Shown here piece after piece: positions 1 through 64,000 of a DNA stretch of 64,000 bases; within the stretch, counting starts at the first letter, position 1, and every line of letters starts with the position of its first letter. The translations under genes and the position numbers were made by a program. The notes under the pieces are model-generated. The model did no database searches. It saw nothing but the letters and a program-made list of their open reading frames with translations, and was not told the origin of the DNA. The stretch lies in NCBI GenBank assembly GCA_029262415.1, contig JAJCZL010000018.1:1-64000 (forward strand), given 5' to 3'. The DNA is from Deltaproteobacteria bacterium. Its GTDB lineage: Bacteria > Desulfobacterota > Binatia > UBA1149 > JAJCZL01.

Positions 1-17
1 CCGGCCGGATCATACCC

Positions 18-704
18 CTATTCGCTCGTCACCTTGTGACGACAGCCGATCACGGCCGCGGTGGCACAGCGGAACCCGAGGGCGGCTGCAAGCACCGTCT
101 CCATGAAATGATCGATCTTGGCCTCGGACTGCTCGGTAAACGTCATCTGCGCGATCATTTGGGCCGAAGCGACGATCAGCCGCGCATCGCCTTCGGGGTC
201 GACGGTAGGCGCGACGTCTCCCTCGCGTTGTCCGCGCTCGATCGTTGCGGTGAGGGTGCGGACAATGCGCTCCTGAAACTTCATATAGCGCGGCCACACC
301 TCCTCGCGAATGGCCGTGCTCCAATCGAGCCAAACGCGTGCGTGGTTGCGATGGGTATTCACAGAGGCGGCAAAGGCGGCCAGGTGAGTGCGAAAGACCT
401 CGGCGGCCGGCTCGGCCGAGTCGTGGGCGCGCTCGGCCATGTCGATGAGGAACCGTTCGACTTCGTCGAGTACGGCCACAACGAGTTTCTCCCTGGTGGG
501 GAAGTAAACAAAAACCGTCGAGACCGACACCCCGGCCTGCTCGGCAATCTCGGCATGATGCGCGCCCGAAAGGCCCCTGCGCGCGAACACCGCCAGCGCG
601 CACTCGAGCAATTGCACGCGGCGAAGCTCGGGCGCTAGCCGGCGCCCCCGTTGCGGACCCGCGGCCGGGAGGGCCGCACTCTCGATTTGTCGGCTATGAG
701 TCAA
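18..704 (-). CDS. TetR/AcrR family transcriptional regulator
   Basis: A 228-residue DNA-binding repressor-type protein. The N-terminal helix-turn-helix lies at about residues 28-75: LLECALAVFARRG is helix 1, and the recognition part around AEIAEQAGVSVSTVFVYF is a typical TetR signature, here with TVFVYFPTREKL. The C-terminal ligand-binding half is diverged, as is usual, so no ligand can be predicted. The gene is divergent from the diiron/SCP2/ferredoxin/DUF1329 operon, and an inverted repeat lies just upstream of its start. It probably controls itself and that operon. The family call is sure; the target is inferred from position. Confidence 0.93.
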   Translation of the reverse strand: MTHSRQIESAALPAAGPQRGRRLAPELRRVQLLECALAVFARRGLSGAHHAEIAEQAGVSVSTVFVYFPTREKLVVAVLDEVERFLIDMAERAHDSAEPAAEVFRTHLAAFAASVNTHRNHARVWLDWSTAIREEVWPRYMKFQERIVRTLTATIERGQREGDVAPTVDPEGDARLIVASAQMIAQMTFTEQSEAKIDHFMETVLAAALGFRCATAAVIGCRHKVTSE

Positions 705-709
705 TAGAA

Positions 710-732
710 ATCAATACCTTAGAACTATTGAT
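710..732. promoter_or_regulatory. Candidate TetR operator (inverted repeat)
   Basis: Seven-base arms ATCAATA (710-716) and TATTGAT (726-732) are separated by 9 bases, six bases upstream of the TetR start and in an AT-rich island. The 23-bp span and position fit a TetR dimer site in the divergent intergenic region. No binding evidence exists in the sequence itself. Confidence 0.5.
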
Positions 733-751
733 ACTTTTCACAATAATTCGA

Positions 752-780
752 TTGACACAAGTCCAAACACTGACATAAAG
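752..780 (+). promoter_or_regulatory. Candidate sigma-70 promoter for the diiron operon
   Basis: A consensus -35 box TTGACA (752-757) is followed after 17 bases by ATAAAG (775-780), a weak -10. It lies about 65 bases upstream of the ATG at 846 and about 20 bases from the inverted repeat at 710-732, so a bound TetR could interfere. The -10 is poor, so the exact start is uncertain. Confidence 0.4.
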
Positions 781-845
781 TAGCACAATCTCTTATTACG
801 CGTTTTATCAATAAGCACTAACCGCACTTCCACAGGAGTCAGTCC

Positions 846-2030
846 ATGGGTCAGCCGAACTACACGCCGAACGATATTAAGCCGCTGCCGGTCGCCCTTC
901 CGCTCAACGAAGAGGGCCTCGCCTTTTACGAAAAGAAGTACAACCGCGACTACAACCAGTGGACGGAGATCCTGCAGAAAAACGTCGAGCGCATGACCAA
1001 GGGCGACCTCTCTCTGCACTGGATGAACACGGAGGGCAGCAGTTGGGGCAAGCGCGCCAAACCTTCTTCGCGCGGACTGACCTATACCGACGTCAACAAG
1101 CTGGCCACCAGCGGCAAGATGGAGGCGGAGACGAGGTGGATGAACTTCGCACCGCGTGGATCCATTCGCGAGCCCTACTTCGACGTGATGCCCGTGATCG
1201 AAGACTACACAGTGGCGAGTCGTGACGAGCTCTGGGCCGACAACGTCGTGACGCTTTACGAAGAGGCCGTGGCCCGTCAATGGAGCGCGACCCGCGACAT
1301 CCCTTGGGGTGAACTCGAGCCACTCCCCGAGGATCTCGAGAAGGCCTCGTGTCAGCTGTTTACCTTTCTTACCGAGGTTGAATTCGTCGCCGGCGACTTC
1401 CCCGCTAAGTGGCTCTACCGAATCCCTCAGGATTTTCTCGAAGTGAAGAGCTTCCTGGCGACGCAACTCATGGACGAGGCTCGCCACCAAGAAGTCTTCC
1501 GCAAGCGCGCTCTGGCCGGCGGCGGCCTTCTGCACGCTTCGCCGGGGTTTGAATGGGCACTCAAAGCCATCCTCGATGCACCGACGCACACGATGGGGAC
1601 GTTCTTGCTCAACCTGCTCGGAGAAGGCCTGGTGCTGTCGATCTTCCGCTCCGGGGAGATGATCGCGAAGACGCACGTGGACAAGGAAATCTTTCGCCGC
1701 ACCTTACAAGACGAGGCCCGGCACGTTTCCTACGGCGTTCTCGAACTCAAGAACTATCTCGACACCCACCCCGACCGTGAAAAAGCCGTCGAAGAGATGC
1801 ACCGCTTTGCCGACGTCGGCGAACAGATCATCCTTACGGCCTTCACCGAATCCACGGTTATCGAGCCGGTATCGATTCTACTCGGCGGCGGACTCGACAA
1901 GATCGAACAGGGCCTCGAAGGCATGCTCAAAGTCTGGGCGATGTTCATCGAGGAGTACCTACAGCGCTGCGACCGCGCCGGTTTCAATCGCCGCGAACGC
2001 TGCAAGATACCGATCCACGCTCCGTGGTGA
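846..2030 (+). CDS. Ferritin-like diiron protein (putative oxygenase/oxidase)
   Basis: A 394-residue protein with the carboxylate-bridged diiron pattern of the ferritin/R2-like superfamily. A first-helix glutamate lies near residue 140 (LYEEAV). The motif DEARHQ gives E211 and H214, a third-helix glutamate is near residue 260 (LLGEGL), and DEARHV gives E290 and H293. The two ExxH motifs are unmistakable. Such proteins activate O2 for hydroxylation, N-oxygenation or desaturation. A SCP2-like protein and a ferredoxin follow directly, so the ferredoxin is a plausible electron donor and the substrate may be a hydrophobic molecule. The start has an AGGAG ribosome site. The fold is confident; the reaction is unknown. 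Confidence 0.8.
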   Translation: MGQPNYTPNDIKPLPVALPLNEEGLAFYEKKYNRDYNQWTEILQKNVERMTKGDLSLHWMNTEGSSWGKRAKPSSRGLTYTDVNKLATSGKMEAETRWMNFAPRGSIREPYFDVMPVIEDYTVASRDELWADNVVTLYEEAVARQWSATRDIPWGELEPLPEDLEKASCQLFTFLTEVEFVAGDFPAKWLYRIPQDFLEVKSFLATQLMDEARHQEVFRKRALAGGGLLHASPGFEWALKAILDAPTHTMGTFLLNLLGEGLVLSIFRSGEMIAKTHVDKEIFRRTLQDEARHVSYGVLELKNYLDTHPDREKAVEEMHRFADVGEQIILTAFTESTVIEPVSILLGGGLDKIEQGLEGMLKVWAMFIEEYLQRCDRAGFNRRERCKIPIHAPW

Positions 2031-2044
2031 TGGAGGCCGGCACG

Positions 2045-2545
2045 ATGGAAAACATAGAAACCAACACCAGAACCCAAGACACGCCCGCGCCGGTGTCGTT
2101 TCCGAGTACGGCCTGGTTCCAAGCCCTGGCCGATCTCATGAATACCGACCGTGATACCCATGAGCATCTCGGCTTTATTGACTGTGTCGCACAATTCACG
2201 GTTCTCGACGGCGGCCCCGACGGGGGCCGCGTCGCCTACCAGGTGACGTTCGAGGAAATAGCAGCGACGGATGTTCGCGAGGTTACGGACGGTGACTCGG
2301 CCGGCGCGAGCTTTGCGCTCGAGGCCGGCTTGGCCACATGGCGTGAGATGATCGAGAACATCGCCGCGGGCGACGGCCGCCCCGATCTCGAGCATACCCT
2401 CAACGCGATGAGTCATATCGGAACCCCGATCGCTCTGGTCGCCGACGACCCTTTGGAACGCGACTGCTACTTTCGCTTTAACCAGAGCCTACAGACTTTC
2501 GTCAACGCTTCCTGTCAGATAGTGACGGTGTTCGAGAGAGCGTGA
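2045..2545 (+). CDS. SCP2-like sterol/lipid-binding domain protein
   Basis: A 166-residue soluble protein whose layout resembles the sterol carrier protein 2 fold: an early 'FPSTAWFQALADLMN' helix, beta strands around residues 50-85, then 'AGLATWREMIENIAAG' and a C-terminal helical end. SCP2 domains bind sterols, fatty acids or similar hydrophobic ligands. The start chosen at 2045 has GGAGG eight bases upstream. It sits 14 bases after the diiron gene and overlaps the ferredoxin gene by GTGA, so all three are translationally linked. A role in presenting a lipophilic substrate to the diiron enzyme is inference. Confidence 0.55.
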   Translation: MENIETNTRTQDTPAPVSFPSTAWFQALADLMNTDRDTHEHLGFIDCVAQFTVLDGGPDGGRVAYQVTFEEIAATDVREVTDGDSAGASFALEAGLATWREMIENIAAGDGRPDLEHTLNAMSHIGTPIALVADDPLERDCYFRFNQSLQTFVNASCQIVTVFERA

Positions 2546-2829
2546 AGGTGGCGACGCAGCGAAACGGACACTTCTACATCGACGATACCTGCATCGGCTG
2601 TGGCGCTTGCGACCACGCCTGCCCGGGTAAGGTCGACGCCGTCTTCAGCGTGAAGGACGATTTCCTCGGGCGCTTCGCTATCGTCATCGAAGAATGCATC
2701 GACTGCGGTTTTTGTGTGCCGCTATGCCCGGTCGACTGTATTCACGACGCCCGTAAAGAAGGCATCGTCGAGGGCTCGGGCGGCTACACCTTGATCAAGG
2801 AGCTCCAAGCCTGGGCCGAATCACGATAG
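2542..2829 (+). CDS. 2[4Fe-4S] ferredoxin
   Basis: A 95-residue bacterial-type ferredoxin with two complete cluster motifs: CIGCGACDHACP and CIDCGFCVPLCP, each C-x2-C-x2-C-x3-CP. It begins with GTG inside the stop of the SCP2-like gene (GTGA overlap), a sign of coupled expression. It is the likely electron carrier of this operon, perhaps feeding the diiron protein. Low-potential 2[4Fe-4S] donors are less common for diiron oxygenases than [2Fe-2S] ones, which makes the pairing notable. Confidence 0.9.
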   Translation: MKVATQRNGHFYIDDTCIGCGACDHACPGKVDAVFSVKDDFLGRFAIVIEECIDCGFCVPLCPVDCIHDARKEGIVEGSGGYTLIKELQAWAESR

Positions 2830-2901
2830 CGCTAGCGCGCGCGGTGGCGATCACCCGGCCGAACCCAGGCCGCCGGGCAGACTATCGCTGTGGAGGCAGG
2901 A

Positions 2902-4164
2902 ATGCTTGACACCCGAATCGGAACCGCTTTCCTCGTTGTCGCGGCGTGCGTGATGTGCAGCAGTAGCGCTGCGGCCGATCCCGCTCCCGGCGACGTGATC
3001 ACTTTCAAGAACGCCCGCGAGCACGACACTTTCCTGCCGCCGGCGGTGATGACCATGCTCGACTACGGCATGAAAATCGAGGTCGTCGCGAACAAGTCGT
3101 GTCCGTGGCCCGAGGCCTACAAGAAGGCCACCGAACAGTACTCGGCACAGGTAGAATTAACCGAGGACAAGCTTTCGTTAAAAAATTATGTCTCGGGGAT
3201 GCCGTTCCCGACGGTCGACGCCAATGATCCTGACGCCGCCCGCAAGATCATGTGGAACCAGGAGTACAAGCCGGCGTACTCAGACGACGTGCGTACCGAG
3301 TGGGTCGTCGACAACCAAGACGCCACCGGCTTCGTCGAAAAGATGATCTCGTCGGACGTGTGGCGACGTCTCAAATGGGACGGGCGCCTCAATTTGGATC
3401 CCAAGCCTATAATTCCGAATAGTCCGCCGCTGCGTTACACCGAGCAGTGGGGTCCGATCAACACTCCCTTCGATCTCAAGGGCACGTCGTTCTTGTTGTA
3501 CCGCTATTCCGCCCCTCAGCGTTCCGACGACTCCTGGCTCTACTTTCCGCAGTTGCGCCGCGTGCGCCGCTACTCGACATCGGACCGTAGCGGGACGCTG
3601 TTCGGCAGCGATATCGACCAGGACAGCATTTGGGGCTTTAACTCCAAACCCGAGTGGTGGGAGTTTCGTCTGCTCGGCTCCAAAGAGATTCTGGTGCCGA
3701 TGCATGCCGGCAAGTACGCGACCGCCGATCTCTGGTGCTCGGACAAAGACAAGGCCAGTTGGGTACCGTGCGTGAAGTGGGAAAAGCGCAAGGTTTGGTT
3801 GATCGACGGCCGCCCCGAACGCCTACCCGTTTATGCTTTCAGCAAACGCCACCTATGGGTCGACCAAGAGGTCTACAACGTGACCACCTCGGAGATCTTC
3901 GACAAGAGCGGCGAGCTCTGGAAAGTTTGGCAGAACGTATTCTGGTGCGCCCATTCGGTGCGCGACGGACGAGAGTACCCCGACCAACGGCTGTTCACGC
4001 CGGCCATTGCGATGATCGACTTTCAACTCAGTCACTCGTCGCGGATTACGCCGCCGGGGCCCGCGAACCCCCTGGTTTACGACTGGATGTTCGAGTCGGG
4101 CGAGCGTTCGTTGAACCTGCCCGAGTACTACACGATTTCGAGCGTGATCGCCGAAGGGCGCTGA
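2902..4164 (+). CDS. DUF1329 family exported protein
   Basis: A 420-residue protein with an N-terminal signal peptide (hydrophobic AFLVVAACVMC then SSSAAADP; cleavage near AAA-DP). The body carries the DUF1329 pattern: a long beta-rich region with SWLYFPQLRRVRR, 'SDIDQDSIWGFN' and 'KRHLWVDQEVYN', as in LolA/LolB-related outer-membrane lipid-handling folds. DUF1329 proteins occur with RND exporters and with genes for hydrophobic-compound degradation, but their job is not established. The start at 2902 follows GGAGGCAGG. It is the last gene of the diiron set, 72 bases after the ferredoxin. Confidence 0.85.
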   Translation: MLDTRIGTAFLVVAACVMCSSSAAADPAPGDVITFKNAREHDTFLPPAVMTMLDYGMKIEVVANKSCPWPEAYKKATEQYSAQVELTEDKLSLKNYVSGMPFPTVDANDPDAARKIMWNQEYKPAYSDDVRTEWVVDNQDATGFVEKMISSDVWRRLKWDGRLNLDPKPIIPNSPPLRYTEQWGPINTPFDLKGTSFLLYRYSAPQRSDDSWLYFPQLRRVRRYSTSDRSGTLFGSDIDQDSIWGFNSKPEWWEFRLLGSKEILVPMHAGKYATADLWCSDKDKASWVPCVKWEKRKVWLIDGRPERLPVYAFSKRHLWVDQEVYNVTTSEIFDKSGELWKVWQNVFWCAHSVRDGREYPDQRLFTPAIAMIDFQLSHSSRITPPGPANPLVYDWMFESGERSLNLPEYYTISSVIAEGR

Positions 4165-4223
4165 GCCGTTTCGGGCTTGGCGGGGTTGCGTTTGCGCGCC
4201 AAGCCGCGCGCTCAGAGCGTCAC

Positions 4224-4631
4224 TCAGCAGCCGCCGGCCGCGAAGAATTCCGCCATCCTCGGTGCCACCCGTTCACGAAGTATGACCAGCGCGCTCTCGG
4301 GTCGGATCATTACATCGAGACGCTTTATCAGTCCGTTGTCACTGAGAGTGATCAGATCGATTCCCTGAAGCTCACAGTCGCCGACGTGTCCACGGAACTC
4401 GAGCGCAAGCTCGCCGCCGGCAACCCATTGGCGGTGGTAGGTGAAGTCGTCGATCGTCTCGATGATGATACCGAGTAGGTGGGCAACTACCGCTTTGCCC
4501 TCAATGCGGTTCCAGTAGGGCGGAGCGCCCATCGATATATCGTCGGCGAGCACTGCCGCCACGCGTTCCGTGTCATGGTTCTTGACGATCTCGTTCCAGG
4601 TGGCGAGAAAAGCCTCGGCGTTGACGGACAT
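4224..4631 (-). CDS. SnoaL-like / NTF2-fold protein
   Basis: A 135-residue protein starting at MSVNAEAFLATW, preceded by a strong AAGGAGG site, which decides this start over an in-frame one 81 bases upstream. The NTF2-like pattern is visible: an N-terminal helix, 'HDTERVAAVLADDISMGAPP', 'WNRIEGKAVVAHLLG', and beta strands with 'ALEFRGHVG' and 'LSDNGLIKRLDVMIRP'. The fold serves as cyclase, isomerase or ligand-binding protein, so the activity cannot be assigned. It is convergent with the DUF1329 gene and monocistronic. Confidence 0.75.
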   Translation of the reverse strand: MSVNAEAFLATWNEIVKNHDTERVAAVLADDISMGAPPYWNRIEGKAVVAHLLGIIIETIDDFTYHRQWVAGGELALEFRGHVGDCELQGIDLITLSDNGLIKRLDVMIRPESALVILRERVAPRMAEFFAAGGC

Positions 4632-4791
4632 GAGGTTACCTCCTTGCTCGACCCCAGGAGTGTTGCCGGTTTGAGCGCCTGTTTTCCAGCGGCGCTTTCC
4701 AACGAACCGCACGCTACCCTGGAGTGCCTATACCACCGCGGTCATTGACCGGGCCGACACGAGCACGGCTTCATGATCTCATGGAAACGAC

Positions 4792-4821
4792 TTGCGACTT
4801 AGGTATAACCCGGGTTATACT
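4792..4821 (+). promoter_or_regulatory. Promoter and operator palindrome of the toxin-antitoxin pair
   Basis: TTGCGA (4792-4797), an 18-base spacer and TATACT (4816-4821) form a good sigma-70 promoter. A perfect 18-bp palindrome GTATAACCCGGGTTATAC (4803-4820) covers the spacer and most of the -10, the expected place for an autoregulating ribbon-helix-helix antitoxin. Transcription would start about 7 bases after the -10, essentially at the GTG at 4829, suggesting a leaderless or nearly leaderless message. Confidence 0.65.
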
Positions 4822-4828
4822 CGGGGCC

Positions 4829-5071
4829 GTGAAAACAGCAGTATCCTTGCCCGGCGACTTGTTCGAGAGCGCCGAGCGTTACCGAGAAGCGGAGGGTTTA
4901 TCGCGCAGCGAACTCTACGCCAACGCGCTACGCGAGTTTCTAGCCGACCGTTCTGATCAGTCGATCCGCGAGCAGTTGAACACTGTGTACCCGAAACAAA
5001 ACACCGAACCGGCGGTCGATCCGGTGCTGGCTGCCTTGCAGGCCGCAACGGTCGACAACGAAGAGTGGTGA
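4829..5071 (+). CDS. Ribbon-helix-helix antitoxin (MazE/CopG-like)
   Basis: An 80-residue protein starting at GTG 4829. The N-terminus TAVSLPGDLFESAERYREAEGLSRSELYANALREFL is a classic ribbon-helix-helix: one short beta strand, then two helices. It should bind the palindrome at 4803-4820 as a dimer and neutralise the toxin through its C-terminal acidic tail (ending ATVDNEEW). The toxin gene begins before this one ends (overlap 5065-5071). An upstream in-frame start at 4724 is possible but lies before the promoter and has no recognisable domain. Confidence 0.85.
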   Translation: MKTAVSLPGDLFESAERYREAEGLSRSELYANALREFLADRSDQSIREQLNTVYPKQNTEPAVDPVLAALQAATVDNEEW

Positions 5072-5409
5072 TTCGACGTGGTGAACTGTGGTGGGCGGCG
5101 CTTGCGCGACCGACGGGTTCTGCACCCGGATACCGGCGGCCGGTTGTGGTAGCGCAAGCCGACCCGTTCAGCAGTAGCCATATCAATACGGTTGTCGTGG
5201 CAGCGGTAAGTTCGAACTTAGGCCTCGCCGACGCGCCGGGAAACTTCGTCCTGGCCGCAGGCAAGCGACGATTGGCTAAGCCGAGCGTAGTCAACGTGTC
5301 GCAACTGCTCACACTGGACAAGCGCTTCCTCGAAAGCAAGATCGGACGCTTGAGTAGCCGGGAACTCGGCGCACTAGACGCAGGGCTTCGCAAGATCCTC
5401 TCGCTCTGA
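5065..5409 (+). CDS. mazF: MazF/PemK-type endoribonuclease toxin
   Basis: A 114-residue protein of the MazF/PemK family of mRNA interferases. Family landmarks: RRGELWWA at the start, 'GYRRPVVVAQADPFSSSHINTVVVAAVSS' (the RP..V..ND-type core, with the usual N replaced by A), 'SVVNVSQLLTLDKRFL' and the C-terminal LSSRELGALDAGLRKIL. It begins with tandem GTG codons (5065 and 5068) overlapping the antitoxin stop, so synthesis is coupled. Complete length and intact landmarks suggest an active toxin. It converges with the arsenite exporter gene. Confidence 0.9.
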   Translation: MVIRRGELWWAALARPTGSAPGYRRPVVVAQADPFSSSHINTVVVAAVSSNLGLADAPGNFVLAAGKRRLAKPSVVNVSQLLTLDKRFLESKIGRLSSRELGALDAGLRKILSL

Positions 5410-5437
5410 AGGGGGTTCGGCAGTCCCGAGTGGACTT

Positions 5438-6517
5438 TTACGGCGCGGCCGTTAGCGCTTCTGAGTCGCCAAAGTACCGGCCTCGAATCCACAGCGACGC
5501 GTTAACAAGGCTGATCAGTACCGGCACCTCGACCAGCGGACCGATCACCGCTGCAAACGCCGCTCCCGAGTCGATGCCGAAAACCGCGATCGCTACCGCG
5601 ATCGCCAACTCAAAATTGTTACTTGCAGCCGTGAAAGACAGCGTCGCCGATTTCGGATAGTCGGCGCCCACTCTCCTGGCCATCCAAAACGAGATGAAGA
5701 ACATCGCCACAAAATAGATGAGAAGCGGGACCGCAATACGCAGAACGTCGGCGGGAATCGAGACAATCATCTCGCCCTTGAGGCTGAACATCACAAATAT
5801 CGTAAAAAGCAGCGCACCCAGCGTCAGCGGACTTATTCGCGGGATGAATTCGGACTCATACCAGGCTTTTCCCTTCGCCGAGATGAGCGAGAACCGGGTG
5901 ATGATACCGGCAGCGAAAGGGATACCGAGGTAGACCATCACGCTTTTTGCAATCTGGCCCATGCTCACGTCCACAAGGCTGCCCTCCAGCCCGAGAAGCG
6001 GAGGCAGCACCGTGATGAATACGTAGGCGTAGACGCTGTAGAACAGCACTTGGAAGACACTGTTGAAGGCGACAAGTCCGGCCGCGTACTCGGTGTCGCC
6101 CTCGGCCAGCTCGTTCCAGACGATGACCATGGCGATACAACGCGCCAGCCCGATCATGATGAGTCCAACCATGTAGTCGGGGTAGCCGTGCAGGAACACG
6201 ATGGCCAGCACGAACATGAGTAGCGGGCCGACGATCCAGTTCTGGATCAAAGACACGCTGAGAATACGCCAGTCGCTGAATACATCCCCGAGCTCTTCGT
6301 ACTTCACCTTGGCAAGCGGTGGATACATCATGACGATGAGACCGAGCGCAATCGGGATATTCGTCGTGCCTATTTGGAAGCGGTTAATAAACGCTTCCAC
6401 CCCGGGCAGTGCGTATCCGCTAACCACGCCGACAGCCATCGCGAGAAAGATCCACAACGTCAGGTAGCGGTCGAGGAAAGAGAGTTCTCTTCGGCAACTC
6501 GGTTGCGTTCGGCTCAC
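5438..6517 (-). CDS. acr3: ACR3-family arsenite efflux permease
   Basis: A 359-residue membrane protein with about ten hydrophobic segments. It carries the ACR3 signatures: the conserved cysteine motif [19 protein letters not shown] (fourth helix), '[18 protein letters not shown]' and '[20 protein letters not shown]' near the C-terminus. It exports arsenite/antimonite using the proton gradient. The preferred start is GTG 6517, overlapping the arsR stop as GTGA; a TTG at 6535 is less likely. Transcribed with arsR from the operator at 6903-6920. Confidence 0.93.
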
Positions 6518-6903
6518 AGCGCACCTCGGCCGCAATCGCCGCCACGACTCTGCAGCTCTTTCAGCCGTTGTCTGTCCTCAGCCAGTGGGGCAAACTCGCC
6601 GAGGCAAGAACCCACGCAGGCGTTGAGACGTTTTTGCAGCACGCCCAGTTTCCGCTCGATGCTGTAGTGCTTCCACTTTCCCTGTTGCCGCACCGATACC
6701 AGACCGACCCGGCGTAGGTAGGCGAGGTGTCGCGAGACCTTGGGCTGACTTTCTTCGAGGACTGCGCAGAGGTCGCACACACAAATCTCGCCTTCGCGAA
6801 GAAGGTTCAGAAGCCGAAGCCTGGTTTGGTCGGCGAAGGCACGGAAGAGTTCCGGAGCCTCGGCCACGGTGATGGTGATGTCGTGTACGGTCGCCGCTTT
6901 CAT
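6514..6903 (-). CDS. arsR: ArsR arsenic-responsive repressor
   Basis: A 129-residue winged-helix repressor. [21 protein letters not shown] leads to the metalloid site ICVCDLC, the classical helix-3 ELCVCDLC-type As(III) site, followed by [17 protein letters not shown] (recognition helix and wing). Extra cysteines near the C-terminus (CVGSC and GGDCG) may add ligands. It directly precedes acr3 and shares its message. Binding of arsenite should release it from the dyad that overlaps its own start codon. Confidence 0.94.
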
Positions 6904-6920
6904 ATACGCCTAGACGTATA
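6903..6920. promoter_or_regulatory. Candidate ArsR operator
   Basis: The 18-bp sequence TATACGCCTAGACGTATA is a palindrome with 16 of 18 symmetric positions. It abuts the arsR start codon (ATG at 6903-6901 on the minus strand), where ArsR-family operators are often found. It is the only strong dyad between arsR and the next gene. Confidence 0.5.
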
Positions 6921-7167
6921 CGAAAGCCGGCCTAGTCCGTCAAGCCGGCGAACCGACAAGTAAGTGGTGAGGCCTATTAGGTCCGAGAAAGAGCGCGGCC
7001 TCGATTCAAGTCAAGATAGCGACCATACTCCGACCCTGATGGTGGGTCGTGATAGCTGTTGCGCTCGCGTCCCATCGCTGCACCGGCGCGCGCCGAAATT
7101 GGCCGCACGCTGAAATGAGTGCGGCTTTATCGTCCGCGTGGTTTTGAACGAAGCACTGGAGACGGCA

Positions 7168-8139
7168 ATGGCAACAATCGTCGGCAACCTGACCCCGCAA
7201 GACGACTACATGCACCGGCTCGGCCCCGAGCCTAATTTTAACGAGAGCATGTACTTCAACTTCTTCGACCGCGAACGCTCGCTCGGCGGTTTCGTGCGGC
7301 TCGGCAACCGCGCCAACGAAGGCCGCGCGGAGATGACCGTATGCCTTTACCTGGCCGACGGCCGTGTCCTCTTCTCCTTCAAGCGCGCGAAGATCTCCGA
7401 CAACAACGCATTCGATGCCGGCGGGCTTCGCTTCGAGGTGCTCGAGCCGGGCGAGAAGCTGCGTACCGTATACTGCGGCGAGGCGATCGAGTTGGACGAC
7501 CCGAAGAGCCTCGGCGACCCGGCCCGCGCGTTTCGCGAAAGCCCAAAGCGGACGATCTCACTTGATCTCATCCACCAGGCCTGCGGCCCCATGTACGGAG
7601 AGTCTCACGACAACCAAGAGTCGGTCCGCTCGGCCGAGCAACAGTTCGCCAAAGCCCACTACGAGCAACACATGCAGGTATCGGGAACCATCGACCTCGG
7701 CAGCGAGAAAATCGAGATCGCCGGCTACGGTCTGCGCGACCACTCGTGGGGACCGCGCTACTGGCAGGCCATCGAGAGCTACGAGTGGCTCACCATGAAC
7801 TTCGGTGCCGAGATCGGCGCGATGGTGAGCATCGTGCGCGTCAAGGGAGAGCAGCCCCGCTACGGCGGCGTGATCGTTAAGGATGGCACGGTAGACCCCA
7901 TCAACCACGCGGTGATCGAAGCCGAGTACGAAGACAACGGCCTGTATCACCGCGCCCTCGTTGCAACCGTTCAGACGAAAAGCGGCGAGACTCACCAGAT
8001 CCGCGGAAAAGTCCGAGGATTCGTTCCACTGCGAAACCGCCGCGACGGCATGACCACCCACATCGGCGAAGGCATGACCGAGTGGCGACTCGGCGAGCGC
8101 GTCGGCTACGGGCTGTCGGAGTTTCTTCGCCAGGTGTAG
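7168..8139 (+). CDS. DUF7064/AttH-CrtC-like lipocalin-fold protein
   Basis: A 323-residue soluble protein without signal peptide. Its best landmark is 'GYGLRDHSWGPRYW' near residue 195, matched by 'HRDHSWGGERDW' in the protein at 22763-23671. This places both in the same family, related to the lipocalin-like AttH/hydroxyneurosporene-synthase group. Members are found in catabolic clusters for steroids, terpenoids and other hydrophobic compounds, but no reaction is firmly known. Start 7168 has GGAG at good distance; an upstream GTG at 7138 is weaker. The EthD gene follows after 72 bases. Confidence 0.7.
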   Translation: MATIVGNLTPQDDYMHRLGPEPNFNESMYFNFFDRERSLGGFVRLGNRANEGRAEMTVCLYLADGRVLFSFKRAKISDNNAFDAGGLRFEVLEPGEKLRTVYCGEAIELDDPKSLGDPARAFRESPKRTISLDLIHQACGPMYGESHDNQESVRSAEQQFAKAHYEQHMQVSGTIDLGSEKIEIAGYGLRDHSWGPRYWQAIESYEWLTMNFGAEIGAMVSIVRVKGEQPRYGGVIVKDGTVDPINHAVIEAEYEDNGLYHRALVATVQTKSGETHQIRGKVRGFVPLRNRRDGMTTHIGEGMTEWRLGERVGYGLSEFLRQV

Positions 8140-8211
8140 CCCGACGGGAATCGTCGGCTCGCAAAGCGCGGGCGACGTAGCCACGTTCGCGCCGCCGAGA
8201 AGGAGGGTACG

Positions 8212-8583
8212 ATGGTAAAACTCATCTACTGCGTCAGAAAGTCGCCCGCCATGAGTGTCGAGGAGTTTCAGCGCTACTGGCTCGAAGAGCACGGCCCGCT
8301 GGTCAGAAGCGTTGCCGCCGAGTTGGGTGCGACTAAGTACGTGCAAAGCCATACCGTGCAGCCGGCCCTGAACGAGGTGCTCGCAAACTCGCGCGGTTGC
8401 GCAGCCGCCTACGACGGCGTGACCGAAGTATGGTGGAACAGCCTCGAGGATTTCAACTACGCGCTCAACTCACAGGCCGGGCGCGAGGCGGGGCTAAAAC
8501 TTCTCGAAGATGAGGCGCGCTTCATCGATCTCGGGCGCTCGCGCGTGTTCCTGACCGAAGAGCACGTAATCTTCGGCGTCTAG
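8212..8583 (+). CDS. EthD-domain protein
   Basis: A 123-residue ferredoxin-like (dimeric alpha-beta barrel) protein. 'MVKLIYCVRKSPAMSVEEF' followed by 'RYWLEEHGPLVRS' is the EthD hallmark, and the end 'FIDLGRSRVFLTEEHVIF' fits. EthD proteins accompany oxidative degradation systems such as ethyl tert-butyl ether degradation, usually with unknown catalytic role. The start has GAAGGAGG nearby. It is probably co-transcribed with the DUF7064-like gene. The IS remnant begins four bases after its stop. Confidence 0.87.
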   Translation: MVKLIYCVRKSPAMSVEEFQRYWLEEHGPLVRSVAAELGATKYVQSHTVQPALNEVLANSRGCAAAYDGVTEVWWNSLEDFNYALNSQAGREAGLKLLEDEARFIDLGRSRVFLTEEHVIFGV

Positions 8584-8586
8584 GCG

Positions 8587-8738
8587 ACTGACCCAAGACT
8601 GCTCAAAGTTCCAGCATGATGCGAGTGGCTCTACAGGCGTTCGCAAGATGAGAGACACCGTCAATGACAGGCCCGGCTGCACATTCCGCGCGGAATGTGC
8701 ATAACCTCCATGACCCGCCGTGCAGCCCTGCTCGACGG
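8587..8738 (+). repeat. Dispersed IS-remnant repeat, copy 1
   Basis: Bases 8614-8738 match 45866-45990 and, inverted, the copy at 52063-52272. The first part encodes the conserved tail MMRVALQAFAR-stop (stop at 8649-8651), the end of a DDE transposase. A perfect 24-bp palindrome follows at 8678-8701 (half-site TGCACATTCCGC). Bases 8587-8610 are identical to 45709-45732, but the 130 or so bases between these blocks in copy 2 are missing, so copy 1 is a deletion derivative. Nothing else is seen between the EthD gene and the acyltransferase gene. Confidence 0.8.
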
Positions 8739-8799
8739 GATCGCCGGCGTCAAAGTGCGGCGCAAGCCCCCGGTCGGCTGAATACGCGGAGGCCCGTTA

Positions 8800-9600
8800 T
8801 CAATGCTCGTCGATCTCTTCAATGCGGGGTCCCCATGCCTCGACGGCCTGCGGTCCGTCCGTGAAGTAACGCTCGGCGGCGCCAACCATCGCGTTGAGCC
8901 GCGCCTCGAGTTCGCGTCGGCAGCGTTCCAACTCCGGCTTGTCCGCATCCGCGGCGACGTAGAGCGGCTGCGCGCTGAGAAACACCATGCGCCCCGCGGG
9001 CCGTGGCAATGCCAGACGCATCCAGGTCCGCTTCATGATGGTCAAGTGGTCGCCCCAGGCCCGCACCGCAAGAATCGGCAATCCGCTCCGGCCGGCTAGG
9101 TGGACGGCCCCCCAGCGCGCCTCGCACGCCGGCCCCCGCGAGCCGTCGGCCATCAACAAGACGGCGCGCGGGCGCGCGCGCACGCGTTCGGCGAGTTCGT
9201 TGACGGCCGCGATACCGGCCTGGGAGCCCGAGCCCGCGATGCACTGGATTCCCCAGATGTTGAGCAGATGGGTCCCGCCCGTACCGATCCGGCCGTGGCT
9301 GACCATGAAGTAGGCGGGATAGCGTTCTGGCGTGTAACGAAACAACTCGAACATCAACGGGAAAACGTCTTGATGCCACAGCGCGATGATGCAGGGCCGC
9401 CCGCTCGCGATGAACTCGAACAAGGGCCCACGTCGGTCGTAGACGACGCGGCGGCGCACGCTCCAGAACCACGCGCGGAAGACCACGCCGAGCAGAGGAA
9501 ACAGCGCGGCTTCGGCCAGCCGGCGACGCAGGCGCTGCACACGCTGCGCCTTCCAGGCGCGCTGCAGCAAGGACCGCTTTGGCTCGGACGGCGTGGGCAT
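8800..9600 (-). CDS. DUF374 lysophospholipid acyltransferase-family protein
   Basis: A 266-residue protein with an N-terminal hydrophobic stretch (ALFPLLGVVFRAWFW) and the DUF374 motifs: ALWHQDVFPLMF (in place of the acyltransferase HxxxxD box), 'MVSHGRIGTGG', 'ADGSRGPACEARWGAVHLAG' and 'WGDHLTIMKRTWMRLALPRP'. DUF374 proteins are inner-membrane acyltransferase homologues related to LpxL and may modify lipid A or other lipids; the substrate here is unknown. It diverges from the DsbB-like gene. Confidence 0.85.
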   Translation of the reverse strand: MPTPSEPKRSLLQRAWKAQRVQRLRRRLAEAALFPLLGVVFRAWFWSVRRRVVYDRRGPLFEFIASGRPCIIALWHQDVFPLMFELFRYTPERYPAYFMVSHGRIGTGGTHLLNIWGIQCIAGSGSQAGIAAVNELAERVRARPRAVLLMADGSRGPACEARWGAVHLAGRSGLPILAVRAWGDHLTIMKRTWMRLALPRPAGRMVFLSAQPLYVAADADKPELERCRRELEARLNAMVGAAERYFTDGPQAVEAWGPRIEEIDEH

Positions 9601-9718
9601 CGTCCGACAACATTACGTGTTGTCGGCGATTCTTCCCAACGCCGGGCGTTTCGGCCAAACCGCAGACGGCGCGCAGCAATTCGATTCGAGTCGACGTAAC
9701 CTCCATACTCCGACGCTG

Positions 9719-10156
9719 ATGACCGATGCTGATCAAAGGCCTGATGCCGACTGGGCGGTTCTATTCCTGTGCTGGCTTCTGGTCACCGCTGCGACTCTGG
9801 GTAGTTTGTTTTTCAGCGAAGTCATGAATTTCGCACCCTGCTCGCTTTGTTGGTACCAACGGATCTTCATATATCCTTTGGTGATCATTCTACTTCGAGG
9901 GCTTTTTCCATTTGATAAGGAGGTTGTGAAATACGCCCTGCCGCTCGCGATCGGCGGATGGCTCGTGGCGTTTTATCACACGCTTATCTACGCAGGCATG
10001 ATTCCGAAAAACATCCAGCCCTGCGGCGAAGGCGTTTCATGTTCTGAGGTCTACATTGAGATCTTTGGGTTCTTGTCGATTCCCATGCTCTCGTTGATCG
10101 CGTTTTCCGTTTTGGTGACATTACTGTTGGTGTTGAAGAGGGGACTCTCCAGATGA
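9719..10156 (+). CDS. DsbB/BdbC-like disulfide-forming membrane protein
   Basis: A 145-residue inner-membrane protein with four hydrophobic segments. The first redox pair is PCSLCWYQR after TM1 (the DsbB C-x2-C-WYQR motif), the second PCGEGVSC in the long periplasmic loop. It should reoxidise the partner thioredoxin-fold protein and pass electrons to quinone. The start at 9719 gives the expected family length. The downstream gene overlaps it by ATGA. Its base composition is visibly richer in A+T than the surrounding genes, suggesting that the pair was acquired. Confidence 0.9.
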   Translation: MTDADQRPDADWAVLFLCWLLVTAATLGSLFFSEVMNFAPCSLCWYQRIFIYPLVIILLRGLFPFDKEVVKYALPLAIGGWLVAFYHTLIYAGMIPKNIQPCGEGVSCSEVYIEIFGFLSIPMLSLIAFSVLVTLLLVLKRGLSR

Positions 10157-10803
10157 AGAAGCAACAGATTGTTTTATTGGCAGCGGTCGTGATGGCGCTG
10201 GTGTTCGTTGCCGGTGGGTATTTCTACAAGAGCCAGCAATCAAAAAGACTCGGCTTCATGGCCAAGGAACACGCTTCGCTATTTGTCCCGGGCCATTCCA
10301 AAACGCTGGGCGCGGATGACGCGAAGGTTTATCTGGTGGAGTTTTTCGACCCGGGGTGTGAGACCTGCCGGGTTTTCGCGCGCCATGTGAAAGGTTTGAT
10401 GGCGGCCTATCCCGGCAAGATCAAGCTGGTTTATCGTTATGCGCCTTTCCATCATGGCGCAGACACCATGGTGAAGATTCTCGAAGCCTCGAGAAAGCAA
10501 GGCAAGTATTCGGAAACCCTGCAGATCATGTTTGATTCACAACCCTACTGGGCAAACCATCAGCGGCCTAATCCCGAGGCGATCTGGGAGTTCCTTCCGC
10601 GCGCGGGGATGGATCCGGCACAGCTTCGGCGGGACATGAATGCCCCTGCGATTGCTGAGCTTATCCGGCAAGATATCGCGGATGCCAGAACGCTCAACGT
10701 AAGAAAGACGCCGGAGTTTTTCGTCAACGGAAGGCCGCTCCCAAGCTTTGGCTACGAGCAACTGAAAGCATTGGTCAAAGAGGAAATCGCGGCGAACTAC
10801 TGA
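10153..10803 (+). CDS. DsbA-like periplasmic thioredoxin-fold protein
   Basis: A 216-residue membrane-anchored or exported thioredoxin-fold protein. The N-terminal hydrophobic helix is IVLLAAVVMALVFVAGGYF. The active site CETC lies in 'VEFFDPGCETCRVFA', and the cis-proline loop is 'VRKTPEFFVNG'. It overlaps the DsbB-like gene by ATGA, giving a self-contained oxidative folding pair. It may serve the many exported proteins nearby, but the link is only positional. Like its partner, it is less GC-rich than its neighbours. Confidence 0.9.
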   Translation: MKKQQIVLLAAVVMALVFVAGGYFYKSQQSKRLGFMAKEHASLFVPGHSKTLGADDAKVYLVEFFDPGCETCRVFARHVKGLMAAYPGKIKLVYRYAPFHHGADTMVKILEASRKQGKYSETLQIMFDSQPYWANHQRPNPEAIWEFLPRAGMDPAQLRRDMNAPAIAELIRQDIADARTLNVRKTPEFFVNGRPLPSFGYEQLKALVKEEIAANY

Positions 10804-11130
10804 TGCCGCGCCGGCCTGGGACGGACCCCGGAATTCTCTGAAGACCTTCCCCTCCACCTCCACAACGCTTGCTTTGTAGTCTGCTATTGGCAAGCGCAGT
10901 TGCCGTGTTGGTAAAAAACCACTTTGTCGCCGCTCGGGGTGTCAAAAGATTGACGGCCGAACACTCCGGAAAGCCGCTTTCAACAACCCCGGCGGCGTTT
11001 CTGCGGGGATTATCCGCGGCGCGCGCTACGCGCGACATCAGACAACGCAACTGGCACGCACCCTGCTACGCTGATTGTTGGACCGCGCGGGGGCACATGG
11101 CTATGCCGTGGCGGATGCGGGGACATATCG
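10804..11130. other. Intergenic region, no gene recognised
   Basis: This stretch separates the Dsb pair from the sensor-kinase operon. I see no convincing coding frame, RNA gene or strong terminator. An open frame beginning here runs into the kinase gene in another frame and has no recognisable protein features. The promoter of the kinase operon presumably lies here. Confidence 0.5.
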
Positions 11131-12942
11131 GTGCTGAGCAAGCTATCAATCGGGCAAAAATTGGGCGCGGCAATCGTGCTCGCCTGCACGCTGACGCTCG
11201 CGGTTACCGTGGTATCCTTGGGCCTCTACGACTACTCGTCGCAAAAGCGGATCATGGCCGAGGAAACAGCGGTTCTCGCCGACGTCTTCGGTGCCAACCT
11301 CGACGCGTCGCTGCGGTTCAAGGACGCCGAATCGGCGGCATCGACACTCGCGGCTTTGCAAGCGACGCCGTTGGTCGAACTGGCCATGGTACTCACAGCG
11401 GACAAGCGCGTCTTCGCGTCCTACCAACGCAGCGGTAAGTCGGGGCGCCCCGGTCGAATTCTCCCCGAGCAACCCGGTACACAATTCATGAAAGACCGGC
11501 TCGTCGTCATGCGCAAGATTGCCAGCGACGGCGAACAGCTCGGGTTCATCTATTTCGAGGCGGGACTCGATATCCTGCACGCTCGCTTCAAGCGTTTTTT
11601 GGTCATTGTGGCCGGAGTTCTCGCCACCGCGCTGCTGTTCGCCGTCAACCTCGCAATCCGTCTGCAGCGGGTGATTGCGGCGCCGATCATCGCCCTAACC
11701 TCGACCGCGCGTACGATCAGCGAGACCAGCGACTACTCTGTACGCGCCGAACACAAGTCGGGTGACGAAGTTGGCGTACTCGTAGACGGCTTCAACGAGA
11801 TGCTCGAGCGCGTTCAGACCCGCGATGCCGAACTCGAAGCGCACAAAGCCTCTCTTAAAAAGAAAGTTTCACGCAGACACAAGGAACTCGCCGAACTGTT
11901 TGCGGTCATGGAAAGCCAAGCTACAAGCGGGGACCTCAGCACCCGTGCCGTTGTGCATACGGATAGCGACGTCGGCCAGATCGCTTCACGGTACAACAAC
12001 CTGATCGAAAGCCTGGAAGGCGCGCACCATGAACTGCAGACCGAGCGCAAGAGCCTGCGCAGGGAGATTCAGGTGCGCAAAGACGCCGAAACCGAACTCT
12101 TCCGCTACACAAAACGGCTCGAGGTCAGCAACAAGGAACTGGCGGAGTTTGCCTACGTAGCATCACACGATCTTCAGGAACCGTTGCGCAAGGTTCAAGC
12201 TTTCGGCGATCGTCTCAAGCTCAAGTGCGAGACCGAACTCAGCGACACCGGACGCGACTACCTCGACAGGATGCAGAGCGCCGCCGCCCGTATGCAGGCG
12301 CTCATCGCCGACCTACTGTCGTTCTCGCGGCTGACGAACCAGCCAAAACCTTTCGCCGTCGTCAACCTTGATAGCGCGTGCAAGCACGTACTGCAGGACC
12401 TCGAAGTCCGTATCGACGAGCTCTCAGCGACAGTCACCGTCGATCCGTTACCCGCGCCGGACGCGGACCCGACGCAGATGAAGCAACTGCTTCAAAACCT
12501 CATTGCGAATGCCCTCAAGTTCCACCGCAAAGGCGTTGCGCCCGAGATCCACGTCTGGAGCGAGGCGCTGGATAACGACGAGAATGTCATCGAGGATGCG
12601 CGGACCGATGACGACCGCGTGGTCTCCTATAGGCTCTACGTCAAAGACAACGGCATCGGTTTTGACGAGAAGTATCTCACGAAGATCTTCGGCGTTTTTC
12701 AACGTCTTCACGGCCGCGCCGAATACGAGGGAACCGGAGTGGGCCTCGCGCTGTGCCGCCGCATCGCCGAGCGCCACGGGGGGACGATCACGGCGCGAAG
12801 CACCCCCGGCGAAGGAGCGACGTTCATTGTGACGATCCTCGCCAAACAAGAACACTCGGAAGTCACCGCCACGGATGGTGGAAAGATGGACAACGACAAC
12901 GCCCTTGGGGCGGAGCGAATTGTGGAGGAGAACCAAGCATGA
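11131..12942 (+). CDS. Membrane sensor histidine kinase (sensor-HAMP-HisKA-HATPase)
   Basis: A 603-residue kinase. TM1 is at about residues 12-35, a periplasmic sensor of about 110 residues follows (CHASE8-like appearance), and TM2 lies near residues 152-173. Then come a HAMP domain (IAAPIIALTSTARTISETSDY), coiled coil, and the phosphoacceptor region 'FAYVASHDLQEPLRKVQAFGDRL'. The ATPase has N-box 'QNLIANALKF', G1 'VKDNGIGFD', F-box 'IFGVFQRLH' and G2 'GTGVGLAL'. The HDLQEPLR H-box belongs to the phytochrome-like HWE-adjacent class that pairs with Rcp1-type regulators, and such a regulator follows, overlapping by ATGA. GTG start. The signal is unknown. Confidence 0.9.
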   Translation: MLSKLSIGQKLGAAIVLACTLTLAVTVVSLGLYDYSSQKRIMAEETAVLADVFGANLDASLRFKDAESAASTLAALQATPLVELAMVLTADKRVFASYQRSGKSGRPGRILPEQPGTQFMKDRLVVMRKIASDGEQLGFIYFEAGLDILHARFKRFLVIVAGVLATALLFAVNLAIRLQRVIAAPIIALTSTARTISETSDYSVRAEHKSGDEVGVLVDGFNEMLERVQTRDAELEAHKASLKKKVSRRHKELAELFAVMESQATSGDLSTRAVVHTDSDVGQIASRYNNLIESLEGAHHELQTERKSLRREIQVRKDAETELFRYTKRLEVSNKELAEFAYVASHDLQEPLRKVQAFGDRLKLKCETELSDTGRDYLDRMQSAAARMQALIADLLSFSRLTNQPKPFAVVNLDSACKHVLQDLEVRIDELSATVTVDPLPAPDADPTQMKQLLQNLIANALKFHRKGVAPEIHVWSEALDNDENVIEDARTDDDRVVSYRLYVKDNGIGFDEKYLTKIFGVFQRLHGRAEYEGTGVGLALCRRIAERHGGTITARSTPGEGATFIVTILAKQEHSEVTATDGGKMDNDNALGAERIVEENQA

Positions 12943-13400
12943 ACGATCAAAAGACAATCACGATTCTAGTAGCCGACGATGATCCGGACGACCGGCTGAT
13001 GACCGGCGACGCTCTCAGCGAGAGCCGCCTCGCCAACGATGTCCGGTTCGTCGAAGACGGTGAAGAGTTGCTCGACTACCTTCACCGGCGCGGAAAGTAC
13101 TCGAACCCCGCCGACGCACCGCTGCCCGGTCTGATCCTTCTCGACCTGAACATGCCGAAGAAAGACGGCCGCGAGGCGCTTCGCGAGATCAAGGCGGACC
13201 CAGTGTTTCGCCGTATCCCGGTCGTCGTGCTGACGACCTCGCGCGCGGACGCGGACATCTTGAAAACCTACGATCTCGGCGTGAGCGGGTACATTCCCAA
13301 GCCGGTGCGGTTCGAGGCGTTTGTCGACGTCATGAAAACGATGGCGATTTACTGGTTCCAGGTGGTGTCATTGCCGTCCGTCGAGGACGCGCACGCCTAG
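12939..13400 (+). CDS. Rcp1-like single-domain response regulator
   Basis: A 153-residue receiver domain without output domain. The acidic pocket is ADDDPDDR, the phosphoacceptor aspartate lies in 'LILLDLNMPKKDGREALREI', the conserved threonine in 'VVLTTS', and the lysine in 'GYIPKPV'. It starts inside the stop of the kinase gene (ATGA), so the two are a coupled pair. It probably relays phosphate to the second, receiver-containing kinase 26 bases downstream or acts by protein contact. Confidence 0.92.
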   Translation: MNDQKTITILVADDDPDDRLMTGDALSESRLANDVRFVEDGEELLDYLHRRGKYSNPADAPLPGLILLDLNMPKKDGREALREIKADPVFRRIPVVVLTTSRADADILKTYDLGVSGYIPKPVRFEAFVDVMKTMAIYWFQVVSLPSVEDAHA

Positions 13401-13426
13401 AGCCACAGGCTGCACACCGGAACACG

Positions 13427-14689
13427 ATGGAACGCGAACCTCTAACAATCCTCGCAATCGACGACGACGTCGAAGACGCGGAGATCCTCGGCTTCCACTT
13501 GGAAGATATCGAGGAATGGGACGTCACGTTCCTGCACGTCGGCGATCCGAACGAGGCTGCCGGAATGTTTGCGGTACATCAGGTGGACGTTACTTTCCTT
13601 GACTACCAGCTCGGCGCGCAAAGCGGGCTCGAGGTCCTCAACGACATAAGAACCGCGGGGCACCTCGGACCCGTCATCGTCGTCACCGGCCAAGGCGATG
13701 AGTATGTAGCCGCGAATCTGACTCGTGCCGGGGCCGACGACTATATCGTAAAGAGCGATATCACCACTTCGGTTCTGCGCCGCTCGGTCGAACACGCGCG
13801 CGTCAAGGCCCGTCAGCGCGAAGCCGAGCGGACGATGCACGAGCAAGCATGCGTCCTCGCCGAAATCAATAAGGAACTCGAGCAGAGTAAATCGGTGATC
13901 GAGTCACGCGCGCGCGAACTCGAAGCGGCCAACAAAAAGCTCAATGAACTGAACGAACTCAAGACGAAATTTCTGTCCGAGGTCTCGCACGAACTGCGTA
14001 CCCCGCTCACGTCGATCGTGTCGTCGGCCAAGATCATCAAAAAGTACCAGCAGACCAAACCGGAGTCGGTGGTTCACTTCGCTGAAACTATCCTCCACGA
14101 AGGAAACCGTTTGACGCGTATGCTCAACGACTTCCTCGATCTCGCCAAAATCGAATCCGGCTGCGCCTCTTGGAAAGATACGCCGATCACCTGCGATGAG
14201 TTGCTGTCCCAAGCGGTCTCGGGAATCGAATCTCTCGCGATCGACGGCGGTATAAAAGTCAGCTGCAACGTCGAACACGGCTCGGAGTTCCAAGCTGACT
14301 TCGACCGCCTCACGCAGGTGATCACCAACCTGTTGAGCAACGCGATCAAGCACACGCCACCAGGCGGCACCATAACCGTGACCGCCGAGGATTCGCCCGA
14401 CTCGATACTTTTCACCGTGCGCGACACCGGTGTCGGGATTCCCGCGGAGGAGTGCGAGAAGGTATTCGCCAAGTTCTACCAGTCGAGCGCGGTCTCCGCT
14501 GTCGACAGCCGCTACAAGGGCACCGGGCTCGGGCTCTGCATCTGCGTGGAGATCGTCCAGCACTACGGAGGGCGGATCTGGGTGGAAAGCGAACTCGGCA
14601 AGGGAACCGCTTTCAAATTCACCCTGGCACACGATCGCATCGGCTGCCGAGAAGCCTGCAAACACCCCGAACACGGACAGCTGCATTAG
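13427..14689 (+). CDS. Receiver-histidine kinase hybrid (REC-HisKA-HATPase)
   Basis: A 420-residue cytosolic kinase. The N-terminal receiver domain has 'LAIDDDVED' and the phosphoacceptor context VTFLDYQLGAQSG. A coiled coil spans about residues 125-175. The H-box is 'FLSEVSHELRTPLTSIVSS', and the ATPase contains 'NLLSNAIKHTPPGG', 'VRDTGVGIP', 'VFAKFYQ' and 'GTGLGLCIC'. No transmembrane segment is seen. With the kinase and regulator upstream it forms a three-gene phosphorelay in which this protein may integrate a signal from the membrane kinase. No DNA-binding output lies in the operon; the LuxR-type regulator downstream is convergent. Confidence 0.92.
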   Translation: MEREPLTILAIDDDVEDAEILGFHLEDIEEWDVTFLHVGDPNEAAGMFAVHQVDVTFLDYQLGAQSGLEVLNDIRTAGHLGPVIVVTGQGDEYVAANLTRAGADDYIVKSDITTSVLRRSVEHARVKARQREAERTMHEQACVLAEINKELEQSKSVIESRARELEAANKKLNELNELKTKFLSEVSHELRTPLTSIVSSAKIIKKYQQTKPESVVHFAETILHEGNRLTRMLNDFLDLAKIESGCASWKDTPITCDELLSQAVSGIESLAIDGGIKVSCNVEHGSEFQADFDRLTQVITNLLSNAIKHTPPGGTITVTAEDSPDSILFTVRDTGVGIPAEECEKVFAKFYQSSAVSAVDSRYKGTGLGLCICVEIVQHYGGRIWVESELGKGTAFKFTLAHDRIGCREACKHPEHGQLH

Positions 14690-14821
14690 CCACCCGGTGC
14701 GCCCCTACCCGTCGTAACCTGACTCGGCGGCGGCCGTGGATCGGTCTCCACGCGGCGGTTCGGCCGATTCGCACCAGCTTAACCGGAACACGCACGGTAT
14801 TGTTGGGAGCGGTTGCCCGGC

Positions 14822-15481
14822 TCAGAGCAAGCCGCTGTGCCTGGCTCTCGCGACGGCTTGGCGGATGCTGTGGACAGCGAACTTGCGCAGGATGTTGTTG
14901 GCGTGAGTGCGGACCGTAGACACGCTGATGCCGAGCACCTCTGCGACGGCTTGATTCGTCCACCCTTCGGCCAGGTAACGAAGAATCTCGAGCTGTCTGC
15001 GCGTAACCACCGCGCTTTGCCCGGGCAACGCTTCGGGTACCGCCCCGGCATCATCGCAAGCGGCCGAGCAGCACTCGCCGTCATCCTCGGCAGCGCCGCA
15101 GGCTGTCACCGGTTGGAGAAGATGAACGACGGTGGGTCGCGCCTTAGTGTTGCTACTTACCAGTAAGGTACTGCAAGACACCCGTACAACTTCTCCAGAT
15201 TCCTTGCAGACATCCAGGTCGAACCTGCGAACGGGCTCGTTACGCAAAATAGCCTGACGCGCACCACAGAACTGGTGACAGTAGGGATTGCCGAAAACAT
15301 CCCGTCCGCCGAAAGCTTGCCAACACTTGCTACCGATCACACTCGCGGCAGGGCGGCCCAGCAGCCTCTCGAGAGCGGTGTTCCAGGCAACAATGTTGTG
15401 GTCATCGTCGGACGCGAAGGCAGGTTCGCCGGTCGCCTCGAGCAACACGACGGGACCTCTCTCCTTGTCGCTACGCGCCAT
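14822..15481 (-). CDS. Cysteine-rich PAS-LuxR transcriptional regulator
   Basis: A 219-residue regulator. The N-terminal PAS domain (GEPAFASDDDHNIVAWNTALERLLGR) carries an unusual cysteine set, 'KCWQAFGGRDVFGNPYCHQFC' within the fold, with further cysteines at DVCKESG and RVSCS. A linker has CGAAEDDGECCSAAC. The C-terminal LuxR helix-turn-helix is clear: 'TRRQLEILRYLAEGWTNQAVAEVLGISVSTVRTHANNIL'. The cysteines could hold a metal or Fe-S cluster or act as a thiol switch; this is inference. The start at 15481 gives the full PAS domain. It is convergent with the kinase operon. Confidence 0.88.
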   Translation of the reverse strand: MARSDKERGPVVLLEATGEPAFASDDDHNIVAWNTALERLLGRPAASVIGSKCWQAFGGRDVFGNPYCHQFCGARQAILRNEPVRRFDLDVCKESGEVVRVSCSTLLVSSNTKARPTVVHLLQPVTACGAAEDDGECCSAACDDAGAVPEALPGQSAVVTRRQLEILRYLAEGWTNQAVAEVLGISVSTVRTHANNILRKFAVHSIRQAVARARHSGLL

Positions 15482-15630
15482 CAGGAGCCCAGCCTCCCGA
15501 CCAGCCCGAGCGCAACCGCACAGGTAGCGAAGAGAGTTCTGAGCGAAGCTGTGCTGCGGTCCATGTCAGACTCCGGGCACGATCGTGAACGACCGGCACA
15601 GGCAAGAAAAGCGGGTGTTACCCGAGCCTT

Positions 15631-15945
15631 TCAGTCTTTCTCGAGTTCGTCGAGCACCCATGAGAATACCGCAACAGCCGAGGGGAGTCCGATGGTGCTG
15701 GCGGAAAGGGCCACGACCTGCTCGATCTCTTCGCGGGTGACGCCTGCGGCCAGAGCTTTACGCACCCCCGAATGCACCGGCCCCTCGCGCATGCTGCCGA
15801 AAGCGATGCCGAGCTTGATTAGCCGAAGCTCACGTTCGGCAAAGGGGCCGGCCGCCTCTGCCTTGCGCATCGATTCCCACGCTTGGCCCAAGTCGGGAAA
15901 CCTCTCGATGAATTTCTTATATGTCTTCGGAATTTTCTTACCCAC
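15631..15945 (-). CDS. Carboxymuconolactone decarboxylase-family protein (AhpD-like fold)
   Basis: A 104-residue all-helical protein of the CMD/AhpD superfamily: 'ERELRLIKLGIAFGSMREGPVHSGVRKALAAGVTREEIEQVVALSASTIGLPSAV'. The position where peroxidase-type members have C-x2-C is 'EGPVHSGV', so the redox cysteines are absent while the histidine is kept. A decarboxylase or other non-redox role is therefore more likely. The GTG start follows AAGGAGG by nine bases. A small inverted repeat lies just upstream. Confidence 0.85.
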   Translation of the reverse strand: MGKKIPKTYKKFIERFPDLGQAWESMRKAEAAGPFAERELRLIKLGIAFGSMREGPVHSGVRKALAAGVTREEIEQVVALSASTIGLPSAVAVFSWVLDELEKD

Positions 15946-15962
15946 TACAGTGATCCTCCTTA

Positions 15963-15977
15963 TTAGGTTTTTCCTAA
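15963..15977. promoter_or_regulatory. Short inverted repeat upstream of the CMD gene
   Basis: TTAGG and CCTAA flank TTTTT, about 18 bases upstream of the GTG start and just before its ribosome site. It may be an operator or a hairpin. Its layout resembles the longer dyad at 62649-62666 (TTTAGA, AAAA, TCTAAA), but five-base arms could be chance. Confidence 0.3.
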
Positions 15978-16039
15978 GTTGAATATATGGACATCAGCGA
16001 ACCGCAGGTGCTCGCAGCGAGGCCGGATCTGCACCGGTT

Positions 16040-16750
16040 TCAGTGTTCACCACGCGATTTTGTATCGGCGAGTTTGGCAAAAGCACGATCGCCTATTTTG
16101 TCCGAATACGAATGCCACGGATTACGGTCGCCGGGATCGGACACCCGTTCGACCGCAAAGTGACAGCAGTCTCCCCCGTGGGGGATCAGTTTCTCGACCC
16201 AGGCGGTAAAACCGCCGAATCCTCGTTCTTCCATCGCTTCGAAAATGCCTTCCACAAAGTACCGTTGGACTCTGCAGTCGAAGGCTGTGTAGCGATCCTG
16301 GTGCGGGCACCACAAGATGTCGAACTCACAGCGATCCTTGGAGACAATCCGGGGTTTTTCCAGCGAGGCGTACAAAACGGTGTTGACGCCGGTCACCAGG
16401 TAAGAGATCTTCTCCGCTTCGTCGAGTTCTTCGGGAATCTCCGAGTTGTCGAGAAACTCGACCATGGCCTCGCGACCGGCACTGCGGATCGCCCGTCGAA
16501 CCATCTTCTGACCGTCTTCACCGAAGGTCTTCTCTGCCTCCTTCAATACGTTGAGCACCGCCGTGGCCTGCATGGTCCCCCAGACCAGCAGGACGGCCGG
16601 GTCGAAGTCGTCGCGCTGCTGCGTAGCCGCTCGAAAATTCTCGACCGCGTGCCGGTATGGCAACCCAAGGCTGACGCCTCGGTAGCCCGGCTCGCTACGG
16701 CTTCCCCTCGACCACAGGCCCTGCTTGGTTGGATACTCAGGTGCTGACAT
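16040..16750 (-). CDS. L-2-amino-thiazoline-4-carboxylate hydrolase-like protein
   Basis: A 236-residue cytosolic protein. The start at 16750 is fixed by GGAGG five bases upstream. The C-terminal half has the cysteine-rich pattern of the ATC-hydrolase-like family, with 'EFDILWCPHQDRY', 'FDCRVQRYFVEGIFEAM' and 'GGDCCHFAVERV'. An N-terminal helical region (AVLLVWGTMQATAVLNVLKEAEKTFGEDGQ) also fits. Members are often orphan enzymes of unknown substrate. It is divergent from the ArsR-family gene, which may control it. The family assignment rests on motif memory and is moderate. Confidence 0.5.
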   Translation of the reverse strand: MSAPEYPTKQGLWSRGSRSEPGYRGVSLGLPYRHAVENFRAATQQRDDFDPAVLLVWGTMQATAVLNVLKEAEKTFGEDGQKMVRRAIRSAGREAMVEFLDNSEIPEELDEAEKISYLVTGVNTVLYASLEKPRIVSKDRCEFDILWCPHQDRYTAFDCRVQRYFVEGIFEAMEERGFGGFTAWVEKLIPHGGDCCHFAVERVSDPGDRNPWHSYSDKIGDRAFAKLADTKSRGEH

Positions 16751-16923
16751 CTCGACCTCCCTGCCGAACGCGCTCTCATAGCACCTATGCGGTGCCAAGC
16801 CACGGCCGACAAATTCGGCTGGGCGCTTGCCCAAACACCGATTCATACCGCCCTTGACTCACCGGCCCCGCGCCACCATCATTTGCATATGTGTGCATTT
16901 ACACAGGTATCTCCATAGTGGCC

Positions 16924-17322
16924 ATGTCCGGCGTTCATCGCCCAGAGAAAGCCGCCGCCGCGACCAATCAAACCGCCCGGGCGCGGGCAATCCGTCGCCG
17001 GGCCGCCCGAGATCTGGCCGAGATTCTCGATTCCAAACTCTTCAAGGCACTTTGTGAGCCCGTTCGTGTCGATATCGTCAAGTTCTTGACCGCCGAAGGT
17101 CGATCCGACGTCGGCACCGTCGCCGCGAACTTTTCACAGGACGCTTCGGTGATCTCTCGACATTTGGCCGTGCTCCACGAAGCCGGTGTCGTCCGTCGCG
17201 ACAAGCAGGGACGCCACGTGTTCTTCGAACTCGACGGCGCGCACATTATCGCCCAGATGGAAGCGATTACCGAGCGCTGCAGAAACCTCGCGCCGATGTG
17301 TTGCACGACTGCAAACGACTGA
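16924..17322 (+). CDS. ArsR-family winged-helix regulator
   Basis: A 132-residue regulator: 'LFKALCEPVRVDIVKFLTAEGRSDVGTVAANF' then 'SQDASVISRHLAVLHEAGVV' (recognition helix) and the wing RRDKQGRHVFFELDG. The helix-3 metal motif of classical ArsR is absent. A cysteine group at the end (ERCRNLAPMCC) could sense metal or thiol state. It lies 24 bases before the RND exporter and probably regulates it. The start at 16924 was chosen because the extra upstream residues have no family match. Confidence 0.88.
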   Translation: MSGVHRPEKAAAATNQTARARAIRRRAARDLAEILDSKLFKALCEPVRVDIVKFLTAEGRSDVGTVAANFSQDASVISRHLAVLHEAGVVRRDKQGRHVFFELDGAHIIAQMEAITERCRNLAPMCCTTAND

Positions 17323-17346
17323 GCCCGCAAGCAAGACACCTCTTCG

Positions 17347-19935
17347 ATGACAGACGACAACACCAAGGGGCGATTCGCCGACCGGCTAGCCGCGACGCCT
17401 TCTCGCAGCGTGACACCGCCGACCGGTAGTATGTTCGGACTCGTGGTTCGATTCCGTTTCGCTGTCATCGCGCTCGTAGCCATTCTTACTGCGGCCTTTG
17501 CTTGGCAGTTGCCGAATCTGCGCCTCGACCCCGACACCGAGGCGTATATCCCCAAGGGGCATCCGATTCGGGTTTTCTGGAAACAGGCCAAAGAAGATTT
17601 CGCCGTCGGTAAGGATATTTTCGTAGGCATTGTCGCAGACGGCCCGCGCGGAGTCTTCACGCCGGAGATTCTCTCAGGTATCGCCGAACTGACCGAGGGG
17701 ATCAAGCAGCTCGATGCCGTCGTGGCCGACGATGTACGCAGCCTTTCCAACTCCGATGCCATCGTCGGCACCGAATCCGGTCTCGACATCGAGCCTTTCT
17801 ACCAAGAGCCGCCGTCTACGCCCGAACAGGCGGCCGAGATCCGTGAGAAGGTTTTTCGCAACGACGTCTATCTCGATCGACTCATCTCACGCGACGGATC
17901 CATCGCGGCGATAATCGTACAAGCCCACGACGCCTACGACGATAAATCGCCCTACGCTCACCCGGTCGAAACCTACCGCCAGGTTGTCGAGTACGTCGGC
18001 CACCAGCAAATTCCGGGAACCACGATGGTGGTGGCCGGCAACACCGCAGTAGAAGCGGCCTTCGGCCGGCAGATGGCGGCCGACCTGAAAAACCTCATCC
18101 CTACCGCGCTCATGGTCGTGGTGGTCACGTTGTTCCTGTGTTTTCGCTCGACTTCTTGGTGGCGATTCATCGCACGCACCGCCGGCGTTTTCCTGGTCTT
18201 GTCGGCGTGGGGCTGGTGGCATTCGGCGGCAACGCCCTCCCCTTACCTGGCGATGACCGCAGCGACGCTGGCGATGCTCACGGTCAGGGGGGTGTTGTTG
18301 CCGTGCACGGTGGTGGTCGTGTCGCTGGTGTGGACCTGGGGTGCACAAGCCATGCTCGACATGCCGATCTATATTTCCGGCACTCTGGTACCACCGATTC
18401 TCCTTGCGATCGGCTGCGCCGACGGCATCCATATCATCGAGCGCTACCTAGAGGAGGCGGCCTCGCGTAGGAACCGGGCAGAGGCGATCGTGGCGAGCCT
18501 GGGCGCCCTGTGGCGTCCGGTGGTTTTCACGTCGGTCACCACCGCAATCGGCTTCGGCGCGCTAATGCTCGGCCGCATGACGGTATATCAGGTCTTCGGC
18601 TTCACCGCGGCTTTCGGAATACTGGTAGCCATGCTGATGTCGCTGGTGCTGTTGCCGGCCATGCTTGCGGTCATGCCGTTGCCACCGCCCGTGGCTCGTG
18701 GGGTGCATGCGTCGATGGTTCCCGTCCTACTCGGACGGCTCGGAGCGAGGATCCAGCGCCGGCGCAAACCGACGCTCGCGGTCGGTCTCACTCTGACGCT
18801 TCTACTCCTGGCCGGTGCCGCCAAGCTCAAGGTGGATTACTCATGGGTGGAGAGCCTCACGCCGGGAAGCCGCGTGTTACAAGCCGACCGCCTGCTGCGC
18901 ACCCGCCACGGCGGAACCATGCCGATGAACATCGTCGTCGATTCCCAGCGAACCGACGGCATCAAAGACCCGGATCTCCTGCGCGGAATCGACGCCGTAC
19001 TCAGCGACCTGAGTGCCAATCCATCGGTCGGTGATACCCGCTCAATCGCCGAGTACATCAAGCGTATGAACGAGGCGATGCACGCGAATCGCGCCGGAAC
19101 ACTGCGAATCCCGGACAGCCGTGAGTTGATCGCGCAATACCTACTGCTGTATTCGATGTCGGGCGACCCGGGCGAACTCGACGATATGGTCGACTACGAT
19201 TACCGGCGCGCACAGATGGGTGTGTTGTTACGCACCGACCTACTCAGCAAGATGGACGAGGTTATCCTTCTCACCGAAGCCTCGCTCGACAAGCACGTTC
19301 GCTCGCTCGGCGCCGACGCGGTGATTACCGGCTCGGCGATGATCCAGAATACCGTCTTCGATCTGATTCTCACCAGCCAAGTCTATTCATTGACTACGGC
19401 GGTCCTGCTGGTCGCTTTGTTCATGGTAGTTCTGTTTCGCTCGATCCTCGACGCGCTGATCTGCATGCTGCCTTCGTTGTTCGCCGGTATCGCCAACTTC
19501 GGCGGCATGGCATTGCTCGGTATTCCGTTGGGGCCTGCCGAAGCCATGGTGAGCGCGATCGCCCTTGGTATCGGTATCGATTACTCGATCCATCTCATGT
19601 CGCGTATGCGCGAACTGACCGAGCAAAAAATGGGAATTACCGAAGCCACAGTCGAAGCCATGCGCACGACCGGCCGGGCGATCTTGTTCAACGGATTCGT
19701 AGTGGTAGCCGGCTTCACTGTTCTGGCGCTTTCAAGCACGCCGAGCAACGCGACCTTCGGTTTGGAGGTCGCCATAAATATGGGACTTACGTGTATCGCA
19801 GCACTCGTCCTTCTTCCGGCCGCACTCGCCGTGCGCGCCGAGTTCGCTTTGCCCGAGGCCGCCGTTCAGACGGCTTCGACCTCCACCGTCGCACCACGAG
19901 GACCGAAGTTCGGCGCACCGTACAACCCCCGGTAG
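17347..19935 (+). CDS. RND/MMPL-superfamily exporter
   Basis: An 862-residue inner-membrane protein with the two-repeat RND layout: TM1 (FAVIALVAILTAAFAWQ), a large periplasmic loop ('DPDTEAYIPKGHP'), TMs 2-6, then the second half from about residue 470. The proton-relay region is visible twice, as 'LLAIGCADGIHIIERYLEE' and 'ALGIGIDYSIHLMSRMRE', each with the conserved TM4/TM10 aspartate. MMPL-type members move lipids, hopanoids or other hydrophobic compounds across the envelope. An adaptor gene is not adjacent. Its last 70 bases overlap, in antisense, the end of the alpha1 gene of the molybdoenzyme operon. Confidence 0.92.
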   Translation: MTDDNTKGRFADRLAATPSRSVTPPTGSMFGLVVRFRFAVIALVAILTAAFAWQLPNLRLDPDTEAYIPKGHPIRVFWKQAKEDFAVGKDIFVGIVADGPRGVFTPEILSGIAELTEGIKQLDAVVADDVRSLSNSDAIVGTESGLDIEPFYQEPPSTPEQAAEIREKVFRNDVYLDRLISRDGSIAAIIVQAHDAYDDKSPYAHPVETYRQVVEYVGHQQIPGTTMVVAGNTAVEAAFGRQMAADLKNLIPTALMVVVVTLFLCFRSTSWWRFIARTAGVFLVLSAWGWWHSAATPSPYLAMTAATLAMLTVRGVLLPCTVVVVSLVWTWGAQAMLDMPIYISGTLVPPILLAIGCADGIHIIERYLEEAASRRNRAEAIVASLGALWRPVVFTSVTTAIGFGALMLGRMTVYQVFGFTAAFGILVAMLMSLVLLPAMLAVMPLPPPVARGVHASMVPVLLGRLGARIQRRRKPTLAVGLTLTLLLLAGAAKLKVDYSWVESLTPGSRVLQADRLLRTRHGGTMPMNIVVDSQRTDGIKDPDLLRGIDAVLSDLSANPSVGDTRSIAEYIKRMNEAMHANRAGTLRIPDSRELIAQYLLLYSMSGDPGELDDMVDYDYRRAQMGVLLRTDLLSKMDEVILLTEASLDKHVRSLGADAVITGSAMIQNTVFDLILTSQVYSLTTAVLLVALFMVVLFRSILDALICMLPSLFAGIANFGGMALLGIPLGPAEAMVSAIALGIGIDYSIHLMSRMRELTEQKMGITEATVEAMRTTGRAILFNGFVVVAGFTVLALSSTPSNATFGLEVAINMGLTCIAALVLLPAALAVRAEFALPEAAVQTASTSTVAPRGPKFGAPYNPR

Positions 19936-22766
19936 TGCAATTGACCGTAGTCTCCGGCCAGATGCAGAGCCTTCCACGGCGACGGCACCGGCTCCTGCAT
20001 GCCTTTACCACCCGCGAACTGGAACGATTCCCACGCGTGATAGATGATGGCCTGCCCCGGCTGCACGGTAGGTGCGGGCTTGGCAAGACACTCAAACCCG
20101 CCTACGTCGTTGAACACCCGAACCCGTCCGTTGTCGGCAATGTTCCGCGCCCGCGCGTCATCCTCGTTCATATAGAGCACCGGCTCGCCACGCTGCAGAC
20201 GCTGGAGCAACTCAGAACCGCGCCAAATTGCGTGGATGCTCCAGCGTGTATGTCCTCCGGTCAAACGCAGAGGATAGTCACCGCCGGCGGGCGGCGGGCG
20301 TTTGTGGACCGGTAAGGCTTCGTCGGCGTCAAGATACCACTCCTGATCCAGATAGAACTGCTGGCGGCCGGTAATCGTCGGCCACGATTCCTTTTCTTCG
20401 ACCTGCCATACGTGCGGGTACAAAGGTTTTTCGAAATCGACATCGCTGCACATGTTGTTGGTGGTGCTGTACATGCCGTTACGTTTTATGGGAATGATCC
20501 CGCGTTTGATCGCCTCGCTCCAAGTGGTGTCTTCACAAATCTCGGAATGCGCGAAGATATAATCCATCGCCGGACCTTGATCGGCAGGATCGTAAGTTCC
20601 TTTTTCGCCCCATACATCGAAAACGTCTCCGAGACAGAAATCCTTGCCGAAAACGTCTTTCCCGCGCGGGATACCGCGTTTGCGCGCGCGTTCTTGGATG
20701 CGACGGGCCAGGTTGCCGAAAATCCACCACTCGTTGCGCGATTCGCCGAGAGGTTCGACGGCTTTGTCGGCCAGCACCAGATAAGGGGTGAAGCCCCACG
20801 CGTATTTGATGCCTTCCTTCTCGTAAAAGCCGGCGGCCGGCAGCAGAATGTCGCTCTGCATCCCGGTCGTCGACATCTGCGTGTTGATGTTGACCACTAG
20901 ATCGAACTTCGGCCAGAGGTGCTCGAGGGCGATCTGCGGTGCCGGCCAGCGGCGAAGCGGGTTGCAAGCCGTCACCATGAACACCTTGGGATCCTTGCCG
21001 GGCTTTGGATAGATCGGGATCCACTCTTTCTCGATCGCCGTCTTCATGGCCTTGCCGACCGAGAGCGGATTTTCCTTATCGTTGTATTCGGGCGCACCCA
21101 TGATGTCTTCGTAGCCGCCGTGCACATGAAGCCACGGCATCGAGGGCGTGAACGTCGAGGTCTTACTGAACTCGGTCAGATACTTCTCGACCTTACGTAC
21201 CGCGGGCCTGCCCGTGACCTGGAGCATCAATTTTTGCCACCAAGGCATCTCCTCCATCTGCGAAAACTCGTCGAATCCGGTCAGCCCCCACCAAGACCCG
21301 ACTCTCAAGCCGCCGCCCGGTCGTCCTTGGTTGCCGGTCAGCGCCATCAGCAAAGCCATGCTACGGTGCATCAGGTCGCTGTGGTAATGCTTACACGCCC
21401 CCACCGAGGCATAGATCATCGCCGATCCCGCACCGGCCATGTCCCGGGCCACGCGCCGGATCAGACTCGCAGCGACACCGGTCTCCGCTGCGGCCAGCTC
21501 GGGGGTATAACGAGCGTCGAGATCACGCCGCAACACGTCGTGTACCGGCTCGACGCTAACCGAGCTTCCATCGGCAAGACGCACCGTCCGGGCTCCGGTG
21601 AGTGCCGGTTTAATGCCTTCGAGCCGCAGGGTGGGAGTCTTCATTCCCTGACTTCCCGGCGCAGTCGCTAAGCGGGCTTGTTTCTCATTCCATACATAAA
21701 AGACGTCGTCGCGGCCACCGCCCTTGACATCGCTCTCGCGCAGGAAACGACGATTGTCGCTGCGGACCAAGAACGGCAGGTCGGTTTGTTCGCGTACGTA
21801 GTCCTCGTCGACCAACCCTTCAGAGATCATCACCTGCGCCATCGCCAGAGCGAGTGCGGGATCGGACTGAACCTTCGGGTTGAGCCACAAGTCGGTATGC
21901 ATCGCCGATGCGTTGTAGTCGGGTCCGATGATCACTATTTGGGCGCCGCGGTAACGCGCGCCGGTCAGGAAGTGCATGTCGGGGATCCGAGTGTAGGCTG
22001 GGTTCGCGCTCCACAGGACGATGTAATCGGAGTTGAACCAATCGTCGCTGGTCCCGCCGGTCAGGAACATTCCGTAGGTTTGAACACAACCGATCGGCAT
22101 GTCGCCGATCCCAGCGAAAGTGTCGAGGACCGTTGCCCCGATCGAACGCGCAAACCGGAACTCGGCGCACGAGCCGGGACCCTGATCGAAGTTGGGTCCC
22201 GGTACGTGCACGACGGTCTCGGGCCCGTGCTCGCTCGCGGCCTCGATAACGCCGTCGGCGATCTTGTCGAAGGCCTGGTCCCAGGAGATCCGTTTCCACT
22301 TTCCAGAGCCGCGCTCACCGACGCGTTCGAGCGGGTAGCGCAAGCGCTGCGCCGACGACATCAGCTCGCTGTAACAAGCGCCCTTCTGACATCCGCGCGG
22401 GAAGAAATCGGGGGCGCCGCCACGTCCGCCATGGTCGTAGGTCTGCGCCTGTTCCTCTCGCCACACCATGTCGTCCTTGACGTAGACATCCCACGCACAT
22501 GCCGACAAACAATTCGCGCGGGTATGGCTGCAGCGGGCGACTCGATCCCAAGTCCATTTCTCCGCGTAGACGTCGCGCCAATCGCCGTACGGCGCGGGTT
22601 CGGCCGCGGCCCCCTCGCCGTGTTGCGACCCCGCCCCGGCCGGCTCGCGCGTAGGCTCCCCGCTTTGCCCGCACCCGGTTCCTATCCGCAAGGAGGTCAG
22701 ACTCAGAACCAGCGCGGTGCGACCTGAGCGGCGTAGAAACTCCCTACGTGTAAGCGCCCCGCTCAT
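19866..22766 (-). CDS. Molybdopterin catalytic subunit, alpha1 (EbdA/S25DH-like)
   Basis: A 966-residue periplasmic DMSO-reductase-family type II catalytic subunit. The twin-arginine signal is TRREFLRRSG (6-15). The FS0 [4Fe-4S] ligands are H81, C86, C90 and C126 (ending FFPRGCQKGAC). The predicted Mo-ligand aspartate is D222 in 'GIGDMPIGCVQ', followed by the type II signature 'DDWFNSDYIVLW' and 'TRIPDMHF'. Type II enzymes hydroxylate hydrocarbons or steroid side chains (ethylbenzene dehydrogenase, steroid C25 dehydrogenase) or reduce oxyanions. It is the last gene of the operon, starting inside the stop of the DUF7064-like gene (ATGA). It is most like alpha3 by eye. No adjacent beta or gamma subunit of its own. 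Confidence 0.93.
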   Translation of the reverse strand: MSGALTRREFLRRSGRTALVLSLTSLRIGTGCGQSGEPTREPAGAGSQHGEGAAAEPAPYGDWRDVYAEKWTWDRVARCSHTRANCLSACAWDVYVKDDMVWREEQAQTYDHGGRGGAPDFFPRGCQKGACYSELMSSAQRLRYPLERVGERGSGKWKRISWDQAFDKIADGVIEAASEHGPETVVHVPGPNFDQGPGSCAEFRFARSIGATVLDTFAGIGDMPIGCVQTYGMFLTGGTSDDWFNSDYIVLWSANPAYTRIPDMHFLTGARYRGAQIVIIGPDYNASAMHTDLWLNPKVQSDPALALAMAQVMISEGLVDEDYVREQTDLPFLVRSDNRRFLRESDVKGGGRDDVFYVWNEKQARLATAPGSQGMKTPTLRLEGIKPALTGARTVRLADGSSVSVEPVHDVLRRDLDARYTPELAAAETGVAASLIRRVARDMAGAGSAMIYASVGACKHYHSDLMHRSMALLMALTGNQGRPGGGLRVGSWWGLTGFDEFSQMEEMPWWQKLMLQVTGRPAVRKVEKYLTEFSKTSTFTPSMPWLHVHGGYEDIMGAPEYNDKENPLSVGKAMKTAIEKEWIPIYPKPGKDPKVFMVTACNPLRRWPAPQIALEHLWPKFDLVVNINTQMSTTGMQSDILLPAAGFYEKEGIKYAWGFTPYLVLADKAVEPLGESRNEWWIFGNLARRIQERARKRGIPRGKDVFGKDFCLGDVFDVWGEKGTYDPADQGPAMDYIFAHSEICEDTTWSEAIKRGIIPIKRNGMYSTTNNMCSDVDFEKPLYPHVWQVEEKESWPTITGRQQFYLDQEWYLDADEALPVHKRPPPAGGDYPLRLTGGHTRWSIHAIWRGSELLQRLQRGEPVLYMNEDDARARNIADNGRVRVFNDVGGFECLAKPAPTVQPGQAIIYHAWESFQFAGGKGMQEPVPSPWKALHLAGDYGQLHYRGLYGAPNFGPRGATVEVEAV

Positions 22767-23671
22767 TTGCTTACACCGGAAAGTTGGTACCCGTACTCGA
22801 TGATTCCGTAACCCACCCGATCATCGCTGCGGAAACGGCAAATCGCATCGTTGACTTGGGTCGCACCGATTGTGACTGGGCACACGTCCAAGACCTCGGC
22901 CTCGATCTCATGACGCACCCCCTTTTCGTTTACCAACCAGATTGACGCGCCGGTCTGCACCGTCGCCGCCGGGTTGGTTCTCAAAGCGACGTCGTGGTCC
23001 TGTAAACCCATGACGTGTTCACCGTCCCAAAAAAACCCGAGCTTCAAGTGAGTCTGCGCGTCGAAAGAGATCTTGACTGCGTTGAAGCTGAGATCCTCGC
23101 CGAATTCACATGATACGTACGTCCAGGTACCGAACTTCGCCCAGTCCCTCTCCCCGCCCCAGGAATGATCACGATGGGCGAGACAGTTCAGTTTGTAAGT
23201 CTTGCCGTCAATCCTTACCGTGCCGTGCACTCTGCCGGACTGTTCAATATGGCGGGCCGCTTGATCGGCGGTCGAATCGGGTGATACCGGGTACTGGTAG
23301 ACAGGACAGAACGCCTGCCACAACAAATCCATCCCGTAGCCGCCCGCGTCGTAAGTGAGACGCCATTTGCGCAGTGGTTCCACGCAACGGTAGGTCACCT
23401 TCTTCAGCCGCAGGTTGTCGATGTCGCCGTCGGGAACCGCACACACGAGATTGCTGGCGTTGTGAACGATCTTTCCGTCCTGAGATATGAAAAGCCAGAG
23501 GTTAGCGAGACTTTGGTTGGGAAGAATCCCGATGCGGGTGACCACGCCGATACCGGTCTCCGGATCGTAGATCGGGAACCAGTAGCTCTCGCTCCACAAG
23601 GGCAATGACCCGGGGCCGGGGTAGTGCCGGCGCTCATCGTCGGGCGAAATTGTATCGACGCTGCTCAACAT
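22763..23671 (-). CDS. DUF7064/AttH-CrtC-like lipocalin-fold protein (operon copy)
   Basis: A 302-residue cytosolic protein of the same family as the one at 7168-8139, recognised by 'HRDHSWGGERDW' near residue 170 and by 'DDRVGYGIIEYGYQL' at the end (compare 'GERVGYGLSEFL'). It lies inside the molybdoenzyme operon, 23 bases after the unknown helical gene, and overlaps alpha1 by four bases. This location suggests a role in processing or binding the hydroxylated product or substrate; no reaction can be named. Confidence 0.7.
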   Translation of the reverse strand: MLSSVDTISPDDERRHYPGPGSLPLWSESYWFPIYDPETGIGVVTRIGILPNQSLANLWLFISQDGKIVHNASNLVCAVPDGDIDNLRLKKVTYRCVEPLRKWRLTYDAGGYGMDLLWQAFCPVYQYPVSPDSTADQAARHIEQSGRVHGTVRIDGKTYKLNCLAHRDHSWGGERDWAKFGTWTYVSCEFGEDLSFNAVKISFDAQTHLKLGFFWDGEHVMGLQDHDVALRTNPAATVQTGASIWLVNEKGVRHEIEAEVLDVCPVTIGATQVNDAICRFRSDDRVGYGIIEYGYQLSGVSK

Positions 23672-23694
23672 GGCCTATTCCTCGAGCTCTCCGC

Positions 23695-24219
23695 TCACCC
23701 CTTGGACATTTCACTCAGACGCATAGGCTTTAGATAAAACGCGTCTCGTATCGTTTGATTGACCAGATGCTCGTGAACGCACTCACGAAGCTCGTCGTAA
23801 ACGCCGTGCGGCTCTGCGCCCTCGGACCCGGGGCTGTTGTCACCGACCGCGCGAACGAGATCCTCGAACACCTGCGCGTAACGCCGGCGACGCGCGAACC
23901 AGTCAACCGTCTCATCGCTTCCCTGTCGCGCATCAGATGACGGAAGCGCCGCAATCGCCGCCGACACCTCGGACAAGACCCGCCGCTTCGGGCTCGCTGC
24001 CGCTATCAGCTGTGCGGCGCGTGTCAGCGCGCTGCGGATACCATCGCACTCGTCACGAAGAATCTGCGCCTTCCAGTCCACCTTAACGGCAAGATTGCCG
24101 AGCAGATCGAGGCACGCGTAGAGCTGCGCTTTGGCTTTGCGGTCAGAGACGTTGGGGGCAACGTCGGTCTCGAGACTTTCCAGCACTCCCTGTAAAAGTT
24201 CGTCAAGGTTCAACACCAC
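23695..24219 (-). CDS. Uncharacterised helical protein
   Basis: I do not recognise this 174-residue protein. It is predominantly alpha-helical by sequence (LNLDELLQGVLESLETDVAPNV, then 'LYACLDLLGNLAVKV' and 'RYAQVFEDLVRAVG'), charged, and lacks signal peptide or membrane segments. It sits 13 bases after the APH-fold kinase gene and 23 bases before the DUF7064-like gene, so it is co-expressed with them. A partner or regulatory subunit of the kinase is possible. Codon use looks like its neighbours. Confidence 0.75.
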   Translation of the reverse strand: MVLNLDELLQGVLESLETDVAPNVSDRKAKAQLYACLDLLGNLAVKVDWKAQILRDECDGIRSALTRAAQLIAAASPKRRVLSEVSAAIAALPSSDARQGSDETVDWFARRRRYAQVFEDLVRAVGDNSPGSEGAEPHGVYDELRECVHEHLVNQTIRDAFYLKPMRLSEMSKG

Positions 24220-24232
24220 CGTTCTCCTTGAT

Positions 24233-25258
24233 TCAAAGCTGTATCAGCCCGAGAGACCCGGCGATCGCCGCGTACATCCCCGGAACCTGCTGATCGAAAA
24301 TCGCCATGCGCATATCCCGCGTACGACCGTCGTGCCACGCCTTAACACCGGTGAGCATGATGGACGCCATCTTGACCCCTGATAGCACCTCGTAAAAATG
24401 CAGCCGGTCCTGATCGACCTTCGCGCCACCGGCCTCTTGGTACCAGGCCGTGAAATCGTTGGGGTCAAGTAGATAGCCCGCACGCGGTGATTCGCCGCGC
24501 CAGATCTTCGACATTGCCCAGGCAAGGTCTTCCATCGGATCGCCGAGATGAACCATTTCCCAATCGAGAAACGCAGCGATACGATCGTCGCGTACGATGA
24601 AGTTGCCGGTCCGATAGTCTCCGTGCACCAAGCACACGTCGCCCTCGGGCGGTAGATTGTTTCGCAACCAACACAGAGCTTCGGTCATCATCGGCATAGG
24701 ACCGAGACGTGCCCGCTCGGTGTAGCCCTCCCAGACATCGACGGCGCGCTGGGCGGCTTGGCGGGCGTCTCGCGGCATATCGAGAAACTCGAGATCCGCC
24801 GCCCGTGCATCCACGTTATGAATGTCGGCCAGGATACGGCAGAAATCGCGACCGACCGAGAGCCTTTGCTGCTCGTCGGGAAACGGCGGACGCCCGTGTG
24901 CGTCAAGCGCCGGTATGGGCACCTCGCCGGCCACCCATTCCATGACATAGAACGGAGCCGACAGTACCGCCGGATCCGCCTCGTACCAAAGAACGCGAGG
25001 GAAACGCACCGGCGAGTCGGCAATCGCCTGCAGCGCAAGAAACTGCGGCTCGAGATCGTACGGTTCGAGAAGCCCCGCAGGAGGTTCACGGCGAACTACC
25101 AGCCGACGCTGGTGCGCCGATGAACCTTCGCGCCAGGATACGTCGAAGGAAAACGTCTGCAGAGAAAACCCCTCAGTATGTCTGGTCACCGCGCCGACAG
25201 AAATGTCGTCTGCCTGCGGCATCTTCGATGCCAGAAAGGTTGCCAACGCTTCACGCAT
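24233..25258 (-). CDS. APH-fold phosphotransferase (ACAD10/11-like)
   Basis: A 341-residue kinase of the aminoglycoside phosphotransferase superfamily. The nucleotide region includes 'RRLVVRREPPAGLLEPYDLEPQFLALQAI'. The catalytic loop is 'CLVHGDYRTGNFIV' (HGDxxxxN) and the metal site is 'AFLDWEMVHLGDPMEDLAW'. This style is typical of ACAD10/11-like kinases that phosphorylate hydroxyl groups of hydroxy-acids or their CoA esters, not antibiotics. In an operon for hydrocarbon-type hydroxylases it could phosphorylate the alcohol formed, allowing later elimination; that is inference. Confidence 0.85.
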   Translation of the reverse strand: MREALATFLASKMPQADDISVGAVTRHTEGFSLQTFSFDVSWREGSSAHQRRLVVRREPPAGLLEPYDLEPQFLALQAIADSPVRFPRVLWYEADPAVLSAPFYVMEWVAGEVPIPALDAHGRPPFPDEQQRLSVGRDFCRILADIHNVDARAADLEFLDMPRDARQAAQRAVDVWEGYTERARLGPMPMMTEALCWLRNNLPPEGDVCLVHGDYRTGNFIVRDDRIAAFLDWEMVHLGDPMEDLAWAMSKIWRGESPRAGYLLDPNDFTAWYQEAGGAKVDQDRLHFYEVLSGVKMASIMLTGVKAWHDGRTRDMRMAIFDQQVPGMYAAIAGSLGLIQL

Positions 25259-25275
25259 GTCTTTCGGTCTTTCTC

Positions 25276-26592
25276 TTATTTCAAAATATTCGCAGTGGAC
25301 GAAGTAAGGTAGGTACCCTGCGGCGTGCAGCCCGCAACCGAGACCAGCATCTGTCCGGCCGGCCTGGGCAACGCACCTTTCAGCACGACCGTGAAACGGT
25401 CTCTTTGTTTGCTCTGCTCGACGCCGAGTTCAGCCGTCGTCGGCAGGTCGCGACCGGGGCCGGAAGACAACAGAACCGAGGCACCGGAGTCGTGCTTCCA
25501 TTGCCACACCGTCATCGGTTTCCCCTCGGAACCGACTACAAAACTGGCCGGAGGATCTACCGGTGCAAAGCCGATGCGCAACGACGCACACGAGTTCGGG
25601 CCGTCATCCCAAGACGCACGTATCGCCATGTTACCGTCGTCGGCGACAACACCGACATCGATGGGTTCGAAATAGCGGATATAGCCGCCGCTCAACGCCA
25701 TACGGGCAACCTTGCCGCCGGTGACCGAGTCCCAAGCCGGATCTTTCAAACTCAAAGGCGGCGTACCACGCGACACCGAAAGCGCGCTGCGAGAAGACTG
25801 CTGCACGTCCAGGGGCTTGCCGAACGAGGTAATATAGCGCACCACCGCCCACCTCTCCTCGGTGTTCATGGCATCCTTCCAGAACCCCGTCATCGGCGTC
25901 CCGTCCAAACCCGTCAGCACGCGAAGATACAGGTCCTCGGGTCGGGAACCGCCCTTGTACACACCGATACTATAGTTGCGTGGGTGCAGCGGCTCTCCCC
26001 AGTCATCTTTCGTCTCTTCGACGGGCTTGGCGTCGCCCTTACCGGTCTCGCCGTGGCATCCGATGCAACCCATCTTCGTGTACAGCTCTTTGCCCAACGC
26101 GAGTTGTCGATCATCCGGCACCGGCATCGCTGGAACTACGGCCGGCGGAGGAGTCTCGTAAAGCGAAAACCAGCTTCCCTCTTCACTCTCGGGTCCACCG
26201 AGCGTCTTGAGAAACACGACGGCGTCAGCGATATCCTGCTCGTCCAGGTCGCGAAAAGACGGCATCCCGGTGCCCGGCATACCGTTGGTCACTGTCTTGA
26301 CGAGATCCTCGGTGGTCGGCAACTCACCGCTCTCGGTACTGCGCAGCTTGAAAAGACCCTTCTGGAAATTGCGCGGGCGCGGGCTCATGAGCGCGGCGGC
26401 CGGACCGTCGCCGTGACCGGTATCGCCGTGACACACCGCGCACTGACGATCAAAAATCGTTTTGCCGTTGCCCGCGTCGGCGGCCCTAGCCGGGCTTGCC
26501 GTCAGCCAATTCACCGTGACCACCAGAACCGCCGCGACCAGATACGCTCTGGTGACACATTGCGGAGATAAAACACTCAAGTACGTTTTCAT
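25276..26592 (-). CDS. Diheme cytochrome c fused to an EbdC-like heme-b domain
   Basis: A 438-residue exported protein. Signal peptide at 1-37 (ending ASPARAAD). Two cytochrome c domains bind heme at C51-AV-C54-H55 and C176-IG-C179-H180. From about residue 285 the protein continues as a beta-rich domain with 'PMTVWQWKHDSG' (M360, WQW 363-365), which resembles the EbdC-like gamma subunit's M111 and WQW. It may therefore bind a b-type heme. One chain would thus link an EbdC-type heme to two c-hemes. It is the natural periplasmic electron acceptor for the alpha/beta enzymes of the operon. Start 26592 lies seven bases after the TorD-like stop. Confidence 0.82.
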   Translation of the reverse strand: MKTYLSVLSPQCVTRAYLVAAVLVVTVNWLTASPARAADAGNGKTIFDRQCAVCHGDTGHGDGPAAALMSPRPRNFQKGLFKLRSTESGELPTTEDLVKTVTNGMPGTGMPSFRDLDEQDIADAVVFLKTLGGPESEEGSWFSLYETPPPAVVPAMPVPDDRQLALGKELYTKMGCIGCHGETGKGDAKPVEETKDDWGEPLHPRNYSIGVYKGGSRPEDLYLRVLTGLDGTPMTGFWKDAMNTEERWAVVRYITSFGKPLDVQQSSRSALSVSRGTPPLSLKDPAWDSVTGGKVARMALSGGYIRYFEPIDVGVVADDGNMAIRASWDDGPNSCASLRIGFAPVDPPASFVVGSEGKPMTVWQWKHDSGASVLLSSGPGRDLPTTAELGVEQSKQRDRFTVVLKGALPRPAGQMLVSVAGCTPQGTYLTSSTANILK

Positions 26593-26599
26593 GACCGAC

Positions 26600-27292
26600 T
26601 CACTCTTGCACAGGCCCTTCCGAGCCAATCAGATACACTGCGTCGGCTTTACAATAGGCGGCGGTCAAGCCTACGAGGGCGCGCCAGAACGGTTGCACCT
26701 CGACCTTATCGAGCTTCTTCAAGGCGAGCGGCAACCAGCGCGCTGGGTGCCGCACCAAAAAATCGCGCGCCGCACGCCGCGGCGAACCGGCATCGGTGCC
26801 GACACGCAGTGCCTCCAATTCTTTGAAGGTGAGGAAATGCAGAAACTCGAGCTCGGTACTCAAATGGTCGGGGAGATCTTTCTCTTCCTTTGACGTCGTC
26901 AGCCCGAAGAAGCGATAAAATCGCAGCGCTTCCTCCATCACTTTCTGTCGATCACCGATCCAATGGCCTCCGTAAAGTGGGCAGGGAGGACCTCCGGCAC
27001 CGACGTCGAACAGGCTCACATAGACAGATTGGAATTCATCGTACTCGGGTTCCACCGCGCCCAGTCCGGCCAGTAACTCCTCGGCATTGCCCACACTATA
27101 GGGCAACGCGGCCAGGCATTCCCCGGCCGCCGGCGCCAGTTGTCCGCTCAATGCGAGTTCGTGGAAGTCCTCCCACGGGAAACGCAGCCAGGACGACAGA
27201 TGACTATAGAGAGTACTGCGAGCCGCTGCGTAGCGTTCTGCGCCCGGTGCTATGGCTTCAATAGTTGTGGCGTTCTGCGTGGCATTTTGCAT
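26600..27292 (-). CDS. TorD/DmsD-family molybdoenzyme chaperone
   Basis: A 230-residue cytosolic all-helical chaperone. The family core is present: 'ARSTLYSHLSSWLRFPWEDFHEL', then 'EYDEFQSVYVSLFDVGAGGPPCPLYGG' (the E-Y/F-x-LF core), 'RQKVMEEALRFYRFFGL', and 'DHLSTELEFLHFLTFKE'. Such proteins hold the apo-catalytic subunit, protect the twin-arginine signal and help cofactor insertion. One chaperone would have to serve five alpha subunits. The start at 27292 follows GAGGAG; earlier in-frame starts overlap alpha2. Confidence 0.9.
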   Translation of the reverse strand: MQNATQNATTIEAIAPGAERYAAARSTLYSHLSSWLRFPWEDFHELALSGQLAPAAGECLAALPYSVGNAEELLAGLGAVEPEYDEFQSVYVSLFDVGAGGPPCPLYGGHWIGDRQKVMEEALRFYRFFGLTTSKEEKDLPDHLSTELEFLHFLTFKELEALRVGTDAGSPRRAARDFLVRHPARWLPLALKKLDKVEVQPFWRALVGLTAAYCKADAVYLIGSEGPVQE

Positions 27293-27329
27293 TGTGGATT
27301 CTCCTCGGCGTTTGCTCATCGAACTGGAT

Positions 27330-30194
27330 TCACGGGAGTCGTACGACATCCACCCGCGTGTCGCGACCGGCTTGCCCTGGCTCGTAGTGTGCGAACGACC
27401 AGGCCAAATGCCCGTAATCGGCCGCCAATTGGGTTACCTTTAACGGCGCAGGCGCGACGTGTTGATGGCTGCGCCCTTCTTCGAACTGAAACGGTTCCCA
27501 AGAGTGATACACCGTAGCCACGCCCGGACGGGAACTCGGCACAATCTTCGCACGTGCAATAAAGTTACTGACATCGTTGTAAACCTGTACACGGTCGTAA
27601 TCGTCGATGCCGCGTTCGGCCGCATCGACGATGCCAAGCAAAACCACAGGCTCTCCTCTTTGTAAGCGCAACATCAGTTCGTTATCGCGCCAGATCGAGT
27701 GGATACTCCAGCGTGCGTGTCCACCCGACAGCGTAAGAGGAAAGTCTCCGCCGGCCGCGGGAGGCTCTTTGAAACGCGGCAACTCTTCGCCGAGCTTCAG
27801 AAACCAGCGATGGTCGATGTAGAACTGTTGGCGGCCGGTCAGAGTCGGATACGGTTTTTTCTGTTCGACAAACCAGCGCAAGGGTACTACCGGTTCTCTC
27901 TCCGAGTAATCGGAATAGATGCCCGTGGTCGCGCCTTGCTGGCCGAGGGATTTGATGCGTTCGGTGCCCGACTTGCGCAACCCTTCGAGGTCCATCCCTT
28001 TTGATGCAGCCGATACCGTCAGGATGAAATCGGCGAGTTTTTCTTCGTCGTGCGCACCGAAACGGCCGTCGTCGCTGAAACCGTCGCCCAACTCGGTGAG
28101 GTTGCGGTCGACACCGAGGTAATCGCTATATGCGCCCACTCCGCGCTCGCGCGCACGGCGCGCGACGGCGTGGGCCAAGTGGTGGAAGATCTCCCATTCC
28201 GGTTTTGACTCACCGGCCGGGCTGACGGCGCGGTCGCCGAGCGTCACGTAGGGTATCAGTGAGGGAATATACTTAAACCCGACTTTTTCGTACCAGCCCG
28301 CCGCGGGCAGAACGATATCGCTGACTAAGGCGGTTTCGTTCATGCGGAAATCAACGTGAACCACCGTGTCGAGCTTGGGCCACAAGTGTTCTACGAGCAG
28401 ATGGCCGCTTCTGGAATGACGCACGACGTTGCCGAAAATCGACAGCATGAAGGTCGGGGTTACCTCGGTGTTGATCGGATAAAACTTCTTATTGAGAGCC
28501 TCGTCGACGTATTGCGCCGGACCGTCGGCGAGCATCGGATCTCCGTAGGCGGGTACCGCGCTGACCTTGCTCAACCCGCCGTGAACGTAGTGCCACAGCC
28601 CCGAGGGCACAAAATACTTGGAGAAGTCGGCAAGATTATCCTCAGGATCGCGGAAGTAGCTGCGCGTGGCGAGGATGATCAGATCGATCAAACCGAGGTC
28701 GCGCTGCATCGAGAGCACCGGCCATCCCTCCATGCCCACGAACGCCCCCGATCGCCAGCCGCCGCCCGCGCGCCCGAGATTGCCGGTGACCGAAGCGAGA
28801 AGAATCTGCGCGCGCTGCAACAGGTCGGAGTGATAAAACTTACACGAGCCGTACTGTGAAAGGATCAACGCGCTCGGCGCCGAAGCAAAATCACGCGCGA
28901 AACGGCGAATCGTAGCGGCCGAGATCCCGGTCACCTTCGACGCCGCCTCCGGACGATACTCGGCATCGAGCAGACGCTTGAGCCGATCGAACACCGTCTC
29001 CACCTCGACTACGACACCACCCGGCAGACTGACCTTGCTGGACCCCGAAAGCGTGGGTTTGGTCTCTCCCCAATCGAGCGTCTCCTGCGAGTTCTTGCCG
29101 GTCCCCGGTGCCTTGACCAAACCTCGCCCCACAGAATCCAAAACGTAGAAGACTTGCTCGCTACCCCGTTTGCCGAGATCGGATTCACGCAAGAAACGGC
29201 CGTTGTCCTTGCGAACGAGAAAGGGAAGATCGGTTTGCTCGATCAGATAGGCTTGGTCGTGCAGCCCCTCGTCGAGCACAACCTGTACGGCCGACATAGC
29301 CAAAGCGGCATCGGTACCGGGCCGCGGGCTGATCCAGGTATCGGCATGAACCGTTGAGGCGTTGTAGTCGGGAGCGATACTGGTGATGCGCGTGCCGTTG
29401 TAACGCGCTTCGTTGAGAAAATGAGCGTCGGGAATACGCGTGTACACGGGGTTGAACGCCCACAAGACAATGTGCCGCGAACGAAACCAGTCATCCGAAC
29501 TGCCGTCGGTATGCGGGGTGCCGAGCGTGATCGTGCCGCCGAAAGCGACATCGCCGATCATCGCCATATTGTCGGTGATCGGTCCGCCGAGCATCTTGAA
29601 AAACCGTAGTGCCGCCGCCGAATTGGGTCCGTAGTCGATTTCGGGACCCAGCTCGGCAATCACTCCGGCCCCACCCGCACGCTCCACCGCATCGACCAAG
29701 CCGTCGGCGATTTCGTCGAGGGCTTGGTGCCACGAAATTCTTTTCCAGCGGCGGCTGCCGCGCGGCCCAACACGCTTTAATGGATATCGTAACCGGGTGG
29801 GCCCGATCGATAGATGGCTCGCGCAGGCACCTTTTTGACAACCCCGTGGGTTGAAATCCGGGCATTCGCCGCAACCTTCATCGTAACTGCCGGCCTGCTC
29901 CTCGCGCCAAACCACGTCGTCGCGTACGTATAGGTTCCAAGCGCACGCCGATACGCAGTTGGCGTTTGTATGCGTACCTTTGGCGATCCGATCCCAGCTC
30001 CATGCCTCACGATAGAGGTCTCGCCAATCCCCGTACTCGTTTGCGCCGACGCCCGTGCCGCCGCGTCCGCCGCCGGCTGCGGGATCGAGCGCTGCGCTCG
30101 CGCCGGGCGGGGCAAAGCCCAGACGGGCCATCATCAAGGTCAGCGCGCCGGCTGAAGAAAGCTGCAAAAACCGGCGCCTGCTGACGGCGTTCAT
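27330..30194 (-). CDS. Molybdopterin catalytic subunit, alpha2 (EbdA/S25DH-like)
   Basis: A 954-residue type II molybdoenzyme subunit with twin-arginine signal SRRRFLQLSSAG (5-16). FS0 ligands H75, C80, C84 and C119 (ending FNPRGCQKGAC), with two extra cysteines just before (EGCGECPDF). The predicted Mo ligand lies in 'MIGDVAFGGTI', where the alpha1/alpha3 'GDMP.GCVQ' sequence is replaced. Next comes 'DDWFRSRHIVLWAFNPVYTRIPDAHF'. It starts inside the alpha3 stop (ATGA), at a methionine selected because it immediately precedes the twin-arginine motif. Its active-site loop differs enough from the others to suggest another substrate. Confidence 0.92.
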   Translation of the reverse strand: MNAVSRRRFLQLSSAGALTLMMARLGFAPPGASAALDPAAGGGRGGTGVGANEYGDWRDLYREAWSWDRIAKGTHTNANCVSACAWNLYVRDDVVWREEQAGSYDEGCGECPDFNPRGCQKGACASHLSIGPTRLRYPLKRVGPRGSRRWKRISWHQALDEIADGLVDAVERAGGAGVIAELGPEIDYGPNSAAALRFFKMLGGPITDNMAMIGDVAFGGTITLGTPHTDGSSDDWFRSRHIVLWAFNPVYTRIPDAHFLNEARYNGTRITSIAPDYNASTVHADTWISPRPGTDAALAMSAVQVVLDEGLHDQAYLIEQTDLPFLVRKDNGRFLRESDLGKRGSEQVFYVLDSVGRGLVKAPGTGKNSQETLDWGETKPTLSGSSKVSLPGGVVVEVETVFDRLKRLLDAEYRPEAASKVTGISAATIRRFARDFASAPSALILSQYGSCKFYHSDLLQRAQILLASVTGNLGRAGGGWRSGAFVGMEGWPVLSMQRDLGLIDLIILATRSYFRDPEDNLADFSKYFVPSGLWHYVHGGLSKVSAVPAYGDPMLADGPAQYVDEALNKKFYPINTEVTPTFMLSIFGNVVRHSRSGHLLVEHLWPKLDTVVHVDFRMNETALVSDIVLPAAGWYEKVGFKYIPSLIPYVTLGDRAVSPAGESKPEWEIFHHLAHAVARRARERGVGAYSDYLGVDRNLTELGDGFSDDGRFGAHDEEKLADFILTVSAASKGMDLEGLRKSGTERIKSLGQQGATTGIYSDYSEREPVVPLRWFVEQKKPYPTLTGRQQFYIDHRWFLKLGEELPRFKEPPAAGGDFPLTLSGGHARWSIHSIWRDNELMLRLQRGEPVVLLGIVDAAERGIDDYDRVQVYNDVSNFIARAKIVPSSRPGVATVYHSWEPFQFEEGRSHQHVAPAPLKVTQLAADYGHLAWSFAHYEPGQAGRDTRVDVVRLP

Positions 30195-33073
30195 ACCCGT
30201 TCGACTTCCACCGTTGCGCCGCGCGGGCCGTGGCTCGGGGCACCGTAGTTGATGCGATAATGAAGCTGACCGTAGCCGCCTGCCATGTGCAACGCCTTCC
30301 ACGGCGAGGCCACAGGCTCTTGCTGGCCGGCATGACCCGGGAACTGGTAGGGCTCCCAGGCGTGATAAATCATCACTTGCCCGCGCTGAACCGCCCCACT
30401 GGTCTTCACCAGCGTCTCGAAGGTGCCTACATCATTGAAGACGCGTACACGATCGTTGTCGGCCACTCGACGTACGCGCGCGTCGTCGTCGTTCATGTAC
30501 AACACCGGTTCGCCCCGCTGCAGCCGCAACATCAAATCGTGGTCGCGCCAGATCGCGTGAATGCTCCAACGGGTATGCCCGCCGGTCATACGCAACGGGT
30601 AGTCGCCGCCCGCGGCCGGAGGATCCTTGTGCACCGGAAGTTGTTCTCCCGCTCCAAGGAACCATTCGTGATCGATGTAAAACTGCTGGCGGCCCGTCAA
30701 CGTAGGCCACGATTCCTTGCCCTCGACTTGCCAGGCGTGCGGATACAGAGGCTTGTTGATGTCCTGGTCCGTACAGATGGCACTGATCGACGAATAGTGA
30801 CCGTTGCGCTTGATCGGGATCACCCCTCTTTCGAGCGCCTGTTTCCAGGTCATCGAGTCGCAGACTTCGGATTGCTCAAATATTTGATCGAGAAGGGGTT
30901 GAGAATCCTCGGGAACGAATTTGCCGTTCTCACTCCACTGGTCAAAGACCTCCGTTAAGGCGAAGTCGTTGCCGAATACGTCTTTGAGCTTGCCGACACC
31001 TCTGCGTTTGGCACGCTCTTGAATGCGGCGGGCCAACTGACCGAAGATCCACCACTCCTCACGGGACTCTCCGATCGGTTCGACCGCCTTACCGGCAAGG
31101 ACAATGTAGGGAAGGTAGGATTGGGTGTACTTGATACTGTCTTTTTCGTAATAGCCCGCCGCGGGCAGCAACAGGTCGCTGTGCAGCCCGGTTGTCGACA
31201 TGCGGAAGTTCACGTTGACGATGAGGTCGAGCTTCGGCCACAGGTTCTTCAATGCAACCTGCGGAGTCGGCCAGCGGCGAAGCGGATTCGGTGCACTGAA
31301 GAACAGCACTTTCGGATCCTTGCCCGGAGGAGGATAAACCGGCACCCACTCGCGCTCTAACGAGGTCTTCACGGCATCGTTGACACTCAGACCCCCGGCG
31401 GCGTCGTTGTAGTCGGGGTTGCCCATGGTCTGCTCGTAGCCGGCGTGCACGTAGAGCCAGGGCATCAACGGTGTATAGAGCTGTTTGGCGCTCTGTTCGG
31501 TAATCAAGCGTTCCATATCGCGCACCGGCAGGCGCGACATGAACTTCATAAGCAGGCTCTGCCACCACTTGATATCGTACTGCGCACTGAACCGCTCGAA
31601 CCCGCTCACCGTCCACCACGAAGCGATGCGAAGACCTCCGCCGGACTTGCCCTGATTGCCGGTGAGGGCCATCAGCAGAGCCATCCCCCGGTGCATGAGG
31701 TCGCTGTGGTAGTGCTTACACGCACCCCAAGACGCAAAAATCATCGCGGTGCCGGCGCCTGCAATCTCGTGGGTGAGTTTTCGAATCACCGCCGGAGCAA
31801 CTCCGGTGATCTCGGCAGCGGCCTCGGGGCGATAGTTCGCATTCAGGTTGCGCCGCAGAGATTCAAAAACCGGCTCGACCTCGACTCTGCCACCACCGGC
31901 AAGCTTGACCTCGAAGGTCCCTTCCAGAGCCGGACGGATCGCCCCGAGCACCAGCGTCGGCTTACTGCGTCCCTGGCTACCGGGAGCCAGGACCGGCCGG
32001 CCCGAGGTTTCATCCCAAAGATAGAAAGCGTCATCGCGGCCTTTGCTGCTGACGTCGCTCTCACGCAGAAACCGCCCGGTATCGGTACGTACCAAGAAAG
32101 GCAGGTCGGTCTGCTCGCGAACGTAGTCAGAGTCGATCAGGTTCTCGGCGATCAAGACCTGGGCTAGCGAGAGCGCAAGAGCCGGGTCGGACTCGACCCG
32201 CGGGTTGACCCAAAGATCGGCGTGGATCGCGGTCGCGTTCATGTCGGGGGCGATGACGATCAGTTTTGCTCCCCGGTAGCGGGCTTCGGTCATGAAGTGC
32301 ACTTCGGGGATACGCGTATAGACGGGGTTGCCGCTCCAAACCACGATACAGTCGGAGTTGAACCAGTCGTCGCTGGTGCCCTCGCAGTTGAACATCCCCC
32401 AGGTCTGCACACAGCCCATCGGCATGTCGCCGACACCTGCCCAGCCGTCGATGTGTGAGGCACGCAGAATATTGGCCAAACGAAATTCGCCGGCCGTGCC
32501 GGGGCCGAAATCTATATTGGTCGTTCCCTGATCGTACACCACGGTTTCGGGGCCATGCTCAACCGCCGCGTCGATAATCGCGTCGGCGAGCGTATCGATG
32601 GCTTCGTCCCATGAGATGCGCTTCCAACGGCCCCCGCCACGTTCACCGACTCGCTTGAGCGGATAACGAAGCCGGGTGGGCGCGTACATGAGGCTGGTAT
32701 AGGCCGCGCCTTTTTGACAGCCGCGCGGGAAGAAATCCGGCGCGCCGGCGCGCGCTTCGTTGTAGACCTGCGCCTGTTCCTCCCGCCACGCGATGCCGTC
32801 CTTGACGTAGACCTTCCATGCGCAAGCCGAGATGCAGTTAGCACGGGTGTGCGAGCAACGTGCGATTGAATCCCACGTCCATTTTTCCCGATAGACGTCG
32901 CGCCAGTCTCCGTAAATTCCGCCGCGAGCCGCCAGCGTGGTCCCTTCTCCGACGCCCTGCCCGCCGCTTGCGTCGCTGGGGACCACAAGTACTTGGAGAG
33001 AACTGGTCGCCAACACCACCGCGGTCAAGCCGGATGCGCGTAAGAACTGACGGCGGGTGAGTGTGCTGTCCAT
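30191..33073 (-). CDS. Molybdopterin catalytic subunit, alpha3 (EbdA/S25DH-like)
   Basis: A 960-residue type II molybdoenzyme subunit. Twin-arginine signal LTRRQFLRASG (5-15). FS0 ligands H75, C80, C84 and C119. Predicted Mo ligand in 'GVGDMPMGCVQTWG', then 'DDWFNSDCIVVWSGNPVYTRIPEVHF'. Across the whole length, including the C-terminal 'HYRINYGAPSHGPRGATVEVERV', it is closest to alpha1, so these two look like the youngest duplication. Eleven bases separate it from alpha4. The start codon has AGGAG a few bases upstream. Confidence 0.93.
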   Translation of the reverse strand: MDSTLTRRQFLRASGLTAVVLATSSLQVLVVPSDASGGQGVGEGTTLAARGGIYGDWRDVYREKWTWDSIARCSHTRANCISACAWKVYVKDGIAWREEQAQVYNEARAGAPDFFPRGCQKGAAYTSLMYAPTRLRYPLKRVGERGGGRWKRISWDEAIDTLADAIIDAAVEHGPETVVYDQGTTNIDFGPGTAGEFRLANILRASHIDGWAGVGDMPMGCVQTWGMFNCEGTSDDWFNSDCIVVWSGNPVYTRIPEVHFMTEARYRGAKLIVIAPDMNATAIHADLWVNPRVESDPALALSLAQVLIAENLIDSDYVREQTDLPFLVRTDTGRFLRESDVSSKGRDDAFYLWDETSGRPVLAPGSQGRSKPTLVLGAIRPALEGTFEVKLAGGGRVEVEPVFESLRRNLNANYRPEAAAEITGVAPAVIRKLTHEIAGAGTAMIFASWGACKHYHSDLMHRGMALLMALTGNQGKSGGGLRIASWWTVSGFERFSAQYDIKWWQSLLMKFMSRLPVRDMERLITEQSAKQLYTPLMPWLYVHAGYEQTMGNPDYNDAAGGLSVNDAVKTSLEREWVPVYPPPGKDPKVLFFSAPNPLRRWPTPQVALKNLWPKLDLIVNVNFRMSTTGLHSDLLLPAAGYYEKDSIKYTQSYLPYIVLAGKAVEPIGESREEWWIFGQLARRIQERAKRRGVGKLKDVFGNDFALTEVFDQWSENGKFVPEDSQPLLDQIFEQSEVCDSMTWKQALERGVIPIKRNGHYSSISAICTDQDINKPLYPHAWQVEGKESWPTLTGRQQFYIDHEWFLGAGEQLPVHKDPPAAGGDYPLRMTGGHTRWSIHAIWRDHDLMLRLQRGEPVLYMNDDDARVRRVADNDRVRVFNDVGTFETLVKTSGAVQRGQVMIYHAWEPYQFPGHAGQQEPVASPWKALHMAGGYGQLHYRINYGAPSHGPRGATVEVERV

Positions 33074-33084
33074 GGGTTCTCCTC

Positions 33085-35952
33085 TCAGGCCCTTTCCACT
33101 TCCACCCGAGTATCGCGGTCGAACTGACCCGGCTGCATGCAGATGACCATCGGCCGCAAGTGAAACTGTCCGCCGGCCAGTTCAACCGGGTTGATCGGAC
33201 TCGGGATCAGATTCTGAAACCCCTTACCTTCCTTGAACTGATAGTTTTCCCAGGCGTGATAAATGATGAGTTGCCCGGGTTGAACGGCGGCGGCTACTTT
33301 CACGTGAATTTTGAAGCTGTCGAGGTCGTTACGAACGATGGCCGTGTCGGCGTCTTTGATGCCGCGCGCATCGGCATCGCTTTCGCTCATGTACATGACC
33401 GGCTCGCCGCGCTGTTGCTGCAGCATCAGGGCATCGTCGCGCCATTGCGCATGGATGCTCCAACGCGTGTGCCCTCCGGTGAGTTGCAACGGGTAATCGC
33501 CGCCGGCAGTGGGACAATCCTTGTGTCGCGGCAGCGCTTCGTCGAGTTCCAAATAGAACGGATGATCGATATAGAACTGGATACGGCGCGTGTCGGTCGG
33601 ATAAGGAACTTTCCCATGAACGTGTTCGGTGAGCGGAGTGCTCGTGTCGTTCTCCGCGTAGGTGGTCTGGTTACCGATCGAGACCGCGCTACCGCCCGGC
33701 CCGGTAAACCGGGTGAACCCTTTGTCTTGAACCTCCTGCCACTTGGCGTCACCGAGATTGGTCGAGGTATGGAGGATTTCGGCGGCGACATCGCTTTCGC
33801 CGTGCTCACCGAACTTACCGTCGTAGGTAAACTCGCGGTGCAAGTCTGCCAACGACAACTCGCGGCCGCGATGATCCGTGTAGCGATCGACACCGTTGGC
33901 GCGTGCGAGCTCGCTGATCTTGCGGCTGAAATTGGCGAAGATTCTCCATTCGTGGTGGGCTTCCCCACTGTCTACGGCTTTGCGGCCCGCGTGCAGGAAC
34001 GGCATCAGCGGCGTTCCCCACTTGTGGTCGTCGCGCTCGTACCACGCCGCCACCGGCAACACGTAGTCGGCAAACATGCCGGTCGATGTCATGCGCCAGT
34101 CTAAAACCGCGATTCTGCTGAGCTTCGGCCAGAGATTCTTGAGCAGCAACGGGTAGGCGCGCACGCGGCGCAGGATGTTGGAACCAAAGCTGAAGAGCAT
34201 GCGTGGATCATTGCCGGGACGCGGCCACACGTGCTGCCAGCCTTTGTCCACCGATTCCTTCAAGTAATCGGCGAGCGGACGCTTCATGTGCGGATCCCAT
34301 TCGGCCGAACGACCGCTGTACTCGAGGAGCCCGCCGTGTACGGCCCAGAACAACGTCCCGCAACTCAACCCGGCGCCGGCGGCATGAGCCTGACGCGAAA
34401 GTTCGTAGGCCACCATTTCTTCGGTGTACCCCTTCCACTTAAGCCAGGTGGTCGTGGGAAGGATGCTCGCGTACAGCTTGGCCGTGTCCATCATTCCGGT
34501 GCGGCCGATCGAGAACATGTCGAAGCCGTCGTTGGTCAGGAAAGGGAAGGCGACAAAACCGCCGCCTTTCTTTCCGATGTGTCCACACAGCGCGAACACC
34601 AGAGCTTGGCTGCGCTCGACGAGATTGCCGTGGTAGTACTTGGAGAAGTTCGAACTGGTTACGTTGGTCGCGGCCTCGGCGGAGGCGACCATGTGCGCAA
34701 GGCTGCGGATCACGGAGGGCTGGGTTCCGCAAGTCCGGCTCGCCTCCTCGGGCGCGTAGGCGCTGAGCCGGGCCTTCAGTTTCTCGAATACCGGCCGAAC
34801 CGTTACCCGGCCGGAAACGGTTTGCGCCTCGAACTCTCCATGCAGGGCCGGATCCACCGATCCCAACGCGAGAGTAGTGGAGTCCATCTGGACGATCTGC
34901 GCCGACTTGGCATCAAAACAATAGAAGCGTTCTGCGTCGCCGCCTGCAATGAGATCGCTCTCACGCAACATCCGCCCGTTGTCGTCACGGACTAGAAGCG
35001 GGAGATCGGTTTGTTCTTTGATGAAGGCCTCGTCGTATAGCTTCTCCTCGACGATGACGGCACAAAGTGCAAGAGCGAGAGCAGCATCGGTGCCCGGCAG
35101 TACCTGCACCCACATATCGCTGTGGATCGACGAGGGACTGTAGTCGGGAGCGATGGTGACAAGCTTGGCACCCTTGTAACGGGCTTCGGTGAGAAAGTGG
35201 GCATTGGGGATCTGCGTCGAGATCGGATTGCAGCCCCAGACCAGGATCACGTCGGAATTGAAGTAATCGTCACCCGAACGTTCGAATACGATCTTGCCAA
35301 AGGTCTCGCCCGCACCGCGGTGACCGTCGCCGATCTCGGTGTTCATGTCGAGGGCGATATTGCCGGTCAGGTCGACGAACCTGAATTCGGCTGCGGCCAT
35401 CGCTCCGAAGGTAAACAGCGGGCCGTTGTCCCAAATGATACGGTCGCTGCCTTCTGCGATGGTTACACGAATGTACTCCTCGGCCAGGTCGGTGAGCGCC
35501 TCATCCCAGCCCACACGCTTCCATTTGCCGGAACCGCGTTCGCCGATTCGCTTGATGGGATATTTGACGCGCGTCGGGTCGTACATACGTTCGCTGAAGC
35601 AAGCGCCCTTTTGGCAACCACGCGGATTGAAATCCGGCACGTCGGGACGCGACTGCGGGTAAGCCCCAACCTGCTCTTCACGCCACACCACCCCGTCTTT
35701 GACATAGACGTTCCACGCGCAGTGAGACTGATACCAGCAGTTGGTGAAGTGAGAGCTTTTGACAACTTTGTCCCACGTCCACTTCTGCCGGTACACATCC
35801 CGCCAGTCCCCGTAGGGATCGATGCCCGGACCCGGCCCGCCCGACGCGGCAACCGCGCAAGGCGGACCGATGGGGCTTAACCCGGAGAGAGCCAATCCGG
35901 CGCACGCAAGGCCACTGTTAACCAGGAATCGCCGCCGCGTTAACGTCGTCAT
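33085..35952 (-). CDS. Molybdopterin catalytic subunit, alpha4 (EbdA-like, divergent FS0 loop)
   Basis: A 955-residue type II subunit. Signal LTRRRFLVNSG (4-14); the start at 35952 is fixed by GGAG and the twin-arginine motif. The FS0 segment reads H68-FTN-C72-WYQSH-C78, five residues between the first two cysteines instead of three, with the fourth ligand C113. Predicted Mo ligand in 'EIGDGHRGAGETFG', then 'DDYFNSDVILVWGCNPISTQIPNAHF'. It directly follows the beta subunit gene (19 bases), so it is the alpha most tightly linked to the shared beta and gamma subunits. Confidence 0.92.
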   Translation of the reverse strand: MTTLTRRRFLVNSGLACAGLALSGLSPIGPPCAVAASGGPGPGIDPYGDWRDVYRQKWTWDKVVKSSHFTNCWYQSHCAWNVYVKDGVVWREEQVGAYPQSRPDVPDFNPRGCQKGACFSERMYDPTRVKYPIKRIGERGSGKWKRVGWDEALTDLAEEYIRVTIAEGSDRIIWDNGPLFTFGAMAAAEFRFVDLTGNIALDMNTEIGDGHRGAGETFGKIVFERSGDDYFNSDVILVWGCNPISTQIPNAHFLTEARYKGAKLVTIAPDYSPSSIHSDMWVQVLPGTDAALALALCAVIVEEKLYDEAFIKEQTDLPLLVRDDNGRMLRESDLIAGGDAERFYCFDAKSAQIVQMDSTTLALGSVDPALHGEFEAQTVSGRVTVRPVFEKLKARLSAYAPEEASRTCGTQPSVIRSLAHMVASAEAATNVTSSNFSKYYHGNLVERSQALVFALCGHIGKKGGGFVAFPFLTNDGFDMFSIGRTGMMDTAKLYASILPTTTWLKWKGYTEEMVAYELSRQAHAAGAGLSCGTLFWAVHGGLLEYSGRSAEWDPHMKRPLADYLKESVDKGWQHVWPRPGNDPRMLFSFGSNILRRVRAYPLLLKNLWPKLSRIAVLDWRMTSTGMFADYVLPVAAWYERDDHKWGTPLMPFLHAGRKAVDSGEAHHEWRIFANFSRKISELARANGVDRYTDHRGRELSLADLHREFTYDGKFGEHGESDVAAEILHTSTNLGDAKWQEVQDKGFTRFTGPGGSAVSIGNQTTYAENDTSTPLTEHVHGKVPYPTDTRRIQFYIDHPFYLELDEALPRHKDCPTAGGDYPLQLTGGHTRWSIHAQWRDDALMLQQQRGEPVMYMSESDADARGIKDADTAIVRNDLDSFKIHVKVAAAVQPGQLIIYHAWENYQFKEGKGFQNLIPSPINPVELAGGQFHLRPMVICMQPGQFDRDTRVEVERA

Positions 35953-35971
35953 GTCTGTCTCCAGCCGGGCG

Positions 35972-37027
35972 TCAGGTCTTCGCTGTCCACTCGAGCGTGG
36001 CCGGGTCACGATCGAGATTGTGGAACATGTCGAGCCAGCGGCGTGAAATCAGCAGGTCCATGAGTTCGGACTTGCCTCCGCCGCGGGTCTTGTCCATCTC
36101 GCGCTGTAGAATCTCGAGCGACCCGTGCACTGCGGGGCCGAAAAGGTGCTCGAGATAGGCAGTCGGGATCCGCGGGCTCGACTCATCGACGTTGCCGTCC
36201 TTGTCCAAACGCGGCGGCGCGATCGGCGGCACGTAGTACACGTTGGGCTCGGTGCCGTACTCGGGATGCAGCGGTATGGCCACTTTCCAGTCCTTGACCA
36301 GTTTGTAAATCGGCCCCTCGGGATCATCTAGGTAGCCGGCGAAACGCACCCGGCCCGGACACATACGCGCGCACGCCGGTGCCACTTCCTTGTCGACTCG
36401 CGGAAAGCAGAAAATGCACTTCTGTGCGACCTTGCGCGCCTGGTTGAAGTAGATCTTCTTGTAGGGGCAGGCTTCCATGCAAAACCGGTAGCCGCGGCAA
36501 CGGTCTTCGTTGATCAAAACGATGCCGTCTTCTTCGCGTTTCTCGATCGCGGCGCGCGGACAGGCATCCAAACACGCAGGGTGCGTACAGTGGTTGCAGA
36601 TCCGCGGTAGGTAGAAGAAGTAACTGTTCGGGTACTCTCCTCCGCCCTGGTCTTCGTCCCAGTTGGGTCCCCAGGTGGTATCGCCCTCGGGCTTGAGATG
36701 AACCTTTGAGCCTTTGCCGCCGTAAAAGACTTCGTCGTAGTTGAACTTCCACGCATCCCCGAACTCTCCCCGGGTGGGAAGGTGTCCGGCCCTGGGAACG
36801 TCTTCGGAGTCGAAACCGCCGCCCATCTTTTCGTAGTCGCGCGGAGTCCCACGGCCGGGCTGGGTGTTGACCGTCGCCCACCACATGTACTCCATACCCT
36901 CGTCGCGGGTCCACAATCGCTTGCAAGCGATCGTGCATGTCTGGCAGCCCAAACACTTATTGAGATCGAACACCATCGAGACCTGATGCTTCGGCTGTTG
37001 TTCGGCGTCCTTGCGTATCCTTGCCAT
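35972..37027 (-). CDS. Four-cluster iron-sulfur beta subunit (EbdB/DdhB/NarH-like)
   Basis: A 351-residue electron-transfer subunit. Four cysteine groups: CLGCQTCTIAC, CNHCTHPACLDACP, CRGYRFCMEACP and C-x2-C-x11-C-x3-C (CIFC to CARMC). The third has tyrosine where a cysteine would be, as expected for a [3Fe-4S] cluster in NarH-type proteins. The size matches EbdB and the beta subunit of steroid C25 dehydrogenase. It has no signal peptide and would be exported with a twin-arginine-bearing alpha partner. It is the only such subunit in the window although five alpha genes are present. Confidence 0.95.
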   Translation of the reverse strand: MARIRKDAEQQPKHQVSMVFDLNKCLGCQTCTIACKRLWTRDEGMEYMWWATVNTQPGRGTPRDYEKMGGGFDSEDVPRAGHLPTRGEFGDAWKFNYDEVFYGGKGSKVHLKPEGDTTWGPNWDEDQGGGEYPNSYFFYLPRICNHCTHPACLDACPRAAIEKREEDGIVLINEDRCRGYRFCMEACPYKKIYFNQARKVAQKCIFCFPRVDKEVAPACARMCPGRVRFAGYLDDPEGPIYKLVKDWKVAIPLHPEYGTEPNVYYVPPIAPPRLDKDGNVDESSPRIPTAYLEHLFGPAVHGSLEILQREMDKTRGGGKSELMDLLISRRWLDMFHNLDRDPATLEWTAKT

Positions 37028-37053
37028 TTATCAATCCCTCCAGAGCAGACGAT

Positions 37054-37698
37054 CTATGCGTCCGCGAGCCGAATATCGGTCCATTTCGCCGTGTAGCCCT
37101 TGAAGCCCGCACGCTCGCCGTTGCCACCTTCCCATACCGCGACTCCGAAACGGCTGGCGCCGCCCGGATTCAGGCTCACCGATCCATCGGCACCGGCGAG
37201 CTTGCGTGAGATGATCACCTGCCAGTGATCGCCGCTACGGACCGCAGCCACATCGACAGCTTCGGTGCTCGGTTCGGTGCTACCGACACCGTGTGCGACC
37301 ACCGAGCGTCCGCGCTCGGAGTTGGCCTGCCACTGCCAGGCGTTGACAGGTTCGGTCTCGCTCCCCATCGTGTCGATCGGTGCGGTCTCTTTTACGGGAA
37401 AAACAATCGCCGCACCGTCGGGGAATACGTTGTTGTCTTCCACACTGCGGTTCTCGTTGGCATCAACCCACTCCAAGCGCACAAAGATCGACTCTCCGTC
37501 GTGAGCCGCTTGCACGCCGACGCCGGGAACCGCTCCGATCTTGCGATCCTTCCATGAAGTGCGCGTATAAGGCGTCGGTTGGGTACCCGTCGGTGTGGCT
37601 TCGAGTGCCAACGCGGTGGACTTAATCGGTTGCCACACCGAAGCAGCCGGATCCATGAGAGCACCATGATCGGCGCTCAGTTTTGCTACGACTAACAT
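37054..37698 (-). CDS. EbdC-like heme-b gamma subunit
   Basis: A 214-residue beta-sandwich heme-binding subunit like EbdC of ethylbenzene dehydrogenase. Landmarks: 'GVQAAHDGESIFVRLEWVDANENR', 'PDGAAIVFPV', M111 in DTMGSETEPVNAWQWQAN (candidate axial ligand) and a C-terminal lysine (K200 or K205) in 'GFKGYTAKWTDIRL' as second ligand; Met/Lys ligation is known for EbdC. No signal peptide is seen, consistent with export together with alpha and beta. It overlaps the cytochrome b gene by seven bases. Confidence 0.9.
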   Translation of the reverse strand: MLVVAKLSADHGALMDPAASVWQPIKSTALALEATPTGTQPTPYTRTSWKDRKIGAVPGVGVQAAHDGESIFVRLEWVDANENRSVEDNNVFPDGAAIVFPVKETAPIDTMGSETEPVNAWQWQANSERGRSVVAHGVGSTEPSTEAVDVAAVRSGDHWQVIISRKLAGADGSVSLNPGGASRFGVAVWEGGNGERAGFKGYTAKWTDIRLADA

Positions 37699-38333
37699 GC
37701 GACATCCTCCGTTTTGTTGTGAACGTTACTCTCGATCTCGTGCGGATAAGGGCCCGCGGCGCGAGCGGTGAGCCAATCCCGAAAGACCTCCCAAGTTCTT
37801 CCGCTCGCGACCATCAAATGAAGAGGGATCATCACGTACAGCACGTAGCTGAGCCAGCCGTGGACGTCGGTCGAAGTATCGGTGAGGAGATGCGGAAGCC
37901 GGGTGGGAAACCACATCACAAACCCGGTCACGATGAACACGACACCCGAGACGAGCGTGAACCAGAGGTTGAACGCATGAAACCGCAGGTGTTCGCGCCG
38001 GTAAGAACGGATCGAGATCGTCTCCAGCGCCGCGTGGGGCTTGGCCGCAAAAACGACGACTGGCAGCGCAAGCATGGCTACACCGGCCCATTCGTGCACG
38101 GTCGCGATCGTGCGCCCGTAACCGCCGATCAACCATGCACGTAGATCGGGGAACTGGATGGGAATCGCCGTCGCGATCAGAACCAAGATGATCACGGCAT
38201 AGAGCGCGTGTACCCAACGATAGCGGGCACCGGGCGGTTCGTCCGCCCCTGCCTCCTCGCCGACCGGGCACATCAAGGGGTCGAACTCTTCGTCTTGCGA
38301 AGCCTCCGGCGCCCTTCTCGCGTCGTCGTTCAT
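37692..38333 (-). CDS. Cytochrome b membrane subunit
   Basis: A 213-residue inner-membrane protein with four hydrophobic segments and histidines placed as heme ligands: RYRWVHAL (TM1), 'TVHEWAGVAM' (TM2), 'HLRFHAFN' before TM3, 'DVHGWLSYVLYV' and 'IPLHLMVASG' (TM4). It fits the NrfD-independent cytochrome b561/FdnI-like group that exchanges electrons with quinones. Soluble EbdABC and S25DH enzymes lack such a subunit, so its presence suggests direct quinone coupling of at least one of the alpha subunits. It starts in the alpha5 stop (ATGA). Confidence 0.85.
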   Translation of the reverse strand: MNDDARRAPEASQDEEFDPLMCPVGEEAGADEPPGARYRWVHALYAVIILVLIATAIPIQFPDLRAWLIGGYGRTIATVHEWAGVAMLALPVVVFAAKPHAALETISIRSYRREHLRFHAFNLWFTLVSGVVFIVTGFVMWFPTRLPHLLTDTSTDVHGWLSYVLYVMIPLHLMVASGRTWEVFRDWLTARAAGPYPHEIESNVHNKTEDVAC

Positions 38334-41300
38334 GCGGCCCTTCTCATGTCGACGGCAATCGCGCGGTCCGACTGCACCGGCTGCCAGTTCCATCGCCAGT
38401 AGCGAAGGTGACCGTAGCCTCCAGCCAGGTGCAAGTACTTGACCATGCCCGGAATCGCCGCGTCGTAACTCTTCCAGTTCGGGAACTGGTAGGGCTCCCA
38501 CGCGTGGTAGATGATTACCTGTCCCGGTCTGACCGACGCCGAAGTGATGATATGCACCTGGAAAGAGCTAAAGTCGTTGAATACCTCAACCAGCTCGCCG
38601 TCTTTCAAGCCTTTGCGTTCAGCATCGCCCGGGTTGACGAACATACCCGGACGCCCGCGATGGGTGCGCTGAATCAGCTTGTTGGCCACCCAGATCGAAT
38701 GGATGCTCCAGCGCAAGTGCCCGCTGGTCATCCTGAAGGGGTGGTCGCCACCCATATTTGGATTCGGCTTATGGACGGGCAATTGCTCACCGGCCTCGAG
38801 GAACCAGTCGTGATCGATATAGAACTGCGCGCGGCGCACCAGAGTCGGGTACGGAACCTTGTCACGGACGTGCCACTGTAGAGCGACGATAGGTTTATCG
38901 GGTTCGATATCGCACGAGGTGTTCAAGGAAACCGGATCAAGAGGATCCAGACCCGTCATGCGAATGAAACCTTCCTTCTTGTACCTCTCGAGCGTCGCGT
39001 CTTTGGGAAAAAGACCGAGGCGGGCTTGATCGTTAATCCAAGTATTGAACGATCTGAGATAGCCCTCGCGATTGACCGGCTCTTTCTTGGTGAATTGCTC
39101 GTGGGCATCGGCGTAGGAGCGTTTCAAGCCGAGACGGCTGGCCATGCCCGGGAGTACCCACGCGACGGCACGTTCAAACACGGCCGTGCCGAGCAGTCTG
39201 TACACGGCTTGCAAGGCCGTAGGCAGTAAGCCCACGAACGCCTTGGTGAGTTTTCGTTCCTGTCTGAAGGTTCCGATTCCACGCTGGGCGGCAAGCTCTT
39301 TCAGTTTGGCCGACAGTCGTCCCATCATCTCCCACTCGGTAATGGTTTCCCCCAGCGGCTCGACCGCACGGTCGGTGTAGGTGTTGTAAGTCACCGAAGG
39401 TGAGTGGAAGCGAAAGTCCTCACGCTCATAGAACCAGGCGGGCGGAAGAATAACGTCGGAATACAGACAGGTCGTGCTCATGCGGGGATCGATGCTCACG
39501 ATCATCTTGAGCTTGGGCCAGGTGTGCTCGAGCAGTTGCTTTAAGCCGCCGCGGGTTCGTCTTAGGGTACTTCCGGCCGCGCCGATGAGAACCTGCGGAG
39601 TTTTGTCGGGAGCCGGGCGGACGACGCCTTCCCACCAACCCTTCTCCATCGCTTCGTTGTAGTAATCGTCGAAACTACGTTTCATGGTCGGATCGCCCCA
39701 GGCGGGGTTGTTCCAAACCTCTCTGTAGCCGGCGTGGTGGTACCAATAGAACGCCGGCGGTGCCATCGAGGTAAGCGGTCCGACCGTGCGTTCGTATTCG
39801 ATCGCCGCCATTTCGTCGGTCAACGTCGGGTCTTTGTCTCTGAGCAGTTTGATCACGTCTTTGTGTTGGCGCACGACGCGATCGTATTCGGAATCTTCAA
39901 GCGTTTCGCGCCCTATCGAAATGCTCTTGGCATCCCCCGACTGGTTCCAGCCGGCGCTTCCCGTACCCGACACGCCCCAGTTTCCGCTCAGCGCCAAGAC
40001 CAAGGATTGAGCGCGCTCGATTAGGTCGCCGTGGTAATACTTGGCCGAGTTCCAACCGAGGATGATCATCGAACGCTTGGTCGCGATCATGCGCGCGAGC
40101 TTGCGGATCAGATCGGGGGCGGTATCACACAAAGCCCCGGCTTGCTCCGGCTTGTAGTCGCGATCGAGTTGTTCGCGCACAATCGAGAAGACACTACGAA
40201 CTTCGGTCTTGCTTCCGTCGGCCAGTCTGACCTCGGCGCGAGCATCCAAGACCGGATCGACGCCGCCCAGCGCAAGCGTTTCCCGCGACGCCGGTGACGG
40301 CTTTCCGCTCGCGGCGTCTAAGAAATAGAACTGGTCATCGCGTGCATCGGAGCCTTCGATGTCGGTGGCACGAAGGAACCGGCCGCTATCGCTGCGGACC
40401 AAAAGCGGCAGATCGGTCTGTTCTTTCACAAACTCTTCTTTGACCAGGCCCTCCGAAATCATCACCTGGGCCATACCGAGAGCCAGCGCGGCGTCGGCGC
40501 CGAAATCGACGGGAACGTACAGATCCGCGTGCATCGTCGACGGGCTCGCATCCGGTGCAATCGTCACCACCGTCGCACCCCGATAGCGGGCTTCCGCAAT
40601 ATAATGATAGGAAGGGATGCGCGTGTAGATCGGGTTCTTATGCCAGATCAGAACAACCTCTGCGTTGAACCAATCGTCGACCGAACTGGCCTGCTGAAAC
40701 TTTCCGAAGGTGATGTACTGGCCGATGTTGAAATCGTTGATCAAGCCGTCGGTATCCAGGGACGTCATCCCCCAGTTCATGGCGAAACTGCCCACCGATT
40801 CGGCTTGGAAGATGCCGATGTTGCCCGGCCCTTGTTCCAACACACACGATTCGGCTCCCACCGTCTGCTGGGCATCGATCATCGCGCCGGCAACAGCCGT
40901 CAAGGCCTCGTCCCAGCTCACTCTGCGCCACTTGCCCGACCCCCGTTCGCCGATCCGCATGAGTGGATAACGAATGCGCTCGGCGCCGTACATGACGTCG
41001 CCGAAAGAGGCGCCTTTCTGACACCCGCGCGGGTTCATATCCGGCAGGTCGGGGTTGAGCTGGGGGTAATGGCCGGTCTGTTCCTCGCGGATGACCATGT
41101 CGTCTTTGACGTAGGCCGTCCAAGAACACTGGCCCGGATAACAATCAACGCAGTGAGTGATCTTCGCCGTACGGTCCCAGGTCCACTTCTCGGCGAGCAG
41201 TTGGCGGAAACCTGTGTATTCGATGGTCTCCCCGGCGGCCACCGCTGTCGCCGCCGAGGCCTCGGCCGACCCCGGGGCCAGCGGTTGTAGGCGGCCCAGG

Positions 41301-41368
41301 CCCAAGGCCAAAACCGACAGAGCCGAGGTTTTCAGAAAAAGACGCCGCGAAAACTTCGAAGTCGCCAT
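38330..41368 (-). CDS. Molybdopterin catalytic subunit, alpha5 (EbdA-like, with insertion)
   Basis: A 1012-residue type II subunit and first gene of the operon. Signal FSRRLFLKTSA (6-16). FS0 segment H72-CVD-C76-YPGQ-C81, a four-residue spacing, fourth ligand C116 (MNPRGCQKGAS). Predicted Mo ligand in 'LINDFNIGQYITFG', then 'DDWFNAEVVLIWHKNPIYTRIPSYHY'. It is about 50 residues longer than the others, mainly from a hydrophobic and basic insertion around 'KLTKAFVGLLPTALQAVYRLLG' split by 'TAVFERAVAWVLPGM' near two thirds of the chain. Together with the adjacent cytochrome b it may form a membrane-associated version of the enzyme. Confidence 0.92.
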   Translation of the reverse strand: MATSKFSRRLFLKTSALSVLALGLGRLQPLAPGSAEASAATAVAAGETIEYTGFRQLLAEKWTWDRTAKITHCVDCYPGQCSWTAYVKDDMVIREEQTGHYPQLNPDLPDMNPRGCQKGASFGDVMYGAERIRYPLMRIGERGSGKWRRVSWDEALTAVAGAMIDAQQTVGAESCVLEQGPGNIGIFQAESVGSFAMNWGMTSLDTDGLINDFNIGQYITFGKFQQASSVDDWFNAEVVLIWHKNPIYTRIPSYHYIAEARYRGATVVTIAPDASPSTMHADLYVPVDFGADAALALGMAQVMISEGLVKEEFVKEQTDLPLLVRSDSGRFLRATDIEGSDARDDQFYFLDAASGKPSPASRETLALGGVDPVLDARAEVRLADGSKTEVRSVFSIVREQLDRDYKPEQAGALCDTAPDLIRKLARMIATKRSMIILGWNSAKYYHGDLIERAQSLVLALSGNWGVSGTGSAGWNQSGDAKSISIGRETLEDSEYDRVVRQHKDVIKLLRDKDPTLTDEMAAIEYERTVGPLTSMAPPAFYWYHHAGYREVWNNPAWGDPTMKRSFDDYYNEAMEKGWWEGVVRPAPDKTPQVLIGAAGSTLRRTRGGLKQLLEHTWPKLKMIVSIDPRMSTTCLYSDVILPPAWFYEREDFRFHSPSVTYNTYTDRAVEPLGETITEWEMMGRLSAKLKELAAQRGIGTFRQERKLTKAFVGLLPTALQAVYRLLGTAVFERAVAWVLPGMASRLGLKRSYADAHEQFTKKEPVNREGYLRSFNTWINDQARLGLFPKDATLERYKKEGFIRMTGLDPLDPVSLNTSCDIEPDKPIVALQWHVRDKVPYPTLVRRAQFYIDHDWFLEAGEQLPVHKPNPNMGGDHPFRMTSGHLRWSIHSIWVANKLIQRTHRGRPGMFVNPGDAERKGLKDGELVEVFNDFSSFQVHIITSASVRPGQVIIYHAWEPYQFPNWKSYDAAIPGMVKYLHLAGGYGHLRYWRWNWQPVQSDRAIAVDMRRAA

Positions 41369-41556
41369 ACCGTCCCCTGTGTGCGCTCGGCCTCTTACCT
41401 AATGCGCGAAAGACCGCGCTTAGGCCGGGCCGCCTGTTGCGTTTGAGAACAAAACCGCTTGGTGGCTTGCCCGGCCAGCGGTCCTGGTTCTCCCCGTCCT
41501 TTCCCGATGATGGGAAACGACGGCTATATCCTTCTCATTCTCTCGCGGCTTATACA

Positions 41557-41571
41557 GCAAAATCCTTGCCA
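41557..41571 (-). promoter_or_regulatory. Sigma-54 promoter of the molybdoenzyme operon
   Basis: Read on the minus strand the site is TGGCAAGGATTTTGC. It matches the -24/-12 consensus TGGCACG-N4-TTGC at all but one position, with the obligatory GG-N10-GC spacing. Transcription would begin near 41546, giving a leader of about 177 bases before alpha5. Expression should then depend on an activator of the NtrC type, none of which is encoded in this window. Confidence 0.72.
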
Positions 41572-41703
41572 TGGGCTTTGTTAGCTGTGGGCACTGCCGC
41601 ATAAGACCTGCTACTTCTTTATATTTTAACAACTTAGCTGAGTCTTCCGGCGTGCAGCCAGCCATTCCACTGCCGCGGAAATGTAAGAAGTGGCACTCTC
41701 TAC

Positions 41704-41719
41704 TTCCCATTCGTGGGAA
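41704..41719. promoter_or_regulatory. Candidate upstream activator site (inverted repeat)
   Basis: TTCCCA, TTCG, TGGGAA is a perfect dyad with 6-base arms, about 160 bases upstream of the predicted sigma-54 start, a usual distance for an enhancer-binding protein. A second G/C-only hairpin lies at 41755-41768. Either could be chance in this GC-rich segment. Confidence 0.3.
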
Positions 41720-41834
41720 CCCGGGCTCGCTCTTTTCTCGTGTTCGAAAAGACGCCCCCGCATGGGGGAAAGCGGCCGCCAACCCAACGCCGCTTGATCC
41801 ATGAGAGGCTGCGCTCGGGCAGGGGGATGTCGAT

Positions 41835-41867
41835 AAAAACGGGGCGCCGATTCTCATCGACGCCCCG
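41835..41867 (-). terminator. Rho-independent terminator of the beta-helix gene
   Basis: On the minus strand, CGGGGCG and CGCCCCG (41867-41861 and 41846-41840) form a seven-pair G/C stem with a 14-base loop, followed directly by TTTTT (41839-41835). It lies 60 bases after the stop of the large exported protein. A run of ten C (plus strand 41891-41900) lies between stop and hairpin. Confidence 0.7.
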
Positions 41868-41926
41868 CCCTTCACACTCGCTGGCGGTTGCCCCCCCCCC
41901 AATCGAGCGCGCCCCCGTTTTTGAGC

Positions 41927-44900
41927 TTAGCGCTCCCGGCAGCTCAACCTGCCGGGCTTGGCCACGCACGCGCTGATATCGTCGCCGCGATCAATGCTGG
42001 TCGTCGGTTGTCGCAGAGTTATCTCTACGGGCCCGGTCGGAGAGTCGGTACCCGCATGTCTCCTCAGCTTCGCCGTGGCCTTGTAGGTGTTCGGGAATAT
42101 GTTGCCCCCCTGCGGCAACAGCTTGAACTTGGCCTTGACGTTGCCGTTGGAACACGTGATCAAGCGTGCGCTCCTTTGGACGCAGGTACCCACGTCGAGG
42201 GTCGCCGTGAAGAGCCCGGCTGCCACTTCGAAGCGTACGTCCCCGTTGGCTGTGAGGTCATTAGGAAGCCAGTTGCCGGTCTGATCGTCCTGCACCAACG
42301 CCGTAATGGAGACCTTGCCCCGGGCCTTGCTCGATCCTACCCTCGACGCCTTCAGCTTGACCCGGCTCAACACCATCGAGTCCGCGCCATCCTCGGGATC
42401 GCAAACGTCACCTATACCGTCGGTATCGATATCGGACTGCCCGAGGTTGGCGTCGTCCGGGCAATTATCGACGTCACCGCACACCGTGTCGCCGTCGATG
42501 TCGTCGTCGGCATCAAACGGACAGACGTCGCAGGCATCACCGAAGGAATCGGCGTCGGCGTTGCCTTGGCCGGCATTCGCGACCAGCAGACAGTTATCGA
42601 CCGGATCGCAGACGCCGTCGTCGTCGGTGTCGCCTCCGGCACCTGCGCAGGTGGTGCAAAGCGGTTCTGCAGCGGCAGATGGGGTGGCATCAATGTTCCC
42701 TATCGCCGTGTCGCAACCCGCGGTGTTGGCCCCGCCGGCACAGCCCCAATAGTTGCCAGTGCCGTCTACCGGTGGCAGCACGACCACTGAGGTTGCATCC
42801 GCGCCCGCACTCGCGTTGCCCGATATGACGTTACTGTTAGCGGTATTCGGGGTCCCGTCTGTCGAATAAGCATCAAAGTAAATGCCGGTATCGTTGTTAG
42901 TGATTCGGTTACACGTCAACACGTTATCGATACCGTCCACGTACATCCCCTCGCCCGGTGCCCCGTTGACGAAGTTCTTGTCGACGGTGTTCGTACTGCT
43001 GGACACCAGCGAGAACGGCCACTGGGTCGCGTTGGCAATCGAGTTGCCACTGATCGTGTTGCCGTTGCTGCCCGAAACCAGCAAGTCGCACAGGTTCGCA
43101 TCAAGCGTGTTGCCGCGAACCTCTATGCCGTCCGACAAGGTAAGCAGGATGCCCGCGGAGCACCACGATGCCGGCGTATAGTTGTTGCCGCTTACCGTGT
43201 TGCCCACGACACTCCCGATCGCACCGAAGCTGACCTGAATGCCGTTTTGCGCCGTGGTGGTGATCGGGCCGGCACCGGTTACGACATTGTCCTCAATCAC
43301 CGCGTCCACGGCAGCGGACCCGTAGGCCACAATACCGGCCTTTTGGTACCCGCTCACGGTGTTGTTCCGAACCACTACCGTAACCGGAGTTTGGCTGCCG
43401 ACGACGGCGGTTGCCACTCCCTGGGCGCCAAAGGCGGCCGGGTCCTGCCAGTCGGTGAGAACGTTGTCCTCAACCGTGCCACCGGCATTGAAGAACGTCA
43501 GTTGCTGCGAGCGGAACGTGCCGGGTCCGCTGCTCTTTGCATCCAGGTTGCCATCGAGCGTGAAGCCCGAAATGTCGACCGTCTCGGAACCGGTGCCGAA
43601 GACGCCGACCAGATAATCGTAGTTGCGTACACCAAACCCGTGGTCGGCAACCTCGACCGCCCGCGACGCCTTCGGCGGCGCAAGGATGGTCGTGCTGACG
43701 GCACCAACACCGACCACGTTCAGACTCTTCTTGTCGATGCGTACCTGCTCCTGGTACGTCCCGGCGGCAACGTTAACGGTACCTCCGGACAAGCACGCTA
43801 GGTCGATAGGATGTTGGATCGTCGCACACGGCACGACCGGGTTGAGGCAGGGGTTGGAACCCGCGATACCGTCGGTACCTGTGGCCTGATCGACATAGAA
43901 AGTCAGAGTACTCGGTACGTCACAGTCGCCCCCGAAGTTGACCCGGCCCACGTGGCCGTTGGTCAGGGTGACCTCGAGACCGTCGATGTAGCCGTCAAAA
44001 CCACCCCATCCACTGTCGGTCTGCACGCTGATCATTTCGATCAACTCGCTGCCGTGATTGGCGATGAAGTTGGGCAGGTCCATCACCGGACCGCCGTGAC
44101 CGTTAGATTGGAAGGTCATCGCGCCACTGGTCGAATACTGCGTCCAGGCGTCGAGACTGGTATGCGAGCTGTAGTTGTTGATGAAGCGATCGTGGTACCA
44201 ACTCGCCTTGTCACACGGCGGAGCCCCCACACAACTCCCAAGCGGCCGGGTGTAGACCTGCACCCACCAATCGCGCCCCGCGGGCGTGCCGCTCGGGCGC
44301 TTGGTGAAATAGCTGACCGCGGCAAGATCGCCGACCGTCAACGTTGCCGCTTCCGCCGGCAGCAGATCGGATAGGAAATTGAAGCCGTTCAGATAGCGGG
44401 CGTGCCAGTTGGTCTTGCCGGTGGACGGTCCCTGCCAGGAGTCCGGACCAAAACCGACCGGCGCATCGCCGACGTTGACACGCGGTCGCTGTTCGTCGGG
44501 GACTTCCCACTCAGCAATTTGGATCGTCGTGCTGTCGGTCGTGAAATCGACCCGACCGATCTCGCCGTTGGTGAGTACGACCTCCAAACCGTCGATGTAG
44601 CCGTCAAAACCGTTCCAACCGCTGTCGGTCTGCACGCTGATCATCTCGATCAATTCGCTGCCGTGATTGGCTATGAAGTTGGGTAGGTCCATCACCGGCC
44701 CGCCCCAGCCATTTGATTGGAAGGTCATCGCACCGCTGGTGGAATACTGCGTCCAAGCGTCGAGGCTGGTATGTGTAGCGTAGTTATTGATGAAGCGGTC
44801 GTGGTACCAACCAGCCTTGTCTCCCGAGCCGGTCGGGCGCGTGTAAATCTGTATCCACCAGTCACGACCCGCGGGTGTGCCGCTCGGACGATTGGTGAAG

Positions 44901-45253
44901 TAGCTAATCGAGGCAAGATCTCCAACCGTCATCGTCGCCGCGTCGGCCGGCAAGAGCGCCGAGAGATAGTCGCCGTCGCTGAGGTAACGAGCGTGCCAGT
45001 TCGACTTACCGACGAACGGTCCCTGCCAGGAATCCGGGCCGAAGCCGCTCGGTGCATCGCCTACGTTGCCGCGCGGCACCTCTTCGTCGGGCACCTGGAT
45101 GGGCAGAGCCTCGATCGTTGTCGTAGCCGCCTGACTGACAGCAATCGGCAACAACCAAGTAACCAATGGCACCATCAAGACGGTCACAAGAACAGCGATC
45201 AGCGAAAGCCGTCGCCGAGTCGCAAACTCATTCGGATATGCGAAGTCACTCAT
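41927..45253 (-). CDS. Large exported protein: duplicated N-terminal module, beta-helix, TSP3 repeats
   Basis: A 1108-residue exported protein. The start at 45253 is supported by a GGGGGA ribosome site and the following signal anchor (RRRLSLIAVLVTVLMVPLVTW, cleavage near SQAA). Residues about 54-238 and 251-441 are two near-identical modules (each with 'GFGPDSWQGP', 'RPSGTPAGRDWW', 'FINNY', 'VMDLPNFIANHGSELIEMIS'). Residues about 475-850 form a parallel beta-helix with repeated N-x-V/I-x-G turns. Calcium-binding thrombospondin type 3 repeats follow (about 905-970: DTDDDGVCDPVDNC and relatives), then a C-terminal beta domain. Likely surface-exposed or secreted; a carbohydrate- or polymer-binding role is possible. 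Confidence 0.85.
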   Translation of the reverse strand: MSDFAYPNEFATRRRLSLIAVLVTVLMVPLVTWLLPIAVSQAATTTIEALPIQVPDEEVPRGNVGDAPSGFGPDSWQGPFVGKSNWHARYLSDGDYLSALLPADAATMTVGDLASISYFTNRPSGTPAGRDWWIQIYTRPTGSGDKAGWYHDRFINNYATHTSLDAWTQYSTSGAMTFQSNGWGGPVMDLPNFIANHGSELIEMISVQTDSGWNGFDGYIDGLEVVLTNGEIGRVDFTTDSTTIQIAEWEVPDEQRPRVNVGDAPVGFGPDSWQGPSTGKTNWHARYLNGFNFLSDLLPAEAATLTVGDLAAVSYFTKRPSGTPAGRDWWVQVYTRPLGSCVGAPPCDKASWYHDRFINNYSSHTSLDAWTQYSTSGAMTFQSNGHGGPVMDLPNFIANHGSELIEMISVQTDSGWGGFDGYIDGLEVTLTNGHVGRVNFGGDCDVPSTLTFYVDQATGTDGIAGSNPCLNPVVPCATIQHPIDLACLSGGTVNVAAGTYQEQVRIDKKSLNVVGVGAVSTTILAPPKASRAVEVADHGFGVRNYDYLVGVFGTGSETVDISGFTLDGNLDAKSSGPGTFRSQQLTFFNAGGTVEDNVLTDWQDPAAFGAQGVATAVVGSQTPVTVVVRNNTVSGYQKAGIVAYGSAAVDAVIEDNVVTGAGPITTTAQNGIQVSFGAIGSVVGNTVSGNNYTPASWCSAGILLTLSDGIEVRGNTLDANLCDLLVSGSNGNTISGNSIANATQWPFSLVSSSTNTVDKNFVNGAPGEGMYVDGIDNVLTCNRITNNDTGIYFDAYSTDGTPNTANSNVISGNASAGADATSVVVLPPVDGTGNYWGCAGGANTAGCDTAIGNIDATPSAAAEPLCTTCAGAGGDTDDDGVCDPVDNCLLVANAGQGNADADSFGDACDVCPFDADDDIDGDTVCGDVDNCPDDANLGQSDIDTDGIGDVCDPEDGADSMVLSRVKLKASRVGSSKARGKVSITALVQDDQTGNWLPNDLTANGDVRFEVAAGLFTATLDVGTCVQRSARLITCSNGNVKAKFKLLPQGGNIFPNTYKATAKLRRHAGTDSPTGPVEITLRQPTTSIDRGDDISACVAKPGRLSCRER

Positions 45254-45390
45254 CTGGATCCCCCAAGTTCGCCCGTGTTCGGTCGGAACACTCGCCCGGC
45301 GGGCACACAAACGGCGCCATGCGCGACGCCGACTTGCCCACGTGTCGACGGAGTCTGGGCACATTGACCAGGCATGCACAAGACCTTGGT

Positions 45391-45432
45391 CATACATCAA
45401 TTGCATGAGGGGGGTCATGCAATTGATGTATG
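45391..45432. repeat. Perfect 18-bp inverted repeat with G6 loop
   Basis: Arms CATACATCAATTGCATGA (45391-45408) and its exact complement (45415-45432) flank six G. It is 138 bases upstream of the beta-helix gene start. No T-run follows on either strand, so it is not an ordinary terminator. It may be an operator, an RNA hairpin in the leader, or an insertion target or remnant. Confidence 0.85.
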
Positions 45433-45708
45433 GCTGCGGCGGCTGCGCACAGCGTCACAGCGGTATTGTGCTTGTTCAGAGATCGTAGGGAGGGAACCTG
45501 CGCGTAATGATATTGGTGTAGGTCGCACTCGCTGAACTGCACGCGAACAAGCGCAATACTCGTGCTCGGCATGCCGCATCGGCCCTAGCACGCGGCCGGT
45601 AAAAAGAGCACTTCGTCGGACTCCGGCGTCGGCGTCGGCGTCGGCGCGAATCGTGGCGGGCGTCGGCGGTACAGAGCAAGCACAATCGACGCACGAGTTG
45701 GGCAGGAA

Positions 45709-46051
45709 ACTGACCCAAGACTGCTCAAAGTTTCAGAGGCGCTGATGTAGACTCGTCCGCATGAGCGAGGCGGAGGTCTCCAAGGTCAGCGGCGCATGGG
45801 CATTGGTATGCAGTGCGTTTAACCTGCGGCGGGCGGATGATGGCCTTGGCGCCGGCTCCGGCATGATGCGAGTGGCTCTACAGGCGTTCGCAAGATGAAA
45901 GACACCGTCAATGACAAGCCCGGCTGCACATTCCGCGCGGAATGTGCATAACCTCCATGACCCGCCGCGCAGCCTTGCTCGACGGTCTCGCGCTCGGTTT
46001 CGCCACATCACCGACCGACTCGCCCCGGCGGGTGAGTCTTGAGTCGGTCTC
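45709..46051 (+). repeat. Dispersed IS-remnant repeat, copy 2 (fullest copy)
   Basis: Contains the block shared with copy 1 (24 bases at 45709-45732), the transposase fragment, and a 210-base part (45842-46051) that matches copy 3 (52063-52272, inverted) end to end. The perfect 24-bp palindrome is at 45925-45948. All three copies keep the palindrome unchanged while flanks differ by scattered substitutions, so it may be functionally important or the copies may be young. Confidence 0.85.
45761..45898 (+). pseudogene. C-terminal fragment of an IS transposase
   Basis: A 45-codon open piece reading MSEAEVSKVSGAWALVCSAF, then NLRRADDGLG and the tail MMRVALQAFAR-stop. The 'KVSGAWALVCSAFNLRR' part is typical of the extreme C-terminus of IS1182/IS5-type DDE transposases (G-x-W-x-L-V-C-x-A-x-N-L). 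The rest of the transposase is missing; a stop lies just upstream in frame. The tail with its stop is also present in copies 1 and 3. Confidence 0.6.
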
Positions 46052-46107
46052 ATAGATTAGGATCCTGAGACATCGGGGAGCTCCGCCCATACTCACCGGA
46101 GCAAGCC

Positions 46108-47175
46108 GTGCGCCGTATGCGGGATACCAGAATCGCAAGCATCGAAGTGTTCCGAGCGATCGCGATCCTCGCGGTTATCTGCATCCATACCAGACCGTTC
46201 TTCGCGCTGCGCAACGACGCCGAGATATACCGATTTCTGGCGCTGAGAATCGATCATCTAGCGCGCTTCGCGGTACCGTTCTTCTTCATCACTGCCGGCT
46301 ACTTTTTCGGCAAGAAGCTCAACCGTGGCGCACCCCTTGGCTCCACACTCACCGCCGACCTGAAAAAATTGGGATTGATCTTTATCACGTGGTCGTTGAT
46401 GTACGCCGTGGTTCCACGATGGATCCCGGTTCACGCAATTCGGTCTCGCGGTTGGGATTTCGAGTTCGCCGGCTTGGTGAACGCTCCACTGCAAGCGGCG
46501 ATCCGCAAGTTTCAAGCTGCGCCGCTGAACTTCCTTCTTGAAGGTACATGGGGGCCGTTATGGTTTTTGCCCGCGCTGATGCTCGCTCTGATTATTGTCA
46601 GCATCTTGGTTTTCCTGAAAAAAGAAAAACTCATCGTTCCGTTAGCGTCGGTGTTGTTCGTTATCGGCTTGTTGACTAAAGCCTATGTGGCAACACCCCT
46701 GGGCATGTCTATCCCGGTCAGGATGAACCCGCGCAACGGCCCCTTCATTGCGACACTCTTCGTCGCGTTGGGATGGCGGTTCTCGAAACAAACCGCGCCC
46801 CCGCTCGGCAAGTGGGCGGCAACCACGATGATCGTCGGCGCCATCGTCTTGCAGGAAGCTGAAATCTACCTACTGGCAAGTTACTATCGGGCAAGTCCGG
46901 TGTTTGACTGTGTCCTGGCTACCCTACCTTTCGGCGTCGGGGTGTTCTTGCTTGCCTTAGCCGAACCTCGATTCGCAGCGAATACTCCGCTGCCGATGAT
47001 CGGAGGTCTTACGCTCGGCATTTATGTCTCACACGGATTGCTTCTTCGCTTTGTCGGATCGCACGCGGGCTATTTCAATCCCATCGTTTGGCACTGCGTC
47101 TTCCCTTTGCTGGTCTTCTCTGCGGCGGCTCTCTGCGTGCTCGTGCTTCGCAAGTGCCGATTCAAATATGTCTGA
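46108..47175 (+). CDS. Acyltransferase-3 family membrane protein
   Basis: A 355-residue integral membrane O-acyltransferase with about ten hydrophobic segments. Family hallmarks: 'RIASIEVFRAIAILAVICIHTRPF' (TM1 with the catalytic-type histidine), 'FAVPFFFITAGYFFGKKL', 'GPLWFLPALMLALI' and 'GLTLGIYVSHGLLLRFV'. It acylates extracytoplasmic sugars or polymers. GTG 46108 has CGGAG at good spacing; ATG 46117 is an alternative. IS remnant copy 2 ends 56 bases upstream, so its promoter may have been affected by insertion. Confidence 0.87.
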   Translation: MRRMRDTRIASIEVFRAIAILAVICIHTRPFFALRNDAEIYRFLALRIDHLARFAVPFFFITAGYFFGKKLNRGAPLGSTLTADLKKLGLIFITWSLMYAVVPRWIPVHAIRSRGWDFEFAGLVNAPLQAAIRKFQAAPLNFLLEGTWGPLWFLPALMLALIIVSILVFLKKEKLIVPLASVLFVIGLLTKAYVATPLGMSIPVRMNPRNGPFIATLFVALGWRFSKQTAPPLGKWAATTMIVGAIVLQEAEIYLLASYYRASPVFDCVLATLPFGVGVFLLALAEPRFAANTPLPMIGGLTLGIYVSHGLLLRFVGSHAGYFNPIVWHCVFPLLVFSAAALCVLVLRKCRFKYV

Positions 47176-47279
47176 CCCCGCGTGAGCCGCTTGCCGGCTC
47201 GGCCCTCGCATCGCTCGGGGAAACTGGTTATCTTTCGCCCGAAGCCGTGCGAGCCCAGCGCAGACGCGCGGAGACAACT

Positions 47280-47555
47280 ATGGATCCGAAACTTTTCGCG
47301 ACCGTTTTTTTCACCATCTTCGTTGCTGAACTCGGCGATAAGACCCAGCTCGCGACCCTTTTGTATGCCTCCGACGCCGCCCACCCCAAACTAACCGTGT
47401 TTGCCGCATCCGCGACCGCCCTCGTTTTGGCCTCGGCCCTGGGCGTTCTCGCCGGTTCGGTAGTGGCCGAGCACGTGAATCCAAAGGTGCTCCGTTGGGT
47501 CGCCGGCCTCGGCTTCGTCTGTGTCGGGCTCTGGGTTGTGCTCGCGCCCGAATGA
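47280..47555 (+). CDS. GDT1/TMEM165 (UPF0016) family small transporter
   Basis: A 91-residue membrane protein with three hydrophobic segments and the single family motif VAELGDKTQL (E-x-G-D-K/R). This is half of the usual two-motif GDT1 protein, a recognised single-domain form that must dimerise. Such proteins move Mn2+ or Ca2+. The start at 47280 (ATG in CTATGGATCC) is selected because upstream in-frame codons are out of family. No partner half is seen next to it. Confidence 0.85.
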   Translation: MDPKLFATVFFTIFVAELGDKTQLATLLYASDAAHPKLTVFAASATALVLASALGVLAGSVVAEHVNPKVLRWVAGLGFVCVGLWVVLAPE

Positions 47556-47577
47556 TAATGTGGCGCACGGCAAGTCG

Positions 47578-48072
47578 ATGCAGCTAACCGAGTTCGTTGT
47601 CTCATCAACGCTGTCGGCAGCCCCACAGCTGCTCTGGAACCACGCGGTAAGCCCCGAGGGCGTCAACCGCGAATTCCAGCCGCTGATGCGCATGAGCTTT
47701 CCGCGCGACACCGGCGACCTCACCGCATCTTGGCGGCCCGGCAAACGCGTCTTTCGCAGTTGGCTGTTTCTCGGCGGCGTTTTCCCGCTGGAATACGATG
47801 ATGTCGCCTTCGCGGAGGTTGAGACCGGCCGGCGATTCCTCGAGCGTTCCTCGATGCTCACGCAGCGCCTATGGGAGCACGAGCGGGTGATCGAACCGCT
47901 GCCGCACGGGTGTCGGCTTACCGACCGGGTCTACTTCGTGCCGCGGGTTGCCTGGCTCGCGCCGCTATATGCGCCGATCTTCAAGGCGGTGTTTCGGCTG
48001 CGCCATCGTAACCTACGCCGTCTTTTCGGGGAGGCGGCCGCAGGCGCGCACACAGCCGCAGCGGGGTCATGA
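47578..48072 (+). CDS. START/SRPBCC-like ligand-binding protein
   Basis: A 164-residue protein with the SRPBCC-fold look: 'QLTEFVVSSTLSAAPQLLWNHAVSPEGVNREF' (N-terminal strand and helices), 'GDLTASWRPGKRVFRSWLFLGGVFPLEYDDV', 'LWEHERVIEPLPHGCRLTDRVYF' and a long C-terminal helix ending with basic residues 'RLRHRNLRRLFG'. No signal peptide. The start has a weak ribosome site. It overlaps the next gene by ATGA. Ligand unknown. Confidence 0.7.
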   Translation: MQLTEFVVSSTLSAAPQLLWNHAVSPEGVNREFQPLMRMSFPRDTGDLTASWRPGKRVFRSWLFLGGVFPLEYDDVAFAEVETGRRFLERSSMLTQRLWEHERVIEPLPHGCRLTDRVYFVPRVAWLAPLYAPIFKAVFRLRHRNLRRLFGEAAAGAHTAAAGS

Positions 48073-48458
48073 AGCAGACCGCGTTTTATCTCGGGCTCGG
48101 CGCCCTGCTTACCCACGAGCTCGACGCGATGCCCAATCACGAGTGGCGTGTGCTGCCGTTGCTGCGAGCGCTTCCCGACGACATCGCAAGCGTGGTGTTC
48201 GTCTCGCTCCACCTCCCTCTTTTCGCCGCGTTGATCGCGTTGGTGGCGAGTTCCGACACGGCGACCCGTAGGTATTCGCGGTTGGGGATCGGTGCCTTCC
48301 TGGTGGTCCATGGGCTCGCGCATTTCTTGTTCATGGGCGCTGCGAACTACGAGTTCTCGTCGCTGCTATCTGAGGCCCTTATCTTTGGAGGCGCGGCGCT
48401 GGGTCTTACCTACTTGGCTCTGGAAGGCAGAGACTCACGCGCGGCTGCGGCCGAGTAG
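48069..48458 (+). CDS. Small four-helix membrane protein (HXXEE/DUF6713-like)
   Basis: A 129-residue membrane protein with four hydrophobic helices. The N-terminal 'LTHELDAMPNHEWRVLPLL' has acidic and histidine residues right after TM1, as in small DUF families named for such motifs. Function unknown. Start overlaps the stop of the SRPBCC-like gene (ATGA), so the two are a unit. The sequence to the next gene holds a Fur box. Confidence 0.65.
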   Translation: MKQTAFYLGLGALLTHELDAMPNHEWRVLPLLRALPDDIASVVFVSLHLPLFAALIALVASSDTATRRYSRLGIGAFLVVHGLAHFLFMGAANYEFSSLLSEALIFGGAALGLTYLALEGRDSRAAAAE

Positions 48459-48544
48459 CGACGGCGTCTGCTATGGAATCCGCAGAGCCGCTGGTGATTT
48501 TGCCCCTCAGCTTGACGCCTACGGGAGCCGCAGGATAGCTTGTT

Positions 48545-48569
48545 GATATTGAAAGCTATTCTCAATATC
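48545..48569 (+). promoter_or_regulatory. Fur-box-like operator upstream of feoAB
   Basis: Eight-base arms GATATTGA (48545-48552) and TCAATATC (48562-48569) flank nine bases. The inner 15-mer TGAAAGCTATTCTCA agrees with the Fur 7-1-7 pattern at most positions. It lies 28 bases before the feoA start in an AT-rich patch of a GC-rich region, the expected place for iron control of ferrous uptake. Confidence 0.65.
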
Positions 48570-48597
48570 TCATCGCAGAGCGAGAGCAGAAAGAAAA

Positions 48598-48870
48598 ATG
48601 GGTGAGAACAACGGTTTCGAAACCGACATCTGTATGTCGCTGGCAGAACTGGCCCCTGGGCGAGCGGCAAAGCTGTGCGCTCACGCATCCGCCGACGAAG
48701 TCCCGTTGCGGCTGCGCGAACTGGGCTTCGTCGCGGGAACTCGGCTCGAGGTGGTGCGTCGCGCCCCGCTCGGTGATCCCGTGGAGGTCGAGTTGCGCGG
48801 CTACCGCATCTGTTTGCGCCGCTCCCAACTCGACGTGCTCTGCGCGGTTCCTGAAGACGGCCGCGCTTGA
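48598..48870 (+). CDS. feoA: FeoA ferrous iron transport protein A
   Basis: A 90-residue cytosolic SH3-like protein: 'MSLAELAPGRAAKLCAH' then 'RLRELGFVAGTRLEVVRRAPLGDPVEVELRGYRICLRRSQLDVL', the canonical FeoA core. It assists FeoB. Alternative start at M13 gives the usual family length; 48598 follows GAGCAGAAAGA and was kept. It overlaps feoB by four bases (TTGA). Confidence 0.93.
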   Translation: MGENNGFETDICMSLAELAPGRAAKLCAHASADEVPLRLRELGFVAGTRLEVVRRAPLGDPVEVELRGYRICLRRSQLDVLCAVPEDGRA

Positions 48871-50780
48871 GACTCACCGCAACCGTCGATGACACAGCGC
48901 CGCTGCACGTGGCGCTGCTCGGCTCGCCCAATGCGGGCAAGACCACGCTCTTCAATGCGCTGACCGGCGCGCGGGCGCGCGTCGGCAACTACCCGGGTGT
49001 CACCGTCGAGCGCAGAGAAGGCAAACTTCGCGGCTCGACTCGACAGGTAAACCTGCTCGATCTCCCGGGCACCTACAGTCTGCGCGGTGAAACACCGGAC
49101 GAACAGGTCGCGGTTCGGGTGCTGAGCCGGCAGATCGAGGGCGAACCCGCGCCCGATGCCCTGCTCGTGGTCGTCGACTCGACTACGCTGCGCCGCGGTC
49201 TCGGCCTGGTGCTCGAAGTGCTCGAGCATCACCGCCCGACCGCTTTGGTGCTAACCATGATCGATGAGGAGCGCGCACGCGGCGGCCGCCTCGACATCGG
49301 TCGGCTCGCACGGATTCTCGGCATCCCGGTAATCGGCGTGGTCGGGCATCGCGGCGTCGGCCTGCCGTCGTTACGTCGGCTGCTCGAGAGCCCGGAGAAC
49401 TGGCCGCTGCAGGTCGGCGCCGGGATCCCGAGCTTCGCCGACGCAAGCGAGCGCTTCGCCTGGGTCGATCGCATTTGTCACGAGGTTGGAGCCGACATTC
49501 TGGCGCGCGACATGCGCAGCGACCGCGTCGACCGCTTGCTGCTGCATCCGGTGAGCGGACTCGCCGTCTTTGCCGTCGTAATGGTGCTGCTCTTCCAGAG
49601 TATCTTCACCTGGGCGGTACCGGCGATGGATGTGATCGACGGTCTCTTCGGTCGGCTCGGACACGGGGCGCGCGGGCTGCTGCCGCCCGGCTGGGGCACC
49701 GACCTGCTTGCCGACGGCGTGCTCGCCGGGGTCGGATCGGTGCTCGTCTTCCTGCCGCAGATCGTGATCCTGTTCACGCTGATTCACTTCCTGCAAGACG
49801 TCGGCTACATGGCGCGCGCCGCGTTCGTGGTGGATCGCGTGATGGGCTGGGCCGGACTGCAAGGGCGCAGCTTCGTTCCGCTGCTCTCCTGCTTCGCCTG
49901 CGCGGTGCCGGGTATCATGGCCGCGCGCACGATCGCAGAACCGCGCGATCGGCTGGCGACCATCCTGGTGGCACCCTTCATGACCTGCTCGGCACGGCTG
50001 CCGGTATACACGCTGCTGATCGCTGCGTTCGTGCCGGCGCAGGCTGTGCTCGGACCCTTCGGCCTCCAGGGTCTGGTGATGCTAGGTCTCTACCTACTCG
50101 GCGCGATCACCGCACTGGTCTCAGCCGCGCTGCTCAAATCGACACTGCTGCGCGGCCGACCGGCAACCTTCTACATGGAGCTACCGCCGTACCGTCTGCC
50201 AACCCCCAAGTTGCTCGCGCGTCAGGTCTTCGACAGCACCTGGGCGTTCGTGCGTCGCGCCGGCACCATTATCCTGATCGCGTCGATGGTGTTGTGGGCA
50301 CTGCTGAACTTCCCGTCGGCGCCCGAAGATCCGACGCTCTCGCCCGATGCGCAGGCGCAGGCGCAACTCGAGGCCAGCCTTGCCGCGCAGCTCGGCCGCG
50401 GGATCGAGCCCGCGATCGCACCGCTCGGCTTTGACTGGAAGATCGGCGTCGGGCTGATCGCCAGTCTAGCCGCGCGCGAGGTGATCGTCGCAACGCTGGC
50501 ACAAATCTACGCGGTCGGCGACGCCGACGACTTCGAGGGCCTACGCGCCGCGATCGTAGCCGAACGCGATCCCGATACCGGCGAGCCGGTCTTCAACCTC
50601 GCCACCGCGTTGTCGCTGATGGTCTTCTTCGTCTTCGCCCTGCAATGCACATCCACGATGGTGGTGATGGCGCGCGAGACCGGAAGCTGGCGCTGGCCGG
50701 CACTGGCCTTCTCGTACATGCTCGCGCTCGCCTGGCTCGGCAGCTTCGTGACATATCGAGCGGCAAGCGCTCTGCTTTGA
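48867..50780 (+). CDS. feoB: FeoB ferrous iron transporter
   Basis: A 637-residue GTPase-permease, slightly short for the family. G1 'GSPNAGKTTLFN', G2/switch 'VGNYPGVTVERREG', G3 'LLDLPGTYSL' and the G4 region 'LVLTMIDEE' (usual NxxD here as MIDE). Membrane part: two Gate motifs 'SCFACAVPGIMAARTI' and 'GLIASLAAREVIVATLA', with cysteines in 'PFMTCSARLPVYTLL'. TTG start inside the feoA stop. No FeoC is encoded. The altered G4 (M in place of N) is unusual and worth checking. Confidence 0.94.
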   Translation: MRLTATVDDTAPLHVALLGSPNAGKTTLFNALTGARARVGNYPGVTVERREGKLRGSTRQVNLLDLPGTYSLRGETPDEQVAVRVLSRQIEGEPAPDALLVVVDSTTLRRGLGLVLEVLEHHRPTALVLTMIDEERARGGRLDIGRLARILGIPVIGVVGHRGVGLPSLRRLLESPENWPLQVGAGIPSFADASERFAWVDRICHEVGADILARDMRSDRVDRLLLHPVSGLAVFAVVMVLLFQSIFTWAVPAMDVIDGLFGRLGHGARGLLPPGWGTDLLADGVLAGVGSVLVFLPQIVILFTLIHFLQDVGYMARAAFVVDRVMGWAGLQGRSFVPLLSCFACAVPGIMAARTIAEPRDRLATILVAPFMTCSARLPVYTLLIAAFVPAQAVLGPFGLQGLVMLGLYLLGAITALVSAALLKSTLLRGRPATFYMELPPYRLPTPKLLARQVFDSTWAFVRRAGTIILIASMVLWALLNFPSAPEDPTLSPDAQAQAQLEASLAAQLGRGIEPAIAPLGFDWKIGVGLIASLAAREVIVATLAQIYAVGDADDFEGLRAAIVAERDPDTGEPVFNLATALSLMVFFVFALQCTSTMVVMARETGSWRWPALAFSYMLALAWLGSFVTYRAASALL

Positions 50781-50876
50781 TCCCGGCCCCAGGTGTCGGT
50801 TGGGTTCGCGGCGCGACTTGTCGCAATTCGGCCGACGGTAAACAATCGCTGATCGGACGCGAGGAGGTACCCGGAA

Positions 50877-52040
50877 ATGATCAGCGACAATGCCGACGAT
50901 CTCGGCTTCGACCGCCAGCGCCTTGCCGACATCGGCCGCACCATCGAATCCGACATCAAGCGCGAGCTCTACGACGGTGCCGTACTGTGCGTATCGCGCG
51001 GCGGTGAAATCGCCGCCTTCGAAGCGCTCGGTTACGCAGAGCGGGAAAGTCGGCGCGAGATGCGAGACGATAGCGTCTTCTTTTCGATGTCGGTGGCCAA
51101 GCAACTCACCGTCGCCATCGTTCTCAACCGCGTCGAGGCTGGGCAGCTGTCCCTGACCGGGCGCGTTGCAGATATCATCCCGGAGTTCGGTTGCCGTGGG
51201 AAGGAGAACATCACCCTGTACCAACTGCTGACCCACACGGCGGGTCTGATGTTCGGTCCGCCGCCGATCGACGTTACCGAGATCGGCAACCTCGATGCGG
51301 TAGTTGCAGCTACGTGCGCTGCGCCGATTGAAATTGAGCCGGGCACCGCGGTGGCTTACGCCGCCATCGTTGCACACGCGATCATGGCCGAGATGGTGCG
51401 GCGCGTGGAGGGAAGCCGACGCTCCTTTCAACAGATCCTGAACGATGACTTGTTTGCTCCGCTCGGAATGAACGACACCGCGCTCGGCAAACGCGAAGAC
51501 TTGGCTCCGAGGATGTGTCCGGTCGTAGTACGCGACCGGCGCCCGGGCCTATTCGAGCCCGAGATCCTTGAAGCCGTCGGTGCGTTGATCGGCGCCGACT
51601 GGGAAATGCCCGCCGGCGGGTGTCTGACCACTGCCGGCGATCTCAGCAGATTCGCTAACATGCTCGGCAACGGCGGTGAGCTGAACGGGGTGCGCATTCT
51701 TTCCCCGGCGATGCTCGACTTGGCCACGCGCAACCACACCGGCAAGAAGCCGAATCAGATGTGGAGCTATACCGCCGGTATGCGCGGCTGGAAAAGGTTC
51801 CCGGCCTACCTCGGCATCGGTTTCTTTCTGCGCGGCGAGGGCGTGTTCCCGGCGCCGTTCGGGACACTGGCGAGCCCGCGGACCTTCGGCGGCCTCGGCG
51901 CGGGCTCCAATATGTTCTGGGTCGATCCCGATCGCGACCTGACCTGCGTTTTCCTCTCGACCGGCCTTCTCGAAGAGTCTTACAACGTCGAGCGCTTTCA
52001 GCGCATCTCCGATCTGGTCTTGGCCTCGGTCATAGAATAG
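50877..52040 (+). CDS. Beta-lactamase-fold serine hydrolase (esterase-like)
   Basis: A 387-residue class C-type serine hydrolase: nucleophile motif SVAK in 'FFSMSVAKQLTVAIVLNRVEAGQLSL', then 'ITLYQLLTHTAGL' and 'FAPLGMNDTALG'. The second motif Y-x-N is YAA ('VAYAAIVAHAIMAEM'), and the end has 'FGGLGAGSNMFWVDPDRDLTCVFLST'. No signal peptide, so a cytosolic esterase, amidase or EstB-like enzyme fits better than a beta-lactamase. Start has GAGGAGG at good distance. Confidence 0.88.
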   Translation: MISDNADDLGFDRQRLADIGRTIESDIKRELYDGAVLCVSRGGEIAAFEALGYAERESRREMRDDSVFFSMSVAKQLTVAIVLNRVEAGQLSLTGRVADIIPEFGCRGKENITLYQLLTHTAGLMFGPPPIDVTEIGNLDAVVAATCAAPIEIEPGTAVAYAAIVAHAIMAEMVRRVEGSRRSFQQILNDDLFAPLGMNDTALGKREDLAPRMCPVVVRDRRPGLFEPEILEAVGALIGADWEMPAGGCLTTAGDLSRFANMLGNGGELNGVRILSPAMLDLATRNHTGKKPNQMWSYTAGMRGWKRFPAYLGIGFFLRGEGVFPAPFGTLASPRTFGGLGAGSNMFWVDPDRDLTCVFLSTGLLEESYNVERFQRISDLVLASVIE

Positions 52041-52062
52041 GCGATCCCGGTGGCCACATCAG

Positions 52063-52272
52063 GAGACCGACTCAAGACTCGCCCGCCCGGGCGAGTTGGT
52101 CAGTGATGTGGCGAAATCGAGCGAGAGACCGTCGAGCAAGGCTGCGCGGCGGGTCATGGTGGTTATGCACATTCCGCGCGGAATGTGCAGCCGGGCCTGT
52201 CATTGACGGTGTCTCTCATCTTGCGAACGCCTGTAGAGCCACTCGCATCATGCCGGAGCCGGCGCCAAGGCC
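52063..52272 (-). repeat. Dispersed IS-remnant repeat, copy 3 (inverted)
   Basis: Exactly 210 bases long, like 45842-46051, and in inverse orientation to copies 1 and 2. The palindrome is at 52166-52189. The transposase tail MMRVALQAFAR-stop ends at 52216 on the minus strand. It lies between the hydrolase and radical SAM genes. A further 100 or so bases on its right contain a different short open fragment. Confidence 0.85.
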
Positions 52273-52383
52273 GGGTGCCCGGAAAGCCCTGCGCAGCTAT
52301 ACCAAAGCGCGTTGATGCGGTAGGATTCGACCAACGGTAACCAGCGTCGCCGGTCGGCGGTGGTGGGAATGAGGTAGTTAAGG

Positions 52384-53574
52384 ATGGCCTATACGTTTTC
52401 CGCACTGTATTTCGAGGCGACGCGGCGGTGCAACCTGCATTGCCCGGCTTGCATGACCGCCAGTAACGATCCCGTCCGGGTTCGGGCGAGCATCAAGAAA
52501 GAGCTGACCTACGACGAGATCCGCGACCGCGTGCTGATCCCGGCCAAGCGGCTGGCGGTTCGCCAGATCGGCTGGAGCGGCGGTGAGTTCTTGTTGCGCA
52601 AAGACGCCTTCGATCTGTTCCGGCTAAGCGCCGACCTCGGTTACAAGTGCAATATTTGCAGCAACTGCGAGCTACTCAGCCGCGAGCGTCTGGCCGAGAT
52701 CAAGAAAGCGACCCAGGGACGGGTAAGCATCGCGGTAGGACTCAATTCGATCGAGGACGACAATGACTGGAGCCGCAATGCCGAGGCCGACCGAACCCTA
52801 GAAGTCCTCGAGTTGTGCAAAGAACTCCAGATCGACCGCCACGTAATCATCACCATCGGCAAGTATAACGCCGACTCCTTCGAGCGCACCGTCAAGTATC
52901 TGGCCAAGCGCCACATTTCGTTTAACCGCTCACCGCTTGTCGCACGTGGTTCAGGGGCCGAACACTTCGCGGAAAAGGGATTCAGCCGTGAGAACCTGCG
53001 CGACAAGTTTCACCCGGTGCTGCGCAGCCATGTAAACGGCTACGTGAGCTACACGCCGTTTTTTCTTTCCCCCGAATTACACGAGGAAGTCTCGGGCGGG
53101 GCACGCAACGGCACGGTACCGCAAAATCCTCCGATAGGTTGCTGGGTGGGGAATTGGCTGACGCTGAACGCCGAGGGCGACCTCTCGGTGTGTCCGGTCA
53201 TGCTCGATACGCTGTCGGCGGGCAACGTGCGCGATAAACCCATCGATCAGTTGGTCAACGAGAGCCCGATGTTCGCGGCGCTCACCGACCGTAGCCGCCT
53301 CAAAGGCCGTTGTGGGCGCTGCCGTTACCAGTATACCTGTGGCGGCTGCCGGGCGATGGCGTACTTTCACACCGGTGATTATCTCGAAGAAGACCCGACG
53401 TGCTTCTTCGAACCGATCGATAAAAGTACCGTCAGCGAACACGAAGAAGAGACCAACCGAATGTTCAAGAAGCACCTCATCGTCGCGCGTTTCGCCGGCA
53501 CCTACCAACGGCCGAAGAAACCGGCGGCTGCGGCTCCAGATTGCGCTGGAGACGAACGCAACGACCTAGACTGA
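52384..53574 (+). CDS. Radical SAM/SPASM protein (AhbC/AhbD/NirJ-like)
   Basis: A 396-residue radical SAM enzyme. The SAM-cluster motif is CNLHCPAC (C-x3-C-x2-C) near residue 17, followed by 'GWSGGEFLLR' (GGE). The C-terminal SPASM-like region has 'GCWVGNWLTLNAEGDLSVCPVM', then 'GRCGRCRYQYTCGGCRAMAY' and 'TGDYLEEDPTCFF'. The ending CGGCRA-x-AY-x4-GDY-x-EDPTC is close to heme-modifying AhbC/AhbD/NirJ proteins, though peptide-modifying relatives share it. It converges with the glycyl radical operon and has no peptide precursor gene beside it. Substrate unknown. Confidence 0.85.
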   Translation: MAYTFSALYFEATRRCNLHCPACMTASNDPVRVRASIKKELTYDEIRDRVLIPAKRLAVRQIGWSGGEFLLRKDAFDLFRLSADLGYKCNICSNCELLSRERLAEIKKATQGRVSIAVGLNSIEDDNDWSRNAEADRTLEVLELCKELQIDRHVIITIGKYNADSFERTVKYLAKRHISFNRSPLVARGSGAEHFAEKGFSRENLRDKFHPVLRSHVNGYVSYTPFFLSPELHEEVSGGARNGTVPQNPPIGCWVGNWLTLNAEGDLSVCPVMLDTLSAGNVRDKPIDQLVNESPMFAALTDRSRLKGRCGRCRYQYTCGGCRAMAYFHTGDYLEEDPTCFFEPIDKSTVSEHEEETNRMFKKHLIVARFAGTYQRPKKPAAAAPDCAGDERNDLD

Positions 53575-53597
53575 CGGCGTCGCACAAAGAAGCGTCG

Positions 53598-54464
53598 TCA
53601 CGTCGGCCGAGAATGCTGCGCGACTGGACGGGCCGGCTCGACCGGGTAGATCTGGCCTTGTTTGGGCGGCATCGAGTTATACACCCAGTCGCATTCGAGG
53701 ATCCCGATGCGCGGACCCAGGTAGCGCCGGTAACCGAGCAATCGCCCGCGAACAAGAACGCTTTCCATTTTCAGATTTATCGCAAACACCGCAACCGGCT
53801 CGCCCTTGGCGGGCGCCGGCTTTGTCGGCATGCTCTTGCCGGCCGCAAACACCAGCCTGCCTGCGTCGGCCGACGAGCACGGAACAAGCGGGACAAGCAG
53901 CGGATATCCATCGTCTCCGACGTAGGAGAGAAACTTCAGTGTATCCACTTTCGAGAGCAGCCTACGCGTCCACGCGTTCAGCACCGGAGAAGAATCGTTG
54001 CGCGCCGACCGTGAGCGGACCAACAGCGTCGCGGCATGCCCAGCGGCGATCTTGAGTCGCGAGGGTTTGGTCGGACCTTCGATCTCGAGCAGATCGAGAT
54101 AATACACGGTATGGATCCCGGAGTAGGCGTTGTAACGGAACAACGGCTTGCGATTGTAGGCTTCGTATTCCGGACCCGACTTTGCTTCGTGGCTCCATCT
54201 GGCTTTGCCGCGCCAGATCCGTTGGTCGGCGGTCATCACGAGGAAGGCTGTTTTGGGATTCTCTTTTACGTAGCGTTTGCTCATCCCTTCGGTGAACTGG
54301 CCGAACATGAGCCCCTCGGCACCGTGACCCTGAATCGAGGTAATCAGGCTGACGTGCGGCAAGCCGTCGGGGGATACGGTGGCCAGCAAGCCGATTTTTG
54401 CGTCGGCTTCGAAAGCACGAAGCTCGGCTTCACTGAGCCGCGTGGTGTCACGTTCGGCGCTCAC
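53598..54464 (-). CDS. Split-barrel flavin-binding (pyridoxamine oxidase-like) protein
   Basis: A 288-residue protein with an N-terminal split barrel: 'LRAFEADAKIGLLATVSPDGLPHVSLITSIQG', 'EGLMFGQFTEGMSKRYVKENPKTAFLVM' and 'IWRGKARWSHEAKSG'. A second, similar half follows ('LLSKVDTLKFLSYVGDDGYPLLVPLVPCSSAD'). FMN or heme may bind. It begins at GTG 54464, inside the activase stop (GTGA), so it belongs to the glycyl radical operon, an unusual partner for that enzyme class. It could supply electrons or protect against oxygen; inference only. Confidence 0.75.
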   Translation of the reverse strand: MSAERDTTRLSEAELRAFEADAKIGLLATVSPDGLPHVSLITSIQGHGAEGLMFGQFTEGMSKRYVKENPKTAFLVMTADQRIWRGKARWSHEAKSGPEYEAYNRKPLFRYNAYSGIHTVYYLDLLEIEGPTKPSRLKIAAGHAATLLVRSRSARNDSSPVLNAWTRRLLSKVDTLKFLSYVGDDGYPLLVPLVPCSSADAGRLVFAAGKSMPTKPAPAKGEPVAVFAINLKMESVLVRGRLLGYRRYLGPRIGILECDWVYNSMPPKQGQIYPVEPARPVAQHSRPT

Positions 54465-55519
54465 TCGACAGTTGCCGTCTCGTCGTCGCAATCGATCCGA
54501 ACCGGGCCGCCGGCCACGACGATGTCGGGGTTTACGCCGGAACGCCGGGCCACGGCCTCGAAACCGCGTAGCTCGGAGTCGCTCAATAGAGCCGTTGTCT
54601 CATATGCCCATTCCTGACCGAGCCGCCGGTACTTGTCGGCGGCGAGATTGTTGAACGAGCACAGCTCCCAGCGCTCAACGAGGTCGCCAAGTTCACGTGC
54701 AATGTAGTCACCTATTGCCGCGACGTTCTCCTCGGTCGCGGTCGCTCCGGGGATCAACGGCGTACGGATCCAGAGGTCGCAGCCGACCTGTTTGTCTCGG
54801 ATCATCCTGCCGAGTTCCTCGAGATTGGCGAGGATGCGCTCGTTGCTCTGGCCGGTGAAGGCGCGGTGCTTGGCCGGATCAATCTCTTTGAGGTCGTAAA
54901 GAACCAGATCGGCCTGGGTCGCGATCAGTCGCAGTGCGTGCGGCGAACACATGCCACAGGTGTCGACAGCGGTATGGATGCCCCGGGTGCGGCAGCGGGC
55001 CAGGAATGCATCAACGAACGGCGCACGCAGACCCGGTTCGCCGCCCGATACCGTAACGCCGCCACCATCGCCGGCGAAGTATTCTTCGTCCTTCATGACC
55101 TCATCGAAGAGGTCTTCGGGTTTCCAGTCCTTGCCCAACATCTCGAGCGCGGCCGAGGGGCATCGCAGCAGGCACTCGCCGCAGGCCGTGCAGCGTGCGT
55201 GATCGATGACAACTTCGCTACACGGCCCGGCGCCGCTGCTGGTCGGCGCTACCTGCCTCAGCGTGATCGCAGACTCGGGGCACGGACGCACACAGTGTGC
55301 CGAACCGATACACCTTTCTGCGTGCCACACCAGTTGGGGTTTCGCGCAAACGGCCTCGGGGTTGTGACACCAAGTACACTCGAGACTGCACCCTTTGATA
55401 AAGACGGTAGTACGTAGGCCCGGCCCGTCCTCACTCGACATGCGCTGAATGTTGAGCACCGTCGCGGTGAGTTCGCGGCGCTCTTCGCCGCCGGCGCCGT
55501 TGGTTGCAGGTGCCGTCAC
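54461..55519 (-). CDS. Glycyl radical enzyme activase (radical SAM)
   Basis: A 352-residue activating enzyme. The radical SAM motif is CSLECTWC (C-x3-C-x2-C) in 'GLRTTVFIKGCSLECTWCHNPE'. An inserted ferredoxin-like domain holds two extra clusters (CIGSAHCVRPCP and CTACGECLLRCP), as in activases of hydroxyphenylacetate decarboxylase and B12-independent dehydratases but not of pyruvate formate-lyase. 'TVSGGEPGLRAPFVDAFLARC' is the GGE segment. It removes a hydrogen from the glycine of the neighbouring enzyme. Nine bases follow the enzyme gene. Confidence 0.95.
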   Translation of the reverse strand: MTAPATNGAGGEERRELTATVLNIQRMSSEDGPGLRTTVFIKGCSLECTWCHNPEAVCAKPQLVWHAERCIGSAHCVRPCPESAITLRQVAPTSSGAGPCSEVVIDHARCTACGECLLRCPSAALEMLGKDWKPEDLFDEVMKDEEYFAGDGGGVTVSGGEPGLRAPFVDAFLARCRTRGIHTAVDTCGMCSPHALRLIATQADLVLYDLKEIDPAKHRAFTGQSNERILANLEELGRMIRDKQVGCDLWIRTPLIPGATATEENVAAIGDYIARELGDLVERWELCSFNNLAADKYRRLGQEWAYETTALLSDSELRGFEAVARRSGVNPDIVVAGGPVRIDCDDETATVE

Positions 55520-55528
55520 GGCAGACCA

Positions 55529-58051
55529 TCAAGAGCCGGCCCCATGGCTCTCCCTGGCGATGATCTCGTCCTGCAACTCACGGCCGATGCTGGTGAAGTA
55601 GGCGTTATAGCCGGTGACTCGTACCAATAAATGGCGATAGTCCTCGGGGTGTTCTTGGGCGTCACGAAGCATGTCGGCGTCGAGGACATTGACTTGCAGG
55701 GCGGTGCCGCCGTTGCGACAGTAGCCGCGCAAAAACGCCTTGAACTTGCGGCGATGCTCTTGGTTACGCAACAGAGACGGGCTGAAAGTCATGGTATGAC
55801 TGGCTCCGTTAGGCAACGCGTTCAGGTAGTCGCCCCAGTCGCCGTTGCCGCCGGTGGCGCGGCCGCCAAGCGCTTGTCCTGCTGAGTTGGCGTTGGCGGT
55901 CGGGCCGTGGATGTCGGCGCCGCTCGAAGGGCACAAGGCGTTCGAGAGAAACTTGCCGCGCGGACGCCCGTCGGCACTCGCCGCCATGATATATCCGTCG
56001 CCTACCCAGTAGTTCCAACTGAGCATTCCCGGGCGAAAGCGGCGGCGGGTCGAAAGTGTCCGGTACTTCCACGTATCTGTCGTCCATACCGCCATGACGC
56101 GCGCGGCCATTTCGTCGGCGGCGGCGTCATCGCGGCCGTACTTGGGCGCGCGAAACTTCGCCCACGCCTGCAGCGTCTCGTAGCCTTGCCAATTCGCCTT
56201 TAGTGCATCGATGAGTCCGTCGATGTCGATAAGGTTGTTATCGTAGACCAGGTACTTGATGGCGAGAAGCGAATCTACAGTAGTTGCGAATGTACCGGCG
56301 TTGATGGTCGTAAAGCTGAGCTCCGCGCCGCCTTGGGTAATGTCCAAGCCTTTATCGGCACAACCTTTGACCAGGCAGGACAAGTAAGGTGTCGGACAGT
56401 ACTCGGCTCGTAGTCGCTCGGTTTTTTCGTACAGATTCACACAGCTTTCGATGATGTAGTGCGTTTGTTCGAGGTAAGCCTGCCAGAACTCTTCCCAGCA
56501 AGAGAATCTCGCAGGCTCTCCGGTCTCGGGCCCGTCCTGGCTTAGCGGCGCGGCTTGCCCCGACAGCGGATCCAGTGCCGGCGTAAGATCTTTGCCGCCG
56601 GTTAAGGCCAACTCAACGGCCTTGAGCAGATTGAGATTGTTGTCAACCGTTCCGGAACGGTCGTTGCCCACCATAGTGTTTTCAAGACAGCCTACCGGCG
56701 CGTACTCGAATACGTTGCCTTCGTGTATGAGGTCTTCGCAACCCGCGACCCTTGCTTCGCGCATCAGGCCGGCCATCGATCGTTCGTCGAAGTTCAACAG
56801 GAACGGCGCTCCTTGGCTCGAAGCAATCATGTCGATGACTTTGTCGAGCAGTTGATCCGGCGAGTTCCGATGCAGCCTCACGTTGGGTTTGGGTTCTAGA
56901 ATCGGCGACATTTCGTCGATGACTTCGAGAATCGCGAAGCTCAGATCGTTAGTCGTGTCGCGGCCGTCTGCGCCCATACCCGATAGGGTAATGAGTTGGC
57001 CGAACCCGGAGGTTATGCCCTGGTTACCGCCGACGCGGATCATCGCGTCGTATGCGGTATTGCAGTGGATCCAAAGACACTTGAGGATTTCCTTGCCGAA
57101 CTCGCGGTCCATGCCGTCGGCAAGCGAGCGCTGCCAGTAAGGATAGAGGTACTGGTCGATGCGTCCGAAGCTTACCCCCGGACCCGGGTAGTTCTCGTCG
57201 CTCATCACCAGCATGTGATTGATCCAAAGCGCCTGCACGGCCTCCTCGAAAGTTCGTGCGGGCTCCCACGGCACGCGGTCGAGGTTGCCGGCCATGTTCC
57301 AAAGTTCTTCGGCGCGGCGGCTGTCGGGCTCGTCGCCGGCGAGTCTTCGGCAAAGATCCGCGTACCCCTGCGCGACTTGCGCCGGCATCGTTGCCGCAGT
57401 CAGCATGGCGCGCAGTTGCGCACCTTTGCTGCCGCGTTTATCGCTCTCGCAAAGTCCTTGGTAGCGACTTTCTATATCTTCGTGGATGCCCTTCCAGCCG
57501 ATCTCGAGTGCGCGTGCATGGCCGGGAACCAGGTGCCCTGGGGTCGCGCCGGCGTTGCCGTAGCCGTGGTCATGAAAGCGCTTGGTTGCCGCGCGTGCGC
57601 CGCCGGCACCGTCGATAGCGCGGTTGCGCTCAGCGGCTTCATTTTTGCTCCAACACCTGGACGCAAGCACGTTGAAGCGTGCGCCGGCAAGCAGATCGCC
57701 GGGCAGGATCTCTTTTGGGACGTAGTTGACCATGACCTCGCGAATGAACCAGGCGCGTCGTTCGGGGAGACTCCAGTTCCAGAAGTCCGTAGCCAATTCG
57801 ACGGGCTGGGCGGCTTGTAAAGTCGAGGCCGCAAAGGTCGACAAGAACGCGTAGACCTCGGGGACGATGTAGTAGCTGGTCTCGTCGAATACCACGTCCC
57901 AGGGAGTTCCGGTTGTCCAGCAACTGAACTCGTTGTTCCACTCGCGCGCGAGGCCTTCGAAATAGAAATCACGAAGCCGTCGGATGCGCGGCGAAAGCCC
58001 GTGCGGGGTTTTAAGATCTTGACAGACCGCGTGTTGCTGCTGGGCGCTCAT
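55529..58051 (-). CDS. Glycyl radical enzyme, arylacetate decarboxylase-like (subgroup uncertain)
   Basis: An 840-residue enzyme starting at ATG 58051, with AAGGAG five bases upstream. The radical glycine is G814 in RVTGYNAYF near the C-terminus. The active-site cysteine is C455 in 'YAPVGCLENTMVGNDRSGTVD'; the glutamate two residues on (E457) is shared with dehydratases, choline lyase and aryl-acetate decarboxylases. The 'GCLEN' context and 'HGYGNAGATPGHLVPGHARALEIGWKGI' remind me of indole/hydroxyphenylacetate decarboxylases, but no small HpdC-type subunit is present. It is not a pyruvate formate-lyase (no CC pair) nor clearly benzylsuccinate synthase. Needs strict anaerobiosis. First gene of a three-gene operon. 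Confidence 0.85.
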   Translation of the reverse strand: MSAQQQHAVCQDLKTPHGLSPRIRRLRDFYFEGLAREWNNEFSCWTTGTPWDVVFDETSYYIVPEVYAFLSTFAASTLQAAQPVELATDFWNWSLPERRAWFIREVMVNYVPKEILPGDLLAGARFNVLASRCWSKNEAAERNRAIDGAGGARAATKRFHDHGYGNAGATPGHLVPGHARALEIGWKGIHEDIESRYQGLCESDKRGSKGAQLRAMLTAATMPAQVAQGYADLCRRLAGDEPDSRRAEELWNMAGNLDRVPWEPARTFEEAVQALWINHMLVMSDENYPGPGVSFGRIDQYLYPYWQRSLADGMDREFGKEILKCLWIHCNTAYDAMIRVGGNQGITSGFGQLITLSGMGADGRDTTNDLSFAILEVIDEMSPILEPKPNVRLHRNSPDQLLDKVIDMIASSQGAPFLLNFDERSMAGLMREARVAGCEDLIHEGNVFEYAPVGCLENTMVGNDRSGTVDNNLNLLKAVELALTGGKDLTPALDPLSGQAAPLSQDGPETGEPARFSCWEEFWQAYLEQTHYIIESCVNLYEKTERLRAEYCPTPYLSCLVKGCADKGLDITQGGAELSFTTINAGTFATTVDSLLAIKYLVYDNNLIDIDGLIDALKANWQGYETLQAWAKFRAPKYGRDDAAADEMAARVMAVWTTDTWKYRTLSTRRRFRPGMLSWNYWVGDGYIMAASADGRPRGKFLSNALCPSSGADIHGPTANANSAGQALGGRATGGNGDWGDYLNALPNGASHTMTFSPSLLRNQEHRRKFKAFLRGYCRNGGTALQVNVLDADMLRDAQEHPEDYRHLLVRVTGYNAYFTSIGRELQDEIIARESHGAGS

Positions 58052-58070
58052 TTCCACTCCTTACTGCCAC

Positions 58071-58083
58071 CTATGCGGCATAG
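58071..58083. promoter_or_regulatory. Short palindrome upstream of the glycyl radical enzyme
   Basis: CTATGC and GCATAG flank a single G, 19 bases before the start codon and next to the ribosome site. It could be an operator or a small leader hairpin. Its size allows chance occurrence. Confidence 0.3.
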
Positions 58084-58124
58084 CCTACCGCCGCCGGAGC
58101 CGCCGTTGCAAGTCCTTTGCCGCC

Positions 58125-58616
58125 CTACTCCAACAACCGTACCTGCGACGCGCCGGCCACAGGTGTGGAGAACACAGGGTTTGAGTCGGTGTCGGATGAG
58201 TCGGTAACGCGGACGTCGAAGTCGTCAACTACTACAAACACAGTCGATTTGAACCGGCAGGACGCCACCGTGGACGGACGCGCGAATCCCCAGGTGTGAA
58301 TAAACCCCGCCCTAAGCGTCCCGTCTCGATTGTTGAAAGCAACAAGCGCTCCGGGAACGTGCGAGTCGCAATCTACGCTCGATCCGTTACCGACGAAACC
58401 ACCGCGACCGCCAGAACTGCCGATAAACTCGATGTCGAGTTGCAGGGCTCCCAGCGACACGCCTGAGTTCAGGACCGCAAACGTCACCTCGTAGGTGAGG
58501 AGCAGCCCAGAAGATGGGGTGCCGCCATCAACACCGTCACCGACGCCAACGCTGGGCTCGGGAGCGGAGCCGCGACCACCGACCAGGATCACGGCCGCCG
58601 CAAATACGCTGCGCAA
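58125..58616 (-). CDS. Secreted protein of unknown function (cohesin-like look)
   Basis: A 163-residue exported protein with an N-terminal hydrophobic segment (SVFAAAVILVGG) and a beta-rich body: 'LTYEVTFAVLNSGVSLGALQLDIEFIG', a cysteine pair (SSVDCDSHV and ASCRFKS) and 'VAFNNRDGTLRAGFIHTWGFARP'. The pattern resembles cohesin-type or related extracellular beta-sandwich modules, but the match is weak. The best start is TTG 58616, because no in-frame ATG precedes the hydrophobic segment; this is uncertain. The N-terminus may have been misjudged. Confidence 0.55.
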   Translation of the reverse strand: MRSVFAAAVILVGGRGSAPEPSVGVGDGVDGGTPSSGLLLTYEVTFAVLNSGVSLGALQLDIEFIGSSGGRGGFVGNGSSVDCDSHVPGALVAFNNRDGTLRAGFIHTWGFARPSTVASCRFKSTVFVVVDDFDVRVTDSSDTDSNPVFSTPVAGASQVRLLE

Positions 58617-58741
58617 CCATACCTGCGTCTATCCGGGCGTGAAACCACGGGTGTTCCGCCGCATTTGTTCCAAGCTCTGCATACGCGCTATTACCTGCAA
58701 TCTCGCTGAGCTACGTACTAGCCATGCGAGGAGCCGAGTCG

Positions 58742-60535
58742 ATGAGTCCCACAAACTACCCGGAGTTTTTCACACAACGCTGCCGCACCGCAAGTGCCCC
58801 GGGTAGGCTTGTGATCGGCGTCGCCCTAGCCTGCCTCTGCGCACTGAGCTACGGCTGCGACCGCGCCGAGCAACAACGGAGCGGCTTCGAAAGCATCGCC
58901 ACCGTAGCCGAGTTGCAGGCACATACCGCAGAATTCAGGCGTGGGGTCGAGAAGGTAACCGACGGTGTGTGGATCGCGATCGGTTACGGGCTTGCGAATT
59001 CGATTCTGATCGAGGCCGAGGACGGATTGATCGTCGTCGACACCATGGAGTCTCTACGCGAGGGCCGCAGCGTGGCAACCGAGTTCCGTAAACTGTCGGA
59101 CAAGCCGCTGCGCGCGATCATCTATACGCACAACCATACCGACCACGTTTTCGGCGCGCAGTCCTACCTCGACGTTCTCGCCGACGACGGCATCCCCGTC
59201 GAAGTGTTTGCGCACGACACCACCGCCGGTTTAGTCGACCGTATTGTAAGTGAATACCGGCCGATCATCACGCAGCGCAGTCTGCGCATGTTCGGCACCT
59301 ACCTTGACGACGCCGCGCTGGTCAACAACGGCATCGGGCCGCGCCTGGGCGTGAACTCCGACAGCGGGTTCGGTTTCGTGCGGCCGACCCAGACGTTCAG
59401 TGACAGCCTGAAGACCACCGTCGCGGGCATCGACCTTGAACTGGTCCATGCACCCGGAGAAACCGACGACCAGCTCTTCGTATGGATTGCCGAGCGCGGC
59501 CTGCTATGCCCCGGCGACAATCTCTATAAAACCTTTCCTAACCTTTACACGATCCGCGGCACGCCCTACCGTTCGCTCAAATCGTGGGCACGTAGCATCG
59601 ATGCAATGCGACGGCTGCCGGTCGAACATGTCGCGCCAAGCCATACCCGGCCGATCCACGGACGCAAAGAGATCTACGACATCCTCACCGACTACCGCGA
59701 CGCGATCCGCTACGTTTACGATCAAACCGTACGCCACATTAATGCCGGCCTGACACCCGATGAGATCGCAGGACGCGTAAAGCTCCCCGAGCACCTGGCA
59801 AGCTCGCCCTACCTGGCCGAGTTCTACGGAACACCGGCATGGTCGGCACGCTCGGTGTTCGCAGGGAATCTCGGTTGGTTCGATGGTAATCCTGCGACGC
59901 TGAGCCCACTGGCGCCGAACGATTACGCCCGGCGCATTGCCGGGCTCGCCGGTGGTGTCGAAAAGCTACGCGCGAGTCTTGCCGAGGCTGCACGAGAGAA
60001 AAGCTGGCAGTGGGCACTCGAGCTTTCCGATCTCGTCTTACGCATTGCACCCGGCGACAAAGAAACCATAGCAACGCGCATCACTGCGCTGACCGCGCTG
60101 GGCGAGGCCGCCTCCAACCCTAACGCACGCCACTACTACCTGACCAGCGCACTCGAGCTGCGCGACGGCCTGGTAATCAAGCCGATCACGAGCGGATCCG
60201 ACGCGATGCTGCGCGCGTTGCCGCTCGATGCGATTTTTGAATCGCTCGCCGTCAATCTGCATGCCGAAAACGCGCTCGATCTTGACCAGAAGGTCGGCTT
60301 CACTTTCACCGACTCGGGCAATACCTGGACGCTGTGGGTACGCCGCGGCGTGGTCGAACATCACTCGGGGCTGCGCGAGGATCTCGACATGCACGTGCGC
60401 ACCGACGAGCTCAAATTCAAAAAGATGCTGTCCGGCCGGCGCAGCGCAGCGCTGGCACTGGCCACCGACTTCGCATTCGAATCCGGTGGGCGGGTAGCGC
60501 TCGCCAAGTTCCTGAAGCTGTTCGAGCCGGAGTAG
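58742..60535 (+). CDS. SdsA/Yjc-type alkylsulfatase (metallo-beta-lactamase fold)
   Basis: A 597-residue exported lipoprotein-like enzyme. Signal peptide with lipobox-type end (CLCALSYGC). The metallo-beta-lactamase core has 'LANSILIEAEDGLIVVDTMES', zinc motif THNHTDH (H-x-H-x-D-H), 'HAPGETDDQLFVW' and 'LLCPGDNLYKTFPNLYTIRG'. A helical dimer region follows, then an SCP2-like C-terminal domain from about residue 470. It fits the SdsA1 family, which cleaves primary or secondary alkyl sulfates such as detergents. The start at 58742 has GAGGAG eight bases upstream. Confidence 0.9.
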   Translation: MSPTNYPEFFTQRCRTASAPGRLVIGVALACLCALSYGCDRAEQQRSGFESIATVAELQAHTAEFRRGVEKVTDGVWIAIGYGLANSILIEAEDGLIVVDTMESLREGRSVATEFRKLSDKPLRAIIYTHNHTDHVFGAQSYLDVLADDGIPVEVFAHDTTAGLVDRIVSEYRPIITQRSLRMFGTYLDDAALVNNGIGPRLGVNSDSGFGFVRPTQTFSDSLKTTVAGIDLELVHAPGETDDQLFVWIAERGLLCPGDNLYKTFPNLYTIRGTPYRSLKSWARSIDAMRRLPVEHVAPSHTRPIHGRKEIYDILTDYRDAIRYVYDQTVRHINAGLTPDEIAGRVKLPEHLASSPYLAEFYGTPAWSARSVFAGNLGWFDGNPATLSPLAPNDYARRIAGLAGGVEKLRASLAEAAREKSWQWALELSDLVLRIAPGDKETIATRITALTALGEAASNPNARHYYLTSALELRDGLVIKPITSGSDAMLRALPLDAIFESLAVNLHAENALDLDQKVGFTFTDSGNTWTLWVRRGVVEHHSGLREDLDMHVRTDELKFKKMLSGRRSAALALATDFAFESGGRVALAKFLKLFEPE

Positions 60536-60789
60536 TTCGAGACCGCAGCGGACTAAACGCCCGTGCGGCTCAGCTGCGACGGCCGTTGCCTCAGCGGGTC
60601 TTCAACAGGGGGTTTGTTCGCGACGAAGGCGGAAGGCGCTGACGGGCTAGGCGCTTGCACAACCGCTGCTCCGAAGTAGACTATCGCCTATTCTTCGGGG
60701 GACCTTTTAGCACGACAACCACGCTTGCGCCGGGTGCATCGGCGCCGACAGCACGTGACAAGTAGTTTCTCTCGACCAAGGACAAGCCG

Positions 60790-61527
60790 ATGAAAGCAAT
60801 AATCAACCCTACCAATGACAGCGATACCACCCGAAACGCCCGTCGCGCACGCCCGGTCTCGCCGACCGGCTTGGTAATCGCGAGCGTGGGAATCGCACTG
60901 CTCGCAAGCGGCTGCGTCGCCGAAACCCACCGCGTGGTCGCCACCCAGCAGGTCGCAACTGCCAACACGATCTACAACGGCCCGCGTCATGCGCTGGTGG
61001 TCGGCAAGTTCAACAACCGCTCGACCTACATGCAGGGGATATTCTCGGGCGGTATCGACAAGCTCGGTAACCAAGCCAAGACCATCCTCAAAACGCACCT
61101 GCAACAGACCAACCGTTTCACGGTGATGGATCGTGAGAACATGGAGGAGATCGCGCAAGAAGCAGAGCTTCGCGGCACCAAGCAGAACCTGACCGGCGCG
61201 CAAGTTGCGGTTACCGGCGACGTCACCGAGTTCGGCCGCCGGGATACCGGCGACACGCAACTGTTCGGCATCCTCGGTCAGGGCAAACAGCAAATGGCCT
61301 ACGCCAAGGTGATGCTTAACATCGTCGACACGCGTACATCCGAGATAGTTTACTCGGCGCAGGGCGCTGGCGAATACGCTCTCGACAACCGCGAGGTGGT
61401 GGGCTTCGGCACCCGCGCCGGGTACGACTCGACGCTGAACGGTAAGGTGCTCAACCTTGCGATCACCGACGCCGTCAACAACTTGGTTGCAGCGCTCGAG
61501 CAAGGCGCGTGGCGGCCAAGCGATTGA
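60790..61527 (+). CDS. CsgG-family outer-membrane lipoprotein
   Basis: A 245-residue lipoprotein (lipobox LLASGC near residue 42). The CsgG pattern follows: 'HALVVGKFNNRSTYMQGIFSGGIDKLGNQAKTILKTHL', 'RFTVMDRENMEEIAQEAELRGTKQNLTGAQVAVTGDVTEFG', and 'MLNIVDTRTSEIVYSAQGAGEY'. CsgG forms oligomeric pores for curli export, but here no curli genes are present; with DUF4810 and DUF799 partners it belongs to the distinct three-gene lipoprotein cassette found in many Proteobacteria. AAGGAC precedes the start. Confidence 0.92.
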   Translation: MKAIINPTNDSDTTRNARRARPVSPTGLVIASVGIALLASGCVAETHRVVATQQVATANTIYNGPRHALVVGKFNNRSTYMQGIFSGGIDKLGNQAKTILKTHLQQTNRFTVMDRENMEEIAQEAELRGTKQNLTGAQVAVTGDVTEFGRRDTGDTQLFGILGQGKQQMAYAKVMLNIVDTRTSEIVYSAQGAGEYALDNREVVGFGTRAGYDSTLNGKVLNLAITDAVNNLVAALEQGAWRPSD

Positions 61528-61907
61528 GCACGGGGAAATCAGCGGCGCTAGTTCTGGTTCTGTGCGGCGCGTCGATCGGGTGTGTACCGCAAAAAGCACC
61601 GCAGCAGTACTACTGGGGCGACTACCAACAAGTCGTATACGACATGTACATGAAACCGGGCCAAGCAGACCCCGGCCAACAGATCGTCAGGTTGAGCCAA
61701 GACGTTCAAAAGGCTGCCGGTGAGGGCAAATCCGCAGCCCCCGGTGTCCACGCGCATCTGGGGTATGCCTACTACTTGAACGGCCAACTCGACGCTGCCG
61801 TCGAACAGTTTAGCGTCGAGAAAGAACTGTTCCCCGACGCTGCAACGTTCATGGATACACTGATCGGTCAGATCACATCCGCTGCCGGCGCGGCCGCTAC
61901 CCAATGA
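61509..61907 (+). CDS. DUF4810 lipoprotein
   Basis: A 132-residue lipoprotein with lipobox GASIGC near residue 25. The DUF4810 core is 'QQYYWGDYQQVVYDMYMKPG' then 'AAPGVHAHLGYAYYLNGQLDAAVEQFSVEKELFPDAATFMDTLI', a short TPR-like helical pair. It overlaps the CsgG-like gene by 19 bases and the DUF799 gene by four. It is an invariant partner of those two in this cassette; the molecular role is unknown. Confidence 0.9.
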   Translation: MAAKRLSTGKSAALVLVLCGASIGCVPQKAPQQYYWGDYQQVVYDMYMKPGQADPGQQIVRLSQDVQKAAGEGKSAAPGVHAHLGYAYYLNGQLDAAVEQFSVEKELFPDAATFMDTLIGQITSAAGAAATQ

Positions 61908-62584
61908 TGCCTCGGTGCTTGAGGTCCCCGGCGGCGACAGCGGCACTACTGGCCATGAGCGCAACGCTGTTCGTCGGTGCGTGCACGGTCGCCCAGACGC
62001 CGATCGACCGCTCGCAGTTTTACGCGCACATGCCGCGCTCGATCGCGGTTTTGACACCCCTTAACAACAGTACCAACGTCGAGTCGCCCTACTCTTATCT
62101 CTCGACGATCACGCTGCCGTTGGCCGAACGCGGCTACTACGTGATACCCGTGGCGGTACTCGACAACGTGATGAAAGAAAACGGTTTACCGACCGGAGGC
62201 GAGATGCATTCAGCGCCTTTGGACAAAATTGGCGAGATCGTCGGCGCTGACGCGGTGCTCTACGTAGAGATCAATGCGTATGGGCAGAGCTACCAAATCC
62301 TCTCCTCCAACACCATCGTCAACGCCGACGCACGCCTGGTTGACACCCGCACCGGCACCACGCTGTGGAGCGGGCGATCCTATGCAAAGCAGAGTTCGGG
62401 CGACGGTGGCGGCAACGGCCTGGCCGGCATGCTGGTCAATGCCCTGGTAACCCAAGTTGTCTCCGCGGCCGCCGACCCCGCCCACGCGCTCGCACACGGC
62501 GCGAACCACCTAATGGTATACTCCGAGGCCACCGGATTGCCGATCGGACCCCACCACCCCGACTACGTCGAAGTCGGCCAATAA
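61904..62584 (+). CDS. DUF799 lipoprotein (GNA1162-like)
   Basis: A 226-residue lipoprotein (lipobox LFVGAC near residue 27) like Neisseria GNA1162: 'MPRSIAVLTPLNNSTNVESPYSYLSTITLPLAERGYYVIPVAV', then 'VGADAVLYVEINAYGQSYQIL' and 'RLVDTRTGTTLWSGRSYA'. The fold is related to the TolB/CsgG N-terminal domain. It completes the three-gene cassette and starts inside the DUF4810 stop (ATGA). Confidence 0.9.
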   Translation: MMPRCLRSPAATAALLAMSATLFVGACTVAQTPIDRSQFYAHMPRSIAVLTPLNNSTNVESPYSYLSTITLPLAERGYYVIPVAVLDNVMKENGLPTGGEMHSAPLDKIGEIVGADAVLYVEINAYGQSYQILSSNTIVNADARLVDTRTGTTLWSGRSYAKQSSGDGGGNGLAGMLVNALVTQVVSAAADPAHALAHGANHLMVYSEATGLPIGPHHPDYVEVGQ

Positions 62585-62648
62585 CCCGCCAAAAGCGCGC
62601 CAAGCCCATCGATTTTCAGCCTTTGGGCCAGAAAGCTGTTGACGGTGT

Positions 62649-62666
62649 GTTTAGAAAAATCTAAAC
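62649..62666. promoter_or_regulatory. Candidate operator of the GbsR-family regulator
   Basis: GTTTAGA and TCTAAAC flank AAAA, a perfect 18-bp dyad with seven-base arms. It lies 53 bases before the regulator start and just after the DUF799 gene, in an A/T-rich patch. It is a good place for autoregulation; further palindromic ACGT-rich sequence follows at 62667-62679. Confidence 0.5.
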
Positions 62667-62718
62667 GTTACGTACGTTCGCTGATCAGAGTGATGGCGAG
62701 AGGAGGCTGAGAACGGCC

Positions 62719-63282
62719 ATGGACAGAGCGCAGGCTATCTTTGTTGACGGAATCGGTGCGGCAGCCGCGACCTCCGGCGTGCTCAACACGCTTCAGGGGC
62801 GCATCTTCGCTCTGCTCTACCTGCAGACCGCACCACTTTCCCTCGACGACATCGCGAGCGAACTCGGCCAGAGCAAGAGCAACGTCTCGATCAACATCCG
62901 CGGTCTCACCGAATGGCATTTGGTCAAGCGTATCCACGTCAGCGGATCGCGCCGCGATCACTATGAGGGCGCGACCGATCTCGTGCGCGTAATGCAAGAG
63001 ATCATCGAGCGCCGCTTTCGCTGGAATATGCGCCAGGTAATGGCGACCGTAGAAGAGACCACCCGTGCGCGCAAAGAAGAGCCTGGCAAAGAAGAACAGG
63101 CCGACCTCATCGACCGGCGGCTGGGGAACCTGAAAACATTCTTCATCATGATGGACGCAACGGCCGCTTCGTTGTCGCCCGGTCGGCCGTTTCCGCCTAC
63201 GCCGGCATCCGACGCGGCGGCAAGACCGAAGACCACGACTACCGCGAAGAAGACGCACAAAGCCCCGGCAAGGAGGCGATAA
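62719..63282 (+). CDS. GbsR/MarR-family transcriptional regulator
   Basis: A 187-residue winged-helix regulator: 'GRIFALLYLQTAPLSLDDIASELGQSKSNVSINIRGLTEWHLVKRIHV' is the GbsR-type helix-turn-helix, followed by 'GSRRDHYEGATDLVRVMQEIIERRFRWNM' (dimer helices). The C-terminal 30 residues are basic and proline-rich (AARPKTTTTAKKTHKAPARRR), an unusual tail that could add nonspecific DNA contact. GbsR proteins often respond to osmolytes or quinone-related signals. The next gene follows two bases later with its own AAGGAGG. Confidence 0.88.
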   Translation: MDRAQAIFVDGIGAAAATSGVLNTLQGRIFALLYLQTAPLSLDDIASELGQSKSNVSINIRGLTEWHLVKRIHVSGSRRDHYEGATDLVRVMQEIIERRFRWNMRQVMATVEETTRARKEEPGKEEQADLIDRRLGNLKTFFIMMDATAASLSPGRPFPPTPASDAAARPKTTTTAKKTHKAPARRR

Positions 63283-63284
63283 CC

Positions 63285-64000
63285 ATGGACCCTATCGTAC
63301 GCGTGCTGCTGGCTTGGGCACTTTTCGCTGGAACCCACATCGGACTTGCCGCGCTACCGTGGCGCGACGGGCTCACCCGGCGCATCGGTAAGCAAGGATT
63401 CACGACCCTGTACTCGTTGGCTGCTGCGGCCACATTCGCAGTTCTGATCACCACCTACGCGGGTGCGCAGACGCAAGGCCCGGCCGGACTCGCGCTCGGC
63501 AGAACCTGGCTAGGGGTCCCGCTCATCGCGCTCAGCGTGTTCGGTGTGGTATCCATGTTCGCCGCGCTGATGCACTACCCCGCGTCGGCCTACGCCATAA
63601 GCGCGGCCGGACAAAAGCCCGAGCCGCGCGGCTTCGAGCGCATCACCCGTCACGGCTTCGCAATCGGTCTTTCGCTTGTCGGCCTCGCGCACGCGGGCCT
63701 GGCCGCCTACATGACCGGCACGGTGTTCTTCGCGGCATTGGCGGTGTTCGGGTTTGTCGGCAGCGCACACCAAGACACCAAACTGCTCGCCCGCGAACCC
63801 GATACGCACGCCTCGTTTATGGAGAAAAGCTCACTCGTGCCGTTCGCCGCGATTCTGAGCGGCCGTAACCGTTTGGTTCTCAGTGAACTGCGCCCTGTTT
63901 CATTTGCGCTCGGACTACTCGCGGCCTGGGGTCTGCACCTGGCCCACCCGGCGATCTTTGACCATGGCGGCGTCTACGTCATCGCAACGGTACTCGGCGG
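63285..64000 (+). CDS. NnrU-family membrane protein (truncated by window end)
   Basis: The first 238 codons are visible; the gene runs past 64000. An AAGGAGG site precedes the ATG. The protein has several hydrophobic segments: 'VLLAWALFAGTHIGLAAL', 'LAAAATFAVLITTYA', 'LIALSVFGVVSMFAAL', 'FFAALAVFGFVGSAHQDTKLL' and 'VSFALGLLAAWGLHL'. 'ERITRHGFAIGLSLVGLAHAG' and 'FGFVGSAHQDTKLL' are NnrU-type motifs (isoprenylcysteine methyltransferase-like group). It probably forms an operon with the GbsR-like regulator. Role unknown; NnrU is linked to denitrification genes in other bacteria. Confidence 0.8.
   Translation, partial: MDPIVRVLLAWALFAGTHIGLAALPWRDGLTRRIGKQGFTTLYSLAAAATFAVLITTYAGAQTQGPAGLALGRTWLGVPLIALSVFGVVSMFAALMHYPASAYAISAAGQKPEPRGFERITRHGFAIGLSLVGLAHAGLAAYMTGTVFFAALAVFGFVGSAHQDTKLLAREPDTHASFMEKSSLVPFAAILSGRNRLVLSELRPVSFALGLLAAWGLHLAHPAIFDHGGVYVIATVLG

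Follow-up and report, generated by a model that had tools for sequence, protein, structure and literature searches.

A kinase, a helical protein, and a candidate phosphate lyase embedded in a type II molybdoenzyme operon of Binatota

We conclude that three adjacent genes in the window, the 64,000-nucleotide stretch of a Binatota genome analysed here, probably encode a cytoplasmic module for ATP-driven dehydration within a molybdenum hydroxylase operon, consisting of an APH-fold kinase, a 174-residue helical protein serving as kinase partner, and a DUF7065/DUF7064 lyase with Asp168 as the proposed catalytic residue. ATP-driven dehydration of an alcohol, probably a tertiary one, is the best reading. 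What we observed directly for the trio is its gene composition, its homologies and fold, the residues it conserves, and its linkage to other genes; from these we infer both reactions, the order of the steps, the substrate, and what the helical protein does. To our knowledge, neither the gene set, nor the lyase subfamily, nor the kinase-SCP2-lyase fusion considered below has been described before.

The dehydration chemistry itself is not new. In Sterolibacterium denitrificans, 25-HSK and phosphate elimination have already been demonstrated, and the ATP-dependent two-step dehydration sits between two molybdenum hydroxylations in anaerobic cholesterol degradation (PMC7411048, PMC8449060); phosphorylation-elimination as a whole thus has a precedent (PMC7411048, PMC8449060, PMC11061730). 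The two systems are alike in combining an APH-fold kinase with an all-beta lyase that carries the Asp of an RDxSWG motif, but the kinase, helical gene, and lyase of the window are adjacent within the hydroxylase operon, whereas no lyase candidate is reported near 25-HSK (PMC8449060); the window has a helical partner gene, unlike the 25-HSK/25-PSL system; and its lyase differs from 25-PSL in belonging to a separate clade with His and Glu at differing positions. No article was found in a literature search for the 25-PSL structures.

Layout of the operon

The trio is tightly packed and co-directional on the minus strand between genes for a cytochrome c and a molybdoenzyme alpha subunit, and coding potential is favourable for all three reading frames. 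The kinase (24233..25258; 341 aa) follows the cytochrome c gene (25276..26628; two stretches matching PF00034) after 17 bp, the gene for the 174-aa protein (23695..24219) follows after a further 13 bp, and the DUF7065/DUF7064 gene (22763..23671; 302 aa) after 23 bp, overlapping alpha1 (19866..22766; TIGR03479 E 8e-268) by 4 bp at its stop. The arrangement between cytochrome and alpha1 described in the initial annotation is real, as are its APH-fold kinase with HGD and DWE motifs, its unrecognised 174-residue protein, and its DUF7064-like protein.

Upstream of the cytochrome c gene, and also on the minus strand, lie genes for a delta chaperone of molybdoenzymes (26600..27349; Nitrate_red_del, PF02613 E 4e-20), alpha2 (27330..30302; TIGR03479 E 1e-270), alpha3 (30191..33073; E 2e-285), alpha4 (33085..36009; E 1e-277), a beta Fe-S subunit (35972..37027; PF13247 E 8e-31), a gamma heme b subunit (37054..37698; EB_dh, PF09459 E 2e-25), a cytochrome b561-type membrane protein (37692..38501; PF01292 E 3e-9), and alpha5, a further molybdopterin subunit (38330..41368; PF00384 E 4e-36, with a TIGR03479 match as well). 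Alpha1 has a twin-arginine leader and aligns over its full length to the ethylbenzene dehydrogenase alpha subunit 2ivf, retaining the Asp of the IGD motif (D223 in 2ivf). By sequence, the window alphas belong to the same family as type II DMSO-reductase-family alphas, although their near-full-length matches to TIGR03479 (891-949 bits) fall under the curated subfamily cut-off of 984.75. We rejected their assignment to ethylbenzene dehydrogenase on score, 554-671 bits against the NCBIfam EbdA equivalog cut-off of 2000.

Kinase, helical protein, and candidate lyase

The kinase matches PF01636 (E 1.1e-37) and, as expected of a counterpart of 25-HSK, has intact catalytic motifs: the catalytic loop HGDYRTGN (Brenner motif HxDxxxxN, also HGDxxxxN; residues 212-219, 24602..24625 on the minus strand), within LVHGDYRTGN at residues 210-219, and DWE (residues 232-234, 24557..24565, minus strand), the metal-binding DxD-equivalent, within LDWE; both are invariant in A3. 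The best PDB chain is an APH-like protein, 9fsg (E 5e-25), and Rv3168 (3ats) and ACAD11 are also among the top matches; 9fsg, perhaps identical to 25-HSK (WP_154717265), groups with Rv3168 in a different clade from the window kinase. ACAD10/ACAD11 comprise a 4-hydroxyacyl-CoA kinase and a phosphate-eliminating acyl-CoA dehydrogenase (PMC11342911, PMC12440821), and the likeness to the window extends from related kinase folds to phosphorylation followed by elimination, but the elimination partner there is the acyl-CoA dehydrogenase, whereas in the trio it would be the DUF7065/DUF7064 protein. No acyl-CoA dehydrogenase gene adjoins the trio in the window.

For the 174-aa protein we found no Pfam or NCBIfam family match, DUF6285 (PF19802) giving none even at E 10, and a fold search returned nothing significant (best E 1.1). 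The AF2 model is all helix (pLDDT 77). Profile-profile comparison with DUF6285 by hhalign, however, gives a probability of 66 and E 5.6e-5, whereas controls with reversed or column-shuffled profiles reach 2 at most, and on this profile similarity the protein is classed as a remote DUF6285 relative. DUF6285 proteins are likewise helical and lie next to, or are fused with, APH kinases (loci L163 and L170), but the window protein falls under the Pfam threshold, and its 174 residues exceed the 91 positions of the Pfam model. Homologues of the 174-aa protein adjoin a kinase at all 22 loci checked. We propose that it is a kinase partner, which might have a structural role or present the substrate.

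The 302-aa protein matches both DUF7065 (PF23213; E 3.3e-20, 73.4 bits against a Pfam cut-off of 27) and DUF7064 (PF23212; E 6.3e-18, 65.7 bits against 24.7), and phmmer links it to 9fzn (E 2.4e-5). The predicted structure (pLDDT 94) has the AttH/CrtC-like two-domain all-beta fold of crystallised 25-PSL (9g4c, 9fzn, and 9g2i; Foldseek E 1e-15), superposing on 9g4c with Z 24.8 and rmsd 2.9 over 267 residues at 21% identity by VIA. The motif HRDHSWGG (residues 166-173; 23153..23176, minus strand) contains the proposed catalytic Asp168, which aligns to the Asp of the RDxSWG motif, is Asn in 9g4c, and is invariant in 25 relatives and 10/10 25-PSL-like proteins; Ser170, Trp171, Gly173, Arg175, Gly287, Gly289, and Glu292 are likewise common to the window protein and all ten. 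Three positions in or near the motif differ: H141 and H169 are both replaced in 25-PSL by clade-specific Arg residues, the second within RDRSW, and E143 is unconserved there. Maximum likelihood places 25-PSL (support 100/99) and the window lyase (100/98) in separate clades. These changed residues and the separate clade led us to reject identity with 25-PSL; as judged from the tree, the window protein belongs to a sister subfamily. The same genome encodes a 25-PSL-like protein at another place (C78; 34% identity), and this, like the changed residues and the separate clade, weighs against our proposal.

Recurrence of the trio and linkage to molybdoenzymes

The trio recurs in Binatota and elsewhere. 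Its gene order is kept in G011 and G012, where kinase and lyase are 67-70% and the 174-aa protein 37-40% identical to those of the window, and in G023 (52, 47, and 33% for kinase, lyase, and 174-aa protein), and this conservation excludes a chance arrangement. Loci retrieved with the lyase alone as query have an APH kinase directly adjoining in 20 of 80 cases, where about 0.8 would be expected. Six Binatia (G049, G044, G036, G029, G019, and G103) carry the same kinase lineage and a 174-aa homologue followed by a lyase of the 25-PSL type. NCBIfam annotation of the surroundings of 25-PSL-like genes in two genomes (G000 and G005) yielded acyl-CoA dehydrogenases, a thioesterase, and an enoyl-CoA hydratase; no gene specific to sterols was among the annotations, so they do not narrow the substrate.

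Linkage to molybdoenzymes also recurs. In Chloroflexota, a kinase-SCP2 protein and a lyase lie between two type II alphas at locus L040, together with FAD oxidoreductase, AFOR, beta, and gamma genes, and at L042 kinase, SCP2, and lyase are fused as one protein beside two type II alphas; in a Binatia genome (G007:C171), kinase and 174-aa homologue lie between beta and alpha genes. The initial annotation had expected the trio to co-occur with type II molybdoenzymes in other genomes, and this expectation holds for recurrence and local linkage but only weakly genome-wide: among 148 Binatia genomes, close type II alphas are present in 3/7 carriers of the window-type lyase and absent in 4/7 (P = 0.10; 0.03 if a partial match in G018 is counted), and we therefore dropped co-occurrence as proof of a tie. 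With only 3/7 carriers having such alphas, the tie is local, not obligatory, and in the other four the alcohol need not derive from a molybdoenzyme.

Proposed dehydration and its alternatives

We propose that a type II molybdenum hydroxylase of the operon, exported by Tat to the periplasm, would hydroxylate the substrate with oxygen from water, probably at a tertiary carbon in a side chain of isoprenoid or steroid-like type; that the kinase would transfer the gamma-phosphate of ATP to the new hydroxyl, perhaps assisted by the helical protein; that the DUF7065/DUF7064 protein would eliminate phosphate to leave an alkene, possibly through Asp168; and that the alkene would make the neighbouring carbon allylic, where a second alpha paralogue could hydroxylate. 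We favour phosphorylation-elimination because i) the lyase shares its fold and an active-site Asp with 25-PSL; ii) a 25-PSL-type lyase can take its place; and iii) kinase-lyase pairs lie by type II alphas in Chloroflexota. The same idea in the initial annotation is thus partly borne out: its chemistry finds good inferential support, though it is not novel given S. denitrificans; nothing was found in favour of its secondary alcohol option, such as 1-phenylethanol.

The pair might instead phosphorylate and eliminate on a hydroxylated substrate that has nothing to do with the molybdoenzymes, such as a hydroxyacyl-CoA or a lipid hydroxylated by other means, its operon position being a recent insertion. 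We consider this unlikely, although G023, G024, G031, and G057 carry the trio or pair without close type II alphas, the syntenic molybdoenzyme operon of G011 lacks the trio next to its cytochrome c gene (the trio being on another contig), and in G012, alone, an acyl-CoA dehydrogenase gene immediately precedes the trio. That dehydrogenase, however, is 64% identical to one within the G018 molybdoenzyme cluster, the Chloroflexota and G007 linkages are independent, and both Chloroflexota loci include SCP2, a lipid-carrier domain.

Less probable still is a hydratase, isomerase, or cyclase, with the kinase acting elsewhere. In fold, the window protein is no closer to 25-PSL than to AttH (Z 27.2), kievitone hydratase (24.7), or fungal pericyclases (about 24), and two 25-PSL Arg positions are His in it; but sequence-level kinship and a common RDxSWG motif with 25-PSL, the constant kinase pairing, one natural kinase fusion, and an interchangeable third gene argue otherwise. 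Identity to this CrtC/AttH/kievitone hydratase superfamily is 11-13%. Kievitone hydratase converts a prenyl double bond to a tertiary alcohol, the reverse type of change, and we know of no kinase coupling in the superfamily. That the kinase inactivates an antibiotic or metabolite outside catabolism is highly improbable: despite the APH fold and a distant NCBIfam APH(3') match, the score is far under cut-off (48 against 205 bits), resistance enzymes are not among the best PDB matches, and the operon with lyase and helical gene is conserved.

We would suggest, tentatively, a wider possibility: a widespread modular cassette, in which one kinase and helical lineage works with varied phosphate-lyase subfamilies, may dehydrate hydroxylated lipids well beyond sterols at the expense of ATP. 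In Binatota and Chloroflexota it would be built into operons for type II molybdenum hydroxylases and serve the oxygen-independent attack on an isoprenoid, and the helical protein would be a kinase subunit of a new kind. If our reading of the trio is correct, known chemistry would be found in a poorly known phylum, its genes newly arranged and its lyase from a new branch; DUF7065 and DUF7064, two unknown Pfam domains, would become a likely phosphate-lyase family; Asp168 would be a testable residue, and the 174-aa protein a candidate kinase partner; an APH kinase with helical partner and RDxSWG lyase, or a kinase-SCP2-lyase fusion, would be a signature of oxygen-independent side-chain oxidation in uncultured phyla; and Binatota and Chloroflexota would use an ATP-dependent dehydration known from one cholesterol degrader.

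Layout of the operon and predicted compartments

The window lies on contig C18 of a 3.9 Mb genome that has its relatives among Candidatus Binatota and related MAGs. The initial annotation placed three genes (the trio) tightly packed between cytochrome c and alpha1, and this was borne out: the kinase (24233-25258, 341 aa), a 174-residue helical protein (23695-24219) and the putative lyase (22763-23671, 302 aa) lie at the stated location, on the minus strand, preceded by gaps of 17, 13, and 23 bp respectively, and the lyase overlaps alpha1 by 4 bp. The co-directional order is alpha5, cytochrome b, gamma, beta, alpha4, alpha3, alpha2, delta, cytochrome c, kinase, 174-aa protein, lyase, alpha1. 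Twin-arginine leaders can be read at the N-termini of alpha1, alpha2, alpha3, and alpha4 (the NCBIfam TAT model matches alpha3). Since no signal peptide was seen by eye on the trio proteins, the kinase and lyase should be cytoplasmic, a prediction that, set against the Tat-leader alphas, fits the alternation of compartments proposed for Sterolibacterium denitrificans (PMC7411048).

Near the hydroxylase cluster are genes for a DUF1329 protein (2890-4164), an SBF (bile acid:Na+ symporter family) transporter (5438-6535), and an MMPL/Patched-like transporter that weakly matches a sterol-sensing domain (17347-19935), which together hint, but no more, at a steroid- or terpenoid-like lipid substrate. 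An ATC_hydrolase-family protein (16040-16846, minus strand; PF14196, E 1e-6) adjoins the MMPL gene; a FeoB iron transporter (48867-50780) and a glycyl radical enzyme resembling pyruvate formate-lyase, accompanied by a radical-SAM activase-like gene (54461-58057), are also close to the cluster.

The putative lyase and 25-phosphosteroid lyase

The window lyase consists of DUF7065 and DUF7064 domains, and its only significant phmmer match in the PDB, a weak one (E 2.4e-5), is 25-phosphosteroid lyase (25-PSL), whose structures were released in January 2026. The five best Foldseek matches to its AlphaFold model (pLDDT 94) are likewise 25-PSL structures (E about 1e-15); by VIA Z, AttH (27.2) ranks above 25-PSL (24.8), with which kievitone hydratase (24.7) ties, and fold alone therefore does not decide function. 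The aligned RDRSWG motif has Asp in 9fzn and Asn in 9g4c; because the latter also binds phosphate and desmost-1,4-diene-3-one, we infer that 9g4c is a catalytic mutant of 25-PSL. The window lyase has the corresponding Asp (D168 in HRDHSWGG). This residue does not vary among 25 diverse relatives, some of them from Asgard archaea, and every one of ten 25-PSL-like proteins has it, together with S170, W171, G173, R175, G287, G289, and E292. We nonetheless reject 25-PSL as the identity of the window lyase: in a maximum likelihood tree it falls in a nine-row clade (support 100/98) separate from the 25-PSL clade (100/99), and H141, E143, and H169 differ from 25-PSL, so that it belongs to a sister subfamily instead.

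A second DUF7065/DUF7064 protein in the window (7138-8139, plus strand, 333 aa) shows only 25% identity to the trio lyase within the matched region, and has relatives in two other genomes (G001, G002; 62-67% identity). Helarchaeota and Lokiarchaeota also encode DUF7065/7064 proteins with an RDxSW motif (loci L044, L053, L055, L058-L060, L079, and others), some clustering with distant trio lyases; no kinase neighbor was detected for these archaeal genes.

The kinase, its proposed helical partner, and lyase swapping

The window kinase matches PF01636 (E 1e-37) with HGDYRTGN and DWE motifs intact; among PDB sequences the APH-like protein 9fsg is best (E 5e-25), followed by Rv3168 (3ats), with ACAD11 lower. 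The 174-aa protein has no match in Pfam or NCBIfam, and its all-helical model, of moderate confidence, has no significant match in a fold search. Profile-profile comparison relates it to DUF6285 (probability 66, E 5.6e-5; 1.9 for the reversed control and at most 1.2 for 30 column shuffles), a domain fused to APH kinases in loci L163 and L170. A kinase gene adjoins a 174-aa homolog in 22 of 22 loci checked, including lyase-free loci (G005, G007, G042); the 174-aa protein is a candidate partner of the kinase rather than of the lyase. A first maximum likelihood tree placed the window kinase in a ten-member clade (100/96) comprising all kinases found beside the 174-aa family except one from G007, whose partner only weakly matches that family; in an enlarged tree the clade grew to 20 rows (95/94) and took in kinases from sets with a 25-PSL-type lyase.

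These sets are the most telling neighborhood evidence. Six Binatia genomes (G049, G044, G036, G029, G019, G103) have a trio-type kinase (44-54% identity to that of G023) and a 174-aa homolog, then a 25-PSL-type lyase 38-45% identical to crystallized 25-PSL over the compared stretch (the G019 ORF is interrupted). The third position of the trio thus holds either of two subfamilies sharing a single fold, and one of the two is already named as a phosphate lyase and has been solved structurally. In a lyase-only scan of GTDB genomes, a same-strand APH kinase directly adjoins the lyase in 20 of 80 loci; about 0.8 would be expected from APH-kinase density further off in the same loci, an estimate to be read knowing that the kinase profile was partly built from these loci. 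The ordered trio recurs in Binatota (G011, G023, and, split over two contigs, G012) and more distantly (L078, L081, L085, L091, L092, L114). In Chloroflexota (L040) the order is type II alpha, 172-aa protein, kinase-SCP2, lyase, FAD oxidoreductase, type II alpha, 353-aa protein, AFOR, gamma, beta; in a Dehalococcoidia locus (L042) APH, SCP2, and DUF7065/7064 form a single ORF adjoining two type II alphas (897 residues, in a frame that begins upstream of the true start); and in G007 (contig C171) a kinase and weak 174-aa homolog lie between beta and alpha genes. Several pairs of APH kinase with DUF7065/7064 or 25-PSL-like genes occur in Sterolibacteriaceae and Aromatoleum toluclasticum (L063, 4562-10870; L086; L151).

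Molybdoenzymes, known dehydration, and Binatia

A molybdoenzyme is not required for the trio, since of 148 Binatia genomes, 7 have the window lyase subfamily and 26 have close type II alphas, with 3 having both (P = 0.10, or P = 0.03 counting a partial match in G018). The syntenic molybdoenzyme operon of G011 has no trio beside its cytochrome c gene; the G011 alpha3 ortholog contains an in-frame TAA. Some Binatota (G005, G007, G011, G012) carry heavily amplified type II alpha paralogs, with about ten to twenty copies or more in each genome.

The initial annotation proposed that the kinase may phosphorylate a molybdoenzyme-made alcohol for elimination, which is chemically sound and in large part foreshadowed in the literature. 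S. denitrificans carries out, between two hydroxylations by molybdenum enzymes, an ATP-dependent dehydration of 25-hydroxysteroids that proceeds through a 25-phosphoester, and the cascade was already suggested to serve non-steroidal isoprenoids (PMC7411048); it also has several alphas that share a smaller number of beta and gamma genes (PMC6016249). Its kinase is described in PMC8449060, with no lyase candidate near the gene, and the lyase is still termed putative in PMC11061730; in the window, by contrast, kinase, 174-aa, and lyase genes are adjacent within a hydroxylase operon. New here are this adjacency and gene order; the sister subfamily of the lyase, the helical partner of the kinase, and the swapping of lyases between sets; and a naturally occurring fusion of kinase, SCP2, and lyase that adjoins molybdoenzyme genes.

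25-PSL-like proteins, much commoner than the window lyase subfamily, occur in 74 of 148 Binatia genomes and in 18 of 18 alpha-bearing genomes outside one family, a grouping chosen after seeing the data. Likely 25-PSL orthologs (59-64% identity over the compared stretch) are found in about 20 Binatia genomes, and none of the eight examined (L211-L218) has an adjoining same-strand kinase, as reported for S. denitrificans. These orthologs with no adjoining kinase suggest sterol side-chain degradation in Binatia.
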